The position numbers and the translations under genes were made by a program. Shown here in pieces: positions 1 through 64,000 of a stretch of DNA of 64,000 nucleotides (positions are counted from its first letter, which is position 1; every line of letters begins with the position of its first letter). This DNA comes from Atriophallophorus winterbourni. Its lineage: Eukaryota > Platyhelminthes > Trematoda > Plagiorchiida > Microphallidae. Below the pieces are notes generated by a model. That model had not been told where the DNA came from, ran no database searches, and saw only the letters and a list, made by a program, of their open reading frames with translations. The stretch lies in NCBI GenBank assembly GCA_013407085.1, contig JACCGJ010001929.1, forward strand, positions 206,842 to 270,841, given 5' to 3'.

Positions 1-1241
1 TGGAGTCAAGTAATATGCTTACCCTGAGTCAATACACAGGCATCGTCAAATCGTTATGTAACAAATAAGTGTCCAAGGTTCGAGTGAATGTTTGGATACA
101 GGGAGAGGTGATAATTGCTTCGGGAAAGGGCATTCCACAGGAAACAGACACGTACCGAATAGAAATATCGGCGACAATTAGTACGGGAATGGGGAATTTG
201 TAGTGCCGCTGAGTGGCTACGTGTAATTCCTGATTCACGGTATTTGAACAAATGTTTGAGTGGATGATCTGGAGTATTCAATATTTTGTAAGTAATGATA
301 ACGTCACTTCGAAGTCTACGTTGAAGGGGAGTGGGGAGCTTTAGCTTTTTCAACCTTTCCTCGTATGTAAGGTCTCGAAAACCACGCACGAGTTTAGTTG
401 CACGATGATATATCCTGTCAAGCAAGAATATATCTTTTTTCATCCACGGAGTCCATGCTTGCGATGCATGTTCCATTGTGGGAATTAAGTAGGTCTTCAT
501 GATGCTTGGCAACGTTACAGTCGTAAAGGTTCTGAAGATCCGTCGAAGCATACTTAGAAGCTTTGGAGCACGCTTGTAAATGACCTCACAATGCACGCTG
601 TTTTTTAGGCTGCCAGGCTCCAGACTCCAAGATCTTTCTCCGATTCGGTCCAGCTCAAAATCGTCTGCTCAAAGTGATATTCGTACTGAAAGGGCTTACC
701 GATTTGCAGTAACTTGCATTTTTGAAAATTGAACGGCAGTTTATTTCTAACTGACCATTCGTGTAGTGCATCTAAAATCACTTTGCAGTTTTACGCAGTC
801 TGCAGTTGATTTTATTCGCATCCAAAGTTTAACATCATCCGCGAAAAGAACTACCTTGCATGAGGGCGTCTCAGGTAAATCATTGATGTAAACTAAGAAA
901 AGCACTGGACCGAGAACGGAACCTTGCGGTACACCACTGGAGGTATTAATGGCTCGTGATTGTACCCCGTTAACTCGAACGGTTGCCTTGCGCCCATTGA
1001 GGTAGCTTTCGAACCATACGAGTAGCTGCCCGTCAATACCAATCTGTTTCAGCTTTTGTAGCAACAGAAAGTGATCAACTCTGTCGAAAGCTTTCGACAT
1101 ATCCAGATAGCACGCGTGCACACTGTCTCCTGCGTCAACCGTTTGGGTCCAATCGTTTAATACCGTCAGCAAGTTTGTCAAGCATGAGCGAGCTTCACGA
1201 AACCCATGCTGGGCGACAGATAGTATATTTTGTGATTCCAA
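1..1241 (-). mobile_element. CR1-like non-LTR retrotransposon, truncated, runs off left edge
   Basis: Reading the minus strand, 1241-747 encodes reverse transcriptase palm motifs: DMSKAFDRVDH, SGVPQGSVLGP and the catalytic FADDVKLW. 746-597 continues in other frames (a KDLGVW motif is seen), and 596-54 gives the CR1 C-terminal region (WTPWMKKDI, DRIYHRATKLV, VRVCFLWN). Frame changes between the blocks and the missing endonuclease show a dead, 5'-truncated copy. The 3' end lies outside the window. This C-terminal block recurs at 6001-6690, 11661-11975, 17800-18155, 40700-41045 and 59735-60501, so one CR1-like lineage dominates the locus. Confidence 0.9.
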
Positions 1242-1429
1242 GTGATGAACTATATTTTCAAGAACGATTATCGTTGGTTGGATTCAAAAGTACATATTTT
1301 TGAAGGTCACATGTTTTATATGATCGTACACACCACATTAAATTGGATTAACCAAACAGACAGTATGAGAACCGTTCCAGCTAAATGTGTTCGGAAGATA
1401 GACGAAATGGACAAATTCAGCTGCTATCG

Positions 1430-1590
1430 AACGATATGCAATTAATGAAGATCGGTCAAACGACAAGGTGATGGCTTGCATTCAACCTGTGAACACGACA
1501 TCGATTGCCAAATGAGATCGAAGTGACACGCGGGACAGACATTCTGAATTCAGTTTTATGGTTACGTGATGTGATCGACAGTGTCAACTA
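1430..1590 (+). repeat. Fragment of an LTR-like dispersed repeat
   Basis: This stretch matches 23145-23275 at moderate identity: both contain a GCAATTAAT block, then a block reading atcgattg-caaat-agat-gaagtga, then GGTTACGTGAT. A longer minus-strand copy lies at 31100-31745. No coding potential is seen. It is probably a piece of the same solo LTR-like repeat. Outside it, 1242-1429 and 1591-2329 hold nothing I can recognise. Confidence 0.5.
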
Positions 1591-2329
1591 TGTGATTTTT
1601 GCATGGCTATCATCTAGATAGACTCGAGTAAAACGGTAAGTGGGTGGAAACTAGTGTTAGTTATCATCTTATAAAGTTTCATGTATTACAATGGCGTTTC
1701 CTTCATTAGTAACCAACGATAAATGATGCACGAATCATTTCGCAGTATATTACATTCCATTATAGATCTTATCAGCATTGATATTGTAATATCCTCGATG
1801 AAAGTTTACCCAAATATTCACTTATATCGGAAATATCGATTTCAATAATGTTCGGTGGGCATCACTGTCAGCTTCACTAGTTCCAGATAATGCCCCGGTA
1901 ATACGAAAGTGCGCGTTGTGTTTTAGTGTTTAGGTTTGTAACTATGGAAGAGTATCAATGATATTTATACGCTGTAGCTTTTTAGAAGCAAATGATGAAC
2001 AGCTATGGAAAGCGTTCGGTATATTAGAGAATAACAATTGATTATGCGTGCAAAATCAAACGAATCTGTCCAATCATCAATAATTGCTACTAAATGGGGT
2101 GGGCAAAAATGTATCTGGAGAAGTCCGAATTGTTCTGCAAGCTATGAAGTCATTCATTTAAAATTATAGCATCGCTTTTAAAACCAATGAGTTGTCGTTG
2201 TTGTGCAAAGACCAGTTCTGTGATAACAATACGCTCCTGACATAAAAGCTTCGTCAAACAATGGGTAGGAAAATGAATGAGACTGGTGCATGTTTCCGGA
2301 ATTCATTCTATGATGTTTATTTAAACAAA

Positions 2330-2740
2330 AATATTTTAACAGATGACGATTATTATCAATAAAAAATTCCAGCGTGCTTAAGTAATTTCTTCCATCAACT
2401 TGTTGAGATATGGATAGTTTATGCGTAAAACGGTGGTGTTTTGTAGTTGAAAAATTCTAGCAATGCTGTTTTCATCGGGAATATTTTCATTGAGAAAAAA
2501 ATCTTCATGGAGCAAAACAGATGGTAGTCGGATGTGGTACCGTCTGGACTATATGGCAGGTGTCAATAATTCTTCCAGTCCAAATGAAGCAGTTTCTGTC
2601 CAGCCAATTTCGCGATATGCATACAGGAAACCCGAGCTTATTGATTTCGGACGTTTTGAGCGAATAGTATCGGCTATACGTTGAAACCCAAAAGCGTAGA
2701 CTTCAGAATTGATGGTCATATTCCGCGTAAGCAACTCTCA
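2330..2740 (-). pseudogene. Mariner-like transposase remnant (C-terminal part)
   Basis: The minus strand reads TINSEVYAF, then QRIADTIRSKRP, then EIGWTE, then in another frame SPDGTTSDYHLFCS, then a segment ending EFFNYKTPPFYA and WKKLLKHAGIFY. This order matches the second half of mariner-family transposases, where SPDLAPSDYHLF is a signature. The catalytic HDNARPH-type segment expected after the KRP block is gone and frames change, so it is an inactive fossil. No N-terminal helix-turn-helix was found upstream. 2741-4072 has short open frames (for example 3143-3409 and 3453-3668, minus) that I could not assign. Confidence 0.6.
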
Positions 2741-4072
2741 ATGCTAAGAACCATTTAAATCCCATCAAATACACTTAGGAATTACTTGTCGCTGATGTAC
2801 CTCTGATTTGAGAACGGTACGTTTGACCGACAGTTTGACCGACATACGCGCATGATATTCCGCGAGTTGCGTTTACATTAGGGACCCTTTTCGCCTCTCC
2901 AGTGATCAGCGTGTCTAACCAACAGAAGACGTGTTTTTTGGATAGAAGCTCAGTGCACGCTTCAACTACGTGGAGAATAACTTTTCGGAAAGATCGTGGT
3001 GATCCTAAACTTTCATTTTGCTAAATTTGCCTATCGTCGCTAGGTGCCGAAATCTAAGGCTTTGCTCATCTTTCGGGTTAAAAAACGTGGATTATCCTAT
3101 ACTGTCTATCACAGCTCTTATTCAACGAAAGCAGAATGCTGTTTAGGGCGTTGTTGGTCCCTGCGAATTCTCCAGCCTTGAATTTATCGAACAAATCATG
3201 CAGGACCTTTTCTGAGAAATATTGTTATCATCGAAGTCTAGCAATAAACGAATATGTGATTTGGCTGCCTTCCTGCCAGAATGGTTATCATACAGTTCAC
3301 TGTGCGTATTGGTTTGTGAGAGTACTTTGGCAACTGTTCGGCGAATCCTGTTGCACATCGGTAACAAACTCTCATTTTTTGCAACATTCAAATCGTCTGA
3401 CTCGCCCATGACAAAGAACTTTTACTGGTCTCGCTATGCACTCACCAATGTGTCAGTTATTTTTTATCTGCTCTATCTGCCTCAGCAACCCAGGTTTATT
3501 CAGGCTAATCTGTACCTTCATATTTTGAATTTTTGCTGTCCTATAAATACAGTCCATGTCAACGGCCAACACACATTGGACCATGGACTCCAGCTCACGT
3601 TCCATTCCTGCCTCGTTCAGTTTTCCTGATTTTTGGGTTAAAACAAGGCATCGATTGACAGAATGCAACGGCTGTTTCTGCTACATCATCCACTTCACCA
3701 TAGCAATTTATCCACGAGTTAATTCAACATGTTAACTCAAAGTGATTTACCTTTGTTGCGACAATTACTTAAACTCCTGCTCGATGTGAAGCAATCTGGA
3801 CAAGCCTCGTCAAGCGATTACAAACCTCTATAAGTTAATACCCTTCAGCGAGTTCCACTTCGATCCAAGGTCAACGTGAATTTCGACACTTGGTTTTGCG
3901 ATATGAAGACATCTTCTGTGTCGAATTCAGTGGTGCGGAAGATAGCGCAGAAGCCAGACTACTGTTGAGCAGGAGAGATGAAGTCTTGGCAACTTTAATG
4001 AACCGAACAAATAATGAGCGTTCATTCGGGGCTTTACGCTTACTTCTAGGTCACGCCAACTTGCCGTCAATT

Positions 4073-4190
4073 CAATTCAATTCAATGGTCTAAAAAAACA
4101 GCCTTACAAAAACCACAGAATCATATGGGAATTACGAATAAAATATGTAGTAAAAAGCGGGATTTGTTTGCCTACTGAGCAGTTCAGGAA
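4073..4190 (-). mobile_element. 3' end of a CR1-like element with GAATT-type tail
   Basis: On the minus strand this reads: ctgtggtttttgtaagg, then tagaccattgaattgaat. It matches the 3' terminus of the CR1 copy that ends at 6890, including the short tandem TTGAA tail. Only about 110 bp is recognisable, so it is a very strongly 5'-truncated insertion. Nothing further is recognisable in 4191-4625. Confidence 0.7.
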
Positions 4191-4625
4191 TCAGGTAAAA
4201 ATCCATAAGCAGAAATTGTTTTCAACCGGTTGGATGGGGTAAAGATGTATAGTTTACTTCGATGCATGGCTTTAAATATTTAATGGTATCAAGAAATACC
4301 ATCTTCGATTGCCAGTCGCAAAACACTTCTCTTAGCTCACCAAAGCAGAAATGTTCTGCACATTCTTAAAAATACGGAAAAATGTTGCACAAACTTAATA
4401 GAATGTGTTTCGAGTTTTCCACCGATCCCGATTTTCTCTGCTAAAGGTCAGCGTACGATAGACGTTAAGGATGCAGATGAGCTGACATGACAATGATCAA
4501 CTGGCACAATGGTCTGCATTTCATATCCAAACAAGTAACTTATAAGAAAGTTAATATATTTCTTAGATTCTACTTCAACTCATGGATCAATTTAGTTAGC
4601 ACCAAGAATATCCTGGTTCCCAAGG

Positions 4626-5040
4626 TTGTCACAGCCCGGGGTGGTGGTGGGGATAAGCTCCCGCTACATACAAAATGCTCCCATACGGCGTGCGTCTCAA
4701 ATAGCCTCTGACAACCGAAGCCCAACTCCTGGCCTGCTCGTGGCGGAACTGCTCCTACTGACAGGAGAAGGGGTGAAGGCGGGTGACTGGCGCTCCAAAA
4801 CCAGTCCGCTTCGGGTAGATGGAGCTCGTCAGCCTGGGAGGGCAGTCCATCTAGGGGATGGAAACCCTGACTCCAAACCTCCGCTTCCTGCGATTTACAC
4901 AATCACAATACTCCGCCGAGGACGGTCCCAAGCCCGTCTGCAAAAGGAGGAGGGTTAGACGCGGGGTCAGCAACCCCACTCTGTAAAAACCTCAAACCGC
5001 TACTGAAACCAAAGCAACATGTCATACCAAAGTAAGATCT
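4626..5040 (+). repeat. Probable 5' region of the RTE element (or a SINE-like unit joined to it)
   Basis: This GC-rich block precedes the RTE endonuclease. 4722-4880 is shared with the SINE-like element at 48688-49145 (common phrases include agatggagctcgt and agcctgggaggg). 4911-5010, beginning actccgcc-aggacgg, is shared with the head of the short derivative at 31981-32292. It is either the untranslated head of the RTE family or a separate short retroposon immediately upstream of it. Confidence 0.6.
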
Positions 5041-5046
5041 TCATGC

Positions 5047-5562
5047 TTGAATCGAGAAGAAACCTCATCTGAGGTAAAAATGAAGCAGACTGGTGAAAGC
5101 CCACCGGAAGCCAGTCAGCAGATGAATCTTCTGTCGATGAAAGCAACAACAAAGATTGCCACATGGAACGTCCGTACGATGTATGAGACCGGAAAGGCTG
5201 CACAGGTCGCGAAAGAAATGCAAAGGTATGGTATACAACTGCTGGGAATATGTGAAGGTAGATGGAATGGATCTGGTATGTTGGTTTTGACATCCGGGGA
5301 ACGGATTATTTACTCAGGTCATGAAGATGAGAACCATAGTCATTCGGAAGGCGTCGCCATTATGTTATCCCCAATAGGTGCAGGCGCTCTCATTGGATGG
5401 GAACCCGTTGACTCACGGATAATCACAGCCAGATTCAACTCCAAGGATAGAAATGTGACGGTAATTCAATGTTATGCGCCCACAAACAATGCTAGCCTTG
5501 AGTCGAAATAAGAATTTTACGTGCGTCTGCAGTCTGTCCTAGATAAGACACCCAAGCGAGAC
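5047..5562 (+). pseudogene. RTE-type retrotransposon: apurinic-like endonuclease, first part
   Basis: Translation shows the N-terminal half of an exonuclease/endonuclease/phosphatase domain: ATWNVRT (catalytic Asn region), GICEGRW (catalytic Glu region), then VTVIQCYAPTN. In RTE elements this domain nicks target DNA so that the 3' end primes reverse transcription. A TAA at 5509-5511 interrupts the frame. RTE coding sequence continues to about 5562 (LQSVLDKTPKR), then jumps into a CR1 insertion and resumes at 6891. Confidence 0.9.
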
Positions 5563-6890
5563 TGGACTCGAGCAGTAGATGCTGGAGATACTATCCATGT
5601 ATGTTACCTCGATATGTTGAAAGCATTTGACCGTGTAAACCACAGTATTCTCTTGCAGAAGCTGGAACGTTGTGTATCACTGGCAGTCTGTTAGCATGGT
5701 TAGAAAATTACCTGACTGATCGGTTTGTTCAAGTCTCTGTGGACGGTGCTCTATCGAAGTCGGTAGCCGTGACAAGTGGAGTGCCTCAGGGATCCGTCAT
5801 CGGACCAATCCTCTTCGCGCTTTATGCTAATGACATACCAGCTCTCATCAAATGCAAGATCGTACTGTTCGCGGACGATATAAAAGTTTGGTCTAAGATA
5901 AGTAAGTCGGAGGACTGCGAACTGCTCCAGAAGGATCTGGACAACCTCCAGGCTTGGTCCCTAAAAAAATCGCATATTTTTCAATTTCCAAAAGTGTCAC
6001 ATGTTAAACATTGGCAAATATGTGGAGTACCAGTATTTTCTTGGATCACACAGCCTCTCGTGGACCATGGAACATAGGGACTTGGGTGTGTTAATAAGCA
6101 ACACCCTAGGGATGTCGAGCCACTGCAACTACGTCTATCGCAAAACATCACAGAAATTGTCACTCCTAAAGAGAATTTTCGGTAGGTTCTTAAAACAGAC
6201 AATTCCCTGTATTATAAATACGTACATCAGGCCCACGATAGAATATGCGGTTCAAGCATGGTCGCCATGGCTTAAAAAAGATGTTGCGACTTTGCAACGA
6301 ATATATCATCGAGCTACCAAACTTGTCACTGGACTCAGCCGGAAACCCTACAATGAGCGAATCAAAACGCTAAATTTATTTGATTATCCACGTCGTCGTC
6401 TCCGAGGGGATTTGATTCTGGTTTACAATATTTTAAATACCCAAAATCACCCTCTACAATGCTTATTGAATCTACGGAGCTCGCATAATACAAGAGCTTA
6501 CACATTTACTCTAACTGTCCCTCACTCGAGACTAAACTGCAGACGACATTGTTTCGCCGTGCGAGTTTGTTTTACTTGGAACAATCTGCCAGATAATGTT
6601 GTGAACTCACCAAACCAGCAAACTTTCAAGAGAAGCCTTGATGCCTATTTGACCATAAACCCCTGCATCGAGGAAAACTATACATCTTAACACCATACAC
6701 CTACATTTGTTATCCCACCAATCGAAAACAATTTCTGCCCTTTGGATATTTACTTGATTCTTGAACTGCTCAGTAAGCAATCTAATCCCATTTTTGCTTG
6801 TTATATTATTCGTTGTTGTCATATTATTCTGTGGTTTTTTGTAAAGCTATATGCATTTTAGACCATTAAAATTGAATTGAATTGAAATGA
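5563..6890 (+). mobile_element. CR1-like element inserted into the RTE element
   Basis: A 5'-truncated CR1 copy starts inside the RT domain (DWTRAVDAGDT), carries KAFDRVNH, SGVPQGSVIGP and LFADDIKVW, changes frame near 5980-6000, then gives the C-terminal block to a stop at 6690. The 3' UTR ends in ctgtggttttttgtaaag, tagaccattaaa and a TTGAA tandem tail at 6871-6886. RTE coding sequence breaks after cgagac at 5562 and continues with atcaag at 6891, so the boundaries are known to within a few bases. No obvious target duplication is seen. This CR1 is younger than the RTE copy it interrupts. Confidence 0.92.
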
Positions 6891-9420
6891 ATCAAGATTT
6901 TGATGAGTGACATGAACGCGAAATTGGGTCCAGACAATACAGGGAGAGAATCTGTGATGGGTACGCATACCCTAGGTGAAATGAATGAGAACGGTGAACG
7001 TTTCGCAGATTTTTGCGCGCTCAACGATCTGGTCATCAGAGGCAGCATCTTTCAACACCGGAACATCCACAAGGCCACCTGGACATCATCTGATGGTGTT
7101 ACTGCCAATAAAATCGACCACCTATCGATTTCACGAAAATTGAGACATAGTCTCCTTGATACACGTGTAATGCGAGGTGCGGATGTTGCTTCAGACCACT
7201 ACATTCTAATGGCCACAATTAAAATCAAGTTGAGAGCTTTCTACGAAACCGGCAGTCGGCTTAGTGTAAAGTATCACACACAGAAACTATGGGAAGAGCG
7301 TACAAGAGAGATTTTCTCAATCTCACTGAAAAACAGATTCGAATCGCTCAACAACTTAACCCCTGAACTCCCAATAAATGAACACTGGACCGCTCTGAAA
7401 GACTGTTGGCAAGACACTTGTAAGCACGTAATTGGCAGACGGGTAAAGAAAGACAAAGAGTGGATCTCGAGTGAGACTTGGACACTGTTCAACTCGAGAA
7501 GGCAGCTGAAACAACAGATCCTCCGGTGTAAGGACACCAAGCAGAAAAACCAACTGATCAAACAATACGGCTCCCTAAATAAAGACGTGAAACGAAGTGC
7601 CAGAAGTGACAAGAGGCGGTTCTATAAAATGCTGGCAACGGAGGCGGAAAATGCAGCAGAAAAGAGAGACCTGAACACCGTCTACAACATTACCAGAACC
7701 TTATCAGGAAGGAAAATACCTTACGGCAAAATAATAAAGGACGGTGAAGGTAACCTTATCAGTCAGGAATCGGTGCAAAGAAAGCGATGGATGGAGCACT
7801 TCAAGGAACTCCTAAATCGACCAGCACCTACTTTAGTCACTGACATTCCACCTGCAGCAAATTTGCTAGACGTAAACACCGATCCCCCGGTCGAAAAGAG
7901 ATCCTTTTTGCCTTAAAATCGCTGAAGAATGGCAAAGCACTAGGTCCAGATGGGATTCCACCAGAAGTTCTGAAGGCTGATTTGGACACCTCGGCTGATA
8001 TGTTACTTCCTCTGCTGCAGAAAATCTGGTCAGAAAGACGGGTCCCAAATGATTGGAAGAGAGGTCATCTGGTCAAACTTCCAAAGAAAGGGGATCTGAG
8101 GCTATGCAAAAACTGGCGAGGTATCATGCTGCTCTCAGTCCCTAGTAAAGTACTTACGCGCATCATCCTTCTGCGTTTGCGCGACGCTATCGATCAAGTG
8201 TTACGGCCAGAGCAATCGGGCTTCAGAAAACAAAAGTCTGGTATCGACCAAATTGCGACCCTCCGCATAATAATTGAACAAAGCATTGAATGACAATCGC
8301 CTCTTTGCCTCAACTTCATAGATTTTGAGAAAGCCTTCGACAGTGTGGACCGCGAATTCATATGGAAGCTTCTGCCACACTATGGGGTCCCACCGCTGTA
8401 CATGGACCTCATAAAGCAGCTGTATGAAGGTGCCTCCTGTCAGGTAATTCACAACGGAAGACTGACCGATCCATTTGGAGTTGAGACTGGCGTTCGCCAG
8501 GGATGCCTGTTGTCCCCAATGATTTTTCTGTTGGTAATAGACTGGATAATGAAACAGACAGTAAAAGGTGAGAGGAACGGTATCGATTGGAAGGAATCCG
8601 ACCATTTGGAGGATCTGGAATACGCTGATGATGTCTGCTTGATATCACGTGACCCCCAACGTCTTCAGAGAAAGACCGATAGACTAGCACACTTTGCTTC
8701 ATATGCAGGACTACGCGTCAATACCGAAAAAACAGAAGTCTTCCGTGTGCTAACTGATGAGCACCCATCAATCACCATCAATGGTAAAGCAGTCAAAGAC
8801 GTCACGCAATTCGTCTACCTCGGCAGCATTGTTTCAATAAGTGGTGGCACGGACGAAGACATAGTCGCCAGAATCGGCAAAGCAAGATACGCGTTCATAG
8901 CTTTGAAACCCATTTGGGAGTCGAAGGTTCTATCAAAACGCACGAAACTCCGTATATTCAGAAGCAACGTCAAATCCGTGCTACTCTATGGATCGGAAAC
9001 CTGGCGAGTGACAGCAAAGTCTTCTGACCGCTTGCAATCATTCCACAATAATTGCCTTCGTCGAATTATTGGGGTAAAATGGCCAGAAAAGATAAGGACT
9101 CAAGACCTGTGGCAGATTGCTGCTGAGGACCCGATCGCCCAGCAGATCAGTAGAAGAAAGTGGAGATGGGTTAGGCACACCTTGCGGAAACCTTATGATG
9201 ACATCACCCGTCATGCTCTGGTATGAAACCCAATCGGGAAGAGACTGTTCGGACGCCCAAGGCTATCTTGGAAGCGCTCGTGTGAAGAGGAAAACCGCAA
9301 GTGTGGACTTAACTGGAACGACATCAAACTGGCTGCTATGGACAGACCAAACTGGAGACAAGTTGCCGAGGCCCTATGTTCCTCCAGGAACTCAAGGGAT
9401 TAAGTCAAGTAAGTCAAGAA
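6891..9420 (+). pseudogene. RTE-type retrotransposon: rest of endonuclease, reverse transcriptase and 3' end
   Basis: Endonuclease resumes with MSDMNAKLG (Asp-x-Asn) and ends with the ASDHY (Ser-Asp-His) motif near 7185. After a linker, the RT has KNGKALGPDG, PSKVLTRIILLRL, FEKAFDSVDRE (about 8325), GVRQGCLLSP (8495) and the catalytic EYADDVCL (8615). The C-terminus runs to about 9400 (CRRIIGVKW, NWRQVAEALCSSRN) and the copy ends in a TAAG/AAGTC-rich tail. Disruptions: a 1-nt frame change near 7897, and in-frame TGA at 8291 and 9224, each where TGG would fit. Otherwise the copy is nearly full length, but it cannot be translated intact. Confidence 0.92.
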
Positions 9421-10023
9421 TATCCTGCACAGAATCAAAAGTAATTACTACCCTGGTGTACACATATGCTGAATTTCAAGGAACTTCATAGCGCATCAAA
9501 GTGTCACCCCGCAAAGATGGGGAATATCCATCCCCAATTTGCTGTTCAAGCCACGACTAAATACGTGCTAGTTACAGATCTTATTGCCGTTCTAGATAGT
9601 GCAAATATGTCAAGACGCCGTATTAACCATTACGGCAAACGGCTAGATGCCGAGGTGTTGGAAATGGGTAATGCCGGTAGGTTTATTAAAGTATATAAAT
9701 CTACACGAACTTGTGATCAACAGTTATTCAACTGTACAATAGGTCAATATTCAATTTATGCTTATCATTAAATGTATTGTTTTCCAAAAATTTTTACTAA
9801 ACCATTAGTTTAGGTATATTTGCGCATGTGAACCAGGGTATCGAATGACCCTGACCAAGTTTATTTCCATTCAATTAACGGGGCTGACAAAATTGTCAAA
9901 ATATTCCATAGCTTTTCCTACTTGACTCGGCATCTCACAAGATTTAGTCTAAACTGATATTCTGTAAGGTAAACTACAGGTGGATAATGTAGTGATACAT
10001 AATCATCTTGTCTATTCATCACA
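9421..10023. other. No recognisable feature
   Basis: An open frame of 101 codons (9466-9771, plus) directly follows the RTE 3' end, but its product resembles nothing I know and has no supporting signals. Confidence 0.5.
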
Positions 10024-10070
10024 CTTCGTCCAACGAGGCTTCTGTGTCAGAAGAGAAACGTTAACCTGAA
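10024..10070 (+). ncRNA. Decayed hammerhead ribozyme (family B)
   Basis: The order is CAACGA (from CUGACGA), a strong stem II hairpin (CUUCUG, loop UGU, CAGAAG), then GAAAC-GUU-AACC. It matches the copies at 19988, 20066 and 33881. The first core strand has lost its UG, so this copy should be inactive. Confidence 0.6.
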
Positions 10071-10554
10071 TCTGTTGTGACTGACTGCATGTAATGATCT
10101 ACACTACAATAATGCTGTTATTTACAATTGTGTTCGAAATGAATTGATGGCTACATTTACTTGCTCATACTGTGTACACATTATACACCGTTAGAACAAA
10201 AATTAGCACGGTGGAGTGCTGAGCGCCGGATTCCAAACTATTCATCGTCATTCAACTACATCGGTTTGCCAGATTGAATGTTACACGGTCTTTGCTTTAT
10301 CGAGGCTCATGTTGCGGTTTGTATCCAGAAATTGTTCTCGTGAATCCCTAATGGAGGATGGCTATTCTTTATGTCAGCCGTTTCCGTCATTGTCATATGG
10401 TCAATCTTGTCCATCAACATTTTAGCGCCTATAACACTATAAATGTCACAAAGTTGCTTTTGGTTCAATTAAACACAGTTTCAGACTGATTGAGCAGTCT
10501 TCATAATGAAAATAAATCTGTGTGATTTGTACACTGTGAAGCTCACATCTTCCT

Positions 10555-10612
10555 GTCATACACAGCACAATTGGTTCCTGACTGTTAGCCGTCATCAGGT
10601 GGAGACATCAGG
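10555..10612 (-). ncRNA. Decayed hammerhead ribozyme repeat (family A)
   Basis: On the minus strand: CTCCAC, then an intact CTGATGA (10592-10598), a degenerate stem II and GAACCAATTGTG in place of GAAACCGGTCGTGG. The flank CCTGAT upstream is also family-typical. It is probably dead because the second core strand is altered. Confidence 0.45.
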
Positions 10613-11589
10613 TTCGTTGAGATTTGGAACAGTGGTAAAGTGGTTAACAAAGTTTACTTAAATGCAACTGTTAAATAGGGTTCTTACAAATTTTCAAATA
10701 CAGAATCGCAAAGTGATTCCTGTTCAAGCACTCAAGGCGCTTATAAATGATAAATATATTGTGGTGTTCACATGTCCCTCAATTATGATTTCTGTACGTT
10801 CAAGTAGTTTCGTTGTGAGCGAGCCTTTGTATAGAAATGTTACCAAGCAATTTCGCTAACCGATTGACTTCAAGCCATTTTTGCATAAATTTAGTCATTT
10901 TTGCATGTCAAGTGAGTGTAATGTGCTTATTAAAACCAATTAATGGCCAAGCAATATCAATTTTACTTAATGGATTGTTGATTCTCGCATCCACTACAAT
11001 TAAACTCGGATTAGTAAGATTTGTATTCATCAAGTAAACAATGAAAAATATCAGGTTCATTAGGCCTAGAAAGTTAAACAAATTTCCGATTCATGTCCGA
11101 GGTTGAATTGACGATTGGATTCGTAAAACCAGCCACGACGATGATTGTCCGAATCATGTAATGCTTCCGAAACAAGCGTTGAAACCCTTATTCATCATTT
11201 GCACCTAGGTTAAAGAAGTATTAACCAACGAAATTAGACTTTAATACTGTTCTTGCTTGTCTAACTAATCTCGCAAGGTTTATTTGCCATGGATCAACTA
11301 ATATCACCGCAAGACAATGTGTCGTCTTTCTTACAGGCCCCACGCTTACGCTCAACTAAAGACTGCTTGAATTTCAAACTAGACTATCTGGCTATGTACA
11401 GCGCTTCAACTCCGCACAGTGTTGTGACAAAATTTTGCCAACAGAATTTGAATAAAGTAACTCAAACCTTATATTTGGGAGTATATGTCTAAACAAATAT
11501 TCTTAAAATTTATTGGAACAGCTTTTCATACCCGCCAGGCGGAAACGGTAATCGGAGAGACAAAAACAGTGCTCGAATCTTGAACGCAA

Positions 11590-11990
11590 GATCTCGTCTG
11601 GACCACCGCAGAAAAAGACCTCGGTATCTGGGCGTCGTTTAAACTTAAGCCCGGACATCATTGCCGGACCGTGTACAACATAGCTGCCGTATCTTGAGTC
11701 TTCTAAAAAGGATATTCAAGATATTCACTCCCGAAACATTGCCCGAGTTAATTAATACTTATGTACGTCCTGTTATGGAATATTCCATCCAAGCAAGGAT
11801 ACCATGGTTGAGGAAGGATATCGAACTACTTGACAGGATTTATCATCATGCGACAAAGTTGATCTCACGATACAGAACACGAAAACATTCAAAGGCTTTA
11901 AGCATACCGCATTCTCGATTGGATATTCGTCGTATATTTTCCTCGTTCAGAATCTGTTTCACTTGGAAATCATAAGCTCGGAATCTGTTG
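11590..11990 (+). mobile_element. CR1-like fragment with internal deletion
   Basis: 11661-11975 encodes the CR1 C-terminal block (LLKRIFKIF, INTYVRPVMEY, DRIYHHATKL, then SIPHSRLDIRR and FRICFTWKS). Compared with 6001-6690, roughly 60 residues are missing between the HATKL and PHSR motifs. The fragment ends abruptly near 11990. 10613-11589 and 11991-12600 hold nothing else that I recognise. Confidence 0.8.
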
Positions 11991-12364
11991 CGGTTTTCGC
12001 TTCTAAACTCGATGGGTCTAAGACGAACCGTGTGGTATGTGACCGTCCCTATTGATTTTTGAGAGATTTGTGTAATTTTACTCATTGTACCTGTCATCCT
12101 ATGGTTATTGTTAAGCTTACTGCTTTTTCTATCATAAAACTTTCTGCGTTCTGATTTCAAATGCACATGAACTGAAAACAACCCCTTTTGACCCTGCTTT
12201 CATATCTTACACGGCCCCCTAACTTCGTAATCTTAAATTAAAATTTTGTATGAGTGCAATAGCTCTGATCTGCACAATCAGATTGTTCTCACTGCTCGCA
12301 AATTCCACAATGATAATGAGATGCAATCGAGAACAAGCTGAAGTTTTACTCCATTTGTCGCATT

Positions 12365-12370
12365 TTTATT
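12365..12370 (-). promoter_or_regulatory. Candidate poly(A) signal for the first cyclase-like gene
   Basis: AATAAA on the minus strand, about 250 bp downstream of the stop codon at 12623. Position only; cleavage is not demonstrated. Confidence 0.3.
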
Positions 12371-12622
12371 CTTTTGTTAAACTATCACTGTGGTACTAAT
12401 CCCGCTATATCAATGTTCCAGACCTATTCACGTTAGAACGGGTGCACGTGGGTGAAATCACAACATTTGGTTTGAGACAATTCATTGAAAGATAAATATA
12501 TAGTAACATACAACACGAGATAACGCCGAGAAAGCGGAATTTGTAAAGGCATTCACTCTGCAATCTGGAAACGTAAGTTCTAATCGTGGATTTTGTTAAA
12601 TCGTGATAGTATGAAAATATAT

Positions 12623-15600
12623 TCAATGCATGGAACGAATAATAAACGTTTCTAACAAACCGGATTCATCAGCAGAAATTACGTTCGCGAAAATGACCTC
12701 GTATCTGACACTTAGAGACTTTGCGTAAGATTTGCTGGCCATCACCTCACCCGGATAACCATTTCGTGCTAGGGTAGTAGCCAACTGGACACTTTTGCCC
12801 CAGTTGATGTAAGCAGGCTTTATCAAACCGATAATACCAGTATTTAACGAACCGCGTGTACAGCCAATTTTGAGGGAAAGTGGCGTGCTATTTAGCAAAT
12901 ACTCTTCGTTAATCCCATGCAGTTTTTTCTGAACTTCCAGGCAAAAATCCAACAATCTTTCGAGATGAGAATTTTCGGTTGTATCCCATGGTCTTCCAGG
13001 CTCATTTTTGCTAATCACTACGATTTTATCGTTTGCTATACGTATTCTCTCCAGACCCTTGTAGCGTCTGCTCCACAACAAATCATCTATCATACAAACC
13101 GCCACGTTGACAACCTTCAGTGAGAACTGCCATTCTTCCGAACCGGAGAACCAATGTGTTGTATACAGGTTAGATAGATACAAGACAGCTATTCCGACAT
13201 TATTCAACGTTGCATTACAAACATCCAAATTAACTGTAGCAGATTTCGGCGTGTCACTCAATAGCCGATCGACCACATACTGAGGCAACAATTGCCGTAG
13301 AGTGTCGTTCAACTTGTCTTGCAGCAACTCAGCCTGCTCACGACAAATTTGCAATTCTCTCATACAAAGAAAATTCAATCGACAGTTGCGATCATTCAAA
13401 TTCAACATAGTCCACAGCATAAACACTGAGATCCAGGTCTCGGTAACCACGTCGTTCACAAAACTTTCGCTTGCCAGCAAAATATGGTCTGGTTTGTCAC
13501 CAACATTCTGCTTGTGTCGTTGAGAGAATCGTTCGTGGATGGACATGTAGACGGTTGCGTTGATTAACACGCCAAAGAGGCCCATCCAGTGTGGGTTTGT
13601 CGTGACTGCCATGTAATTCACAACAGCTATTAGTTGGAAACATATAACAGCGGTGTAATAGTTTTTCGACGTATCCATCGAATCTTCTATGATCATTGTG
13701 TAAGCAATTGAATGTAACGGTGGAACGATGAGCAGAACGAATAGAATTAATTTGCGAGTGACGTTTCTGCGTAGCAGGAGGAAGACTCGTCGAAGTGCCA
13801 CGTAACGAATGGATTCTACAAATCGCGTTGATGTCCATACCACACAACACACGAGAATGGCGGAACCTAGAATTTCCGACGCATGAATGATTTTGAATAG
13901 ATTGCTCTGTGGTAAGCGTTTCGTGAAATGATGGGAACACATGACCATTATACTAATTATCGTCAAGTTGGCAAAAGCATCCAACGCGGGGGCTAGTTTC
14001 AACGAGTCCACGTATATTGGATAGGTCGGATCATGAACATGGTTCAAATAGTGCCATTCAAGTTCTTTGTTGAGAAAAACATTAGTCCATCGCCCAATCG
14101 GGAGGTATTGCATCAATGTGATGTGGCGTTTAGGGTCCGCACGTAACTCAGTCACTAATCGAAGTACCTCAGCATCGAGGATGAATAATTTATCAGCTTC
14201 AGTCATTTGTGATTTGTCAGTATTCCACGCGGACGTGGGAATATCCATATTCTGCTGCTTCGATTCTCCACTTTTGGCGCTAAGACTAAATATGCTTCTC
14301 CTCCCACTGGCGCTTAACTTTGGTAAAGTTCGGTTGGAAAAATCTTGGTTAATAAGGGTTGATCTTCGCGTGCGACCGAGGCGGATTAAATTAATCACAC
14401 GAATGCATCTGCCGATAGTTCCAAGTTCAGAGCGCAATGATGACGACGAAGATCTCTCGGACATGGTAGTAATATCCTGGTGTACATAGTATGTTTGCAC
14501 ATGTTTGTAATCCACGAATAACTGCCCATTAACAATACGTTGTAGTTCAATGGTCACCCTTTGAGCTGGTTCTACTAAAAAGTGCGTGTGAACTTTGGCG
14601 TGGGTGCTCTCAGAAATGGTCACAAAACCAGGTGGACAAGCGTCTTTCAGTCTGGATGCGATAGTTATGTCGATTGATAGCAAATCGTAATGTATTCTGC
14701 GACAACCCCAGACCATAATTGTAGCGGATCCAGAGTGGACACCAATTTTGAGAAGAATGAGAGTGTTTCCTTCGATGGTTAAGTGTTCGTTCACACGAGT
14801 CATGTCTAGCCCTAGATCAACACAAGCTCTGGCATGATTCATTTTCGGCCTGGTCACGCCACAAGTGTAAAATGCTTTTTCAGCATCCACTCGGAGACGC
14901 TCACAACCGTGTATCTCCGCACGTTTGTCAAAATAATCCAACACATCAGAGAGAATCGTCACGAGTTTTTGTAGATCATTTTGCAAAGTAAGCTCTGGAA
15001 AGTTCACAATTTCTGCAACCAGAATGGTAATTTTCGCACCAGGTTGCTGGTATAGAAACCGCCTACCAAATGCTTGTCTGGAGTTTTCTCTGCCGCAATA
15101 TGCGTTCCAAATGTTAGGCGGCATCAACACACCTTGCAGGTTCTCTTGCGCCAGTTCTGCTTTCTTATTTCTTTTTTCTAAATGCACCGCTTGTCCCAGA
15201 TAAATAAAGGCAGCTCTCCGACGAATGGTGTTCCAAAATTGCAAATGAAAACCGCCTACAATCACAACCAAGCACGTGATGAAGCCTAAATTATTGTGAA
15301 GAGCCATTTCATCTGCATCACATAGGCGATGTCCAGTAGGTTCAATCGAGCGGCTTCTCAAAACACTTTTATTCCCAAAGGCAGTTTCGGCACACATTCC
15401 GAACTGCTGCTGAAATCCTGTCAGTACAGAGAACGCTAGTGAAAACAGTACAATCATTGTCAACGTGAGATCCAGCTTGACTGGTAAAAGTATGAATAAA
15501 CAAATCAATAATTTCAGGTACGGAACAATGGCAACCCACCTGGATGTAATGTCAGCGATCTCGTTAATCGCATAGACGAAAGCGGTGGTTAACAAGATGC

Positions 15601-15991
15601 ACGAGTATCGTGTGTACCACAAATGATTATACTGGTTAAATGTATACAAATATAGAATTGACACAACAAGTAAGGCTACCAATAAAATTTGAGCAGTTCC
15701 AGGCTTTTCATGGTTCGCTATGGCTGACGCACTCGGCAATGTGGTCCAAACGGTGAACAAAAACAAAAGCAGACTTATTCGAAAATTTCGCCTTGTGTCT
15801 TGAATCGAAGCCGCATTTAGGTAGTTCTCATACACGGTTGAGTGAAATGATAAAATGGAATTTAGATCAGTATAAACTTGAGACAATTTGTCGAGAAATG
15901 TTGACGAAGTTTCTCCAATTTGCGCCCAATTTTGTCGATGACTGAGTCGAAATATTCCTTTCCGAAGAAGCCAACCAACTTGACGTGGCAT
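12623..15991 (-). CDS. Intronless transmembrane adenylyl cyclase-like protein 1, probable pseudoenzyme
   Basis: 1122 residues in one exon with the layout of membrane adenylyl cyclases: cytosolic N-terminus, six hydrophobic segments (about 70-252), C1 cyclase domain (about 320-500), basic/Ser-rich linker, six more segments (about 665-866), C2 domain (about 920-1110). C1 is clearly homologous (ITILVAEIVNF, CGVTRPKMNHARACVDLGLDM in two parts, KIGVHSG, DLLSIDITIASRL). The two metal-binding aspartates, expected in AD-IVGF and GD-YY, are both glutamate (E327, E371). C2 keeps its fold motifs (YINWGKSVQLATT), but the catalytic Asn-Arg pair is Gln1069 and Thr1073, the adenine-contact Asp is Ile1062 and the Lys is Arg984. 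ATP turnover is therefore unlikely; heterodimer or scaffold roles are possible. The start is the first ATG after an in-frame TGA. The long intact frame argues for selection. Metazoan tmAC genes usually have introns, so retroposed ancestry is inferred. A paralogue lies at 25111-28338. Confidence 0.88.
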   Translation of the reverse strand: MPRQVGWLLRKGIFRLSHRQNWAQIGETSSTFLDKLSQVYTDLNSILSFHSTVYENYLNAASIQDTRRNFRISLLLFLFTVWTTLPSASAIANHEKPGTAQILLVALLVVSILYLYTFNQYNHLWYTRYSCILLTTAFVYAINEIADITSRWVAIVPYLKLLICLFILLPVKLDLTLTMIVLFSLAFSVLTGFQQQFGMCAETAFGNKSVLRSRSIEPTGHRLCDADEMALHNNLGFITCLVVIVGGFHLQFWNTIRRRAAFIYLGQAVHLEKRNKKAELAQENLQGVLMPPNIWNAYCGRENSRQAFGRRFLYQQPGAKITILVAEIVNFPELTLQNDLQKLVTILSDVLDYFDKRAEIHGCERLRVDAEKAFYTCGVTRPKMNHARACVDLGLDMTRVNEHLTIEGNTLILLKIGVHSGSATIMVWGCRRIHYDLLSIDITIASRLKDACPPGFVTISESTHAKVHTHFLVEPAQRVTIELQRIVNGQLFVDYKHVQTYYVHQDITTMSERSSSSSLRSELGTIGRCIRVINLIRLGRTRRSTLINQDFSNRTLPKLSASGRRSIFSLSAKSGESKQQNMDIPTSAWNTDKSQMTEADKLFILDAEVLRLVTELRADPKRHITLMQYLPIGRWTNVFLNKELEWHYLNHVHDPTYPIYVDSLKLAPALDAFANLTIISIMVMCSHHFTKRLPQSNLFKIIHASEILGSAILVCCVVWTSTRFVESIRYVALRRVFLLLRRNVTRKLILFVLLIVPPLHSIAYTMIIEDSMDTSKNYYTAVICFQLIAVVNYMAVTTNPHWMGLFGVLINATVYMSIHERFSQRHKQNVGDKPDHILLASESFVNDVVTETWISVFMLWTMLNLNDRNCRLNFLCMRELQICREQAELLQDKLNDTLRQLLPQYVVDRLLSDTPKSATVNLDVCNATLNNVGIAVLYLSNLYTTHWFSGSEEWQFSLKVVNVAVCMIDDLLWSRRYKGLERIRIANDKIVVISKNEPGRPWDTTENSHLERLLDFCLEVQKKLHGINEEYLLNSTPLSLKIGCTRGSLNTGIIGLIKPAYINWGKSVQLATTLARNGYPGEVMASKSYAKSLSVRYEVIFANVISADESGLLETFIIRSMH

Positions 15992-16702
15992 TTCCAGTCA
16001 GCTGATGAGCTGAGCTGTTCGGTCGATTGCGTGAAATTTGAATTCGTTGAAATCATTACACCTTGTGTTTGTTACACCATGTATCACTTTTACAATCAAC
16101 ATCAAATTTGGGATGCTGATGCATACATTAGCCATTTGTGCGCGTTAGAGCGCACTCTACTGGAAAAAGCAAAGATTTCTTTGCGAAGGCAGAGCCGCTC
16201 TTTGTCATCCGGCGTTGACCATGAACGGTTGAACCGAGAAAATCATCATTCGATAACCAGGAAATTGCTCGAAAACGAGAGAGAATTTATTTTAAATGAA
16301 CCCAAAAAAGTCCACGTGAATGAAGCTCACGGTGATCGAAAACAGAAGCTTGGTTATCAGCGGCGAGCAGGAAACGATGGCGTAAGCTCGCATGAAACTT
16401 ACAATGTTTTATCGCGTTCCCAAACGAAAGGTCACTCATCAAATGGAGTTGCAGGACGTAGAGCGAACAGTGCAGCGCGCCCACAAGTCGGAATCACTAC
16501 ACGGTACAGCTTGGCAAACGGAAATCAAAATAATGTTCAACGCACAAAGCAAGCAGCAGCTGCAGGGCGTCTGAACAAGTATTACACTCGAATGCGGCTC
16601 GGAAGGGTCCCACGCATTGACCTTGTACAACCCATGTCAAGTTGGGAACTACTTGACAGCCAGTCTCACACAAACGAACCGTGGAACTTATTAGAAACGT
16701 GA
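15920..16702 (+). CDS. Hypothetical basic protein, divergent from cyclase-like gene 1
   Basis: A 260-codon open frame (208 codons if the second plausible Met at 16079 is used) ends at 16702, with AATAAA at 16775-16780. The later start would avoid the 72-bp antisense overlap with the 5' end of cyclase-like gene 1. The product is rich in Arg, Lys, Gln, Asn and Ser. Its central part (YNQHQIWDADAY, LERTLLEKAKISLRRQ) could form a helix; the C-terminus (MRLGRVPRIDLVQPMSSW) has no motif I recognise. No signal peptide or TM segment is apparent. I do not know the family. A bidirectional promoter with the cyclase-like gene is possible. It could also be a chance frame, though its length makes that less likely. 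Confidence 0.45.
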   Translation: MRPILSMTESKYSFPKKPTNLTWHFQSADELSCSVDCVKFEFVEIITPCVCYTMYHFYNQHQIWDADAYISHLCALERTLLEKAKISLRRQSRSLSSGVDHERLNRENHHSITRKLLENEREFILNEPKKVHVNEAHGDRKQKLGYQRRAGNDGVSSHETYNVLSRSQTKGHSSNGVAGRRANSAARPQVGITTRYSLANGNQNNVQRTKQAAAAGRLNKYYTRMRLGRVPRIDLVQPMSSWELLDSQSHTNEPWNLLET

Positions 16703-16774
16703 GATTAAACAGCTTGTATGATGCAAAACAGAGCACCAAAACGAGAAACATCTCTGAGTTTTAAACTGGATGGA

Positions 16775-16780
16775 AATAAA
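16775..16780 (+). terminator. AATAAA poly(A) signal after the hypothetical gene
   Basis: Canonical hexamer 73 bp beyond the stop at 16702, on the same strand. It modestly supports transcription of that frame. 16781-17689 contains nothing else that I recognise. Confidence 0.4.
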
Positions 16781-17689
16781 ATCAGTCCAGACAATGTCTT
16801 TTCAAAATGTTGTCCCATAACATGGTACTGGAGTATGGTTGTTAATTACGTGGAATTATACACGAGTGTGGCGAAATAGAACATTCTAATCATCAGTAGC
16901 ATCGCATGTTCAAGATCGACGGTTCAATGTGTTATGTTTAAAAAATGAACACTTTACGACACCACAGGATCACGGCATGAAAGAAAATATGAAAACATAG
17001 TGGTATATAACGAATAGAGTATATCAAATGTATGGCTCACGAATAACGTTCCTTTGCGTGTGTAAGTCTTATTTCGCTTTAAATATTGCCATACAAGGAG
17101 AGCTCACCGCATGTTTAGTTAGAGAATTTCAGAAAAATATGGAATGTACGGCAAAAATGACACCGACAATCGAAACGGGATCTTGGGATTTAAAGAGATT
17201 AGGTATATCCTCCAGTAGATACGATCCTACATTGGTTCGAGTCCAATAGAAGGCTACGGCGCGATATTATAATTATTATTACCTATAGAGCTGTGTTCGT
17301 AATATCACTTGTCAATTGAAATATGGTAGGTTGTGTCAGACCAAATACCGGATGCAAGCAACTTCTCTTGAATGCGGTATCATATATGTGGTTTTAAAGA
17401 GCCATCTTGAATTCCAATTCGCCAAAATATTAAAACGGACCGCTTCGAACCGAATTTTCAAATTTGAAAGCAAAGACTGCTAATGTGTTACATATGGCAC
17501 ATCTAGGAAAATCAGCACTACATTGAAAACAAAGCCGTGAATCCGAAAATATCATTAAAATGAGAAAGAATTCCAGTGCTTAATTTGTGGTTCAGTTCAT
17601 TCATTCTTAGATTTATTCATAGATGATATTCAGGTAAAAAAAGTTAGACTCAAAAAATGTTAACCGAGTCGGATGGTAAAAAATATATT

Positions 17690-18155
17690 CAAAGTAATTC
17701 AAAGTTTTAATGGTCCAAAAAGTAAATACTTTACAGTAACCACAGATTAAAAATATAGGGAATTCATAAAAACAACACAAATGTTTCATACACATGGAAA
17801 GTCAGCACGTGTATTCAGGTGCAAGGTTGGGTTTGGTCAACATATACTTGTCAAGTTCAGCCTTGAACATGTTCAGGCTTGTTGTGCAAATGATATGTGG
17901 GGGCAGGGAGTTCAATAGAAAACAGACTCTGACAGCAAAGAAAAACCTTCGACAATTTGATCTGGAGTGTGGGATAATTAACTTGTATCCATGCTATCTG
18001 CTACCACGTGCTTCTTGCCGATGAAACAGGTGTTCAAGTGGGTGATCCACTGTATGCAGAATGTTGAAAAGCAGGATCAAGTCACCCCTGAGACGACGGT
18101 ACGAAAAGTCAAAGAGGTTTAGTGTTGCAATCCGCTCCTCGTATAGCCCTTTCAA
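17690..18155 (-). mobile_element. CR1-like 3' fragment
   Basis: Minus-strand translation from 18155 gives ERIATLNLFDFSYRRLRGD, then HPLEHLFHRQE, then IPHSRSNCRRFFFAVRVCF and a stop near 17800. The 3' UTR ends: ctgtggttactgtaaag, ttttggaccattaaaac, and a tail built on TTTGAATTAC at about 17688-17707. It is the same lineage as 41068-41390 and a sister subfamily to the copy ending at 6890, which has a TTGAA tail. Confidence 0.85.
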
Positions 18156-18159
18156 AAAT

Positions 18160-19770
18160 AAATAATGTTAAAAATATTGTAAAACGTGAAAACATACTTA
18201 TCCATGTGAGCATCTAGTAGTTTTGTAAAGCGTCAATGTATTCAGATTGTACCAAGTGAGTATGTAAACTGTTCCACAATTTCACATTACGAACGGATAA
18301 TGCGTATTTGCGGAGCTCAACATGCTGTGCTGGTGGTAAAGTTTGGTTGGTGACCACGCAGATGTGTGTTGTTGAAAAGAAGTAACACGGCTGTATGGAT
18401 GATTTATTTGATTAGGCCCTGTCCACATGTAGATAAATGCTCCTTGTTGCTATCTGTATTGGTTTGAATGTAATTTCAATATTCTAAGTCGCATTTCGTG
18501 TGAATGATTAGAAAGTCCAAAAACGAACTTTGTCGCTCTGGGCTGTGGAGTTTCCAATACCTGAGAATCTTTTTCAACCAAAGACCCCATACCGGTATAG
18601 CATATTCGATATGAGGACGGGTATAGGTTGAAATCAATTTGCAGCTTTTAATGGCGTCAAACGAACCTAGAGATCTTCTAAGGAAATCCAAATTGCTTTC
18701 AGATTTGCTGGCATCGCTTTGCATAGTTTCCTAAGTCAGACTGAATAATCACGCCTAAATCTTTTTTTGGAGGAAGCGGGTTTAATAACAGTTCGACCTA
18801 TAGATTATTTTTGTTCAACTTGCTGTTGAGCGATAATAAGGTGGATTTCGTGGCATTCAGTGGCATTTCGTTACCTAGGAACCCGGCATAAAGTATATCG
18901 AGATCCCGTTGCAGATTCTCTATATCGGCTGTGGAGTTTATCTTAAGCAAAAGCTTTGCGTCGTCTGTGAAAATAAGCACTGGCAACCTTATTATAGTAG
19001 GTAAGTCGTTTTAATATATTAGAAACAAGAGCGGTCCGAGGACTGATCCTTGTGGGACACCTGAGGCAATTTGAATTGACACGGATAGCTCAGATATGAA
19101 TCGCACGTACATCTTACGGGGTATTAACCATTCTGTTATCCATGCGTGGAGTTCACCATCTACTTCGTAGGAAAGGAGTTTCGACGAGAAAACTTCATGA
19201 TTAACACAATCAAATGCTTTTTGAGTTACCAGCATCCAGTAGCTCGGACCAAGATTCTTTTGCTAATAGCAAGTTTGTCAGGCAAGATTGTGTTTTTCCT
19301 GAATCCATGCTGTGCTTCAGCGATTAAGTTATTGATCGCAAGGTGATTCCACAAGGCATTAGCTATGATGAACTTCATTACGTTAGATAGCACTTGTAAT
19401 AAAGCCATCGGAGGTAGTTTAGCTGATTTTTCCTGTCGCTGAAACTGTAGATTTAACTAATCAGGGCAGTTTTACATCTTTTTGGCACGAAGCTCTGTTC
19501 GAACATTATCTGGAACACGTCACGCATCAGTATTACCAATTCTGAAGACAGATTATAGGGCATATATTGTCTATTCCGGGTACCTGTTTTCTTTATTGTC
19601 AACAATTTTGTTTTAACAATGTTGGGGGTTTCTACCTCGTTAAGTATTGACAGGCTGCAACTGTTAGAATTTAGAAACTCTCTGTGTCGACACTTTTGAA
19701 ATTGCTGATGATGATGTTGCCGAAGAACGGTTGCAAAATTTTTAAATGATGTCACTATGCCAGTAGGAGC
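18160..19770 (-). mobile_element. Second, more divergent CR1/jockey-like retrotransposon fragment
   Basis: Minus strand, in order: a linker region (19755-19453), AEAQHGFRKN, then TQKAFDCVNHE, ASGVPQGSVLGPLLF (about 19070), LIFTDDAKLL (about 18975) and the C-terminal RKYALSVRNVKLWNSL (about 18290). The active-site box reads TDD instead of ADD in a frame broken several times. Sequence differs clearly from the dominant CR1 lineage, so this is an older or different family. Confidence 0.82.
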
Positions 19771-19980
19771 GGCAAGTGCGGCATTCCCATTTGCTGACGT
19801 GGCGGTACAATGCTTCGGGATTCATAACGAATTTTTCGACTAGACACTGATTTGGAATGAGACAGACACACTTACTTCTTAACAAGGTGTATTTGCACTG
19901 TAATGGAAAGTGTTCGTGGCCGATTGGAGAATCATAATCATGAAAAAAAGAAAGTTTGTAATGAATCGGTGAGAGAAGTT

Positions 19981-20023
19981 TATTGGTAACGTTTCGCTTG
20001 TGACTCAGAAGCTTCGTCAGGTG
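19981..20023 (-). ncRNA. Hammerhead ribozyme (family B), left arm
   Basis: Minus strand: CTGACGA (20020-20014), stem II GCUU/AAGC with a 9-nt loop, then GAAAC-GUU (19995-19988) and ACCAATA. Both core strands are intact and the cleavage triplet is GUU (UH rule satisfied). The 5' strand of stem I has mutated (CATTCAC rather than ATTGGT), so stem I would pair poorly here. Confidence 0.65.
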
Positions 20024-20061
20024 AATGAAACTTAAGCTTGATCTCTGTTCGTACGGACAAA

Positions 20062-20107
20062 TTTGGTATGACGAAGTTTCTGCGTCAGAAGCGAAACGTT
20101 ACCAATG
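20062..20107 (+). ncRNA. Hammerhead ribozyme (family B), right arm
   Basis: TTGGT (stem I), ATGACGA, stem II GUUUCUG/CAGAAGC (7 bp with one G-U, triloop CGU), GAAAC-GUU, ACCAA (stem I). Stem I pairs fully over five bases. The first core strand reads AUGACGA instead of CUGACGA, probably lowering activity. The four copies together define the family consensus: AUUGGU and ACCAAU flanking the core. Confidence 0.68.
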
Positions 20108-20704
20108 AACTGCTCTCAACTATTCATTACAAACTTTCTTTTTTCATGTAGTTAGTTATAGCTGAAAGTGTTTTCGAGATGCTACAACGGAGTGCTTGAG
20201 AGTTCTATGTGTTTAGGCGTTGGGCTATACAAAACGAACCACTCGAGATTACTAAGGCAATGCAGCCAATACGGTGGACGGATCGGACATATCAACGGTC
20301 TTGTGCCAAGTAATGTACCTGTAAAACATTCAGGCGAAACATCTTTAGTCTACGCACAGCAAATAGTACGATAGCCAAACCTGACTTTAAATATCCGGTC
20401 TTTTAAGCCATCTTGCAATATGCAAACGGAGATTTTGACGACAATTTCGCTTTATATCACATAAAATGTTTTTTTATCAAGCACACTGATTTAGTGCAAC
20501 TGATCAGGGTTGACCATCCTAGGAATCTGTTTGACTTGTCTCCTCATAGTTCCAACTGTGTGCATCATCTACAATCATTAACCAAAACGAGTCGCGATAA
20601 ATTCTTACCTATTCCTTTACCTCGATCCTGGAGCGCGCTGCATGCAGCAGTCATCATTTCTCCATCCCATATCGTTTTTAATCAACGGTTGGACGCACAT
20701 TTTT

Positions 20705-21830
20705 AGGGGGGTGTTTAGTCAATGCCAAGAGTTTTCATATCTCTTTTGCAAACGTCTTTGTACCGCAAGTGCGGTTTTCCCAATGGTCGACGTCCTGATT
20801 TAAACTCATCATAGAGTAGATCTTTCGGAATACGATCATTCTCCATTCTATAGACATGACCAAGCCACCGCAGGCGGCGCTGACGTAATAAGGTGAACAT
20901 GCTCTGTAGACCAGATTTTGAAAGCACTTCAGCATTAGCCACTTTGTCCATCTAAATATATGTTCAAGATACGATGAATGCTTCGTCGATGGAAAGCATT
21001 CAGCTTTCATTCGTCTGGCGTGGGTAGTCCAGTTTTCACTAGCGGACAGTAAAGCATTTCGTACACACGCGCTGTATACCATCATCTTGGTCTTTACACT
21101 CAACTTTCGTTTATCTAAGAAACGAGAGTTCAATCGGGACAAAATGATAGCTGCTCTGCAAAGCTGCTTATCAATATCCGTGTCTAGTGAGAGGTTGAAC
21201 CAAGATATGTGAAATGATGTACTGGTTCAAGCTGGCAATTTCAAACAGTGATGACTGGAGGCGATACAATCCCTTGTCCAAGGACTTTGGTTTTGCTCAT
21301 GCTGATTGTTAGCCCAAATTCATTGCATGTCGACGAAAGACAGTCCATTAGCGACTGCGGGTGTTCTTTGGAGTGAGCAATATTGGTTTCATCGTCGGCA
21401 AACAGCAGTCAAGGATAAGCACATCCAGTGCCTTGGTTTCTGCCATCAACCGGTTCAGGTTGAAAAGCTTGCCATCACTTCGTGTGCCTAGGTAAATGCC
21501 TTCTGTTATGGTCCTAAAAGCGTGCTTTATAAGCAGAGCAAAGAAAATGCCGAACAGCGTGGGAGCAAGAACACACCCTTGTTTGACGCCTCGGCGAATT
21601 TCAAAGTTTCTGAACTGCAATCGTTAAAATGTACTGAGCCCTTCATGCCAGTGTGAAACGAAATAATGAGATTGAGCAGTCTTGGGGGGGCAGCATATAA
21701 GATGATTCATTTTGAAAAGATCCTTCCTGCTGTCGTAATCGAATGCCTTCGTTAAATGGTTTTGATGTACATCAAATAAATGGGAACTCAACATCGTGTG
21801 ATTTCGCTGAAATTGGTTCAATTAACAGTT
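20705..21830 (-). mobile_element. Non-LTR reverse transcriptase fragment of another family
   Basis: Minus strand: LTKAFDYDSRKDLFKM (about 21760), RRGVKQGCVLAPTLFGIFFA (about 21590), then after frame changes SRFLDKRKLSVKTKMMVY and a C-terminal segment RLRWLGHVYRMENDRIPKD ending near 20715. The order (QGC motif, then a LGHV-RM C-terminal block) is typical of elements of the RTE-like group and differs from the element at 6891-9420. The ADD box lies in a broken stretch near 21410. Inactive. 20156-20704 has no assignable feature. Confidence 0.8.
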
Positions 21831-22727
21831 GATGGAATCAGATCACCAGCACAATATTAAGTGATATTTGGCTATTTCTTGAAACCGTCTGTCAGCAACA
21901 CGGCCTCGTTCATCAAGAAGTCATACAAGGAGGCAGCGCGCTTACAGTAGGCAACAATTGAGGTCTACGAAATACCGATTCGTTTCTAAACTAATGCTTT
22001 TTTCACCGAGGTGGATAGGACAAGTGGGTTACAAAAAGATGTAATGGCATTTGAATAAAATACCAGTTTGTCGGATCATATCAAACTGAACTTTCGATAA
22101 ATTATCAACGAACCACTTTGTATTGATTGGGCAATTATATCGACAGATAAACGTTTAGTAAATAGTTCACCGTAATCGCCAGGACTGGAGAATATGTATA
22201 TGAAGCACTTTAAAAAGAACACCACAAACTATTAGGCCAACGTTATAGTGGCGCCAAGTTGATGACATTTGTTATCATACAGTGGCAACAGTTAAATGAC
22301 TTCTTTAAACATTTAAATGACTTAGACCCCATGATAACGGTCACAGTGGTAGTAGAAACTTGCACAGGCACCCTTCCATTATTGGAATGTTCGGCGCACA
22401 AAGTAGATGGTAAGATAAACCTTTAGCCGATTGAAAACCCATCGATACAGATGCTGTCCTGCGATACCCATCCGCTCATCCAAGACAGGTCTTCAAATCC
22501 ATAGGTTCATCCATTTTCCATAAGATAGAACACCTACGCAGCTATGAAAAGAATGAAAACAGGCTCATCATGAAGCCAGCCAACGGCTCACAGACCACGG
22601 CTATCCGAAGAGTTTTGTAAAACGCCCATTGTTGAAGTAAGTTAGCCAATATTCAGCTTATACTTGATATTTAATTTGATTTTTCTAATTATTTAAAACT
22701 TAACCGCTTAACAAAAATGTTCATTTG

Positions 22728-22780
22728 CATGCATTTCCATCACACATACAACCCACAAGTGTTCACATGTAGCAGATTGA
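22728..22780 (-). repeat. Short piece of the family A ribozyme repeat
   Basis: The plus strand reads tttgcatgcatttccatcac followed by acatacaaccc, matching the segment just downstream of the hammerhead in other minus-oriented copies (54150-54190, 55840-55875). The core itself is absent. 21831-22727 has no other recognisable feature. Confidence 0.5.
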
Positions 22781-22964
22781 TGCAAATTGACCGCCGATCT
22801 TGTTCTGGCCTGCGTGACTTGATTCATTGACCGGAATATGGATGGCAGTGCAGTCAGAATATTCGGAAAGAACAAATATAATTGCTATACTTTCCGAATA
22901 TTAAGTTAATGTGATGGACACGAACTAGTGTGCATGAGCGACAAATGCAAACCACGAGATTTCG

Positions 22965-23560
22965 GATGATATGCAGAACACCGCCATCCCGCGTGACACG
23001 CAGGAATCACCGGGAGGACCAACGATGACAAACGCGAACAAGTAATAATTCAGGTTTCGAAAAGATTGCACGATAACGGTTCGAATGATGGCGTCCTCGG
23101 GAACATGAGAAGATGGACAAGATCAGTCGCAATTAAACCATACGCAATTAATCAAGGTCTGTAAAACGATCCCCGCATGGTGAGGGCTTGGAGTGAACAG
23201 TTCATCGATTGGCAAATTAGATGGAAGTGATTGCCGGATTTCAGATCAGTGTTGCGGTTACGTGATTTGCTTATATAAGCTAAGCGTGTGTATTGTTCTT
23301 AGTCATGCACATAATAAACGCATTCGACCAATCGGCTTTCTCGTGTGCTATCGCATTCGTAAGTGAACGTGATTAGCATTAGACAGGGTGATCTCAGTGA
23401 TGGATCAGCATCCAATCGTCAAGTTGTTGCGAAATCGCGAGGGACTGATGTGGTTAATGTTGGATCGATGTCCCGAAAATCGGTGATATGAGTCCAGATG
23501 TTGGTCAGGTGCAACACATTAACCGATGACCTGAGAAGTTAGAATAATGAACCGGATGTC
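22965..23560 (+). repeat. LTR-like repeat, probably a solo LTR
   Basis: Homologous along most of its length to 31100-31745 on the other strand (shared: aagtaataattc-ggtttcg, gcgtcctcgggaacatgaga, ggctttctc-tgtg). It carries TATATAAG near 23273 and AATAAA near 23314, about 40 bp apart, as in the U3-R junction of an LTR. No protein is encoded. A third partial copy is at 1430-1590. Terminal TG/CA and target duplications could not be fixed. Confidence 0.6.
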
Positions 23561-24002
23561 GACCGATAATTCGAAGCAGTTTGTGTGGGTTCAAGGAACG
23601 TAATAATCGTTCCGTCAGAAAACGTGTTGTTTTATTGCTGCATACACTCGAAATCTCTCAAAATGTATCCAAGACTCAAACCTAGGATCATGAGATTTGG
23701 GTTCAACTGTCAAAATCATACGATACTGCAAGTTTTCACAACAATTCAGTTTTTGGAGATTAAGTAAGATATGTTCCACTTTGTTGATGATATGATTGGA
23801 AATATTGCACGGAAATGTGCAAATGGATGAAATATTGTATCCGCAAGACTGAACCTGATGATCCGTTTTTCATGCTCGGATACAGAATGATTTATGGCAT
23901 GGTTCGAGCTATGCACTGGATCTCGTTTGCGAATTATATCTGAAAACTAGGTCTTTGATTCGTCTAGTAAGTATAGTTAGTCTTGGTATCAGTGATGTGG
24001 AA

Positions 24003-24057
24003 TGGTATGGTATGGTATGAAAGCACAAGCCTGATCCAGGCAAAGTGCCGCACAGAA
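24003..24057 (+). repeat. Copy of a 50-bp dispersed repeat
   Basis: The sequence running tatggtatgaaagcacaag then cctgatccaggcaaagt and cgcacag recurs at 38792-38849 with few differences. Both copies start in an imperfect GGTAT tandem. Origin unknown. The rest of 23561-25110 has nothing I recognise. Confidence 0.65.
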
Positions 24058-25110
24058 AGAGACTGTTTCAGTGATAACGAACATGATGCGTTATTGCTCA
24101 ACCCACACATGTTTAAAACATTTCACACAAATCTTGTCGTATTTAGGCTAATATTCCCTGGTGAGAATGGAAAAGTGTATCCTTCGACCGGGAAAGCCAA
24201 TTGGTGAAACTTGCAGTCGAAAAAAGAGTGCACTGCTCTCGTTATCGATTGCCTTTTCAAATTCGATGAAGTTGGCGCAAAGAATGAAAATCACTTTTGT
24301 TTCGCTGCCGATGTGAAAGCAGGACTTCTCCACATGGCAAAACTTTTAACTGATCAAATCAGTGCATTACACAATCGTAGATCGATCATTCAAATGGATA
24401 GGTACCATTGACAGCTTAAAAATTTGGATTTGAACTTGAATCGCATGACTCGGAAAATTGGAATTTTTAATCACCAAACCATCAAAATGAGTATCTTATT
24501 TTGATGACTAATCTAGCTAGTTTAAACTAAACTTTGCTGCATGCTATGAAACTGAATAGGTGCTTATACAAATCTCTTCCTCTTGAGAACAGATCGATTT
24601 AATACATTGACGCTTGTCATGAATAAATTTACTCCTGGAAAGTAACGTTTGATTTTAGATTTGTAATTTTAGAAGCTGAGTAAATACACCTGTTGAACTG
24701 ATTCTTTTATCGCCTATTCAGTTATATCTCCAGTTTGATGAAAGTTTAGCAAACGACAGTATTAAGAAAAACTCAACTGCTGCGTTTGAACGACCATCTA
24801 CCCGATGAGTGATTTTAATTCGATATCAATCCAGGGATGTCTGAGCAACGATGATTAGCACCATGTATCAGGCCAAATTTATCCAAACACAGCAAGCTTA
24901 TCTATCCGGTTACAAGCGGAATGTATATCAAGCGAACCCAGATTAACAATGCAGACTACGTCGTTGTTGTAGTACATTTAAAAACATATATTCGGTTATA
25001 AAAATGCGAAAAATAAAACAGATAGAAAATGGATGATACGAAATGTTCTGTAAACTCACAAACTGGACAAAAAATGTTTCATATGTGCACGTGAGGTTTG
25101 ACATGAGAGT

Positions 25111-28100
25111 TTAACCCTTCTTTTGACAAACATACAATACCACCGGTTCACTGGATTCGCTCGATACGGATCCGTACTGAATGAATTCATAATGCATGGA
25201 CAATGCTGCGCGGATTTCTTCCGTTGTGACAAGTTGGTTTATAACACCCATTCGCTTAATTTCCATCATCACGTCGACTGGATATCCCCAAATATTGTAT
25301 CGAAAATTATAATCTCCAGCCAAGCCACCCAACACCTTGCCGGAGTTGCATGCTAGAACAAGCTGAAATCCTTCTTGGTCCGCAAGTTGGTCTTGATTAT
25401 AAGCAGCGCACAAGTGCAAAGCCGTGAAGCAGAATTCGACCAAAGAAACAAGGTGTCCACTGCCCTCATGCGGTGAGTCCAAACCAGAAGCGTATAGTGC
25501 TCCACTGTCAAGTGTTTGTAACTTGCAAATTTCGCCAAACGTCGTTTCTTTCGACAGTAAATCGTTGACAGTAGAAAGAAAGCTTTGTAGTTTGTGAAGT
25601 CTGTCTAGCAACGATTTTCCACTCAATCCATTTTGATATGCATTAACAACCGTGATTACGGCTGTGCCCACGTTATTCATTTCTAACCATGCACGGTTTT
25701 TAAAGTTGCTACTTTCATTTTTAAGAACTCGTTTGGACACACGGCTATACACCGACAGAGGTATAATTGTCTGAATTGCATTCAAGGTTTTTCTCACATT
25801 TTCTCCGGTCAATTCTTTTTGTTCAAAAGCTTCTTTCCTTTGGTAGAACAAACAACGGTATAGAAAATCGTGTTCTCTAACAATGAACCATGCCATCAAC
25901 AATGTAATCATTAGAACCATTGCATTTTCAGCGAATTCTCCAAGCTGATGGATACTATCGATGGAGGGCAACCAGAGTTTACGATATGTCAATCCCTCGA
26001 GTGAATTGACAATAACCAACGAGATGAAAAATCCAAGGAAACGGAGAGTATAACGTGAACTTGTTGGCGATAAGTGAATGAATGAAAGCAGGTCTCCCAC
26101 TGTCAGGAAGAAAAGGAGATTATCTGAAATCGTTATGTTTGAAGAAAGCAGACCGAAGTACACAACTAGGATGTATAAAAGTGGAAAAACGGTATAAATT
26201 TGAACAAAAGTTTCACCGTAGCATGATGAAAAACAAATTTCGTTCACGAAACTGAGCACTTTTGATTTTTGCTTGGTTCGTTCCGCTACTGAGCTCACAA
26301 TTGTTCGCAAAGCTAACAAAAGAAGACCAATGTGGAAAAACACGAGCAGAATATTAAAACAAAGCGCAAACGTTCCTAATAGATCGCTCGAGTATAGTAC
26401 AAAATATGCTATGTATATAAGAAGAAGATTGTGAAGCGATAAACACAATACGTCAAAACAAAATACCACATGCTCGCAGTCCAACGCATATTTACTAACT
26501 TGTTCGCGTTTAAACGGATACCTAGCATGCCAGTCAAAGGAAATCATCCCATAGTTTACCGGCAAAATAATATAAGATTCCCTCATGTGCCTCGGCGCAG
26601 CCTGGATGTTATTGATCAAGTGTTGTATGGAAACACGTAGGTGCTGATGCGCTTTCAGAATGAGTCTTCGTATATTAGGCTCGGTAAGTTCACCCTCGAC
26701 AGGCTCGGACTCTTGTACTGTTTCAGAAGCTAGGTCCGGATGTGTGAGATTATATTGATGGAAAATCAGCTGGTCTTCATTACAATCACTTGCTGTATCC
26801 ACGAAAAGAACCGTTCGAAGTGTGTTCAGATATTCGATTACTTCATTAGGAGATTCGTCAGAAAGTTGTGCTGTAACACCTCTGATATCCATCGAACCGG
26901 AACGGGGATCAACGTAATAGCAAGAAGGTGCACCCCATCTTCTTTCAGACGCATTTTTTTGAATAGCGAAACGATACTGAGTATGTGTAAGTTTGTAAAT
27001 ATAATCTGAAACACAGACACGGCCATCGATTCCTTCGTGTAAAAGGCGGTTCAGCGTTGCAGCTGCGTTCGAAGTGACCCATAATCCAGGTTCATTGTTG
27101 TTGAGAATTGCATAATGACATGGTTCACTGTGTGTCGCTACTTGAATTTTAAGTGAGATGTCAAACTTTCTATTTATACGTTTCACAGCGTGGCAACATA
27201 ATAATCCGAAATTGATGCATTGTGAAGCGGATATCTCGGCATCTTCAAAACTCACAGCGTGATATATATTTCCTGCATAGTATACTTTCTCACAATCAGC
27301 CAACTGACAGCACTGATCCAGATGACTGGCAATGAGTTGAACAATTTCCGCCTGTTCTTTCAAAGTTTTATCATGAAGACATTCTGGAAGATTTACGATT
27401 CGCGCCTGAGACATAGAGGCTGACCTGCATTCATTCAACACTAATCCTGAACTCCAGAGCGAAGACATAATTTCAGACCTTCGTTTCAAATTTGTGAATT
27501 GCCCAACCAATTGCGCTGGAATCGCGTTAAAAAATATGCGCTTCTGTAAATCGTTGTGATAGTTTGACCAGTGATAACTTTGCACCCGATCAGCCAGATA
27601 AAAATACGCTATTCTTTGTTTAATGTAGATACAAAACATCCAATACATTCCATTGATAACTACAATTAACCAGTGCGTCACGGATATGATGTACACCATT
27701 ATGGACTGTCCTTGCTCGCTGTGAAAATCTTCCATTGGAATGAGCTCGCCACGAGACAAGTTGGTAAATACCGAGAAGACCAGCAAATCCAGCGCAAGAA
27801 ATATGGGTATTAACTCCAATTTGCACGGCAACAGGAAAACCAACGATATTATCAAAACGTTTTCAGTCACATATGTAGTCCGTCGATATTGATGATTATT
27901 GGTTGCACTGATACCATACAAAAAACCTACATACAGAAGGAGAAAGGCCGATATAAAATGACAGCTTCTGATATCATTAATCCGCCTGGTGCACACGTAG
28001 ATAGAGCATAAAAGTAAAAAGTTTCCAAGAAAAAAAGTGAGCATAAAAGGAGCTATGTTTTCTGATTCTGTGAAGGTTACTGACAGGATGAAAAGGGAAT

Positions 28101-28338
28101 ACAACATGGTGATTTTGATACCGAAGCGTAAGCGTCGTACCGCATGAGGTAATGCGAGTTTTTCCGAGTATCGTTGAACAGGAGTCGTACCTTGTGTCGT
28201 AAATTGGTACAGCAGCTTTAAAAATTGTATGATTTTCAAGGAGGCATTCATGTCGCTGTTGATTGTATCACGCAGTGAGCGAAGATAACGATCTGTAAGG
28301 GATTCTGTCTCCCAATCAACCTCTTCCCATTTGCTCAT
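25111..28338 (-). CDS. Intronless transmembrane adenylyl cyclase-like protein 2, probable pseudoenzyme
   Basis: 1075 residues in one exon with the same 6TM-C1-6TM-C2 plan as the protein at 12623-15991: TM segments about 71-237, C1 about 300-475, TM segments about 623-821, C2 about 885-1070. C1 keeps only an outline (ARIVNLP where AD-IVGF is usual; GNIYHAVSF where GD-YY-VSG is usual), so both metal-binding Asp are lost (Arg313, Asn356). C2 is clearer (LQTLDSGALYASGL, GKVLGGLAGDYNFRYNIWG), but the catalytic Asn is Asp1022, the Arg is Glu1026 and the purine-contact Lys is Gln941. No site for metal or phosphate chemistry remains. The frame is long, intact and intronless, so it is probably a maintained structural or regulatory paralogue. 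It lies 9.1 kb upstream of paralogue 1 on the same strand, consistent with tandem duplication. The start Met (MSKWEEVDWE) is the first in frame; a shorter start is possible. Confidence 0.86.
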   Translation of the reverse strand: MSKWEEVDWETESLTDRYLRSLRDTINSDMNASLKIIQFLKLLYQFTTQGTTPVQRYSEKLALPHAVRRLRFGIKITMLYSLFILSVTFTESENIAPFMLTFFLGNFLLLCSIYVCTRRINDIRSCHFISAFLLLYVGFLYGISATNNHQYRRTTYVTENVLIISLVFLLPCKLELIPIFLALDLLVFSVFTNLSRGELIPMEDFHSEQGQSIMVYIISVTHWLIVVINGMYWMFCIYIKQRIAYFYLADRVQSYHWSNYHNDLQKRIFFNAIPAQLVGQFTNLKRRSEIMSSLWSSGLVLNECRSASMSQARIVNLPECLHDKTLKEQAEIVQLIASHLDQCCQLADCEKVYYAGNIYHAVSFEDAEISASQCINFGLLCCHAVKRINRKFDISLKIQVATHSEPCHYAILNNNEPGLWVTSNAAATLNRLLHEGIDGRVCVSDYIYKLTHTQYRFAIQKNASERRWGAPSCYYVDPRSGSMDIRGVTAQLSDESPNEVIEYLNTLRTVLFVDTASDCNEDQLIFHQYNLTHPDLASETVQESEPVEGELTEPNIRRLILKAHQHLRVSIQHLINNIQAAPRHMRESYIILPVNYGMISFDWHARYPFKREQVSKYALDCEHVVFCFDVLCLSLHNLLLIYIAYFVLYSSDLLGTFALCFNILLVFFHIGLLLLALRTIVSSVAERTKQKSKVLSFVNEICFSSCYGETFVQIYTVFPLLYILVVYFGLLSSNITISDNLLFFLTVGDLLSFIHLSPTSSRYTLRFLGFFISLVIVNSLEGLTYRKLWLPSIDSIHQLGEFAENAMVLMITLLMAWFIVREHDFLYRCLFYQRKEAFEQKELTGENVRKTLNAIQTIIPLSVYSRVSKRVLKNESSNFKNRAWLEMNNVGTAVITVVNAYQNGLSGKSLLDRLHKLQSFLSTVNDLLSKETTFGEICKLQTLDSGALYASGLDSPHEGSGHLVSLVEFCFTALHLCAAYNQDQLADQEGFQLVLACNSGKVLGGLAGDYNFRYNIWGYPVDVMMEIKRMGVINQLVTTEEIRAALSMHYEFIQYGSVSSESSEPVVLYVCQKKG

Positions 28339-31090
28339 CCTAACAGTATTTTGTTAACTAATTCACATCGTTGGAGTATCCTTACCGTCGCGCAATCTAT
28401 TTTAAATAAACGATCACATGACCAGTTGAAAGTAATCGATAACTAGTCCATTACCGAAGTTTGGGCTAATTTAACTAAGAATGGGATATTCTAAAAGCTT
28501 CATTCGAAATTATTTGAAAGTTCAGCTTTACGCTACCGTTCAATACAAATAGAAACACGGTTCTCAATTACAAAATATCAACGAAATAAATGTTTCCACA
28601 ATTTTTAAATGACTACATTCTTTTGACAAAGATACCTTGAAGCAAAATGGATGAATTCATAGATTTATTCTTAAATGATATGCGGATATCAGAGCCATTC
28701 TCTACACGACCCACAAAATGTTCATTTGGTCAGATAGTAATAACATTATCTTAAAATTTTGTTAAAGATTATTATCGAACGCAAAACAAACAAACAAAAT
28801 TTGAGATTTGGTTAGTTCGGTGTAGACTGGGTGAGAATTATCGGCGAGAAAATTATTAATAATTCAATCACAAGAAGTGAGGTGTTGTTTCATATTAATT
28901 TCCGAGATGCTTCCGTGGGTTACAGAACTTGTGTGAAAAATAATTTTGATAAAACTTGTATTAATAGGAAGCCTTTTGAAAGCAAAGTGGGAAACAACTT
29001 CATTCGCGGCACAAACGGCTGATATTATTGTCTGTTGAACTATGATTACGCAGACACACAATAAACACGATATGTAAACGAACTCACGAATCGTCAATCT
29101 GTGTGCGTTCTGCATACAACGGAGGAAATCTGCGAGGAAATGTACTGTTTGAAGAATTCCGGGATATATATATACCATGGCTCCGAAAAAATATTTTGTT
29201 TCTTAATCGATTACGTAATCAAGCTTCTAAGCTTACAGACGGTTTTGTCATACGTTGAGCGCCCCAACTTATTGTGTCTGATAAATTTTACATAAAGTCC
29301 GTAATACTTTATCACACAACTTGGATAATATTTTTCCGTTTCGATATGCCAGCAAGTCCCTATGTTACGGTCGATGATGAATAAGCCAAGTTGGTTGCAC
29401 AAAAATCGTTTCAGGAATGTGAATGGTTTGATCCTAACCAATATGGCCGACAAGGGCCACCGATTGAAACCCGAGGATGCGTTCTCTGGGATTTAAACGG
29501 TTCCCCACCGCGTGTCACGGAGGCTTTGCCGGGGTATTTTTGAGGACTGCTGAGGCAACAGACATTTGAACTCAAACTATATTTTCATAAACTATTGGTT
29601 TTTGATCTATTACCATGGTCAACATCGACCGGACCAGTCTAATCTATATCACGTGATATTCCATTAAATGCTTGATATTAATCATATTCATTTTACTTAT
29701 ACACAATTATTTTTGTATCAATATTTTCAACCCGTGGCCAAAAAATATGAATCTTGAATATTGTATTTTGTTAGAAAAAAACCGCCACATAAGACCGAAG
29801 CAAATCGCGCAGAACCTGCAACAAGAGCATTAATATATATATCGATTGACCTCGACTGGACTTTCAGAGAAGTGCGTATCATTAGGCTTACGTAGAGTAC
29901 AGGCCAATGTGTCATTTGATCACGGTTAATCTTGCCCATCAACTCATTTAGCGTATAGACTAGTATGCCAATTTACAAGACGCATTCAGATTGGTTGAAA
30001 TCTCATAACCTGTGCTTGTCTATTCTCTTTGCCTTGGTCTGACGAATCTTGTGAGATTTAGCTTAGCATGCAAATGGGGTTTATCAACGTATATGTGGAA
30101 CTCGAAGTTAACGTAGAGTCAAAATAAAATTTCATGCCACAACAACCACGAAACCAGATGTGTTTCTGACGTGCCTTATGAATTTTACACACTACTTACT
30201 AGTAGAGTGGAAGTGGAGTATTCTACAAATATTCCAGGGTCTACATTGCAGCACTACGTCTATTTCGAACATTCTCCAGCAACTTAGAATGAACACCTGA
30301 AGCAAAATCTAGATGGGCCAACCACCACATCTACAACGCTAGACGCCCGAAAAGTGGATTCGTTAAAATGGATTTGATTGTTAAACCTTTGGAAAATTCA
30401 CACAATTTGAAAAGACAGCTGAGGACACATCGAAAGTGCTTGGAAAACGAATTAACTAAGGGGTAAATGAACGCTTGATTAATTTCTTCCACTTGATGGC
30501 CAAATGCTCCGAGTTATCCTTAGAGGATTTCGAGGCAACTTGCAGAAAACTCGTCGATGGCTTAGTTACCAGGAGGAAAAAAATCAAAGAAAGGTAGCAA
30601 TTTAAGTTTGGTAAACAGCGTTATTCCAAATGCAAGTCCTCCAAAAATAAAAGGTTTCCTAATAAATCTAAAAAATACATTTATCATACGGACCTCTTTC
30701 GCGGACCCGGATATGTTTTCTGTAATATAATCTCAATTCTGAATGCTGAGGACATGATACCTTGAGTCAAGGCGAAATTATGGAACATCTACGAGAACCT
30801 GATTAGTTTAATGCAAAAGTGAATAGTAGATACTCCTAAGAGAGAAAGTTAAAAAAATTGACAACATATCTGAAGCTTGTATAGTAGTTAGTGAAGCAGA
30901 TGAGAGCAAATCTCTGTCAATCCCCAACAATTAATACTAATAAGATAAAGTTTAGCTGCACCTTATGTATATTGCTAAAGCGTGCGGAATCCAAACAGGA
31001 GCTTATCCATGGGTTGTGGTAAACACTGTATTACCAACCCACTCGTTCAACAAACATCCATAATCTACCTTAGAATAATAAAATATTTGT
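28339..31090. other. AT-rich interval without recognisable gene
   Basis: Only short open frames occur (for example 28864-29178 minus and 29211-29453 minus), none with motifs I know. The 5' flank of cyclase-like gene 2 (28339-28450) must lie here, but I see no convincing TATA box. No repeat matching elsewhere in the window was noticed. Confidence 0.5.
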
Positions 31091-31099
31091 AACATATAT

Positions 31100-31745
31100 T
31101 GCAGTGGTTGGGATTAGAAGGGATTACGTTGGGTGTATCGAGACCAAATAACATCCCCTGTCCTAACGTCTATTTCATTGTCTGCATAGGCTTCGAGGAC
31201 ACGCGATCCAACTCTAACCACGTCAAATCCCAACGTTCCCTATCCACTTGTTGATGGCGTCTCGATTCATCCCAGAGGTCAACTCGTCCAACGCTAATTA
31301 CGTCGAACCACGAATCCAACAACACAAGAGAAAGCCATTTGGTCAAACGCATTTCTCACGCGCATGAGACACCTAACGTATATAGGCAAAACTCCTTATC
31401 ACAACATTGTCCTCGACATATCAGTACCAGTTGTCTTTTCGATCGGGTTTGCCAATCGATTTCGTGCCAAGCTAATCACCTCAAGACCTAACCACGCTGG
31501 GCTCATTTCACCGACCTTCATGAAATTACATACGGGTTAAATTACAACTGACGCCGTTTATCTTCTCATGTTCCCGAGGATGGCGTCGTTTGAACCGTTC
31601 GCATGCAAGATTTCCGAAACCCGAATTATTACTTTATCGCGATTGTCGATGTCAGTCGTTCCGGAGCATCTAGCTCTTATTTTGTGCCGGAGGGCGGAGT
31701 TCGGCACGTCGCCTCGTGATTAGCACGTGTCGCCAATGTACTTCG
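31100..31745 (-). repeat. LTR-like repeat, second long copy
   Basis: Reverse-complement homologue of 22965-23560. On the minus strand it holds CTATATA, the shared ggctttctc-tgtg block and the gttggat-g segments in the same order, then extends with ggacaggggatgttatttgg. It differs by many substitutions, so the copies are old. Confidence 0.6.
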
Positions 31746-31966
31746 CAACTCCGTAATATTGTGGAGGTGATTCGATCATCGATTCGTTAATTAGAGAGGT
31801 AGCTGTCACGCTCACTCGTCGGTATTGCGCTGAGTTACTGGTTAATTTCGACTCGAGATTGCTTTTCGCAATTATGGCGGCTGCGGGGCTTAATAATCGA
31901 CAAAAGTGTCGTTAACCCTAATGCTAACTTTTTAGACTGTACAACATATCATAAACGATACAGCAA

Positions 31967-31980
31967 TATCCTTTCACACT
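31967..31980. repeat. Target-site duplication, right side of short RTE derivative
   Basis: tatcctttcacact, repeated exactly at 32293-32306. Confidence 0.85.
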
Positions 31981-32292
31981 CATTTCATTCAGTCCTCTCC
32001 GGTCTGTCGCTGCTTCCGTTGCCGTCTGCACCGTGAATCCTTGTGAATGTAGTTCGCGTTCCAACGTTTTGCGCCAAGTTTCCTTGGGCCGTCCACTTTT
32101 TCGTTTACCTTGCGGATGCCAGTGCATGGCTACCTTCGTATGCGAACTGGGATCCATCCTGCAGACATGACCGAACCACGGATCTGTTGTCATCGTTTCC
32201 GTAGCAATGTAGGTTTTACGGGATAGGGTTGCTAGCCCTAAGCCCAACCCTCCTCCTTTCTCAGACGGGCTTGGGACCGTCCTTGGCGGAGT
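31981..32292 (-). mobile_element. Short non-autonomous RTE derivative (5' head joined to 3' end)
   Basis: 312 bp bounded by an exact 14-bp direct repeat. On the minus strand its first ~100 bp (actccgccaaggacggtcc onward) match 4911-5010 of the RTE element. The rest encodes an RTE C-terminal segment (WFGHVCRMDP, HWHPQGKRKSGRPKETW, DRRGLNE) and it ends gaatgaaatg. The endonuclease and almost all of the RT are missing. It could be a SINE-like element mobilised in trans by RTE proteins, or one internally deleted copy; the clean duplication shows it inserted as a unit. Confidence 0.8.
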
Positions 32293-32306
32293 TATCCTTT
32301 CACACT
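32293..32306. repeat. Target-site duplication, left side of short RTE derivative
   Basis: tatcctttcacact, identical to 31967-31980. Confidence 0.85.
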
Positions 32307-32439
32307 AGCCACTTCTAATTCAAATGAAGGTCATATTGATAAAAAGAAGAAAAATGTACACATGAAGTAGTTTAAGCTAAGGGTGCTTACGGACGAGGCT
32401 GTTGGTTATCGTTGAGCGATATTATGTATATAGTCCTTA

Positions 32440-32520
32440 TACGAATATCCCATGGTGTTGTACAGCTGCAAACTTTTTATACCATAAATTCTTGAATCTT
32501 GAATCTTGAATCATTTCCGT
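32440..32520 (+). mobile_element. Extreme 3' end of a CR1-like element with TCTTGAA tail
   Basis: gtacagctgcaaactttt then accataaattcttgaatctt with tandem TCTTGAA units. It resembles the 3' end at 60590-60620 (cataaatcttgaatattgaa). Only about 80 bp is present. Confidence 0.6.
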
Positions 32521-32848
32521 TCTTACTCGCTTTTACGCAAACACTCTATCTAAGAGCGATTGTCTAGAATGTGCTTATAGTGTAGGTAAAACGTGGCTCA
32601 TCGGTGCATCTGGGTGGGTTTTCTGTAGAATGAAGCATCTATTTTAACGTTGATTTTTCGGGCTGAGCAGGCTACGAGACAAAAAAACGCTCAGGGGTGA
32701 ATAATTCACCTTCGTGTACAATCATTTCGAGGAGCTGACCTATTCAAGCAATTTAAAGTGGACCTAGGTCTTATGATGAAAAATGTCCGTTTAAAAAGAC
32801 CCGATTCTATTTTAAACAAAGTGATATAGCGCGCTTTGTTGAACAATC

Positions 32849-33049
32849 TCATTTGTACAGGTTTCCAGTATTAAAACTGATTCTGGTGCCAACCGAGCTA
32901 GCTGCAACGAAATCGTTTTTTTGAAAATTAGTTTGTAAAGCACCCACGTCGAAACTCAAAATACACTTGCGCGTCATGTGAAGTTGTAGCCCGTATTGCC
33001 GACTAATAGTTTCTACAAACGAACGAAATGCGTGTGTTGAAAATCCCAT
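32849..33049 (-). pseudogene. Possible Penelope-like reverse transcriptase fragment
   Basis: A 66-codon minus-strand frame contains RSFVETISRQYGLQL then RKCILSFDVGALQTN. In Penelope-like elements the RT catalytic region has a LVSFDV-SLFTN box preceded by a helix with FV-EI, which this resembles. No second RT motif or GIY-YIG domain was seen nearby. If correct, it gives a source family for the hammerhead repeats, since Penelope-like elements often carry such ribozymes. Tentative. Confidence 0.4.
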
Positions 33050-33874
33050 CCAACTTCCATGGATCTTATAGAAATGTCCTCATTAAGCATAGACAGTGAA
33101 TCATGTATCATGGGCATGTTGCTGGATTCCACACTTAATCCTTGCCCAAGACTTTCTCTCACATCAGCAAATATCCTCAAAATAATCATCCTGCTTTCTA
33201 ATACTTACCAATTCATACTGGTTTTCGGGTAACTGCAACCCCAACTTTGGGACGTATAACATTTTTTATACGGAAGCAATGTGACCATATGGATGACAAA
33301 TTTCTCGAAAGTCATATCTTGTTAATTTTGCAACTTTTCTGCTTTCGTGGTTCAAGTTGAGAATTTTTCGTGTTTTCTGATAATTTCAACTGTAAATTTT
33401 AACATTAGATTGGCTTGTTATCTGGGAATCGAGCTCAATGTTGCTTAATGCCGAGTGTAAGTTCATCTCTGTTCATTTCTTCCTTGTTTATTTCAAAACT
33501 GTAACTTATTTCTAGCAATTATTAATCTGGCAGCTAAAGCAGTAGGTCAAACAAACACAAGTTTTGAACGCTGACTATCATTAAATTGAATGTGCACTTG
33601 TGCTGATTTAGTTAGCAGTGTTGACATGGGAGGCTATGTTAGAACCAACAGCTGCTTGATCGTGCCGTTTCTTTCGCGTACACGGAAGCTGCTGTATCGA
33701 ATGACCTTGACGGCGTTCACGTGCATGCCCTTCACACTAACGCACGCTTCACTGGCCAAAAATACCAATTGACCTTGTTTTTACCACGTGATGAACCTAA
33801 GCAGGCTGTTCAGTGGAAAGCCGAACCAGGGGTGAAAAGTCGAGTGATGCTCAAACATGTTCCCTGATCTGACT

Positions 33875-33920
33875 AGCATGATTGGTCTGAAGAAGCTTCT
33901 GTGTCAGAAACCAATAAGTC
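33875..33920 (+). ncRNA. Hammerhead remnant (family B) lacking the second core strand
   Basis: ATTGGT (33881-33886), CTGAAGA, AGCTTCTGTGTCAGAA and then directly ACCAAT. Relative to other family B copies, the 10 nt GCGAAACGTT (second core strand, stem III and cleavage site) are missing, leaving both stem I strands intact. It cannot cleave. Confidence 0.6.
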
Positions 33921-34014
33921 ACCTAGAAACCACTTTAACCAATCGGTGTCAAACAACTTTCAATACGATTGACTTAGATCTACTGTATGGCTCGATCATC
34001 CAATGTTTGACGGT

Positions 34015-34160
34015 GTCAATCTGATTAACACTGGCATTAGAGTATAACTTTGTTTACGACTTATCCATTGTTTCAAGGCTCACTTACTGTATCCACCTGA
34101 CGAATGCAAGCAACTAGAAACCGGTTATGGTGGGTTAGTGCATGTGATGTGATCACTCAA
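34015..34160 (+). ncRNA. Hammerhead ribozyme repeat (family A), moderately decayed
   Basis: Upstream unit sequence (ttgtttacgacttatccat, tgtttcaaggc) matches the copies at 35850 and 56160. Core: CTGACGA (34097-34103), a poor stem II, GAAACCGGT (34117-34125), then TATGGTGGG. Both core strands are intact, but stem II hardly pairs, so activity is doubtful. The rest of 33050-35760 has no recognised gene. Confidence 0.6.
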
Positions 34161-35764
34161 GGCTAATTGTCAATACATTTTCGACTGTTACAAGTCTGGG
34201 AAAGTGATGTATATTATTAGAGAGTGCAACATTAGAAATCTTCGCTATTGTGATTCATGCCCCTAAAACTGAAAGTACATGCCGCTTTGACACTTCTTAC
34301 GTCGCGTCAAAATGTTATAGTGAGATTCCAAAGATTGTGTATGACGGATACATGTAAGACGGCACATTAGCACTAAAAGCAGCTGATTCCAATCTTATTT
34401 ACTACAAGGTTTCCTTGGATGGATCAGAAACTCCTGACATAAATACTTCCTTTGTTGCTCTGCCAACGCCGCCAAATATCGATCGAGGGGGTGTCAATTC
34501 GCAAAGACGAGAATGAAGTTTTAAATTCAAATATTGTATCCATCATCCAGCGTCTTGCACGCACTATCGTCCACTTAGACCACCATAGCAACCACACAAT
34601 GAGTTTGTACGATTGAAAAGAGTTTCAGTCATTTAGCATTTATAGGAAGAAAGAAACATGTGGCTTTTAAAATATTAAGGCGCAGTTATCAAGCACATCC
34701 AAATTATTAAGAATATCTGCTGTCGGAATTACGCATCTTTTCAGTTTGATTGCGAAAACGCGTTACCATGGTGAACCATATACAGTGATCGCTTATTTAT
34801 CGTGTGTGTTACGTTCCAAAAACACCCGCAATTATTCGGAAATCCGCGATATAGATATTGCCTACAATGCAGTATTTATTTAAATATTTATATTTTAATG
34901 CATTATAAGACGTCACCCACACGAATACACTACATAAACCTGCCCCATCCCATTAAAAGTCAATCCCAACCTGTTTAGTGCACGTACAGTATGGTACTGC
35001 ATTGTACTTTATCATCTTGTACTGTATTGTACTGGACGGTAATAATGTTAGAATTATTATTTGTTATTTATGTTTATATTTTAGGCATTAAATCTATATA
35101 CTTTCCGCCAATTGACTTTAGCGGAAAACCCCTACTAGAGCGAAAATCCGCGAAATATTTTTCATATTAATACTTTTTCTGAGAACCCGCGATAGACTGA
35201 CGCCACAGAACCTGAAGCGTGAATTATCACTGTACCAAAATGTAACCGACTAGGATATTGACCTGTAAGTTTTTCCATAAAATAATCCCATTGAGTGACT
35301 GCATTTTTTACATCTTGCAATATATATCCTTCTCTGTCAACTGTTACAAAATTGGGAATAATGTCACGTGCTCAAAGTGGGATTTACTCAAAGCATCGCC
35401 TGATTTGTTTGTCTCCGGGTGTCAACCTGTCTCTGTTTTTTTTTAAAACTTGTTACTAAAACATCTTTCATTCACGCAACACTGAGTACATTCAAAGACG
35501 TGCTCTTATTATGGAGCGGCTCGTACTTGACCAGAAAAAATGTTATACGAACGAAACAGGAAAATATTGTCATGAAGCAAATTGCTTCTGTTATGATTTG
35601 ATTTTGAGATAAATATTTGGTTCCGATGAATAGAAACATGATTCTTGAGCCTTTGTCTATTGGCCGAATTTCACAACTGGAGCTCCTCGGAAAATTGACA
35701 GTCACGTTGACCTTGAACTATTTGCTTCTAAGGTTCTGGTATCGCTGCAGCCTCTGTCCACATC

Positions 35765-36020
35765 ATGGTTATGGGTTTAACCCCATTAAACATGTGCTTT
35801 GACACATGTGATTGAACAGGTTGGTCGTACCAGTCTTATCTAACAGTGGTATACAAGCGCTCCTTGTTTACCATTCCTCCACTGTTTCAAGCGCATGCGG
35901 ATCCTGATCTTACTGTCCATACCTGATGAGTGCAAATAGCACGAAACCGGTCGTGGGGTTTTTGTGACGGTAAAGCATGCAAATGAATATTTCATTGCAC
36001 CAAGATTTAACCAAATGGCC
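35765..36020 (+). repeat. Best-preserved unit of the family A ribozyme repeat
   Basis: About 250 bp. Order: atgggtttaac, cacatgtgattga, the small palindrome ttggtcgtacca, acagtggtatacaag, ttgtttaccattc-tccactg, tcctgatc-tactgtcc, hammerhead, gtgacgg-aa-gcatgcaaatga. Parts of this order recur at 34015-34160, 44690-44880, 50740-50850, 54130-54245, 55650-55790 and 55800-56180, on both strands. No protein is encoded. The edges start and end in similar gggttta phrases, so it may be one unit of a tandem or a Penelope-type terminal repeat. Confidence 0.75.
35917..35958 (+). ncRNA. Hammerhead ribozyme (family A), near-intact
   Basis: Stem I 5' strand CCAUAC (35917-35922); core CUGAUGA (35923-35929); stem II GUGC/GCAC (35930-35933 with 35939-35942) and loop AAAUA; GAAA (35943-35946); palindromic stem III ACCGGU; cleavage after C35952 (GUC); stem I 3' strand GUGGGG (35953-35958). 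Stem I pairs with one mismatch (A-G) and one G-U; sister copies with CCCUAC would pair at all six positions. The minimal self-complementary stem III implies that cleavage is most efficient as a dimer, as known for SINE and Penelope hammerheads. Confidence 0.85.
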
Positions 36021-36826
36021 AATCCGTATCCATTACTCAGTTAAAACACAACGTTGAGCATCTTTCGACTCCGGATATCCGGGTCAGATCCAGCTGGTAC
36101 TGAACAATTGAGGTCAAAATAAATAAATATGGTATACAAAACTTTCTGTGGCAACTTTGTTTCATAAAACTTATCAAAACCTAAACCAGATCTGATTTTG
36201 GGGATCAGAACAAAAAATGACGTTTCATTCATTTAATTCTACTATTCGCAACAACAATCGTTATCCAGGTGAACCGCAACCGAGTCTTAATACTGTGGTT
36301 GAGATAACTGATTCTCAATAATCTGAGTTTGTCGATTCTAATTTCTCAAATGATTTTACCTAATTATGAGTTCTTGTTAGACTCTCTCAAAATATTCGCA
36401 GAAGTCGACGTGATATCCAATCTGTTGCTGAAATGTTCGTAGGGACGGGTCCTCATTTGCAAAATGCTGTAAAAACGCACGTCACATATAGCTGCTATTT
36501 CTTGTTTTGTAAACGACAGAGGCTTGCCTCGTGTAAACCGCATCACATTGTCGTTGTTGAAGCAGTCCAGCCATGGACAAGAGTGCCATTCAGAATAACG
36601 GTTTTGGTTGAACCAAAATAGCCAAGTAGGAAAAAAAGAAACTTTACTAAATCATTATCTCACAAGCATGAGGAGTTAAAATTATGTTAAGGAAGTTGAC
36701 TAATAATAATTGGAGAAATTCTAGCAAGCAACAGCTACCTGCACATATCGATTTTACTTTCAAACGAATGATCAGGTGCATGTCCTTCAGCTCAAGGTCA
36801 AAAGGTGGTAAAAGTCAGCATCCAGA

Positions 36827-37117
36827 ATGACATGCAAAATGTGCATCATAACCGCCATTTTGCTTGCAGCAAAGCTTATCGATGCTTACGTGAAAATGGA
36901 TTACCCAGACTACTGTTTCTACGATGCTATAAGGATTAAAAACCCTGGATTTTTCATCTTCTTGAATCCAATTACGGAATGGGTGCTCGATATAAGCGAG
37001 GAACAACTCTTGTCCACCGATGTTATCCGCTTGGACTTCGGATTCGTGTGCAGCGTCATTTTGCATGGAATGAGAGACCCAATGAGACCCTGGGTTTTGT
37101 GTTGCAAGATGTACTGA
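36827..37117 (+). CDS. Doubtful small open frame with signal-peptide-like start
   Basis: 96 codons starting MTCKMCIITAILLAAKLIDA, which resembles a secretory leader, followed by a Cys-containing region with no family I recognise. A second plus frame (36979-37206) overlaps it. It could be one exon or chance. The rest of 36021-39240 has no other gene, only the repeat at 38792. Confidence 0.2.
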   Translation: MTCKMCIITAILLAAKLIDAYVKMDYPDYCFYDAIRIKNPGFFIFLNPITEWVLDISEEQLLSTDVIRLDFGFVCSVILHGMRDPMRPWVLCCKMY

Positions 37118-38791
37118 ACTGGGCTGATGGACTAATGTGGCAAGTCCTCAGCGTTTTTGCCATGTATACTTCACTTCAAATATTTGTATTTTCATTAACC
37201 GATTGAACGAAGACACAAGTGAATGAAAAGAATCGATGCTACATATATTGCATATCACTCTTCCAATTCAATTCATATATTGTTCAGCTCATATTTGTTT
37301 CAAATCTGCTAATAATAATCGCCACCATCGCTATAAAATACACTACTAGAGTCGGGCATATTCCGAGCCAATCGCCAAAATGAGTTACAACAAAACATCG
37401 TAAAATTCGGTAGATCGAATGAGTTCATTGCACGTGTTTTTGCAGCTTTCGGTTGTTTCAAAAGAATGGAGAAACTTACGCATTTATCAAACAACGTTAG
37501 CGAAATTGACTTCCCATTGATATCATTTTCTGAATGGTTTGCTTGAGGATTGTTTTACGGTTTCAAATGATAAAAATTATGCCAGTACACTGTTGCACAG
37601 TTAGAACAGCCGGTTAGTTCTTTCAATGTCACGAAGACTTTGTGGACATAAAATATAGGATGTGCTGAGCGAAAATAGAACTAATACAGTTGTTCCTTAA
37701 GCACACTTTATTGTGCTTCCACGACTTGTCGACAGACATTTGTCTTATTAGTGTGATGCAAACACCGAATGCGAACTCGTGTGTCTCTGTGTTAAATACG
37801 GCGATCTCAAGGTTAATGCTTGCTTAATGTAAACAGTTCTTTAGCCATAAGTTGGCAAGCGCTAAAACAGATTCGCTTATACGTCACAATTATTTCAACC
37901 AGGTGTATATTGACCTCATATAATGAAGTGCCGCAGAGATTTACCTTAGTCTTGGGCCAGTGCTTTTCAGTTGGAAGAACGCAAAGCCCCGTAATGTTAA
38001 AAAAGTTTAAAAATTCCGGCAATCAAGAGGCTGTGGTGACACTAGAGAACTATTTCTGATAGAGCAATATTGGTTAAATACTGTTGGTCTGCTGCTGTCA
38101 GAAACATCGGCTAATCTCATCGTCATCATGCCAGAATTTAGAAAGAAATAGCAAGGTAGTGTAGTATCGTTAACCACCCCCCGAGATACATAACCCCTGT
38201 AACTATTCTCAGGAAGGTCGAAAAGAATTTACAATTCTTAAAACAAAATAGTATTTTCTCTGTGTTTTATCGTTAAAAAGGATCACAAAATTTAACAATC
38301 AATGAGAACAATCACCTGACGATATACAGCAAAATTTAGGGTTACTTAACATGTTGTTTCTTTGTGGCGTTCAATCGCGGAACCCTGATTTAAGGTAACA
38401 ATCTGTTGGCTTCAAAAACATAACGAATACAACTCCCCTATTACGAATATCGGCTTATCTAGATAACACGGATTAAAATAACTACAATCCATTCGTTCGT
38501 CTAGTCACAAACAGTGCATAAGCTTCTCAGGATGTTGCTGAAAGGCAAGGCCACGAAGTCTGCTTGGAATTATCCCGGATCATGTAACCAGCCATTACAT
38601 AAGTGAACATTATTCTGCGACAAAATCCTGTAGTTTGTCACACCGGCGAATTCTGAAGATTACCTCAATAGCGGGGTTTAAATACGGAATAATAAATAGG
38701 TGAAAATGTGATTTATGTCGAACCCAGCAAAACCGAGACGACTCAACTCATACGAATTTCAAACGTCGATTTTTATTTACAGAGTGTGCAT

Positions 38792-38849
38792 TGGTATGGT
38801 ATGATGGTATGAAAGCACAAGCCTGATCCAGGCAAAGTTTCCGCACAGT
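38792..38849 (+). repeat. Second copy of the 50-bp dispersed repeat
   Basis: Matches 24003-24057 (gtatgaaagcacaagcctga, then tccaggcaaagt), again preceded by GGTAT units. Confidence 0.65.
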
Positions 38850-39250
38850 CAGAAACTGCATGTGTGCATTACTTCAAGAGTTGCTCACATACTCCACTGA
38901 TTCTGACAGCGGTAGCAATTTAGAATTCTGTTACAAAACATATTTGATTACTCTCGATTAGATGGATTTAAACTATAGATCATTAAAGCAGTGGTTCCCA
39001 ACCTTTTTAATTTCCCGAAGCCAAAATTATGTTAATATGCTCTCACGACCCTTATAATATAATGATTTATTAATGATTTATAATATAATGATTTATTAAA
39101 AAGCCAAGTTGAAAGTTAATTAGAACGAAGGTAATGATATAAGTAAAATATATTAGCATAAGAACAGCAGATTACAGATGCGAGGGAAATGATTACTACA
39201 CAAGATTTTAGAATCTATTGCACAAAATGCTCATAGCTGTAATCCCCATA

Positions 39251-39253
39251 GGT

Positions 39254-39298
<45 letters not shown>

Positions 39299-39306
39299 TA
39301 TATATC
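39251..39306. repeat. AT dinucleotide microsatellite
   Basis: Uninterrupted TA run of about 30 bp with flanking TATAT/ATAATA imperfect units. A simple repeat. Confidence 0.9.
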
Positions 39307-39339
39307 GTGTGAAAGTTGGCTTAGTAAAGTTAAAACAGG

Positions 39340-39625
39340 ATGTAGGGTGGAATTACCACGTTTAAATATACACAATTTGTTTCTGAAAATCCTTTCACTA
39401 GACGATTGTTTAAAATATAACGGTAGGGAGTTTTATAAGAAACAAACGCGCACTTAATAGAAGAATCGACTGCAGTTCCGGTGAGAATGTAGAATATCAA
39501 ATTCTAGCAGTTGAGTATGTGTGGTATGGCTTGACCGGAGGCAAATAGATGCTTGGAGTGTGCATCTGTTAGTTTATTATTTTATAAGTTAGGAATAGAT
39601 CCAATCGAACCAGTCTGCGAGGCAG
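39340..39625 (-). mobile_element. CR1-like C-terminal segment, left of assembly gap
   Basis: About 285 bp that matches 40635-40905 on the other side of the gap at high similarity and in the same orientation (shared: ctgaaaatcctttcactaga, aacaaacgcgcactta, ggcttgaccggaggc, gtctgcgaggcag). It ends exactly where the Ns start. Confidence 0.85.
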
Positions 39626-40625
39626 NNNNNNNNNNNNNNNNNNNNNNNNNNNNNNNNNNNNNNNNNNNNNNNNNNNNNNNNNNNNNNNNNNNNNNNNNNN
39701 NNNNNNNNNNNNNNNNNNNNNNNNNNNNNNNNNNNNNNNNNNNNNNNNNNNNNNNNNNNNNNNNNNNNNNNNNNNNNNNNNNNNNNNNNNNNNNNNNNNN
39801 NNNNNNNNNNNNNNNNNNNNNNNNNNNNNNNNNNNNNNNNNNNNNNNNNNNNNNNNNNNNNNNNNNNNNNNNNNNNNNNNNNNNNNNNNNNNNNNNNNNN
39901 NNNNNNNNNNNNNNNNNNNNNNNNNNNNNNNNNNNNNNNNNNNNNNNNNNNNNNNNNNNNNNNNNNNNNNNNNNNNNNNNNNNNNNNNNNNNNNNNNNNN
40001 NNNNNNNNNNNNNNNNNNNNNNNNNNNNNNNNNNNNNNNNNNNNNNNNNNNNNNNNNNNNNNNNNNNNNNNNNNNNNNNNNNNNNNNNNNNNNNNNNNNN
40101 NNNNNNNNNNNNNNNNNNNNNNNNNNNNNNNNNNNNNNNNNNNNNNNNNNNNNNNNNNNNNNNNNNNNNNNNNNNNNNNNNNNNNNNNNNNNNNNNNNNN
40201 NNNNNNNNNNNNNNNNNNNNNNNNNNNNNNNNNNNNNNNNNNNNNNNNNNNNNNNNNNNNNNNNNNNNNNNNNNNNNNNNNNNNNNNNNNNNNNNNNNNN
40301 NNNNNNNNNNNNNNNNNNNNNNNNNNNNNNNNNNNNNNNNNNNNNNNNNNNNNNNNNNNNNNNNNNNNNNNNNNNNNNNNNNNNNNNNNNNNNNNNNNNN
40401 NNNNNNNNNNNNNNNNNNNNNNNNNNNNNNNNNNNNNNNNNNNNNNNNNNNNNNNNNNNNNNNNNNNNNNNNNNNNNNNNNNNNNNNNNNNNNNNNNNNN
40501 NNNNNNNNNNNNNNNNNNNNNNNNNNNNNNNNNNNNNNNNNNNNNNNNNNNNNNNNNNNNNNNNNNNNNNNNNNNNNNNNNNNNNNNNNNNNNNNNNNNN
40601 NNNNNNNNNNNNNNNNNNNNNNNNN
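39626..40625. other. Assembly gap of 1000 N
   Basis: Exactly 1000 Ns, a conventional placeholder length, flanked by a near-duplicate of the same CR1 segment. The true gap length and content are unknown; any reading frame drawn across it is meaningless. Confidence 0.98.
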
Positions 40626-41045
40626 AGGGTGAAACTACTGAGCGTAAATATTGCCTGTTTGTTCCTGAAAATCCTTTTACTAGATGATTGTACAACGTCT
40701 GACGGTAAGGAGTTCCATGAGAAACAAACGCGCACTTAAAAGAAGAATCGACGGTAGTTCCGGTAATAATGTGGAATATCAAATACCAGTGGGTGAGTGC
40801 GTGTTGCATGGCTTGACCGGAGGCGAAATAGATGCATATTTGAGTTCACTATTTCATAAGTTAGGATTAGATCCCATCGAACCCGTCTGCGAGGCAGCGT
40901 ATCAAAATTAAGATGGACCAGTCGATCCTCATGTGGTAGGTGGGGGAAAGAGTTAACAATTTTAGTTGCTCTGTGATAATTCCTATGGAGCATCTTGATG
41001 TCCTTTTGTAGCCATGTTGCCCAAGCTTGCACTGACTGATCAAAC
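40626..41045 (-). mobile_element. CR1-like C-terminal segment, right of assembly gap
   Basis: Minus strand 41045-40736 encodes DQSVQAWATWLQKDIKML, HRNYHRATKIVNSF, DTLPRRRVRWDLILTYEIV and DIPHYYRNYRRFFF, the CR1 C-terminal block; 40735-40640 carries VRVCFSWNSLPSDVV in another frame. Its 3' part duplicates the left side of the gap. Confidence 0.85.
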
Positions 41046-41067
41046 ACTGGGTAGCAGATCTCAGGGC

Positions 41068-41390
41068 TACAAGTTAATTATTCCACACTCTAGATCAAAT
41101 TGTTGAAGATTTTTCTTTGCTGTTCGAGTATTTTTTATATGAAAATCTCTGCCCCCTCATATCATTTGTGCATCAAGCCTGAACATGTCCAAGGGTGAAC
41201 TTGACAAGTATATTTTGACCAAACCCAACCTCGCACCTGAACACACATGCTGACTTTCTATATTGATAAAACATTTGTGTTGCGTTTATGCATTTCCTAT
41301 ATTTTTAATATATGGTAGCTGTACAGTATTTGCTTTTTGGACCATTAAAAATTGAAGTACTTTGAACTTTGAATTACTTTGAATATACGT
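41068..41390 (+). mobile_element. CR1-like 3' end on the opposite strand
   Basis: Plus-strand copy of the same 3' region as 17690-18155: vestiges of PHSRSNCRRFFF and of the closing KPNLAPEYTC segment, then ttttggaccattaaaa and a tail of TTTGAA-type units at 41340-41385. Confidence 0.75.
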
Positions 41391-41394
41391 ATTT

Positions 41395-43580
41395 ATGAGC
41401 TTTGGGAATGTTTTAGGGTAGACACGTTCGAAAATACACCGAAGCATACCTAGCATGCGGCTGGCTCGGCTGTACACTGCTTCGCATTGCATCCTATTCT
41501 TAAGACTTCCACTAAGCCATACGCCGAGGTCCTTTTCTTTTGTTGTCCATTCCAGTCATTGCGATCCCTGGTTGTAGGAGAATGGGAATTTTTTGCTTAT
41601 TTGCAACATTTTTCACTTTCTGAAGTTGAATGGAAGCTTGTTTCGCTCTGACCATCTGTTTAATATATCCAAATCGCTTTGTTAGCGCAAACGGTTCACG
41701 CCTGACGTGATCCATACCCAAAGTTTAGCATCATCCGCCAAGAGTACCATTTTGGCTGTGACTAAAAAGAGAATCGGGCCAAGTACCGAACTACATGGTT
41801 TGCATAATTGACTGCCGCATAAATTTAGGAGTGCATGTGTGATTCCACCGGCTCCTAGGGACTTGTTGACATTCAACCTGCGTAGGTGGTGCCAAATATT
41901 TCAGAATTGATACATATATCGCATATAGTCTCCCGTACAATTGGTGCTGACAATTCCGATGGCAGCAATGCATCCTTGGGGTTGAAAACTCGTGAATAAA
42001 AACTGGCAAGAGCGTTAGAGGTTTCCAGGACAGAATCAGTTAGTCCATTATCTATCTGTGGTTACTGTAAAGTAATTGCTTTTTGGACCATTAAAACTTT
42101 GAATAAGGTTTCAGCTTCCTCGTGTTGTTAACGGTTCGATAAAGTTTCGGATTTCGTTACATTCCTTACTACCAGCTGAAGCTGGTAATAGTATCTATCT
42201 TCCTGGATGAGTTTTGGGATTTGATTCAGCAATTCGCGGAAGTTTGCCCAGGTCGATCCTGTTCTGGCGACCCTATTGATACCTCATGCCAAATTTCGCT
42301 TCTCGACTGTTTTCTAGTCCGACTGCGAATGCTGAAACGGGGATCATTGCTCTTATGTTTCGGGACATAGAATTTAAATGTATGATGTTGGTGATATCAT
42401 CAGTCAGGATAGTGTAATGCAAGTCCGGATCACTGAACTTTATATTAGGATCATTGAAAGCCCCTATTGTTTTTATCAAATCAATGAAATCCACTTTTCT
42501 ATCAAGTTTTGTTTGTTTTACCATTCTACTACCGTTGCACACATATTGAAAGAGCAAAACGACGAGGTCGCTTCTACCCAGCGGAGTATGATACTGAACA
42601 TCTCCAACGACCGTGACTTCAGGATAAATGTCTATTGCAAATTTCGTTGTCGTGTATATTCGAAAACATGATTATACAAGTGGATGTAATCGAATAGTTC
42701 CCGAAATTTGTAGTCTAGCGATTGGGATGGATGATCTACTCGGTTATGTATTTGAGGCAGATTGAAGTCTCTCATGATGAATAATAGCGAATTGCATTGT
42801 TTTCCAACGTACTGCATTGCCTTCAAGTTTTTCGTTATGCGCATCCGATGATTACGCGTAACGGTAAATTACACCAACAATGCAGCTGTCGCCTTAGTCA
42901 AGCTTCAAATTACAACATATACTGTCTTCCAGATCGTTCGTGGCAGCAAAATGATATTCCACCACCCATCGCGGTCGCTCCGAATCAGGGTCATGCTCAC
43001 GACCACTTACGTCAGGTTGGAACAATATCTCAGTTATTGTGATGACGTCAAGCGAGTGCAGAGTACAGAAAACTTTCATTTCAGCTAGTTTGCTTAGCAG
43101 GCATTGTGCGTTTGTATACGAGCAATTTATTGTGCCTTTCGTATACAGTGATGGAGTTGAAAGGTCGTCTATTTGTCCGACCATTCGAGAGTCGGACATT
43201 GGTGGTTTTTTTGGAATTGCCACAATATTTCTAATCCGAGTCTCGTTTGATCGTAGAAACTGTTGCAAATAGACGATTTCGGTGTAGAAAGTCTGGGGTC
43301 ATTGAATCTGTCATCCGACGGGAGATTCCTATGTATTGCTTTCCAGTTGGCTTTAATTGATTTCATCATAAAAATGTTATTTTAAGAGGTTTTGCCCCGT
43401 TAACTTTATGGTATGTTGATCGAACACAGAATACGCTGAAAAATTGACGATAAAGCAGCAAAGAATGACAGCACTTAATACAAGACAAAACTGGAAACGC
43501 ATCTCGCACCTCTAGTTGGGGAATCCTGCATCGAATTGTGCATGGGACTGTCTGATGCGTACGTATGCTGTTCATACTCG
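41395..43580 (-). mobile_element. CR1-like retrotransposon, decayed but spanning endonuclease to RT C-terminus
   Basis: Minus strand from 43268: CSYTNAQCLLSKLAEM and TITEILF (endonuclease start), then FIMRDFNLPQIHNRVDH (42770), a linker frame 42557-42273, then FSTPRMHCCHRNCQHQL (about 41990), ADDAKLWVWITS (about 41725) and MQCEAVYSRASRMLGMLRC (41492). The DFNLPQ and ADD boxes show the family. The frame shifts repeatedly and most of the RT core is missing. Confidence 0.8.
42052..42108 (+). mobile_element. Tiny CR1 3' tail inserted in the older CR1
   Basis: ctgtggttactgtaaag then ttttggaccattaaaacttt, the plus-strand 3' terminus of the TTTGAA-tailed subfamily, sitting inside the minus-strand element. 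About 57 bp, an extreme 5' truncation. Confidence 0.65.
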
Positions 43581-44400
43581 ATGTATATCACGATAAACCT
43601 CGGGCGGAGAATAGACTCTTCAAGGCACTACAGAAATCATCTTCAAGCGGCACTTTGTGGCTGACAGATTTATAACGACGATTACTACAAGTTGAAGTCA
43701 CCAACCACAAAAGGGAATGAACGAATCCGTAAAAATCTCAAGCTTTATCGGAATTCGCTTAATTATTTATACCGGTTGATTAAATGTACTTTTATAAAAA
43801 AGAATGCGGTTATCGAAACAAAGAAGACCAACTTATTCTGATCAAGGTGCATCAACATACAGTTCAAAAGAGACTACGACCGTTTCAAGACCCACAAACT
43901 CTTGATTTCCAACGATAAACAATAAAACTTTTCCATTTTTTCACTCATTGATCGTTTGACAGTTGTATTGATCAGCTAAAATAGCTGTGTGACGTCGCCA
44001 AAGGTAACCGGCTCATTTGCATCAAACAACCATTGCTGCATGATATTGTAATGAGCATATTTGCATAATGACAGAAATAATACACGAAACTACATTAGTT
44101 CAATGGTGTAATAGTAAAAGTTCAGTCGGCGAAGAAGGATGCATAATGCTAACACTAAAAAATACGATCATTTAAAAATAAATTTAAAACCAAAGTGTCC
44201 GAAAGCAGTCTCATCCGCTGACTTGGCAAGATAGCCGATTATAAACATAAAGCCAAGTGAACACATTCGAATCGCTAGATAGTTTGTAACGAAAAACTGA
44301 TACAATCAACTACGATTTTCTATGGATTCAACAAGTATCAACTAAAATGGGTATAAAAAACGAGATAAATGTCCAACGTGTTCAATCACATATAGATAGG
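43581..44400. other. No recognisable feature
   Basis: AT-rich, short frames only; nothing matched other parts of the window. Confidence 0.5.
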
Positions 44401-44470
44401 TAAAACCCATGGGCTTGAACGAAAATTCGTATTTGTATGCATTTCCAACACACTCCACGTCACGCCTCAT
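44400..44470 (-). repeat. Truncated family A repeat
   Basis: aaacccatgggcttgaacga, then tgtatgcatttcca and cacgtcacgcc, as in the minus-oriented copies near 55815 and 54150. The ribozyme core is absent. Confidence 0.5.
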
Positions 44471-44689
44471 AGCTCGGTGATTCTAGCAACACTTGTTTAC
44501 GTTTGAAATATTCCAACCACTCTACCAGAGAAGCACTAATTTTAAAGACATTTCAATTAAACTAAGAATAAATCGATGCCAATACCACAGATGATGTTTT
44601 AAATTAAAAAACGGAGAGGTTTATCCCTTAAACTCAACAATGAAATTGCCCGAAACAGTCGCCTAGTTTCTCTTTCTCATTACGTGAGA

Positions 44690-44880
44690 CGAGCTAAACC
44701 GCATTCAGTGTTTTCACATGTAATTGAATAGGTTATTCGTGCCAGCTTTAGCTAAGAATGGCTTCAAACTTTAATATTCATCCACTGTTGTAAGGTATGC
44801 AGAACCTGATCGTTCTTTCCCTACCGAAGAGTGCAAACACCACGAATGTGGATTTTATCAAACCACAAATCAGCACTTTG
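44690..44880 (+). repeat. Decayed family A ribozyme repeat
   Basis: Contains cacatgtaattgaatagg, then ccagctttagctaa, ttcatccactgtt, cctgatcgtt, CCCTAC, CGAAGA, GTGCAAACACCAC, GAATGTGG. The order is that of 35765-36020. The first core strand reads CGAAGA and the second GAATG, so the ribozyme is dead. 44881-46700 has no recognised gene. Confidence 0.6.
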
Positions 44881-46708
44881 AGACAGAACACACTTTTGTC
44901 ACGAGAACAGTGAATTTCGAAGGTTCAACAATTATTATGAGAACCGATACAATCCAGAGTTTGCGATTGGGTTAATCAAACAAATAATAATAGGGCAGAC
45001 GACAGGCCAAAAAATGCATTGGAGGATCACGGAAATTGGTCAACACCAGTTTAAAATTCAAGATAAACAAGCTAACAAAAATCTACTGTTACAAGAGGTG
45101 GTGGTTATACGAATAGAGCAACGGAGTACATTTGCACTTGCCGCTTACGGTATGGTGATTTATACAAGAAACAATTTACATTCTTTTCTCAGTCAGCTTA
45201 ACGGTATAACTGAGTCATGTACGTTGACAATTTACCAATTTCATACTTGTTCTCTTAACGTTTAACCTAAATCGATTTCTGACTTTGCTTTCTTTAGCAT
45301 TTCATTTCATTTACACTGCTTCCCAAAGTCTGCGATTATCACGCGGTGTCAATTTATTTCACGCGCAAGTCAAAGATCTCTCATAGAGTAACTGTTCTGA
45401 AACATTTTGTTCGCCGAAGCTACGTATAAATACTATTCTCAAAGACAATTCCTATCCAACGCATTCGGATTTAGTTAAATTCGAACCTTGATCAAACATC
45501 CGACCTCCAGAACTTTCAGCTATCAAGGCTCATTTACCACCTTTGCCTTCAGATGTGTGTAACATGATTGTACCATCAACGCGAAAATTCTGCATATTTA
45601 ACATATTGCCTTTCTCAACATGTTCCAATTTATAAAGCATTGAAGTAGAGATGAAAATTAAAATTGTTTCGAATAACGCTCCTCCCTCGTATGGTTAAGA
45701 TGCTAGATAGCGACCGAGCAAACCGATTTGGGATTGTTCCCTTATGAATTCGAAAGTCTACTGGTTTGATCAAAGAATCGACTAGTGTTTGTCGTGAATA
45801 AGAAATGATTATGGCACAATCAAACAATCGCAAAATTATTACCGCAGGTGACCAATATGACAGAAGAAACATAAGCAGTTGGGACACCACTATAAAACGT
45901 GGATATGCTTTCACACTGAGAGCCCACCGCAGTAAAGTAATATATTTTGAGACTAGCGTCTATTACATTGACATAATTAACCTACGAATGACGACTTCAA
46001 TTCAACATAGGTTCGGATGTGTAAGTTGTTTCAAGTCTCGGTGATGTGAGGCTTTCCGGACTTTCCACATGAGGAATGAAAACAGCCCAAAACTCATAGT
46101 GGAGCGCAAGTGTAGTGAATCCGAAGACCCTGAAGCTTGCATTATCATCATTGTTTATAGGGTTCAGCGTGCTACAATTGCGGCTGCTGACAAATATCAT
46201 GACAGTCAAAAAGTAATTTATAGCTAACAGCAAACCTCGAAGAGATGAGCAAAGTGTAAATCAGAGTCATAAAACTGTAACTCAATCCATTTTAAGTTTA
46301 CTGCTGAGAAATAAAAGAAGATCGGATAATTTGAACAAAAAATAAGGTGAAGTGATAGCCGAAAGTCAGACAGCGTTACGTTGAAAGAACAATGTGTACG
46401 TTATGCCGAGGTGGCGCAAGGCAGTCAGAGTTGGAAAAATCCAAGAGCTGATTTTATTATCACCGAGAGGGAAATAGACGGTGAAACAAGGCAAGCGACA
46501 AATTGATTAGGCTTAGTAAAAATTAGTTCTTTACGTCAGGATTCGTAATAAATGATTACCGGCAGCGAGAGCGGGGTTTCGCTAACACTTGTACGACTAA
46601 TGAATTGGGTCAAACACAGTTCTCAAGTCGATAGTCGGGGCCCATAAACCCCGTGCATATCTCCAGTTCCTTCACCACGACGCTGTGTTGATGATATGAT
46701 TTCAGCCA

Positions 46709-46771
46709 CTAGACGGATTCCAACCTGGATCGTCTAACTGAGAGTCAGACGTGCTAACCTCTGCACACTAC
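46709..46771 (-). repeat. tRNA-like sequence, probably SINE- or pseudo-tRNA-derived
   Basis: Minus strand: GTAGTGTGCAGAGGTTAGCA resembles an A box, then a 5-bp anticodon-type stem TCTGA/TTAGA around CTCTCAG, then AGGTTGGAATCC resembling a B box. The acceptor stem does not pair and the 3' flank is unrelated, so it is unlikely to be a functional tRNA. Confidence 0.5.
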
Positions 46772-46929
46772 ATTGAGCTGCCCGTGGTTCACGCTACCGG
46801 TAATTCCCGCAGTTTCGATGGTGGTTTGGGGCAGTTGCGAGTATCATCTTGTCTAACACCAAACAATGTGCAATTCCATCATTCCCACATATCAACATCC
46901 CCGAAGTTAAGCAAAGGCGGAAGACGAGA

Positions 46930-47985
46930 ACGAAAAAAATGTTTTGATAGCATATAGATAAATCACAGTAAAGATGTATAGGAGCTCAAGTAGTGTAGCT
47001 TGGTGGATTAGAGTTCCCGCGAAGAGAATGACCAGTATGATTATAAGGCAATCAGATGAAATTGTAAAGTGTCCGTCCTGAACGGCATGAAGTAAACGAC
47101 TGACTGCACTGGAAATGTTGAGTCGTTCAAGAGAAATCAATAAATAATAGAAGATATGAGAGGTGATTCAGCGGTCAGCAAATGCGGAATGTCTTTCAGT
47201 ATGATGAGCATCCAAGAACGGTGGGATACCGAACATGAACTAATTCCAAAATGGAGTGACATTGGGGATGTAAGAAGTGAAATAAAATATCTAGTAATGC
47301 GAAAACAACGCGAATGATCATTCAGGATCAAGCAAGAAATATGGAAAGATTATGAGACTATTACATGAGTGACATAGATGGAGCAGATAAAATCACCATG
47401 CGCCGGGGTTCATCTCCGATTAAAACCTGGTTGGCCGTTTGCCTGTGGGGAAAGATGATGGGGAGATTAAATTAGCATGATGTTCCGACAAACGTCGCTT
47501 TCAATTGGCAAGCATCTGAGTTTGAATCAAGTGCGGCGTCGCTTTGCGAATTTAAAAATGTCGAGAAAGCAGACAGTTAAATGAAGTACGTGCAACAGGT
47601 GGATTTCTTTCCGGTTACTGAAAACTACGAGACGCAGCTACATCTTTCCGGGATAAGAAAACTGTTGTTTTTGTTTGTTTCATCAAATGCGGCTTCCATA
47701 TAATTTCTACGATGTATCATTGTTTCGTAATTTATTTTTTCTTAACTTATTTCAACCTTGAATTAGTGCTCGCCGTTTGTAGTAATCTCAATCACGCGAG
47801 AGGTTTTAGACATTGGAACCCTGAGTTGATTTTGACACTTGACCCTGACTTTGATCCGGTTTACTCAAATAATTGTTTTCCGACTCGTTCGCTTATCACT
47901 GCTATCGGGTAGAGTGGTGAGACGAGTAAGCTGGAGATTGGACTTGTCGTGACAGCACTCGCATCAGACACTCCTTTGTGGAGGT
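46930..47985. other. No recognisable feature
   Basis: Short frames only. 47800-47985, just before the 18S-like piece, is more GC-rich, but I could not match it to ribosomal spacer. Confidence 0.5.
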
Positions 47986-47995
47986 TGTGTGAATA

Positions 47996-48110
47996 ATCTA
48001 GCTGATCCTAACAGTAGTCATATGCTTGTCGCAGAGACTAAGCCAAGCATGTCTAAGTACAAACCTTAAAACGGCGAGACCGAGAATGGCCATCATAACT
48101 TGGATCGTGA
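47996..48110 (+). pseudogene. Partial 18S rRNA pseudogene (5' end)
   Basis: Starts atctagctgatcctaacagt, followed by agtcatatgcttgtc, agccaagcatgtctaagtac, accttaaaacggcgag and cgagaatggc. This is the universal 5' end of small-subunit rRNA with scattered substitutions at positions that are normally invariant (for example TAACAG for TGCCAG, GCAGAGACTAAG for TCAAAGATTAAG). Similarity fades after about 115 bp. It is a degenerate fragment, not a working rRNA gene. Confidence 0.85.
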
Positions 48111-48676
48111 TTTTGTGTCGAGGTATTTCTCAAGTGACAATTATAATCAAGGTAGCCTCACACCGGTCGAGAGTTTAGACTTTGATGGTAATTCATCATA
48201 ATCAAATGCGAATAATTGAGCCAACAAACTGAGTGTTAATCTTACTGACATCAAACAGTCCGAAACCGGGTCACGAGTATGAGCGCGAAGGGCGATACAT
48301 CTGTTTTTTGCAACAACCTCTATCTATCTACATCAGAAAAATACCAGTAACCCGTTTTATAATTCCCCGTCGAGTACGGGTAATCCGATCAGCCCATAGT
48401 CAGTCCAAGAATGGGGGCGACTTGGCACAAGTCTAGGAATGATTTGACGCAAACATTATACCGTAAATCCACTGTTTCAATGCTGGTGGAATCAGCATGC
48501 ACAGTCTCTAACGTCAATCACCACAGAAAAATGGATTCATTTAAGTTTAAGCGCAATATTCAATTAAATACAACAGGTTGGCATCGTGCACCAACGTTAA
48601 GTGGAAAAATGTTAATGGCAATATTAAAATAGTTGGCTAGTTCGTATACAGAAAGAAACACAGGCAGAATATGATG

Positions 48677-48687
48677 AATAAGTCGAA
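48677..48687. repeat. Target-site duplication, left side of SINE-like element
   Basis: aataagtcgaa, repeated exactly at 49146-49156. Confidence 0.7.
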
Positions 48688-49145
48688 CCAAGTCCAGCTT
48701 CTGGCCTGCACGAGTGGCTCCCCGAGCCCGGCGGAACTGCTTCTACCAACAGGATAAAAGGCGAGGGCGAGTGACTGACGCCTGAAAACCAGTTTGCTTC
48801 AGGCAGATGGAGCTCGTTAGCCTGGGAGGGCATTTCATCTAGGGGAAGGAAAACCCTGATTTTAAACCTCCGCTGCCTTGCGGGATACCCGATCGCGGGA
48901 AAGGATTCGGGAGAAAACCCCGAGGAAAAATCTCGAACAGAGTCTTGTAGACGGTTGGTTGGTGCACACCACCTATTTCTGGCAACTCCCTGCAGCCTTG
49001 CAGGTCGCACTTGGTTGTGGAAAGCTGACTCGAACAAACGCCGAGTGGTGCTGGGGACGCCGCTTTGTACCCAAATTGCCAAGAATCTTCATTGAAGTCG
49101 ACTCATCCTCCAGGAGGAGATAGTCGCACAAAAGTAAAAGTAAGT
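48688..49145 (+). mobile_element. SINE-like element, 458 bp
   Basis: GC-rich against its surroundings and bounded by an 11-bp direct repeat. The first ~190 bp match 4722-4880 in front of the RTE element; the 3' end has tcctccagga as at the RTE 3' end near 9385 and finishes in a tandem AAAAGT/AAGT tail. No protein is supported (short frames on both strands). It probably depends on RTE machinery. A diverged relative is at 49330-49620. Confidence 0.72.
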
Positions 49146-49156
49146 AATAAGTCGAA
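49146..49156. repeat. Target-site duplication, right side of SINE-like element
   Basis: aataagtcgaa, identical to 48677-48687. Confidence 0.7.
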
Positions 49157-49329
49157 TGGAAAGCAATTAGGATTATATTTATTCCAGGGAGGATGATTGA
49201 TCATAACTAGAAGAAACGGCGGCTAAATTTGATCGATAAGTGAAGGATGCTTGATCCCATTCCGTTCTAGAGTAACATTAGACTCAGGGAATATATAAGA
49301 CATTGATCCTAAGCAGCTTAGTCCAATGT

Positions 49330-49620
49330 CGAAGCTGCTCGAACGGTTTCCACAAGCCCGGCGGAACAGTGTTTAGTGGGAGGGAAAAGGGCTAAGGTAG
49401 ATGACTAGCAATTTGAGACTGTTTGCATCGGGCAGGTGGAGTTCGTCTGCTACTGGCGACAGTTCATCAAGTCCAAATATCAGCTGTCTTGCGGAATTCC
49501 CAATTACAGGAATAGCTTGGAAAGCAAACCCTGTGGGAAACTTCGGAGCGGACTCTTTCTGTCATCTCCCCGCTGCCTTATATGTCGAAGTTGTATGCGC
49601 GAAGACTAGAGGGAAGAAAT
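49330..49620 (+). mobile_element. Diverged copy of the SINE-like element
   Basis: Shares with 48688-49145 the order agcccggcggaac, aggtggagttcgtctgc, cttgcggaattccc, ccctgtgggaaa and cccgctgcctta, with many substitutions. It lacks a clear tail or target duplication, so it is an older copy of the same family. Confidence 0.6.
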
Positions 49621-49921
49621 GTTAAGGGATGCTAATTACATTACTTGCACTGTATTCCCAAGAAACTTAACGTGATTTTTGCTCCGAGATATCAATGGGG
49701 CCGGCTAATCCATATGTGGAGACAGCCACTCAGAATGAAAAGCAAACAAGTAAGGATATACATGAATGACAACCGAAGTACAACCAAACATCAAACGTCT
49801 TAAATTCTATCTTTCCCAAAACTGATTGCTGAACTCACCCAATACGAGCTTACGGAACAGAGAATGAGTGAATAACGCGTCATTCCTAGTTATAACAATC
49901 AATACATATGAAAAAAATTAC

Positions 49922-50647
49922 CGTTGTCCAATCATCGAGTGGAGATTTGAACACCGGATCCGGTTGTGTTGGCCATTGATTGGTTGTCGGGAAGGAATTT
50001 CCGAATGCAGCAAACTCATTTGACGTCGCGAACGGATTGAGATTGTTCGTGGGTTTCGCTTGAGCAGGAAAAGGTGCAAAAGGGTTTGCCGATGAGATAG
50101 CATACGGCCCTGAGAAAGACTGAGTGGGGTGGGGCGATGGCACATGTAGGAACGGATTTGCAGAATTTGAAGCTGCTGGTGCGGTTCGTGTAGGATAAAA
50201 CGTATTGTGATAATCCCCCGAGGAAGGAAAAGTGGATGATGTGTGGTAAAACGGGGATACAGTGACGGGTGCCGTTGAATCAAAAAGATTGATAGCCGGT
50301 TTGGATGCAGGGTGGGTGACTCCATTTGAAGGTGTGGAGGAGGTCGTTTTGAAGATGTTGTCTAATTCTGCGAGTGCGGCATACTTATCGCTATTTGCCG
50401 TTTGAACGGGGAGTGATGTGTTCGGGGCAAGTGTGGGAGCGGTACTCGCGGGTTTCGGCTCAGGTGAAACAAAAGAGGTCTTCGCGGATGGCAACCCGTT
50501 TGGAACTTGGGAAAAGTCGGCAAAGAAGTCTCGTATAACGGATTGGTTGACTGAAGCAGGATTAGTGGTGGTGGATGAAAAGGGATCAATAACATTTTTC
50601 GTCTGATCCTCAATGAATCCTGTACCGGACGAAGATGCATTTGATGT
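49922..50647 (-). CDS. AGFG1: AGFG exon 5 (NPF/DPF-rich)
   Basis: 726 bp after a pyrimidine-rich acceptor (TTCATTCTTCCACCAG). Low-complexity Ser/Thr/Pro/Asn/Phe sequence with one DPF, one NLF and three NPF motifs plus DKYAALAELDNIF, the AGFG hallmark. Donor ACG-GTAATT; without splicing the frame would read 12 more codons to a stop at 49886. Confidence 0.88.
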
Positions 50648-53600
50648 CTGGTGGAAGAATGAAAATACAGATTGACCCACTATTCATACGGATGGAGCAC
50701 AAATAGTTTCGTCGGTAATTATGAAAAATGCGAGGTGCGATTACATAGAAACATGAGTGTTTCAAGGCGCACTGAACCTGATCTTACTGTCGCCACCTGA
50801 TGATGGCAAACAGAAAGAAAGTGGTGTGTAAGTAATGGGAATATGAGCACCACAATATATAACTGCAATGTGTTCATGAAACAAGAATACAAATTAAGCG
50901 GGCACCTAGCTACTCAGCTATACGAGAACGCGCCTAGCAATAGAACAGGTTTATTTGATACAAGGTAGTGTGCACGCTTTTACTGAAAACGTTCCGCAGT
51001 GATGTATGAGGCAAACAATCTTAAACCTCAAATCAGGAAAAATGCACACAGCCATAAACTGCACATGCGTTAAAATACCTCAGGTTTCCCAGGAAGTGAG
51101 AATCCAGCATGCGCAACTCACTAACGGTGGCGAGAGACAATATACAGTTCTAGAGAAAGTAAAGTTATCCGGAAGCGTTCGAATCCAAGAAATATCGACG
51201 CTTTCCAATTAATGATTTCTTCGACTGACTTTCTAAGAGTGATCTCTCGTGCGAATAAAACAATCTCAGATTGCTTAAACGTTTGTTACATCCGTCAACA
51301 AGTTGAACCAACGAGCTGTAGAGAGTAAAAGATCTCACCGAGATAGCTGGAGCAGTAAAACGTGATTCCACGTCCTAAAAACGTATTCACACAGCACAGA
51401 CGGATTTTGTGTCACACACTGATTTACCTGGTCTGGACACAATAAGCATCGCTAAACTAGTCGTGCGTTCGACACCTGCGAGTTTAAACATCATTCTGAT
51501 TGACGTGCACCCGCATATGCACCAAGCCCGTATGTTTATCAAATCGAGTGGACCTGTTCGCCAAATTTTAATCGATCGCAACACTCACCATGTTCAATGC
51601 ATCCAAGTGAACGATGTTCATGGGGATTATTTTTGCTGGAAGAGATAGAATGCGCGTGTTGGGCGTTTCGCTCCATACAGACTTGAGCTGTTCATATCTA
51701 GACACCGGTCGGCAAAATGTCACAGAGAAGCAATTCCATATAACTCGTACTGATATGCAATCGTGCAGTGCTTTTGTGCGGTACAGCTGCAGTCAGCGGT
51801 AATGAGCTGCATGCGAAAACACTTAGGAGTCTCACTGTCATTTTTATTTTTCATCTAGACCCGGTCAATCTGAGGGTAGCTTAGCTCACGTGCAGTCTAA
51901 GAATGTGCGACACTGTCTGGATCATGTTTGTGATTTTATATATATACATATACGCGCTCTACTCCGCGCTACGCAAACGAAAGACAAGCATCCGCCCTGC
52001 GGACCCTGGCGCTAGTGAAACCAACATTTTGATTGGCGATTCTGGAATTCTTGAACATATCCAGCAGCACTTTCGCTTGCTGTATTTCTAGCCCACAAAA
52101 GGATGTAACGTGGCATAATTTCGGAGCATTGTTCTTTAATATGGCACACAGTTTCGATGCATCACTCATTTCGCGGCATTTATTCTTGGCTCGTAGACTC
52201 AGGAGCTAAAGCGTACCAACACATACCACTGTAGGAATCCTGATTTCAACCTCATTAGATCAGTGTTCAATCTTCGTGATGTAAGGACAGAAAATCCCGC
52301 TTCAAATGATTGGTGTTCGATAGATCGTCGCTTTACTGCCGCTTCCCGTTTAGAACTATGTCCATTGGTGAAAACGCTCGAACCAAAGTTGCTACGATTC
52401 CGTGTGATTCCAGTGTGCGGGGATTGGAGCACACGACTCGTTGTTAACATATTCGCTAGATGACGTACATAGCTTGGTTGCATGTTCGGCTCTGGGATCA
52501 TGCGAATAGGTTCCTCGGAAAACGCATCGGTCACCATGGTTGTTAACTTTCATCATTTTGTTCATTTTTATGCTCGACCGTGTTCTAAGTTAGACATAGT
52601 TAAGTTGAACATACCTCATGGACCAGATACTTTCATGTAGGTGATACGCATTACACATGCAATCAATCTATAGCCATTTGTTATGCTAATAACAAAGCTA
52701 ATAAATCTAGAATGGTACATTGGTGAAAATCACTTTATTAAACCCTAGATATCATGCGCGATTTATCAACGGGTTTTAATCAGCATGGCACGGCATGTCT
52801 TTGGAGTGGTGTTAGCTGGGATGCATAGGGAACTCTGGAAAACCCACGAATGACATCATCAGCTGACCGTCATAGTGCTTTCAATGTGCCACATTTTATT
52901 CGTTTGTTAAACTCACCTTTTCGGAACCATTTAACACAGGCTGATTTTGCTTCGGGCTTGCAGGGACGGGTGGTTTGAGCGATACAGTTGGAGAAGTTTG
53001 TTTCGGAGGAAGGATCAATCCAACAGCTGTATTCGCCGGCGTTTGACGCGGGTGTTTGGCAGATTGATCGAGCTGGTCGATCAACAGCTGGTTTTCCCGG
53101 ATCGCGTCATTTTCCACTGCGGCACTTGGCTCCACATACCTTTACCGGATCGGATGAGATGTGAAAATCGTGAAATGAGATTGAATTTTCCTAGTGCTTG
53201 GTAATGTTGAATAACGAAATATCAGGGACGTGGAGAAAAGACAGAAATAACCAAAGGTTAATGCGGATCCATGAGTTAATGTAACAGATTATGAGAAAAC
53301 CCAAAGCGGAAAAATTAATAAAGGTGTACAATCAAAGAGAGACAGAACAAGCAATACCAGAAATCATTGTCCAATAGGCGATAGACTATCATTAACCATT
53401 TGGAAAAGACGAACAACTGTTTGCGAGAGACCATTGTCAATGGCAAATATTTTGAGTGACTGCATGTAAAATGGGAAAATTCAACAGAAGATCCTGGGTA
53501 TAGAAAAGACGACGGAGAAACTGAAAATTGATCGGCAGACATTGATATTTGACGGGCGAAACGGGAAGGGCTATCGCTCATATGCCATTTATTTGGCTAA

Positions 53601-56600
53601 TGAAAATTCTGGGCAACACTTGCGAATAATGCATTCCGCTGTGAAAGCTTGGGAGATATTTGAGATAAATTGCTGGTACAGCCCAGTCAATCTGCCATGT
53701 ATGATAGTGCGGTCAGGATAAGAGATGCGATGGTTGCCAATATTGGTTTTTTAGCATGTCAGACAATTGTGATGGTCTGGGGTTCGAGTCCCACCCGAGG
53801 CGGAGGATATGCACTGCTGATGAGCTCAAATAAGAGCGAAACTCGAGTCCAGTGCTTCTATTATGGACCGCCGTGATCAACTTTGTGAATAGTTCGATGG
53901 GCTTGGCACGGATGAGTAGTCGCAAATATAAACAACAAATTCTCCAAACTTCGCTTAATGTCAGACAACCATTAAAGACAGATGAGGGTGTACTAAAGAT
54001 AACTAACTACTCAACATGGCCAGTTTTAAAATTTTGCCAGATGAGCCACAGCGCTTGTGACAACAACAATACGATAAACTAAAGACCAAGTTTTTAACAA
54101 TTTAATTTCTCACATTTCTCAGTGGTATTCATTCCCTTGAATGAATTGAAAATACATGCATTTGCGTGTATTTCCATTACACACACCACGAATGGTTTCG
54201 TGCTGTTTGCATTCATCGGGTAGGGACAGTACGATCAGGATACGCACTTTAAACTTAGGAGTCGAAACGTCACACACAAGCACCAGTTTTTTCTCGGAAT
54301 CACACTTCATGGTTATGCAAAGCGTTGAGGATAAGATTTCTGAGATGTGCATCCACAGTGGACAACAATAGCTCATGGAACGCTTCGGGAAGCGGAATAT
54401 TGAAGCAGCCCTGTTGTCCACATCGTGCTACAATGATGATCATCGGTAATGTGCGGCGAGGAGCAATCATCACAGTTGTTGGAATTCGTGTCTCGGCGAC
54501 CCGTCGGTGTCTCACCTTCCGTGGGAAGTCGACCGCTCACAAGTTTGTGATATGGTACAACATCGATCATATGAATGCACATAAAAATCAGACAGAGGCC
54601 ATACATAGCGCGTAACTAGTAATGAAACTCGAAAGATGTAGTCGTACGATAACGCAGCGATAAGTAAACAAGCGGCATATACCGATCAAATGGAGATAAT
54701 TCACACACACACACGATTGTGAAAGCGAACCAAACGAAGAGAACCAACACCATGAGTGGTGCATTTTTGTTGGAGAATGGCTTAGTGTTTCGAGACGAGG
54801 ATGCATCAACAGTTTAATGGCCAATTGTCACGTTCTATTTGTACCGTTCATGAAATGTCATTTCATCAAGGCAAAGGGTGAATAAAATGAAACACCAATC
54901 GATAAAAAAGTGGACGCACACTGGATGGTCGAAAATACTGATTGATCGAAACGATAGAATTCGACTAGGAGTGATTGGGCAAAACGCAACAGGCACTTTG
55001 CCGAAAGCCTAAGATGAATTTAAGGAAGATGGAATGACATATGGAAAAATTGATTACTAGCAACAGAGCATTTCCTAATGACAGTTTAAACCAAAACGTT
55101 TTCAAATTTTCCCAACAAGCAGGTCGTAGCACTAATTTCAAACGATAAGGTTGAACTTTGAAGCTACCGATTGAGAGGACTGGCAAAGCCATCGCTGATC
55201 AATTTCACAATAATCTGATAAACGGAGCCATTCGGGGGAAAGGCTTAGCCTAAACGACACGGGCGTAGTTGCGCCCGGTTTTAATACACAGAACGGGACC
55301 GGCTTTTTTAATGTTCACACTCATTATGTAGGGCCACAACGATCACGCTCCATGTGCCTCGGCAGAATGGTGATAACTTTGCATTTCAAGCCACTCTTGG
55401 TTAAGGCTGCGTGCGTAACCAACACATTGAAGCTGACTTAGTTCTACCTGGTTCAAACAGCCGCATAATAAATGCTGAATATTTGTTTGATTCGTCATAC
55501 CTCAACGTGAACTCTCTCTAGTCTGGTATAATTCGATGAAAAAGGAATGTGCATTTAGACAGCGTTAAGCAAATGTTTTCATACAACACCAAATATGATT
55601 GAACTGGAATTTCACGATCAAACCATTGTTCAATTATCGAGGAAGTCAAAAATCCTCATTTGCACATATTTTCGTCACACACACACACCACGACCGGTTT
55701 CGTGCTGTTTGCGCTCACCACATCGGCGTGCCTCGAAACAGTGGATGAATGGTAAGCCACTGGCGGATAATGTTGGCACGGCTAACATGCCAAGCACATT
55801 TAAATGGGTTTACCCATGAGCTTGAACGAAAAATCTGCATTTGAATGCATTTCCATCACATTCACACACAACCCTACCGATTTCGTGCTATTTGCACGAA
55901 TGAACAAACGTGCCAACCTTATCCAACACTGGCGTAAAGCTCATACTTTGTTTACCCATTCTCGACAGATCAAGGCATTCGGATCATGATCCTACTGTTA
56001 TTACCCGATGAATGCAAACAGCACGATCGACCGGTCGTGGGGTGTGACGGAAACGCATGCAAGCGAGGATTTTTGTCCAAACCCGTGGGTTTAACTCATC
56101 TACATGTACGTGGGCACGTGATTAAATAGGTTGGTCGTACCAAACTTAACCAACAGTGGTATACAAGTTCAAACTTTGTTTAGTAAAACACATTCCATTC
56201 ACACCTTTGTAAATGGGTGTTATTAGTCCCAGTTTCCAGTCTTTTGGCAACACACCAGCTTGGAACAAATTACTAAACATTCAAGATAGATGTTCAGAGA
56301 GCTGCGCATGGCAGGTTTTGAGCAGCTTCGGAGTTATCTCGTTTGGTCCAGGAGATTTCTTTACGTTTAATTTTGGTAAGTGCTGCGCCACCACTACCGG
56401 AGTAATCAATATTTTACCCAAGGTCGGTCGGTCAAATCGAATGATTGGTTCATGATCAGGATCAATGGATTTCGGTGCAAAAACTCGGGCATAAAAGTCT
56501 GCTAACAGGTCAGCGGTCTGTTTAATAGATTCACTGAAGCCGAACGAAGTTTTTAGAGCAAAGACTCCGGGTTTAATATTTGTTCTATCGTTTACGAGTC

Positions 56601-59600
56601 TATATAAGAGCTCCGGATTCTGGTGCATCTGAGAAATCAACGGCGATTAAAAAGCTTGTTCATCATCTCGAAAAAACCTGATAACTTTGATTCGCAGTCG
56701 TGTTAATTGTGCCCAAGAATCAGCTGTGTTGGTAGCCTTGTGAAACTCCAATACCATTGCTCTTTGTTTCATCCACTTTTTAGTCCTGCTTCATAGTAAA
56801 AATTTATTACGTTGAGACGTTTTCTTCAAAACAAACATCGAATGTTCCTCCCATATATATTTCAGGTGCTGTAAGAGAGAGCGCCAATGAATACCTGGAA
56901 CGGAGTAATCCAGTTGCGCGAAACTAGTGCTTTGTAACTCAGCACACATACCACGGTAGTTCACCCTTCTGACGCATTTCGTTCCGTCACTGTTGCGCCT
57001 AGCTCTACAAACGTACTCGAGTTCTAGGACAACGTGATCGATTCGTCCAATTAGCGGTTTATAAACGATATTCTCTACAGCTGTAGGATCTGATGTAAGT
57101 ATTAAGTACAAGGTAGACGGTTGGTCTGATCCCCTCATACGAGTAAATCCAAAAACGTGGTTATAAAGGGGTGCGTAATCCAAGACGGCTCGAAGTTCAT
57201 ATTCGCGAAGGTTACGTACCTTTAGCATGGAAAGCGGGTGTGATAACACCAATTTACAAGGGTGGCTGTCGTTCAGACGCAGCAAATTACAGACCTGTAA
57301 CGCTGCTACCCTGTATTTTAAAGATCATGGAGCGCATCATTAGTGAATGTATTGTGGGTCACCTTAAGCAAGAGGTCTTTTCTCAGCAGCACAACACGTG
57401 TTTTGCCGGACCAGATCTTGTCAGTCGAATATACTGATCACACTAAACGACTGGACTATGTCGCTCGACCAAGGCTACACGGTTCACGCTTGTTATATTG
57501 ATATATCAAGAGCTTTTGAAAAGGTCAATCACAGCCTGCTTCTGCGAAAACTAGCGCAAATTCAACAAACGGATAGTACTGATCAATCTACGTCAAGTGT
57601 CACAGTTCAATTGGAACCTCATGCGCCACTCCAAAAAAAACGTGAGCATTCCGGCTCTGACAGAGTCGGACCCCTAATAACCTCTCATGATATGAGCACT
57701 ACAAACTTTAATGATTGTTTATATACAAACACACAAAGTTTCTCTAGCAAATTATTGAACCAAACAGCTTACACCCCGTCATTACTCATAAAAAACACAA
57801 TTAAGTGCATCTATACGAACGCAAACAGCCTGATCAATAAGCTGCACGAACTCTCCGAGATTTGTGATGAAACGAACCCAGACATAGTTGCCATAACAGA
57901 AACTTGGTTCACTACCTCGTTTTCTGATCTAGAACTCTCTTTACCAAGCATGTCTTTATTTCGACGTGACCGTTTGAGTGATGGCGGAGGAGCAGCACTC
58001 TACTGCAAACAATCATTTATTTGCAGAGTTATGAATGACCAAAATCTGGATGTTCTATAACTCTTACTTCTGGTGACCAGTGCGTTATTGGAGTGATTTA
58101 CCGTTCTCCAACCGCGAACCTCGACCTGAACAATAAACTGATTACTGCTTTGCACTATGTAACAACGCGATACAACACTCAAATTTTGATAATGGGAGAC
58201 TTCAACCTTCCCCAGCTATATAACCGTGATGATCATCCACCAGAGACACTTGAACACGAACTTCGAGCAGTCGTGGATTGCACACCCATCTATAACCACG
58301 TTAACGATTTACTCATATGAGGGGAGCTGACAGGCCGTCTACCTTGGATTTGATACTTACATCTGATCCTACCGCTGTAGAAACTATCATTTATAAACCG
58401 CCGATCGGACGAAGCGATCACGTTGTCCTAGAATTCGAGTACGTTTGTAGCGCTAGGCGCAATAGTGACGGGACAAAATGCGTCAGAATGGTGAACTACC
58501 GTGCTCTGTGTGCCGAGTTACAAAGCACTAGTTTCGCACAACTGGATTACTCCGATCCGGATTGTCATCGGCGATCTTTCTTACAGCACCTCAAATCTAT
58601 ATTGGAGGAACATTCAATGTTTGCTTTGAAGAAAACGTCTCAACGACATAAATTTTTACTACGAAGCAGGACTAAAAAGTGGATGAAACAAAGGGCAGTA
58701 GCGTGGGAGTTTCACAAGGCTACCAACACAGCTGATTCTTGGGCACAATTTACACGACTGAGAAACAAGGTTATCAGCTTAATTCGAGATGATAAACAAG
58801 CGTTCCAATCGCAATTGATTACTCAGATGCACCAGAATCCGAAGCTCTTGTATAGACTTGTAAATGATAGAACAAATATTAAACCAGGAGTCTTTGCCCT
58901 GAAAACTTCGTCCGGCTTCACAGAATCCATAAATCAGACCGCTGACCTGTTAGCAGACTTTTATGCCGGAGTTTTTGCGCCGAAATTCATGGAGCCTGAT
59001 CAGGAACCAATCGTTCGACTTGACCGACCGACCTTGAGTGAAGTATTGATTACTCCGATGGTGGTAGCGCAGTACTTACGAAAATTAAACGTAAAGAAAT
59101 CTCCAGGACCAGACGAAATAACTCCAAAGCTGCTCAAAACCTGCCATGCGCAGCTATCTGAACCTCTATCTTGCATTTACAAAGGTGGTTGCCTTTCTGA
59201 TGTTAAAAATTACAGGCCGGTGACCTTGCTGTCTTCGGTATCAAAAGTTTTTGAGCGAATAATAACCGCAGAAATCGTGCGACATCTGGAAACGAATCAA
59301 CTTTTGGCAGTTGCCCAACATGGATTTCGCAGAAATCGCTCTTGTCTAATAAATATGCTGACAAGCTCAGACGATTGGACGAGGATTGTAGATACGGGGG
59401 GCTGTATTCATGCGTGCTACCTGGACATTTCTAAAGCGTTCGACAGAGTTGATCACAATTTATTCTTGAACAAGCTAAAGAAACACGGTGTTGTTGGAAG
59501 ACTATATGAATTGATAAGTGATTACCTCAGCAACAGACACACCAGAGTTCGTGTGGACGGCCTATTATCGAAGAAAATCGATGTCACTAGCGGTGTTCCT

Positions 59601-62459
59601 CAAGGCTCGCTGCTTGGACCAATACTGTTCCTAGTCTATATGAACGATATACCAATAGGAAATGACAGTAAGATGGTATTGTTTGCTGACGATATAAAGT
59701 ATGGCGGCGAATCAGCAATGCTGATGATTGTATTTTGCTCTACAACGATTTGAATGCTTTGTACAACTGGTCATCCGAAAATAAACTGTCATTGAATATG
59801 CAAAAGTCGAAGATGATTCAGATTGGCCGTGACCTTGGCTTTTCCTATCAATACAAGCTCGGCGACATAAACCTGGAATACACCGAAGAAGAAAAGGACC
59901 TGGGTGTCTGGATTTGCGGTAGTTTGAAAAATGGTCTACAATGCGAAGCCGTTTACAAAAACGCGTCTCGGCTGCTCGGTATCTTACGGCGGATATTTGG
60001 ACGTTTTTCCCCGGGGTGTTTTCCTCGCATGATGAATACATATATACACCCGGTTCTAGATTATGCCGCACAAGCCTGGACACCATGGCTCAAAAAAGAC
60101 ATTTTATTTCTGGATCGCATATATCAGAGAGCTCTAAGCTTGTTAACGGATTCGAAAAGACGCCATTCGCCGAGCGACTCAGACGACTGGAGATGAGGAC
60201 ACTTGCACAAAGGAGAATGCGAGGTGATCTCATCCTCGCATACAAAATACCCACTGCTGTTTCCCACCCCCTGGATATATTATTCCACCTTCGAACTTCC
60301 AGCAACAGCCGTGGCCATGGTTGCAAGTTGGAAATACCACATTCCAAACGGAAGTGCCCCAGGCATTTTTATTCGGTGCGTGTGTGCTGTGTTTGGAATT
60401 CCCTACCTTCCGATTTGGTAAGCTCAAACATTTTATCTATATTCGAAACGAAACTTGACGATTATATGAGAGCTCATCCACATTTTGTCCCCAACTATTA
60501 ATAAACTATTTTCGTCCAATTGATTATGATTTTATTTATACACATTTGTACCTATAATTCGACTCTATGATGATTGTGAAGTTAATTGCTTTTTCAACCA
60601 TAAATCTTGAATATTGAACAAAAAATCACACGAATGAAAAGCGTCTGCATGAACACGAAGGTGCGACCGCTGCAGCATCACGTGAGCGAAAATCAGCTCG
60701 CACCATCAATTTCGAGATCACCTGATTCTACTGTGAGAACACATTTAAGCTAAGACTTTTTAAGTGAATGACGCCTCGACTGCAGTGTCGGCCCATGAGA
60801 TATGTTAATGAAAAAGTGGAATATTTTCTAATAAGACCGACATTATAAGCAGATCGGTTTTCGACAGATGAAGCTTTACTCTACAGATGATTGTATGCTT
60901 AGCATTTGTTTCCATCCTCTTTCTTATCGTGACTTTATACTGTTTGCTCTCAAATAGTTGAATGTGGTAAAACCATTGAATTTTGAACCAATGGTAAGTG
61001 GAAACAAAGGTCAAACAAAGGACAATTTTAACTATCATAAAGTAGTGTTCGACGAACCGAGCACTGAATGAATAGAGGTATAAAGTGTCGTTATTGATTC
61101 GAAATTAGCTATGCGTTAAGATTTGCATTTTTAAAGCGCCAAATTACTTTGAAAACCATCGAAAGGTGTGTGATCAGACGATAATTAACCGAATCAGATT
61201 CCCAGTTCCGTGGAAATACATTTTTACCGGTAACGGCTATGGTTGACTGATAAAAATGCAAGTGCTCCATGTTGGTTGCACCATGCACAGTGCCACAGGG
61301 TTGTAGACGAACAGAAAAACCCTTGGATCCGAGATATAAAGAATAAAAAAATAAATGCGTTTTTTCGGTTACAGCCTTTTGCTTGTGACAAATAAGTTAG
61401 TATGGTAAACAAGTTTATACTAGGCCTCAAATTATCATTCATAGTGGATTTCGGATAGACTGAGCACCCGGTATAGTGAACAACTTGCGGTTGTAGACTG
61501 CTTCGGGCAGTGGCGCAACAGTAGGGCTTACCGGAATGACGAAAGTAGTACGTCATTACCTGAACAATGCATGGCACTGGAACGATCACCGCTGATGTTG
61601 ACGGGTAGGCTATGAGAAGCCGCACTCCGAAAAATATCGTGGTCTCTTCATTGAAACAATCTCAACGTTATCTAGCGTTGTTGGGACGCAAGCAAAATGT
61701 CACGTTCCTCACGCTTTCCTTGTTTAGTATTTAGTATGCATGTGATGCATGCTTCGGGTGCAGCGTTTTCATATCGAAATAAGAAAGGAATGTACAGGAT
61801 AATATTCAAATCACAGCACAGAACTGACATTCGAACGGATGAAAAACTTCAATATCAAACTATCATGTGGGTGTAAAGACTTGTATTTCAGGAAATCTGT
61901 CAAACGCGTAAAACCGTTGATACTACTACACCATTGGCAAATTATTAGGATTATGAAGCGCTATTATAACACAACAGAAATAAAAATTTGCTGAGATTTG
62001 CTATGATGATGCTGTAATTGAAAAAAGAGATCCAATAATGCTTACCAACGCTTTAACTCATACTTCATACGTAGATACTCATCACGTGCAGAATCTGAGA
62101 AACGGTTGTCCTCGGAGAGTTGCTGCGAGTCTTTAGCGAGGAAGATACGCCGGCAAGCCTGTGAACAATGATACACCAAAATAAGTTTACCTTATTACCC
62201 CGTCGTCGAAGAAGTTCCATCTCGCTAGAGGTGAAGTTTGACATTGTAATGGATTTTATTCGATGATTGTATTTACGCCTGTAATCCAAATGAAATACCG
62301 ACAGAAAAAAACTTCCGAGGCTCCGCCGCACGCGGTGCATACAAACGAGCCGATGGTCGTATCAACATAAATTGGCCCTCTTTGATGGCATTCAAAACAA
62401 AACCGGTTTTCTTCGTGAGCAACCATTAGTTTTAAAATTTTCAGATATCGATCCTGCAT
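49922..62459 (-). CDS. AGFG1: AGFG/HRB-type ArfGAP with NPF motifs (five exons, 3' end not found)
   Basis: Exons (minus): 62459-62313, 62278-62191, 62158-62046, 53139-52917, 50647-49922; introns 34, 32, 8906 and 2269 bp. Exons 1-3 give an ArfGAP zinc finger (CFECHQRGPIYVD, GSFVCTACGG, HRIKSITM, then KYELKRW); exon 4 continues W-YVEPSAAVEN, as AGFG proteins continue KRWYVPPEQ. Exon 5 has the AGFG-typical SDKYAALAELDNIF and Phe-rich NPF motifs (NPFLHV, NPFAPF, NPFATS), which bind EH-domain endocytic proteins. AGFG proteins act in clathrin-mediated trafficking and nucleocytoplasmic RNA export. The CxxC-x16-CxxC finger spacing holds. Splice sites are GT-AG and phases agree from exon 2 to exon 5, but the exon 1-2 join does not keep frame (2 nt short or 1 nt long). 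Exon 5 ends in phase with a donor, so at least one more exon lies at or below 49921. Confidence 0.88.
50740..50850 (+). ncRNA. Family A ribozyme repeat in AGFG intron 4, cleavage site lost
   Basis: Has tgtttcaaggcgcac, cctgatcttactgtc, GCCAC (stem I), an intact CTGATGA (50797-50803), a poor stem II, GAAA, then GTGGTGTG (stem I). The 6 nt CCGGTC found in other copies between GAAA and GTGG are missing, removing stem III and the cleavage nucleotide. The rest of intron 4 (50851-52916) has short unassigned frames only. Confidence 0.6.
52917..53139 (-). CDS. AGFG1: AGFG exon 4
   Basis: 223 bp, acceptor GGTAAAG, donor AAG-GTGAGT. Completes Trp from exon 3, then YVEPSAAVEN, a short helical part (ENQLLIDQLDQ) and a Pro/Ser/Thr-rich segment (SPTVSLKPPVPASPK). 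Confidence 0.85.
53715..53925 (+). mobile_element. tRNA-related SINE carrying a hammerhead ribozyme
   Basis: A B-box-like GGTTCGAGTCCCACC (53781-53795) with a possible A-box region upstream (53732-53750) is followed by cggaggatat and an intact hammerhead (53811-53855), then about 70 bp to agttcgatgggcttggcac. This order (pol III promoter, then hammerhead) is that of the schistosome Sm-alpha SINE-like repeats. It lies in AGFG intron 3, on the strand opposite to the gene. Ends are approximate. Confidence 0.75.
53811..53855 (+). ncRNA. Hammerhead ribozyme (family C), fully intact core
   Basis: Stem I GCACUG (53811-53816) pairs perfectly with CAGUGC (53850-53855). Core CUGAUGA (53817-53823); stem II GCUC/GAGC (53824-53827 with 53834-53837), loop AAAUAA; GAAA (53838-53841); palindromic CUCGAG with A53841-U53848; cleavage predicted after C53849. 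Every conserved core base is present. The self-complementary stem III suggests dimer-assisted cleavage, as in other SINE hammerheads. Confidence 0.92.
54130..54245 (-). ncRNA. Family A ribozyme repeat, minus orientation
   Basis: Minus strand: CCTGATCGTACTG, TCCCTAC, CCGATGA, ATGC-AAACA-GCAC (stem II), GAAACCATTCGTGGTGTG. One core change (U to C, giving CCGAUGA) and a disturbed stem III; stem I CCCUAC/GUGGUG pairs at most positions. Probably weak or inactive. Confidence 0.65.
55650..55790 (-). ncRNA. Family A ribozyme repeat, first core strand deleted
   Basis: Minus strand: upstream unit (ttaccattcatccactgttt, cgaggcacgc), then GATGTGGTGA in place of CTACCTGATGA, followed by GCGCAAACAGCAC, an intact GAAACCGGTC and GTGGTGTG. 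The second half of the ribozyme is perfect, the first is damaged. Confidence 0.6.
55800..56180. repeat. Two family A ribozyme repeats head to head
   Basis: 55805-55920 is in minus orientation (gggtttacccatgagcttga, gcatttccatcaca, then minus-strand GTGC-AAATA-GCAC and GAAATCGGTAGGG). 55950-56180 is in plus orientation (ttgtttacccattc, CCGATGA at 56005-56011, AAACA loop, ACCGGTCGTGGGG, gtgacggaaacgcatgcaa, then ttggtcgtacca and acagtggtatacaag). The plus copy has GATCGACCGG where GAAACCGG is expected. Neither core is intact. Confidence 0.65.
56200..57180 (-). mobile_element. Inverted 5' part of an older CR1 insertion
   Basis: Minus strand: YELRAVLDYAPLYNHVFGFT, IGRIDHVVLELEYVCRARRN, NVKKSPGPNEITPKLL, then to ITPIYK near 56205. 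Nearly every residue can be aligned with the plus-strand copy at 58250-59190, so the two form a ~950-bp inverted repeat. At 57180 it abuts a sense segment of the same element type. Confidence 0.88.
57190..57565 (+). mobile_element. Sense RT segment of the same older CR1 insertion
   Basis: Encodes REGYVPLAWKAGVITPIYKG, NYRPVTLLPCILKIMERII, DWTMSLDQGYTVHACYIDIS and RAFEKVNHSLLL, that is the first RT blocks directly following the part carried inverted at 56200-57180. It is cut at about 57565 by the start of a younger CR1. Confidence 0.85.
57566..60620 (+). mobile_element. Near-complete CR1-like retrotransposon in AGFG intron 3
   Basis: Endonuclease: KCIYTNANSLINKLHEL, AITETWF, then MGDFNLPQL and GRSDHVVLEFEY. 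RT: SPGPDEITPKLLK, HGFRRNRSCL, LDISKAFDRVDH, TSGVPQGSLLGP, VLFADDIK (59690). C-terminus: EKDLGVWICGS, QAWTPWLKKDI, KLEIPHSKRKCPRHF, VRVCCVWNSLPSDL, stop at 60501. 3' UTR ends in ataaatcttgaatattgaac. Frames change near 58060, 58300, 59700-59750 and 60130, so it is dead. About 30 residues are missing in frame near 59172 (LSEPLS joins directly to CIYKGG). Antisense to AGFG. Confidence 0.9.
60621..62045. other. Distal AGFG intron 3, no recognisable feature
   Basis: Short frames only; no repeat seen elsewhere in the window was noticed. Confidence 0.5.
62046..62158 (-). CDS. AGFG1: AGFG exon 3
   Basis: 113 bp between a 32-bp intron (GTAAAC to TTCACAG) and donor TG-GTAAGC. Encodes ACRRIFLAKD to YLRMKYELKRW, the end of the ArfGAP domain. 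Confidence 0.88.
62191..62278 (-). CDS. AGFG1: AGFG exon 2
   Basis: 88 bp; encodes RKYNHRIKSITMSNFTSSEM and ELLRRRGNK, matching the HRVKSISM-TFT-QEIEFLQ-GNE stretch of ArfGAP domains. Acceptor TTACAG, donor AAG-GTAAAC. Confidence 0.85.
62313..62459 (-). CDS. AGFG1: AGFG exon 1 (zinc-finger first half)
   Basis: Begins at ATG (62459-62457); 49 codons. Contains CFEC and CTAC, the four Cys ligands of the ArfGAP finger. The 3' limit assumes a GTTTTT donor giving a 34-bp intron; this join is out of frame with exon 2, so either a base is wrong in the assembly or the splice site is unusual. Confidence 0.75.
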
Positions 62460-63060
62460 CCCGACACCGTTTCGATCAACACCCTAATACAAATTTGAGG
62501 TGCCCTATCGAGCAAAAAGGAAAATAATAATAATAGTCAGTATAATCTCATGAAGGCGTTAGTACTGAAAAGAATATATCGGAAACAAAAGGTCAAAGTG
62601 CTAGCTGAAACAATCCGAGAATTATTTAAAGCAAAACAAAAACACGATTCCCGAGTTAGGCAAAGTGGTGGGCTTCGGGCCAAACTGATATCCGGACACT
62701 CGAAGAGTCGAGCGAATTTGCACGACAGTTGCACGCATAAACTACATCTAGTTTGACTGTCATAGCTTGAATCGATGTTACTACTTTTTATAAATCAGTG
62801 ATGCATTAAGTCTCAATGTTCAGCACACAGATAATGGTGAAAGCTTTGTGCGAGTAAGTGCAAAGCAATTCGTTGAGGCACAAAAAGTGGCAGTGTGCAA
62901 CTTAACTTCCGATCAACGATGATCAGGCGTGGAGAGATCGACTAGCCCGTCATAAGCGCCAAATGGACTAGATGCATTGAGGGTTGTCGCTACGTCTGAT
63001 ACATTTACATAGATTCGGATCAAGCATTCTTTCGATCGAGATCCGCATTAAAATTCTCTG
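62460..63060. other. 5' flank of AGFG
   Basis: Should contain the AGFG 5' UTR and promoter. No TATA box or other strong signal is apparent. A 68-codon plus-strand frame (62550-62756) has no support. Confidence 0.4.
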
Positions 63061-63069
63061 ATTCAAAAT

Positions 63070-63270
63070 CTTTAATGTCTAAGCACATACCGTTCGAGGA
63101 GCTTTCGGAGCCTACACTTCAGCAAACCTATCGCGACGGCTTAGATAATCTTTCCATTGTCATACCCGACAATATCACACAGAAGTGGAATACGATTGCA
63201 ACTGTAATGCACGATGCCGCTGAGACGAAGGCCCTACATTATAACCGCACACCCAACAGGGCCACGTAAT
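63070..63270 (+). mobile_element. Possible non-LTR linker fragment
   Basis: SKHIPFEELSEPTLQQTYRD then NITQKWNTIATVMHDAAE resembles the region between endonuclease and RT in RTE-like elements (xFE-L, then -W--I---M--AAE). Only about 65 codons; tentative. Confidence 0.35.
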
Positions 63271-63319
63271 CGTGACGAAAATCTTAACTACCGTTCTTTC
63301 GCGCGTGGTCTATATCAGA

Positions 63320-64000
63320 TAACGAGGATGCCTGTAGTTCGCAGAACGTGTGGTTGGGCCATCAACACTACAAAAGGATGTTCTCAAACAGTTTCACTTT
63401 GGTCATCCTGGCATTAGCCATATGAAAGCGTTGGCACGAAGTTATGTATATTGGCCTAATATGGATAAACAGCTAGAGGGTCTCGTAAAAACATGTTCTA
63501 ACTGTCAATTGGCGGCGAAGACCCCTAGAAAAACCGAGTTATTTCCATGGCCCACACCAGAATCACCATGGTCCAGGGTTCATATTGATTTTGCTGGTCC
63601 GATTAACAATCAAAATTATTTGATCCTAGTCGACGCATTCAGCAAATGGCCCGAAGTGTTTCACATGGTTCGAGTCACTTCAAGTGCAACGATTACTAAA
63701 CTGCGGCAGGTATTCAGCCGATTTGGTGTCCCAGATACTCTTGTTTCCGACAACGGAACAGCTTTCACTTCGGCGGAGTTTGCATCATTCTGTCAACAAA
63801 ACAGTATTGAGCATAAACGCACGCCTCCGTTTCCCCCACAATCCAACGGACAAGTAGAAAGATTTGTGGATACATTCAAGAGAGCACTCTTGAAACTCAG
63901 AGGGGAAGGAACCACGTCAGACATCATTGAAAGGTTCTTGCTCAGTTACCGAGCCACGCCGAATCACAATGTACCTAACAGGGTATCCCCGGCAGAGGCA
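63320..64000 (+). mobile_element. Ty3/gypsy-type LTR retrotransposon integrase, partial
   Basis: An open frame after an in-frame TAG at about 63330 runs off the window. It has the HHCC zinc-binding segment (FHFGHPGISHM, CSNCQ), then the DDE catalytic core: HIDFAGP, VSDNGTAF and the NGQVERF Glu, with correct spacing. Integrase inserts the reverse-transcribed DNA into the host genome. RT/RNase H should precede it but is missing: upstream is unrelated (63070-63270), so the 5' part is lost or rearranged. Downstream is unknown. Family-level identity is firm; clade is not decided. Confidence 0.92.

Follow-up and report, generated by a model that had tools for sequence, protein, structure and literature searches.

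The analysis of the window (the whole 64-kb stretch of fluke DNA examined here) reveals an intact type I hammerhead ribozyme within a 191-bp insert that is flanked on both sides by a perfect 11-bp target-site duplication. The insert at 53767-53957 is very probably a 5'-truncated copy of a SINE or non-LTR retrozyme, the full unit of which measures 427 bp and has A-box-like and B-box-like motifs and the ribozyme, and it is probably one of thousands of such copies in the genome. The features of the insert and of the gene around it are collected in Table 1.

Table 1. Positions of the ribozyme, of the insert that carries it and of the surrounding AGFG gene pieces in the window
Feature	Position	Strand	Evidence
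5' target-site duplication ATGTCAGACAA	53756..53766		sequence; recovered by script at the same locus (L029)
5'-truncated family A element, unit ~353-543	53767..53957	+	alignment to the L057 unit
B-box-like motif GGTTCGAGTCC	53781..53791	+	sequence, perfect here
Outer stem I extension, 5' arm GGCGG	53799..53803	+	sequence, fold
Type I hammerhead ribozyme	53811..53855	+	RF00163 37.4 bits; pair changes between families
Stem I GCACTG / CAGTGC	53811-53816 / 53850-53855	+	sequence
CTGATGA core	53817-53823	+	sequence
Stem II GCTC / GAGC, loop AAATAA	53824-53827 / 53834-53837	+	sequence
GAAA core	53838-53841	+	sequence
Stem III palindrome ACTCGAGT	53841-53848	+	sequence
Cleavage-site C	53849	+	sequence; NUH site and conserved core both present
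Predicted cleavage site GUC/C	53849..53850	+	sequence and hammerhead rule
Outer stem I extension, 3' arm CCGCC	53868..53872	+	sequence, fold
Tail with A/C-rich stretch, 3' end CGCTTA, putative reverse-transcription start	53901..53957	+	3' ends of inserts
3' target-site duplication ATGTCAGACAA	53958..53968		sequence; script
Open frame with AGFG C-terminal piece (match 49940-50665)	49886..50683	-	tblastn E 1.7e-12 (flattered, see text)
AGFG ArfGAP exon pieces	62045..62442	-	tblastn pieces; PDB 2olm match

Ribozyme core, score and fold

A scan of the entire window against 4227 Rfam families returned a single match at gathering level, RF00163 at exactly 53811-53855(+), with a score above the cutoff of 34 and E 8.3e-6. 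The preliminary description had placed an intact hammerhead at these positions from the letters alone, and the covariance search agrees with it to the base, as does direct inspection of the core (CUGAUGA, GAAA and the cleavage site) and of the 6-bp stem I and 4-bp stem II that it had listed. At a looser threshold RF02275 (Hammerhead_HH9) also covers 53806-53859, where its 39.1 bits fall short of the cutoff of 52. Taken together, the sequence, the covariance-model score and the copies described below confirm the ribozyme as genuine, and its RNA is predicted to cleave itself at GUC/C; we take the cut position, 53849/53850, from the established hammerhead rule.

Stem I is lengthened by GGCGG and CCGCC beyond an internal loop, the letters of which (GGATAYGCA / GTGCTTC) are common to family A, to which the insert belongs, and to the units of a second family, D; a contact between this stem and loop II would be the tertiary contact of a type I hammerhead. 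The pattern CTGATGAGN{6,14}CGAAAC occurs twice in the window and was absent from each of 100 shuffles. The folding energy of the ribozyme region is weak (z -1.52; 13 of 200 shuffles equally good), and the minimum-energy fold, at -22.0 kcal/mol versus -16.0 kcal/mol for strict hammerhead pairing, retains stems I and II and the outer extension with the core bases paired. Stem III had been described as the palindrome CUCGAG; the palindrome is there, but because it has no loop the monomer can hold only about two pairs at this place, and the stem is hardly able to form there. The same zero-loop palindrome is also present in the Rfam consensus.

Copies and families in the genome

The search for related copies covered 537.3 Mb of genome in 15840 contigs. 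The core pattern CTGATGAN{8,20}GAAA gave 36653 matches versus 3089 for the reversed pattern. When the first 100 of the 36653 places were sorted by eye, 6 were assigned to family A, 27 were B-like, 30 were C-like and 7 belonged to family D, with 6 further places that look like reverse-transcriptase coding sequence, as judged from FADD codons, and 24 in no class; since the matches mix several classes, 36653 is not a count of working ribozymes. Six per cent of the total amounts to about 2200, which is of the same magnitude as the 2580 unscored first-look candidates that a 261-base query around the finding retrieved; 40 of these were scored, with at least 42 matches.

The family A unit is 427 bp long and sometimes arranged head to tail, and its copies are star-like around a near-consensus sequence. 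Aligned to unit positions 349-544 of L057, a long copy, the interval 53763-53958 is 95.9% identical, and the closest other genome copies among those scored reach 98% (L030, L031 and L032). These three begin and end alike on three contigs, which are perhaps duplicated or allelic.

Hammerheads fall into at least three families in this genome, A, B and D. At the sensitivity of blastn, what the units of A and D have in common is limited to the ribozyme, including the internal loop of stem I. Family D (L016, L017, L018, L019 and L028) carries a strong hammerhead, scored by HH9 at 45.2 bits twice in L016, where the spacing is 308 bp. Family B cores are separated by 174 bp in L023 and by 232 bp in L022, and the window itself holds a second hammerhead of this family at 35917-35958(+), with an exact core and 26.3 bits, below the cutoff, along with diverged relatives at 55909-56072, 44697-44846, 54156-54261(-), 55623-55755(-) and 50758-50825. 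The commonest group by eye, class C (30 of the first 100 core-pattern places; L024, L026 and L005), resembles family B, with C and A where the closing pair of stem II should be G-C and with GUA at the would-be cleavage triplet in all three loci; Rfam reported nothing for these loci at E 0.1, and class C is probably a very numerous dead ribozyme.

Conservation and compensatory change

Of the 40 aligned unit segments (L029-L068), 32 retain every catalytic position tested. In copies chosen for their similarity to an intact-core query, and with relatives counted as independent, 11 substitutions were counted in 560 cells at the 14 catalytic positions versus 202 in 4840 outside the ribozyme region (p 0.008), the outside figure being 258/5200 when segment ends are kept. 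The difference weakens without CpG sites (9/480 catalytic versus 156/4160 outside, p 0.036), and random draws of 14 outside positions had as few changes in 28 of 2000 trials. The low rate at catalytic positions hints at constraint in the source elements.

Compensatory change was examined in 14 hand-picked rows (13 distinct) with intact cores from families A, B and D, in an alignment where one stem II column is misplaced in the B rows and turns four cells of that pair into gaps. In this set pairing holds in 94.4% of cells, changes on both sides affect 27 cells versus 9.0 in shuffles, and the covariation score is 0.465 versus 0.141, each value being reached by none of 500 shuffles; the best slid control came to 50.8% pairing and scored no higher than 0.132. 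By other measures the set does not stand out, as 7 pairs changed on both sides were reached by 111 of 500 shuffles and 10 further pair types by 83 of 500, and stem III received no covariation support across the three families. Because the rows are hand-picked and come from three families, the independent changes behind these values are few, and compensatory change between families supports stems I and II by some measures only. The expectation that stem changes would be compensated across copies thus holds between families A, B and D, where many are, but not within family A, where uncompensated changes occur; by eye, those in single family A copies are mostly one-sided, as expected for dead-on-arrival copies.

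These results bear on the reading of 53811-53855 as a chance resemblance without a ribozyme. The folding energy, unremarkable by itself, would suit such a reading, against which stand the Rfam score, the shuffles devoid of the pattern, the genome copies, the excess of core-pattern matches over the reversed pattern and the covariation between families, and we consider chance extremely improbable.

Insertion anatomy of family A

The family A sample comprised L009-L014 (6 loci from the core-pattern list), L029-L058 (30 loci retrieved with the 261-base query, including the finding itself) and L059-L068 (10 further regions around places matched by that query); removal of repeats of the same sequence left 40 inserts, of which 36 do not run off the end of a contig. 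Target-site duplications of at least 9 bp flank 15 of the 36 inserts, versus 15 of 1260 mismatched pairs in which the 5' flank of one insert was set against the 3' flank of another, and the remaining 21 carry no exact duplication of this length. The 3' ends fall at two close places, both inside an A/C-rich stretch within the unit: unit 533-553 in 33 of 40 inserts and unit 516-521 in 5 (L010, L042, L053, L058 and L063), with 2 elsewhere (L041 and L055). The family A tail reads CAAATATAAACAACAAATTCTCCAAACTTCGCTTAA. The 5' ends are scattered across the unit, reflecting varied 5' truncation, and 5 of 40 inserts have 5' inversions (L009, L012, L035, L044 and L056). Two groupings of 5' ends can be seen, one at unit 66-75 (L011, L051, L057 and L068) and one that falls some 30 bp ahead of the A-box-like motif, at unit 288-291 (L033, L034 and, for its direct piece, L035).

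In 11 of 36 inserts a direct piece exceeds 440 bp, and 4 of these (L042, L057, L060 and L061) also have a duplication of at least 9 bp, so that several units were inserted together, more than one per event. Since units join seamlessly, the 3' ends lie inside the repeating unit, which suggests that copying began internally on multi-unit or circular RNA. Concerning a circular versus a linear template, variants found in at most 2 copies are shared by 0 of 8 same-insert unit pairs (mean of other pairs 0.04), and of variants found in at most 3 copies, 1 or 2 are shared by 3 of 8 pairs (mean of other pairs 0.14). The narrow 3' ends, 5' truncation, duplications and 5' inversions together point to a multi-unit RNA that spreads through target-primed retroposition.

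Two of the inverted 5' pieces reach, at their outermost positions, close to the predicted cut end at unit 9: unit 10 in L044 (1 nt away) and unit 12 in L035 (3 nt away); the outermost position of L009 is unit 124. Outermost 5' positions at unit 9-12 number 2 of 36, with a binomial P of 0.045 for a bin picked after seeing the data, and the two ends are a lead, not a result, as a trace of cleavage.

The insert as a SINE

The duplications, narrow 3' ends and 5' truncation of family A are hallmarks of SINEs, and its tandem 427-bp units with a type I hammerhead lie within the 150-450 bp that defines units of non-LTR retrozymes. The preliminary description had noted a B-box-like motif just upstream of the ribozyme, and GGTTCGAGTCC, which resembles the pol III B-box consensus, is indeed found there. 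Longer family A copies also carry the A-box-like GGTAGCCCAAG at unit 320. As the insert begins at about unit 353, it has lost this motif, and a complete internal promoter is therefore absent from this copy.

No tRNA was found by ARAGORN in 24 loci, 22 of them of family A, and a search of the long copy L057 gave no RF00005 match up to E 10. Relaxed ARAGORN at a 75% threshold called 5 genes in 16 heads versus about 14 in 160 shuffles, and at 95% it called none in the 16 heads. The earlier label of a tRNA-related SINE accordingly survives as a short dispersed retroelement; its tRNA relation stands on the A and B boxes, as no tool recognised a head.

The host gene and other features of the window

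The insert sits between the ArfGAP pieces and the C-terminal piece of AGFG. The ArfGAP pieces were found on the minus strand at 62298-62442, 62188-62265 and 62045-62170, and an AGFG-type ArfGAP exon can be made out at 62298-62399(-), extending upstream to about 62442, with a translation that matches PDB 2olm (nucleoporin-like protein RIP) at E 3.1e-13. The tblastn E value of the C-terminal piece against AGFG1 is flattered, since the low-complexity filter and composition correction were off. One minus-strand frame of 53002-62598 gave no Pfam domain. The same intron contains LINE remains (RVT_1, 9.3e-24; Exo_endo_phos, 0.0036, below the curated cutoff).

The intron location proposed earlier is thus upheld; the AGFG pieces are all on the minus strand. 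With the hammerhead on the plus strand, AGFG pre-mRNA would carry its complement only and could not be cut. Co-option of the ribozyme for control of AGFG would find encouragement in its position within the intron, against which the insert is antisense to the gene, truncated, flanked by a perfect duplication and one of many copies, and we regard co-option as almost certainly wrong. The insert is most likely a passive passenger in the AGFG intron, antisense to the gene.

Elsewhere in the window, two twister-like type-P1 motifs, 78% alike over 110 bp, were scored below the cutoff of 67.2 at 4905-4958(+) (33.7 bits) and 32244-32298(-) (45 bits). Downstream of the former comes LINE coding sequence (ATWNVRTMYETGKA by eye; RVT_1 at 8294-9226), and the available text of PMC7761336 mentions RTE elements with truncated twisters at their 5' end. 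A guanylate/adenylate cyclase domain is present in two long frames, 12623-15997(-) of 1124 aa and 25111-28353(-) of 1080 aa. The former gave 14 protein matches, the best six of which are digenean, headed by Dicrocoelium dendriticum (47% identity), in keeping with the earlier attribution of the element to a fluke. A 1000-base run of N occupies 39626-40625.

How family A may move

The DNA itself shows the ribozyme and the duplication and, in the family, narrow 3' ends, 5' truncation, head-to-tail inserts and 5' inversions. A route by which such copies may arise would begin with RNA spanning two or more units, which the hammerhead would cut at GUC/C. RNA that is uncut, partly cut or re-joined would then be copied by the reverse transcriptase of another element, which would start roughly 110 nt downstream of the cleavage site, at the internal A/C-rich place, and insert the copy via target priming. 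That the family A copies show multi-unit, perhaps circular, RNA reverse-transcribed from this internal place, with some templates ending at the ribozyme cut, is a tentative reading that we hold to be rather doubtful.

Family A may also be a conventional SINE whose 3' tail is recognised by the LINE that moves it, with the hammerhead as a passenger and the head-to-tail units as secondary, which we consider a real possibility somewhat short of probable. The A- and B-box-like motifs agree with this account, as do the LINE remains within the same intron and the narrow 3' ends, 5' truncation, 9-13 bp duplications and 5' inversions, which are marks of LINE machinery. It sits less well with the seamless units and the 3' ends inside the repeating unit, which point to a multi-unit or circular template, and with the tail, which is common to none of the LINEs of the window at blastn sensitivity, 53601-54000 having matched only itself there. 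Alternatively, family A may be a retrozyme moved by a Penelope-like element, the enzyme of which starts at the internal A/C-rich place and both cuts and extends the two DNA strands, which would also give the inversions; we consider this just as possible as the LINE account. In the available portion of PMC11167929 such an enzyme starts internally in an AC-rich stem loop and extends both strands, and the anatomy of the family A copies, with two 3' end positions in an A/C-rich stretch, is close to what is reported there in vitro. Passages of PMC7229834 name these elements as candidate movers of retrozymes. On the other side, Pfam found no GIY-YIG domain in 19 frames of the window (one entered twice), and the accessible text of PMC11167929 has the hammerhead as unnecessary for insertion in vitro.

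Relation to known systems

Hammerhead retroelements of this kind are already known; the insertion anatomy in the copies described here is unusually readable. The available text of PMC2770079 puts the hammerhead candidates found by blastn at about 38,500 for S. mansoni and about 5,000 for S. japonicum, and parts of PMC8490949 report functional evidence for hammerheads in S. mansoni repeats. By description, family A is like Sm-alpha and Sj-alpha in being a short, SINE-like element of high copy number with a type I hammerhead. It differs in that Sm-alpha resembles tRNA-Gln-like genes of S. mansoni, according to the same portion of PMC2770079, whereas the family A head is unrecognised as a tRNA, and in its host, a digenean with Dicrocoelium, Opisthorchis and Paragonimus as nearest named relatives on the basis of one protein. 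A survey of the titles and abstract openings listed, with most subscription papers outside its scope, found no such element described in a non-schistosome fluke.

Non-LTR retrozymes are described in PMC7229834, the consulted sections of which state that analogous repeats exist in platyhelminths. With the metazoan non-LTR retrozymes of that text, family A shares the type I hammerhead, tandem units of a few hundred bp and target-site duplications longer than 4 bp. It differs from them in that 25 of 36 inserts have no direct piece longer than 440 bp and in the narrow internal 3' ends seen in its copies, and it is known here from DNA alone. Penelope-like elements, as far as the text of PMC11167929 goes, likewise have a hammerhead, partial tandem copies and an internal AC-rich start of reverse transcription, and their enzyme leaves a genomic 'tail'; unlike them, the 427-bp unit is too short to encode its own reverse transcriptase with GIY-YIG.

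Hammerheads in animal repeats are well known. Many copies with clean duplications in one fluke genome let DNA address how such elements move: where reverse transcription starts, what form the template takes and whether ends fall at the cut. If some templates did end at the ribozyme cut, the ends of L044 and L035 would preserve a fossil record of RNA cutting itself in the living fluke.
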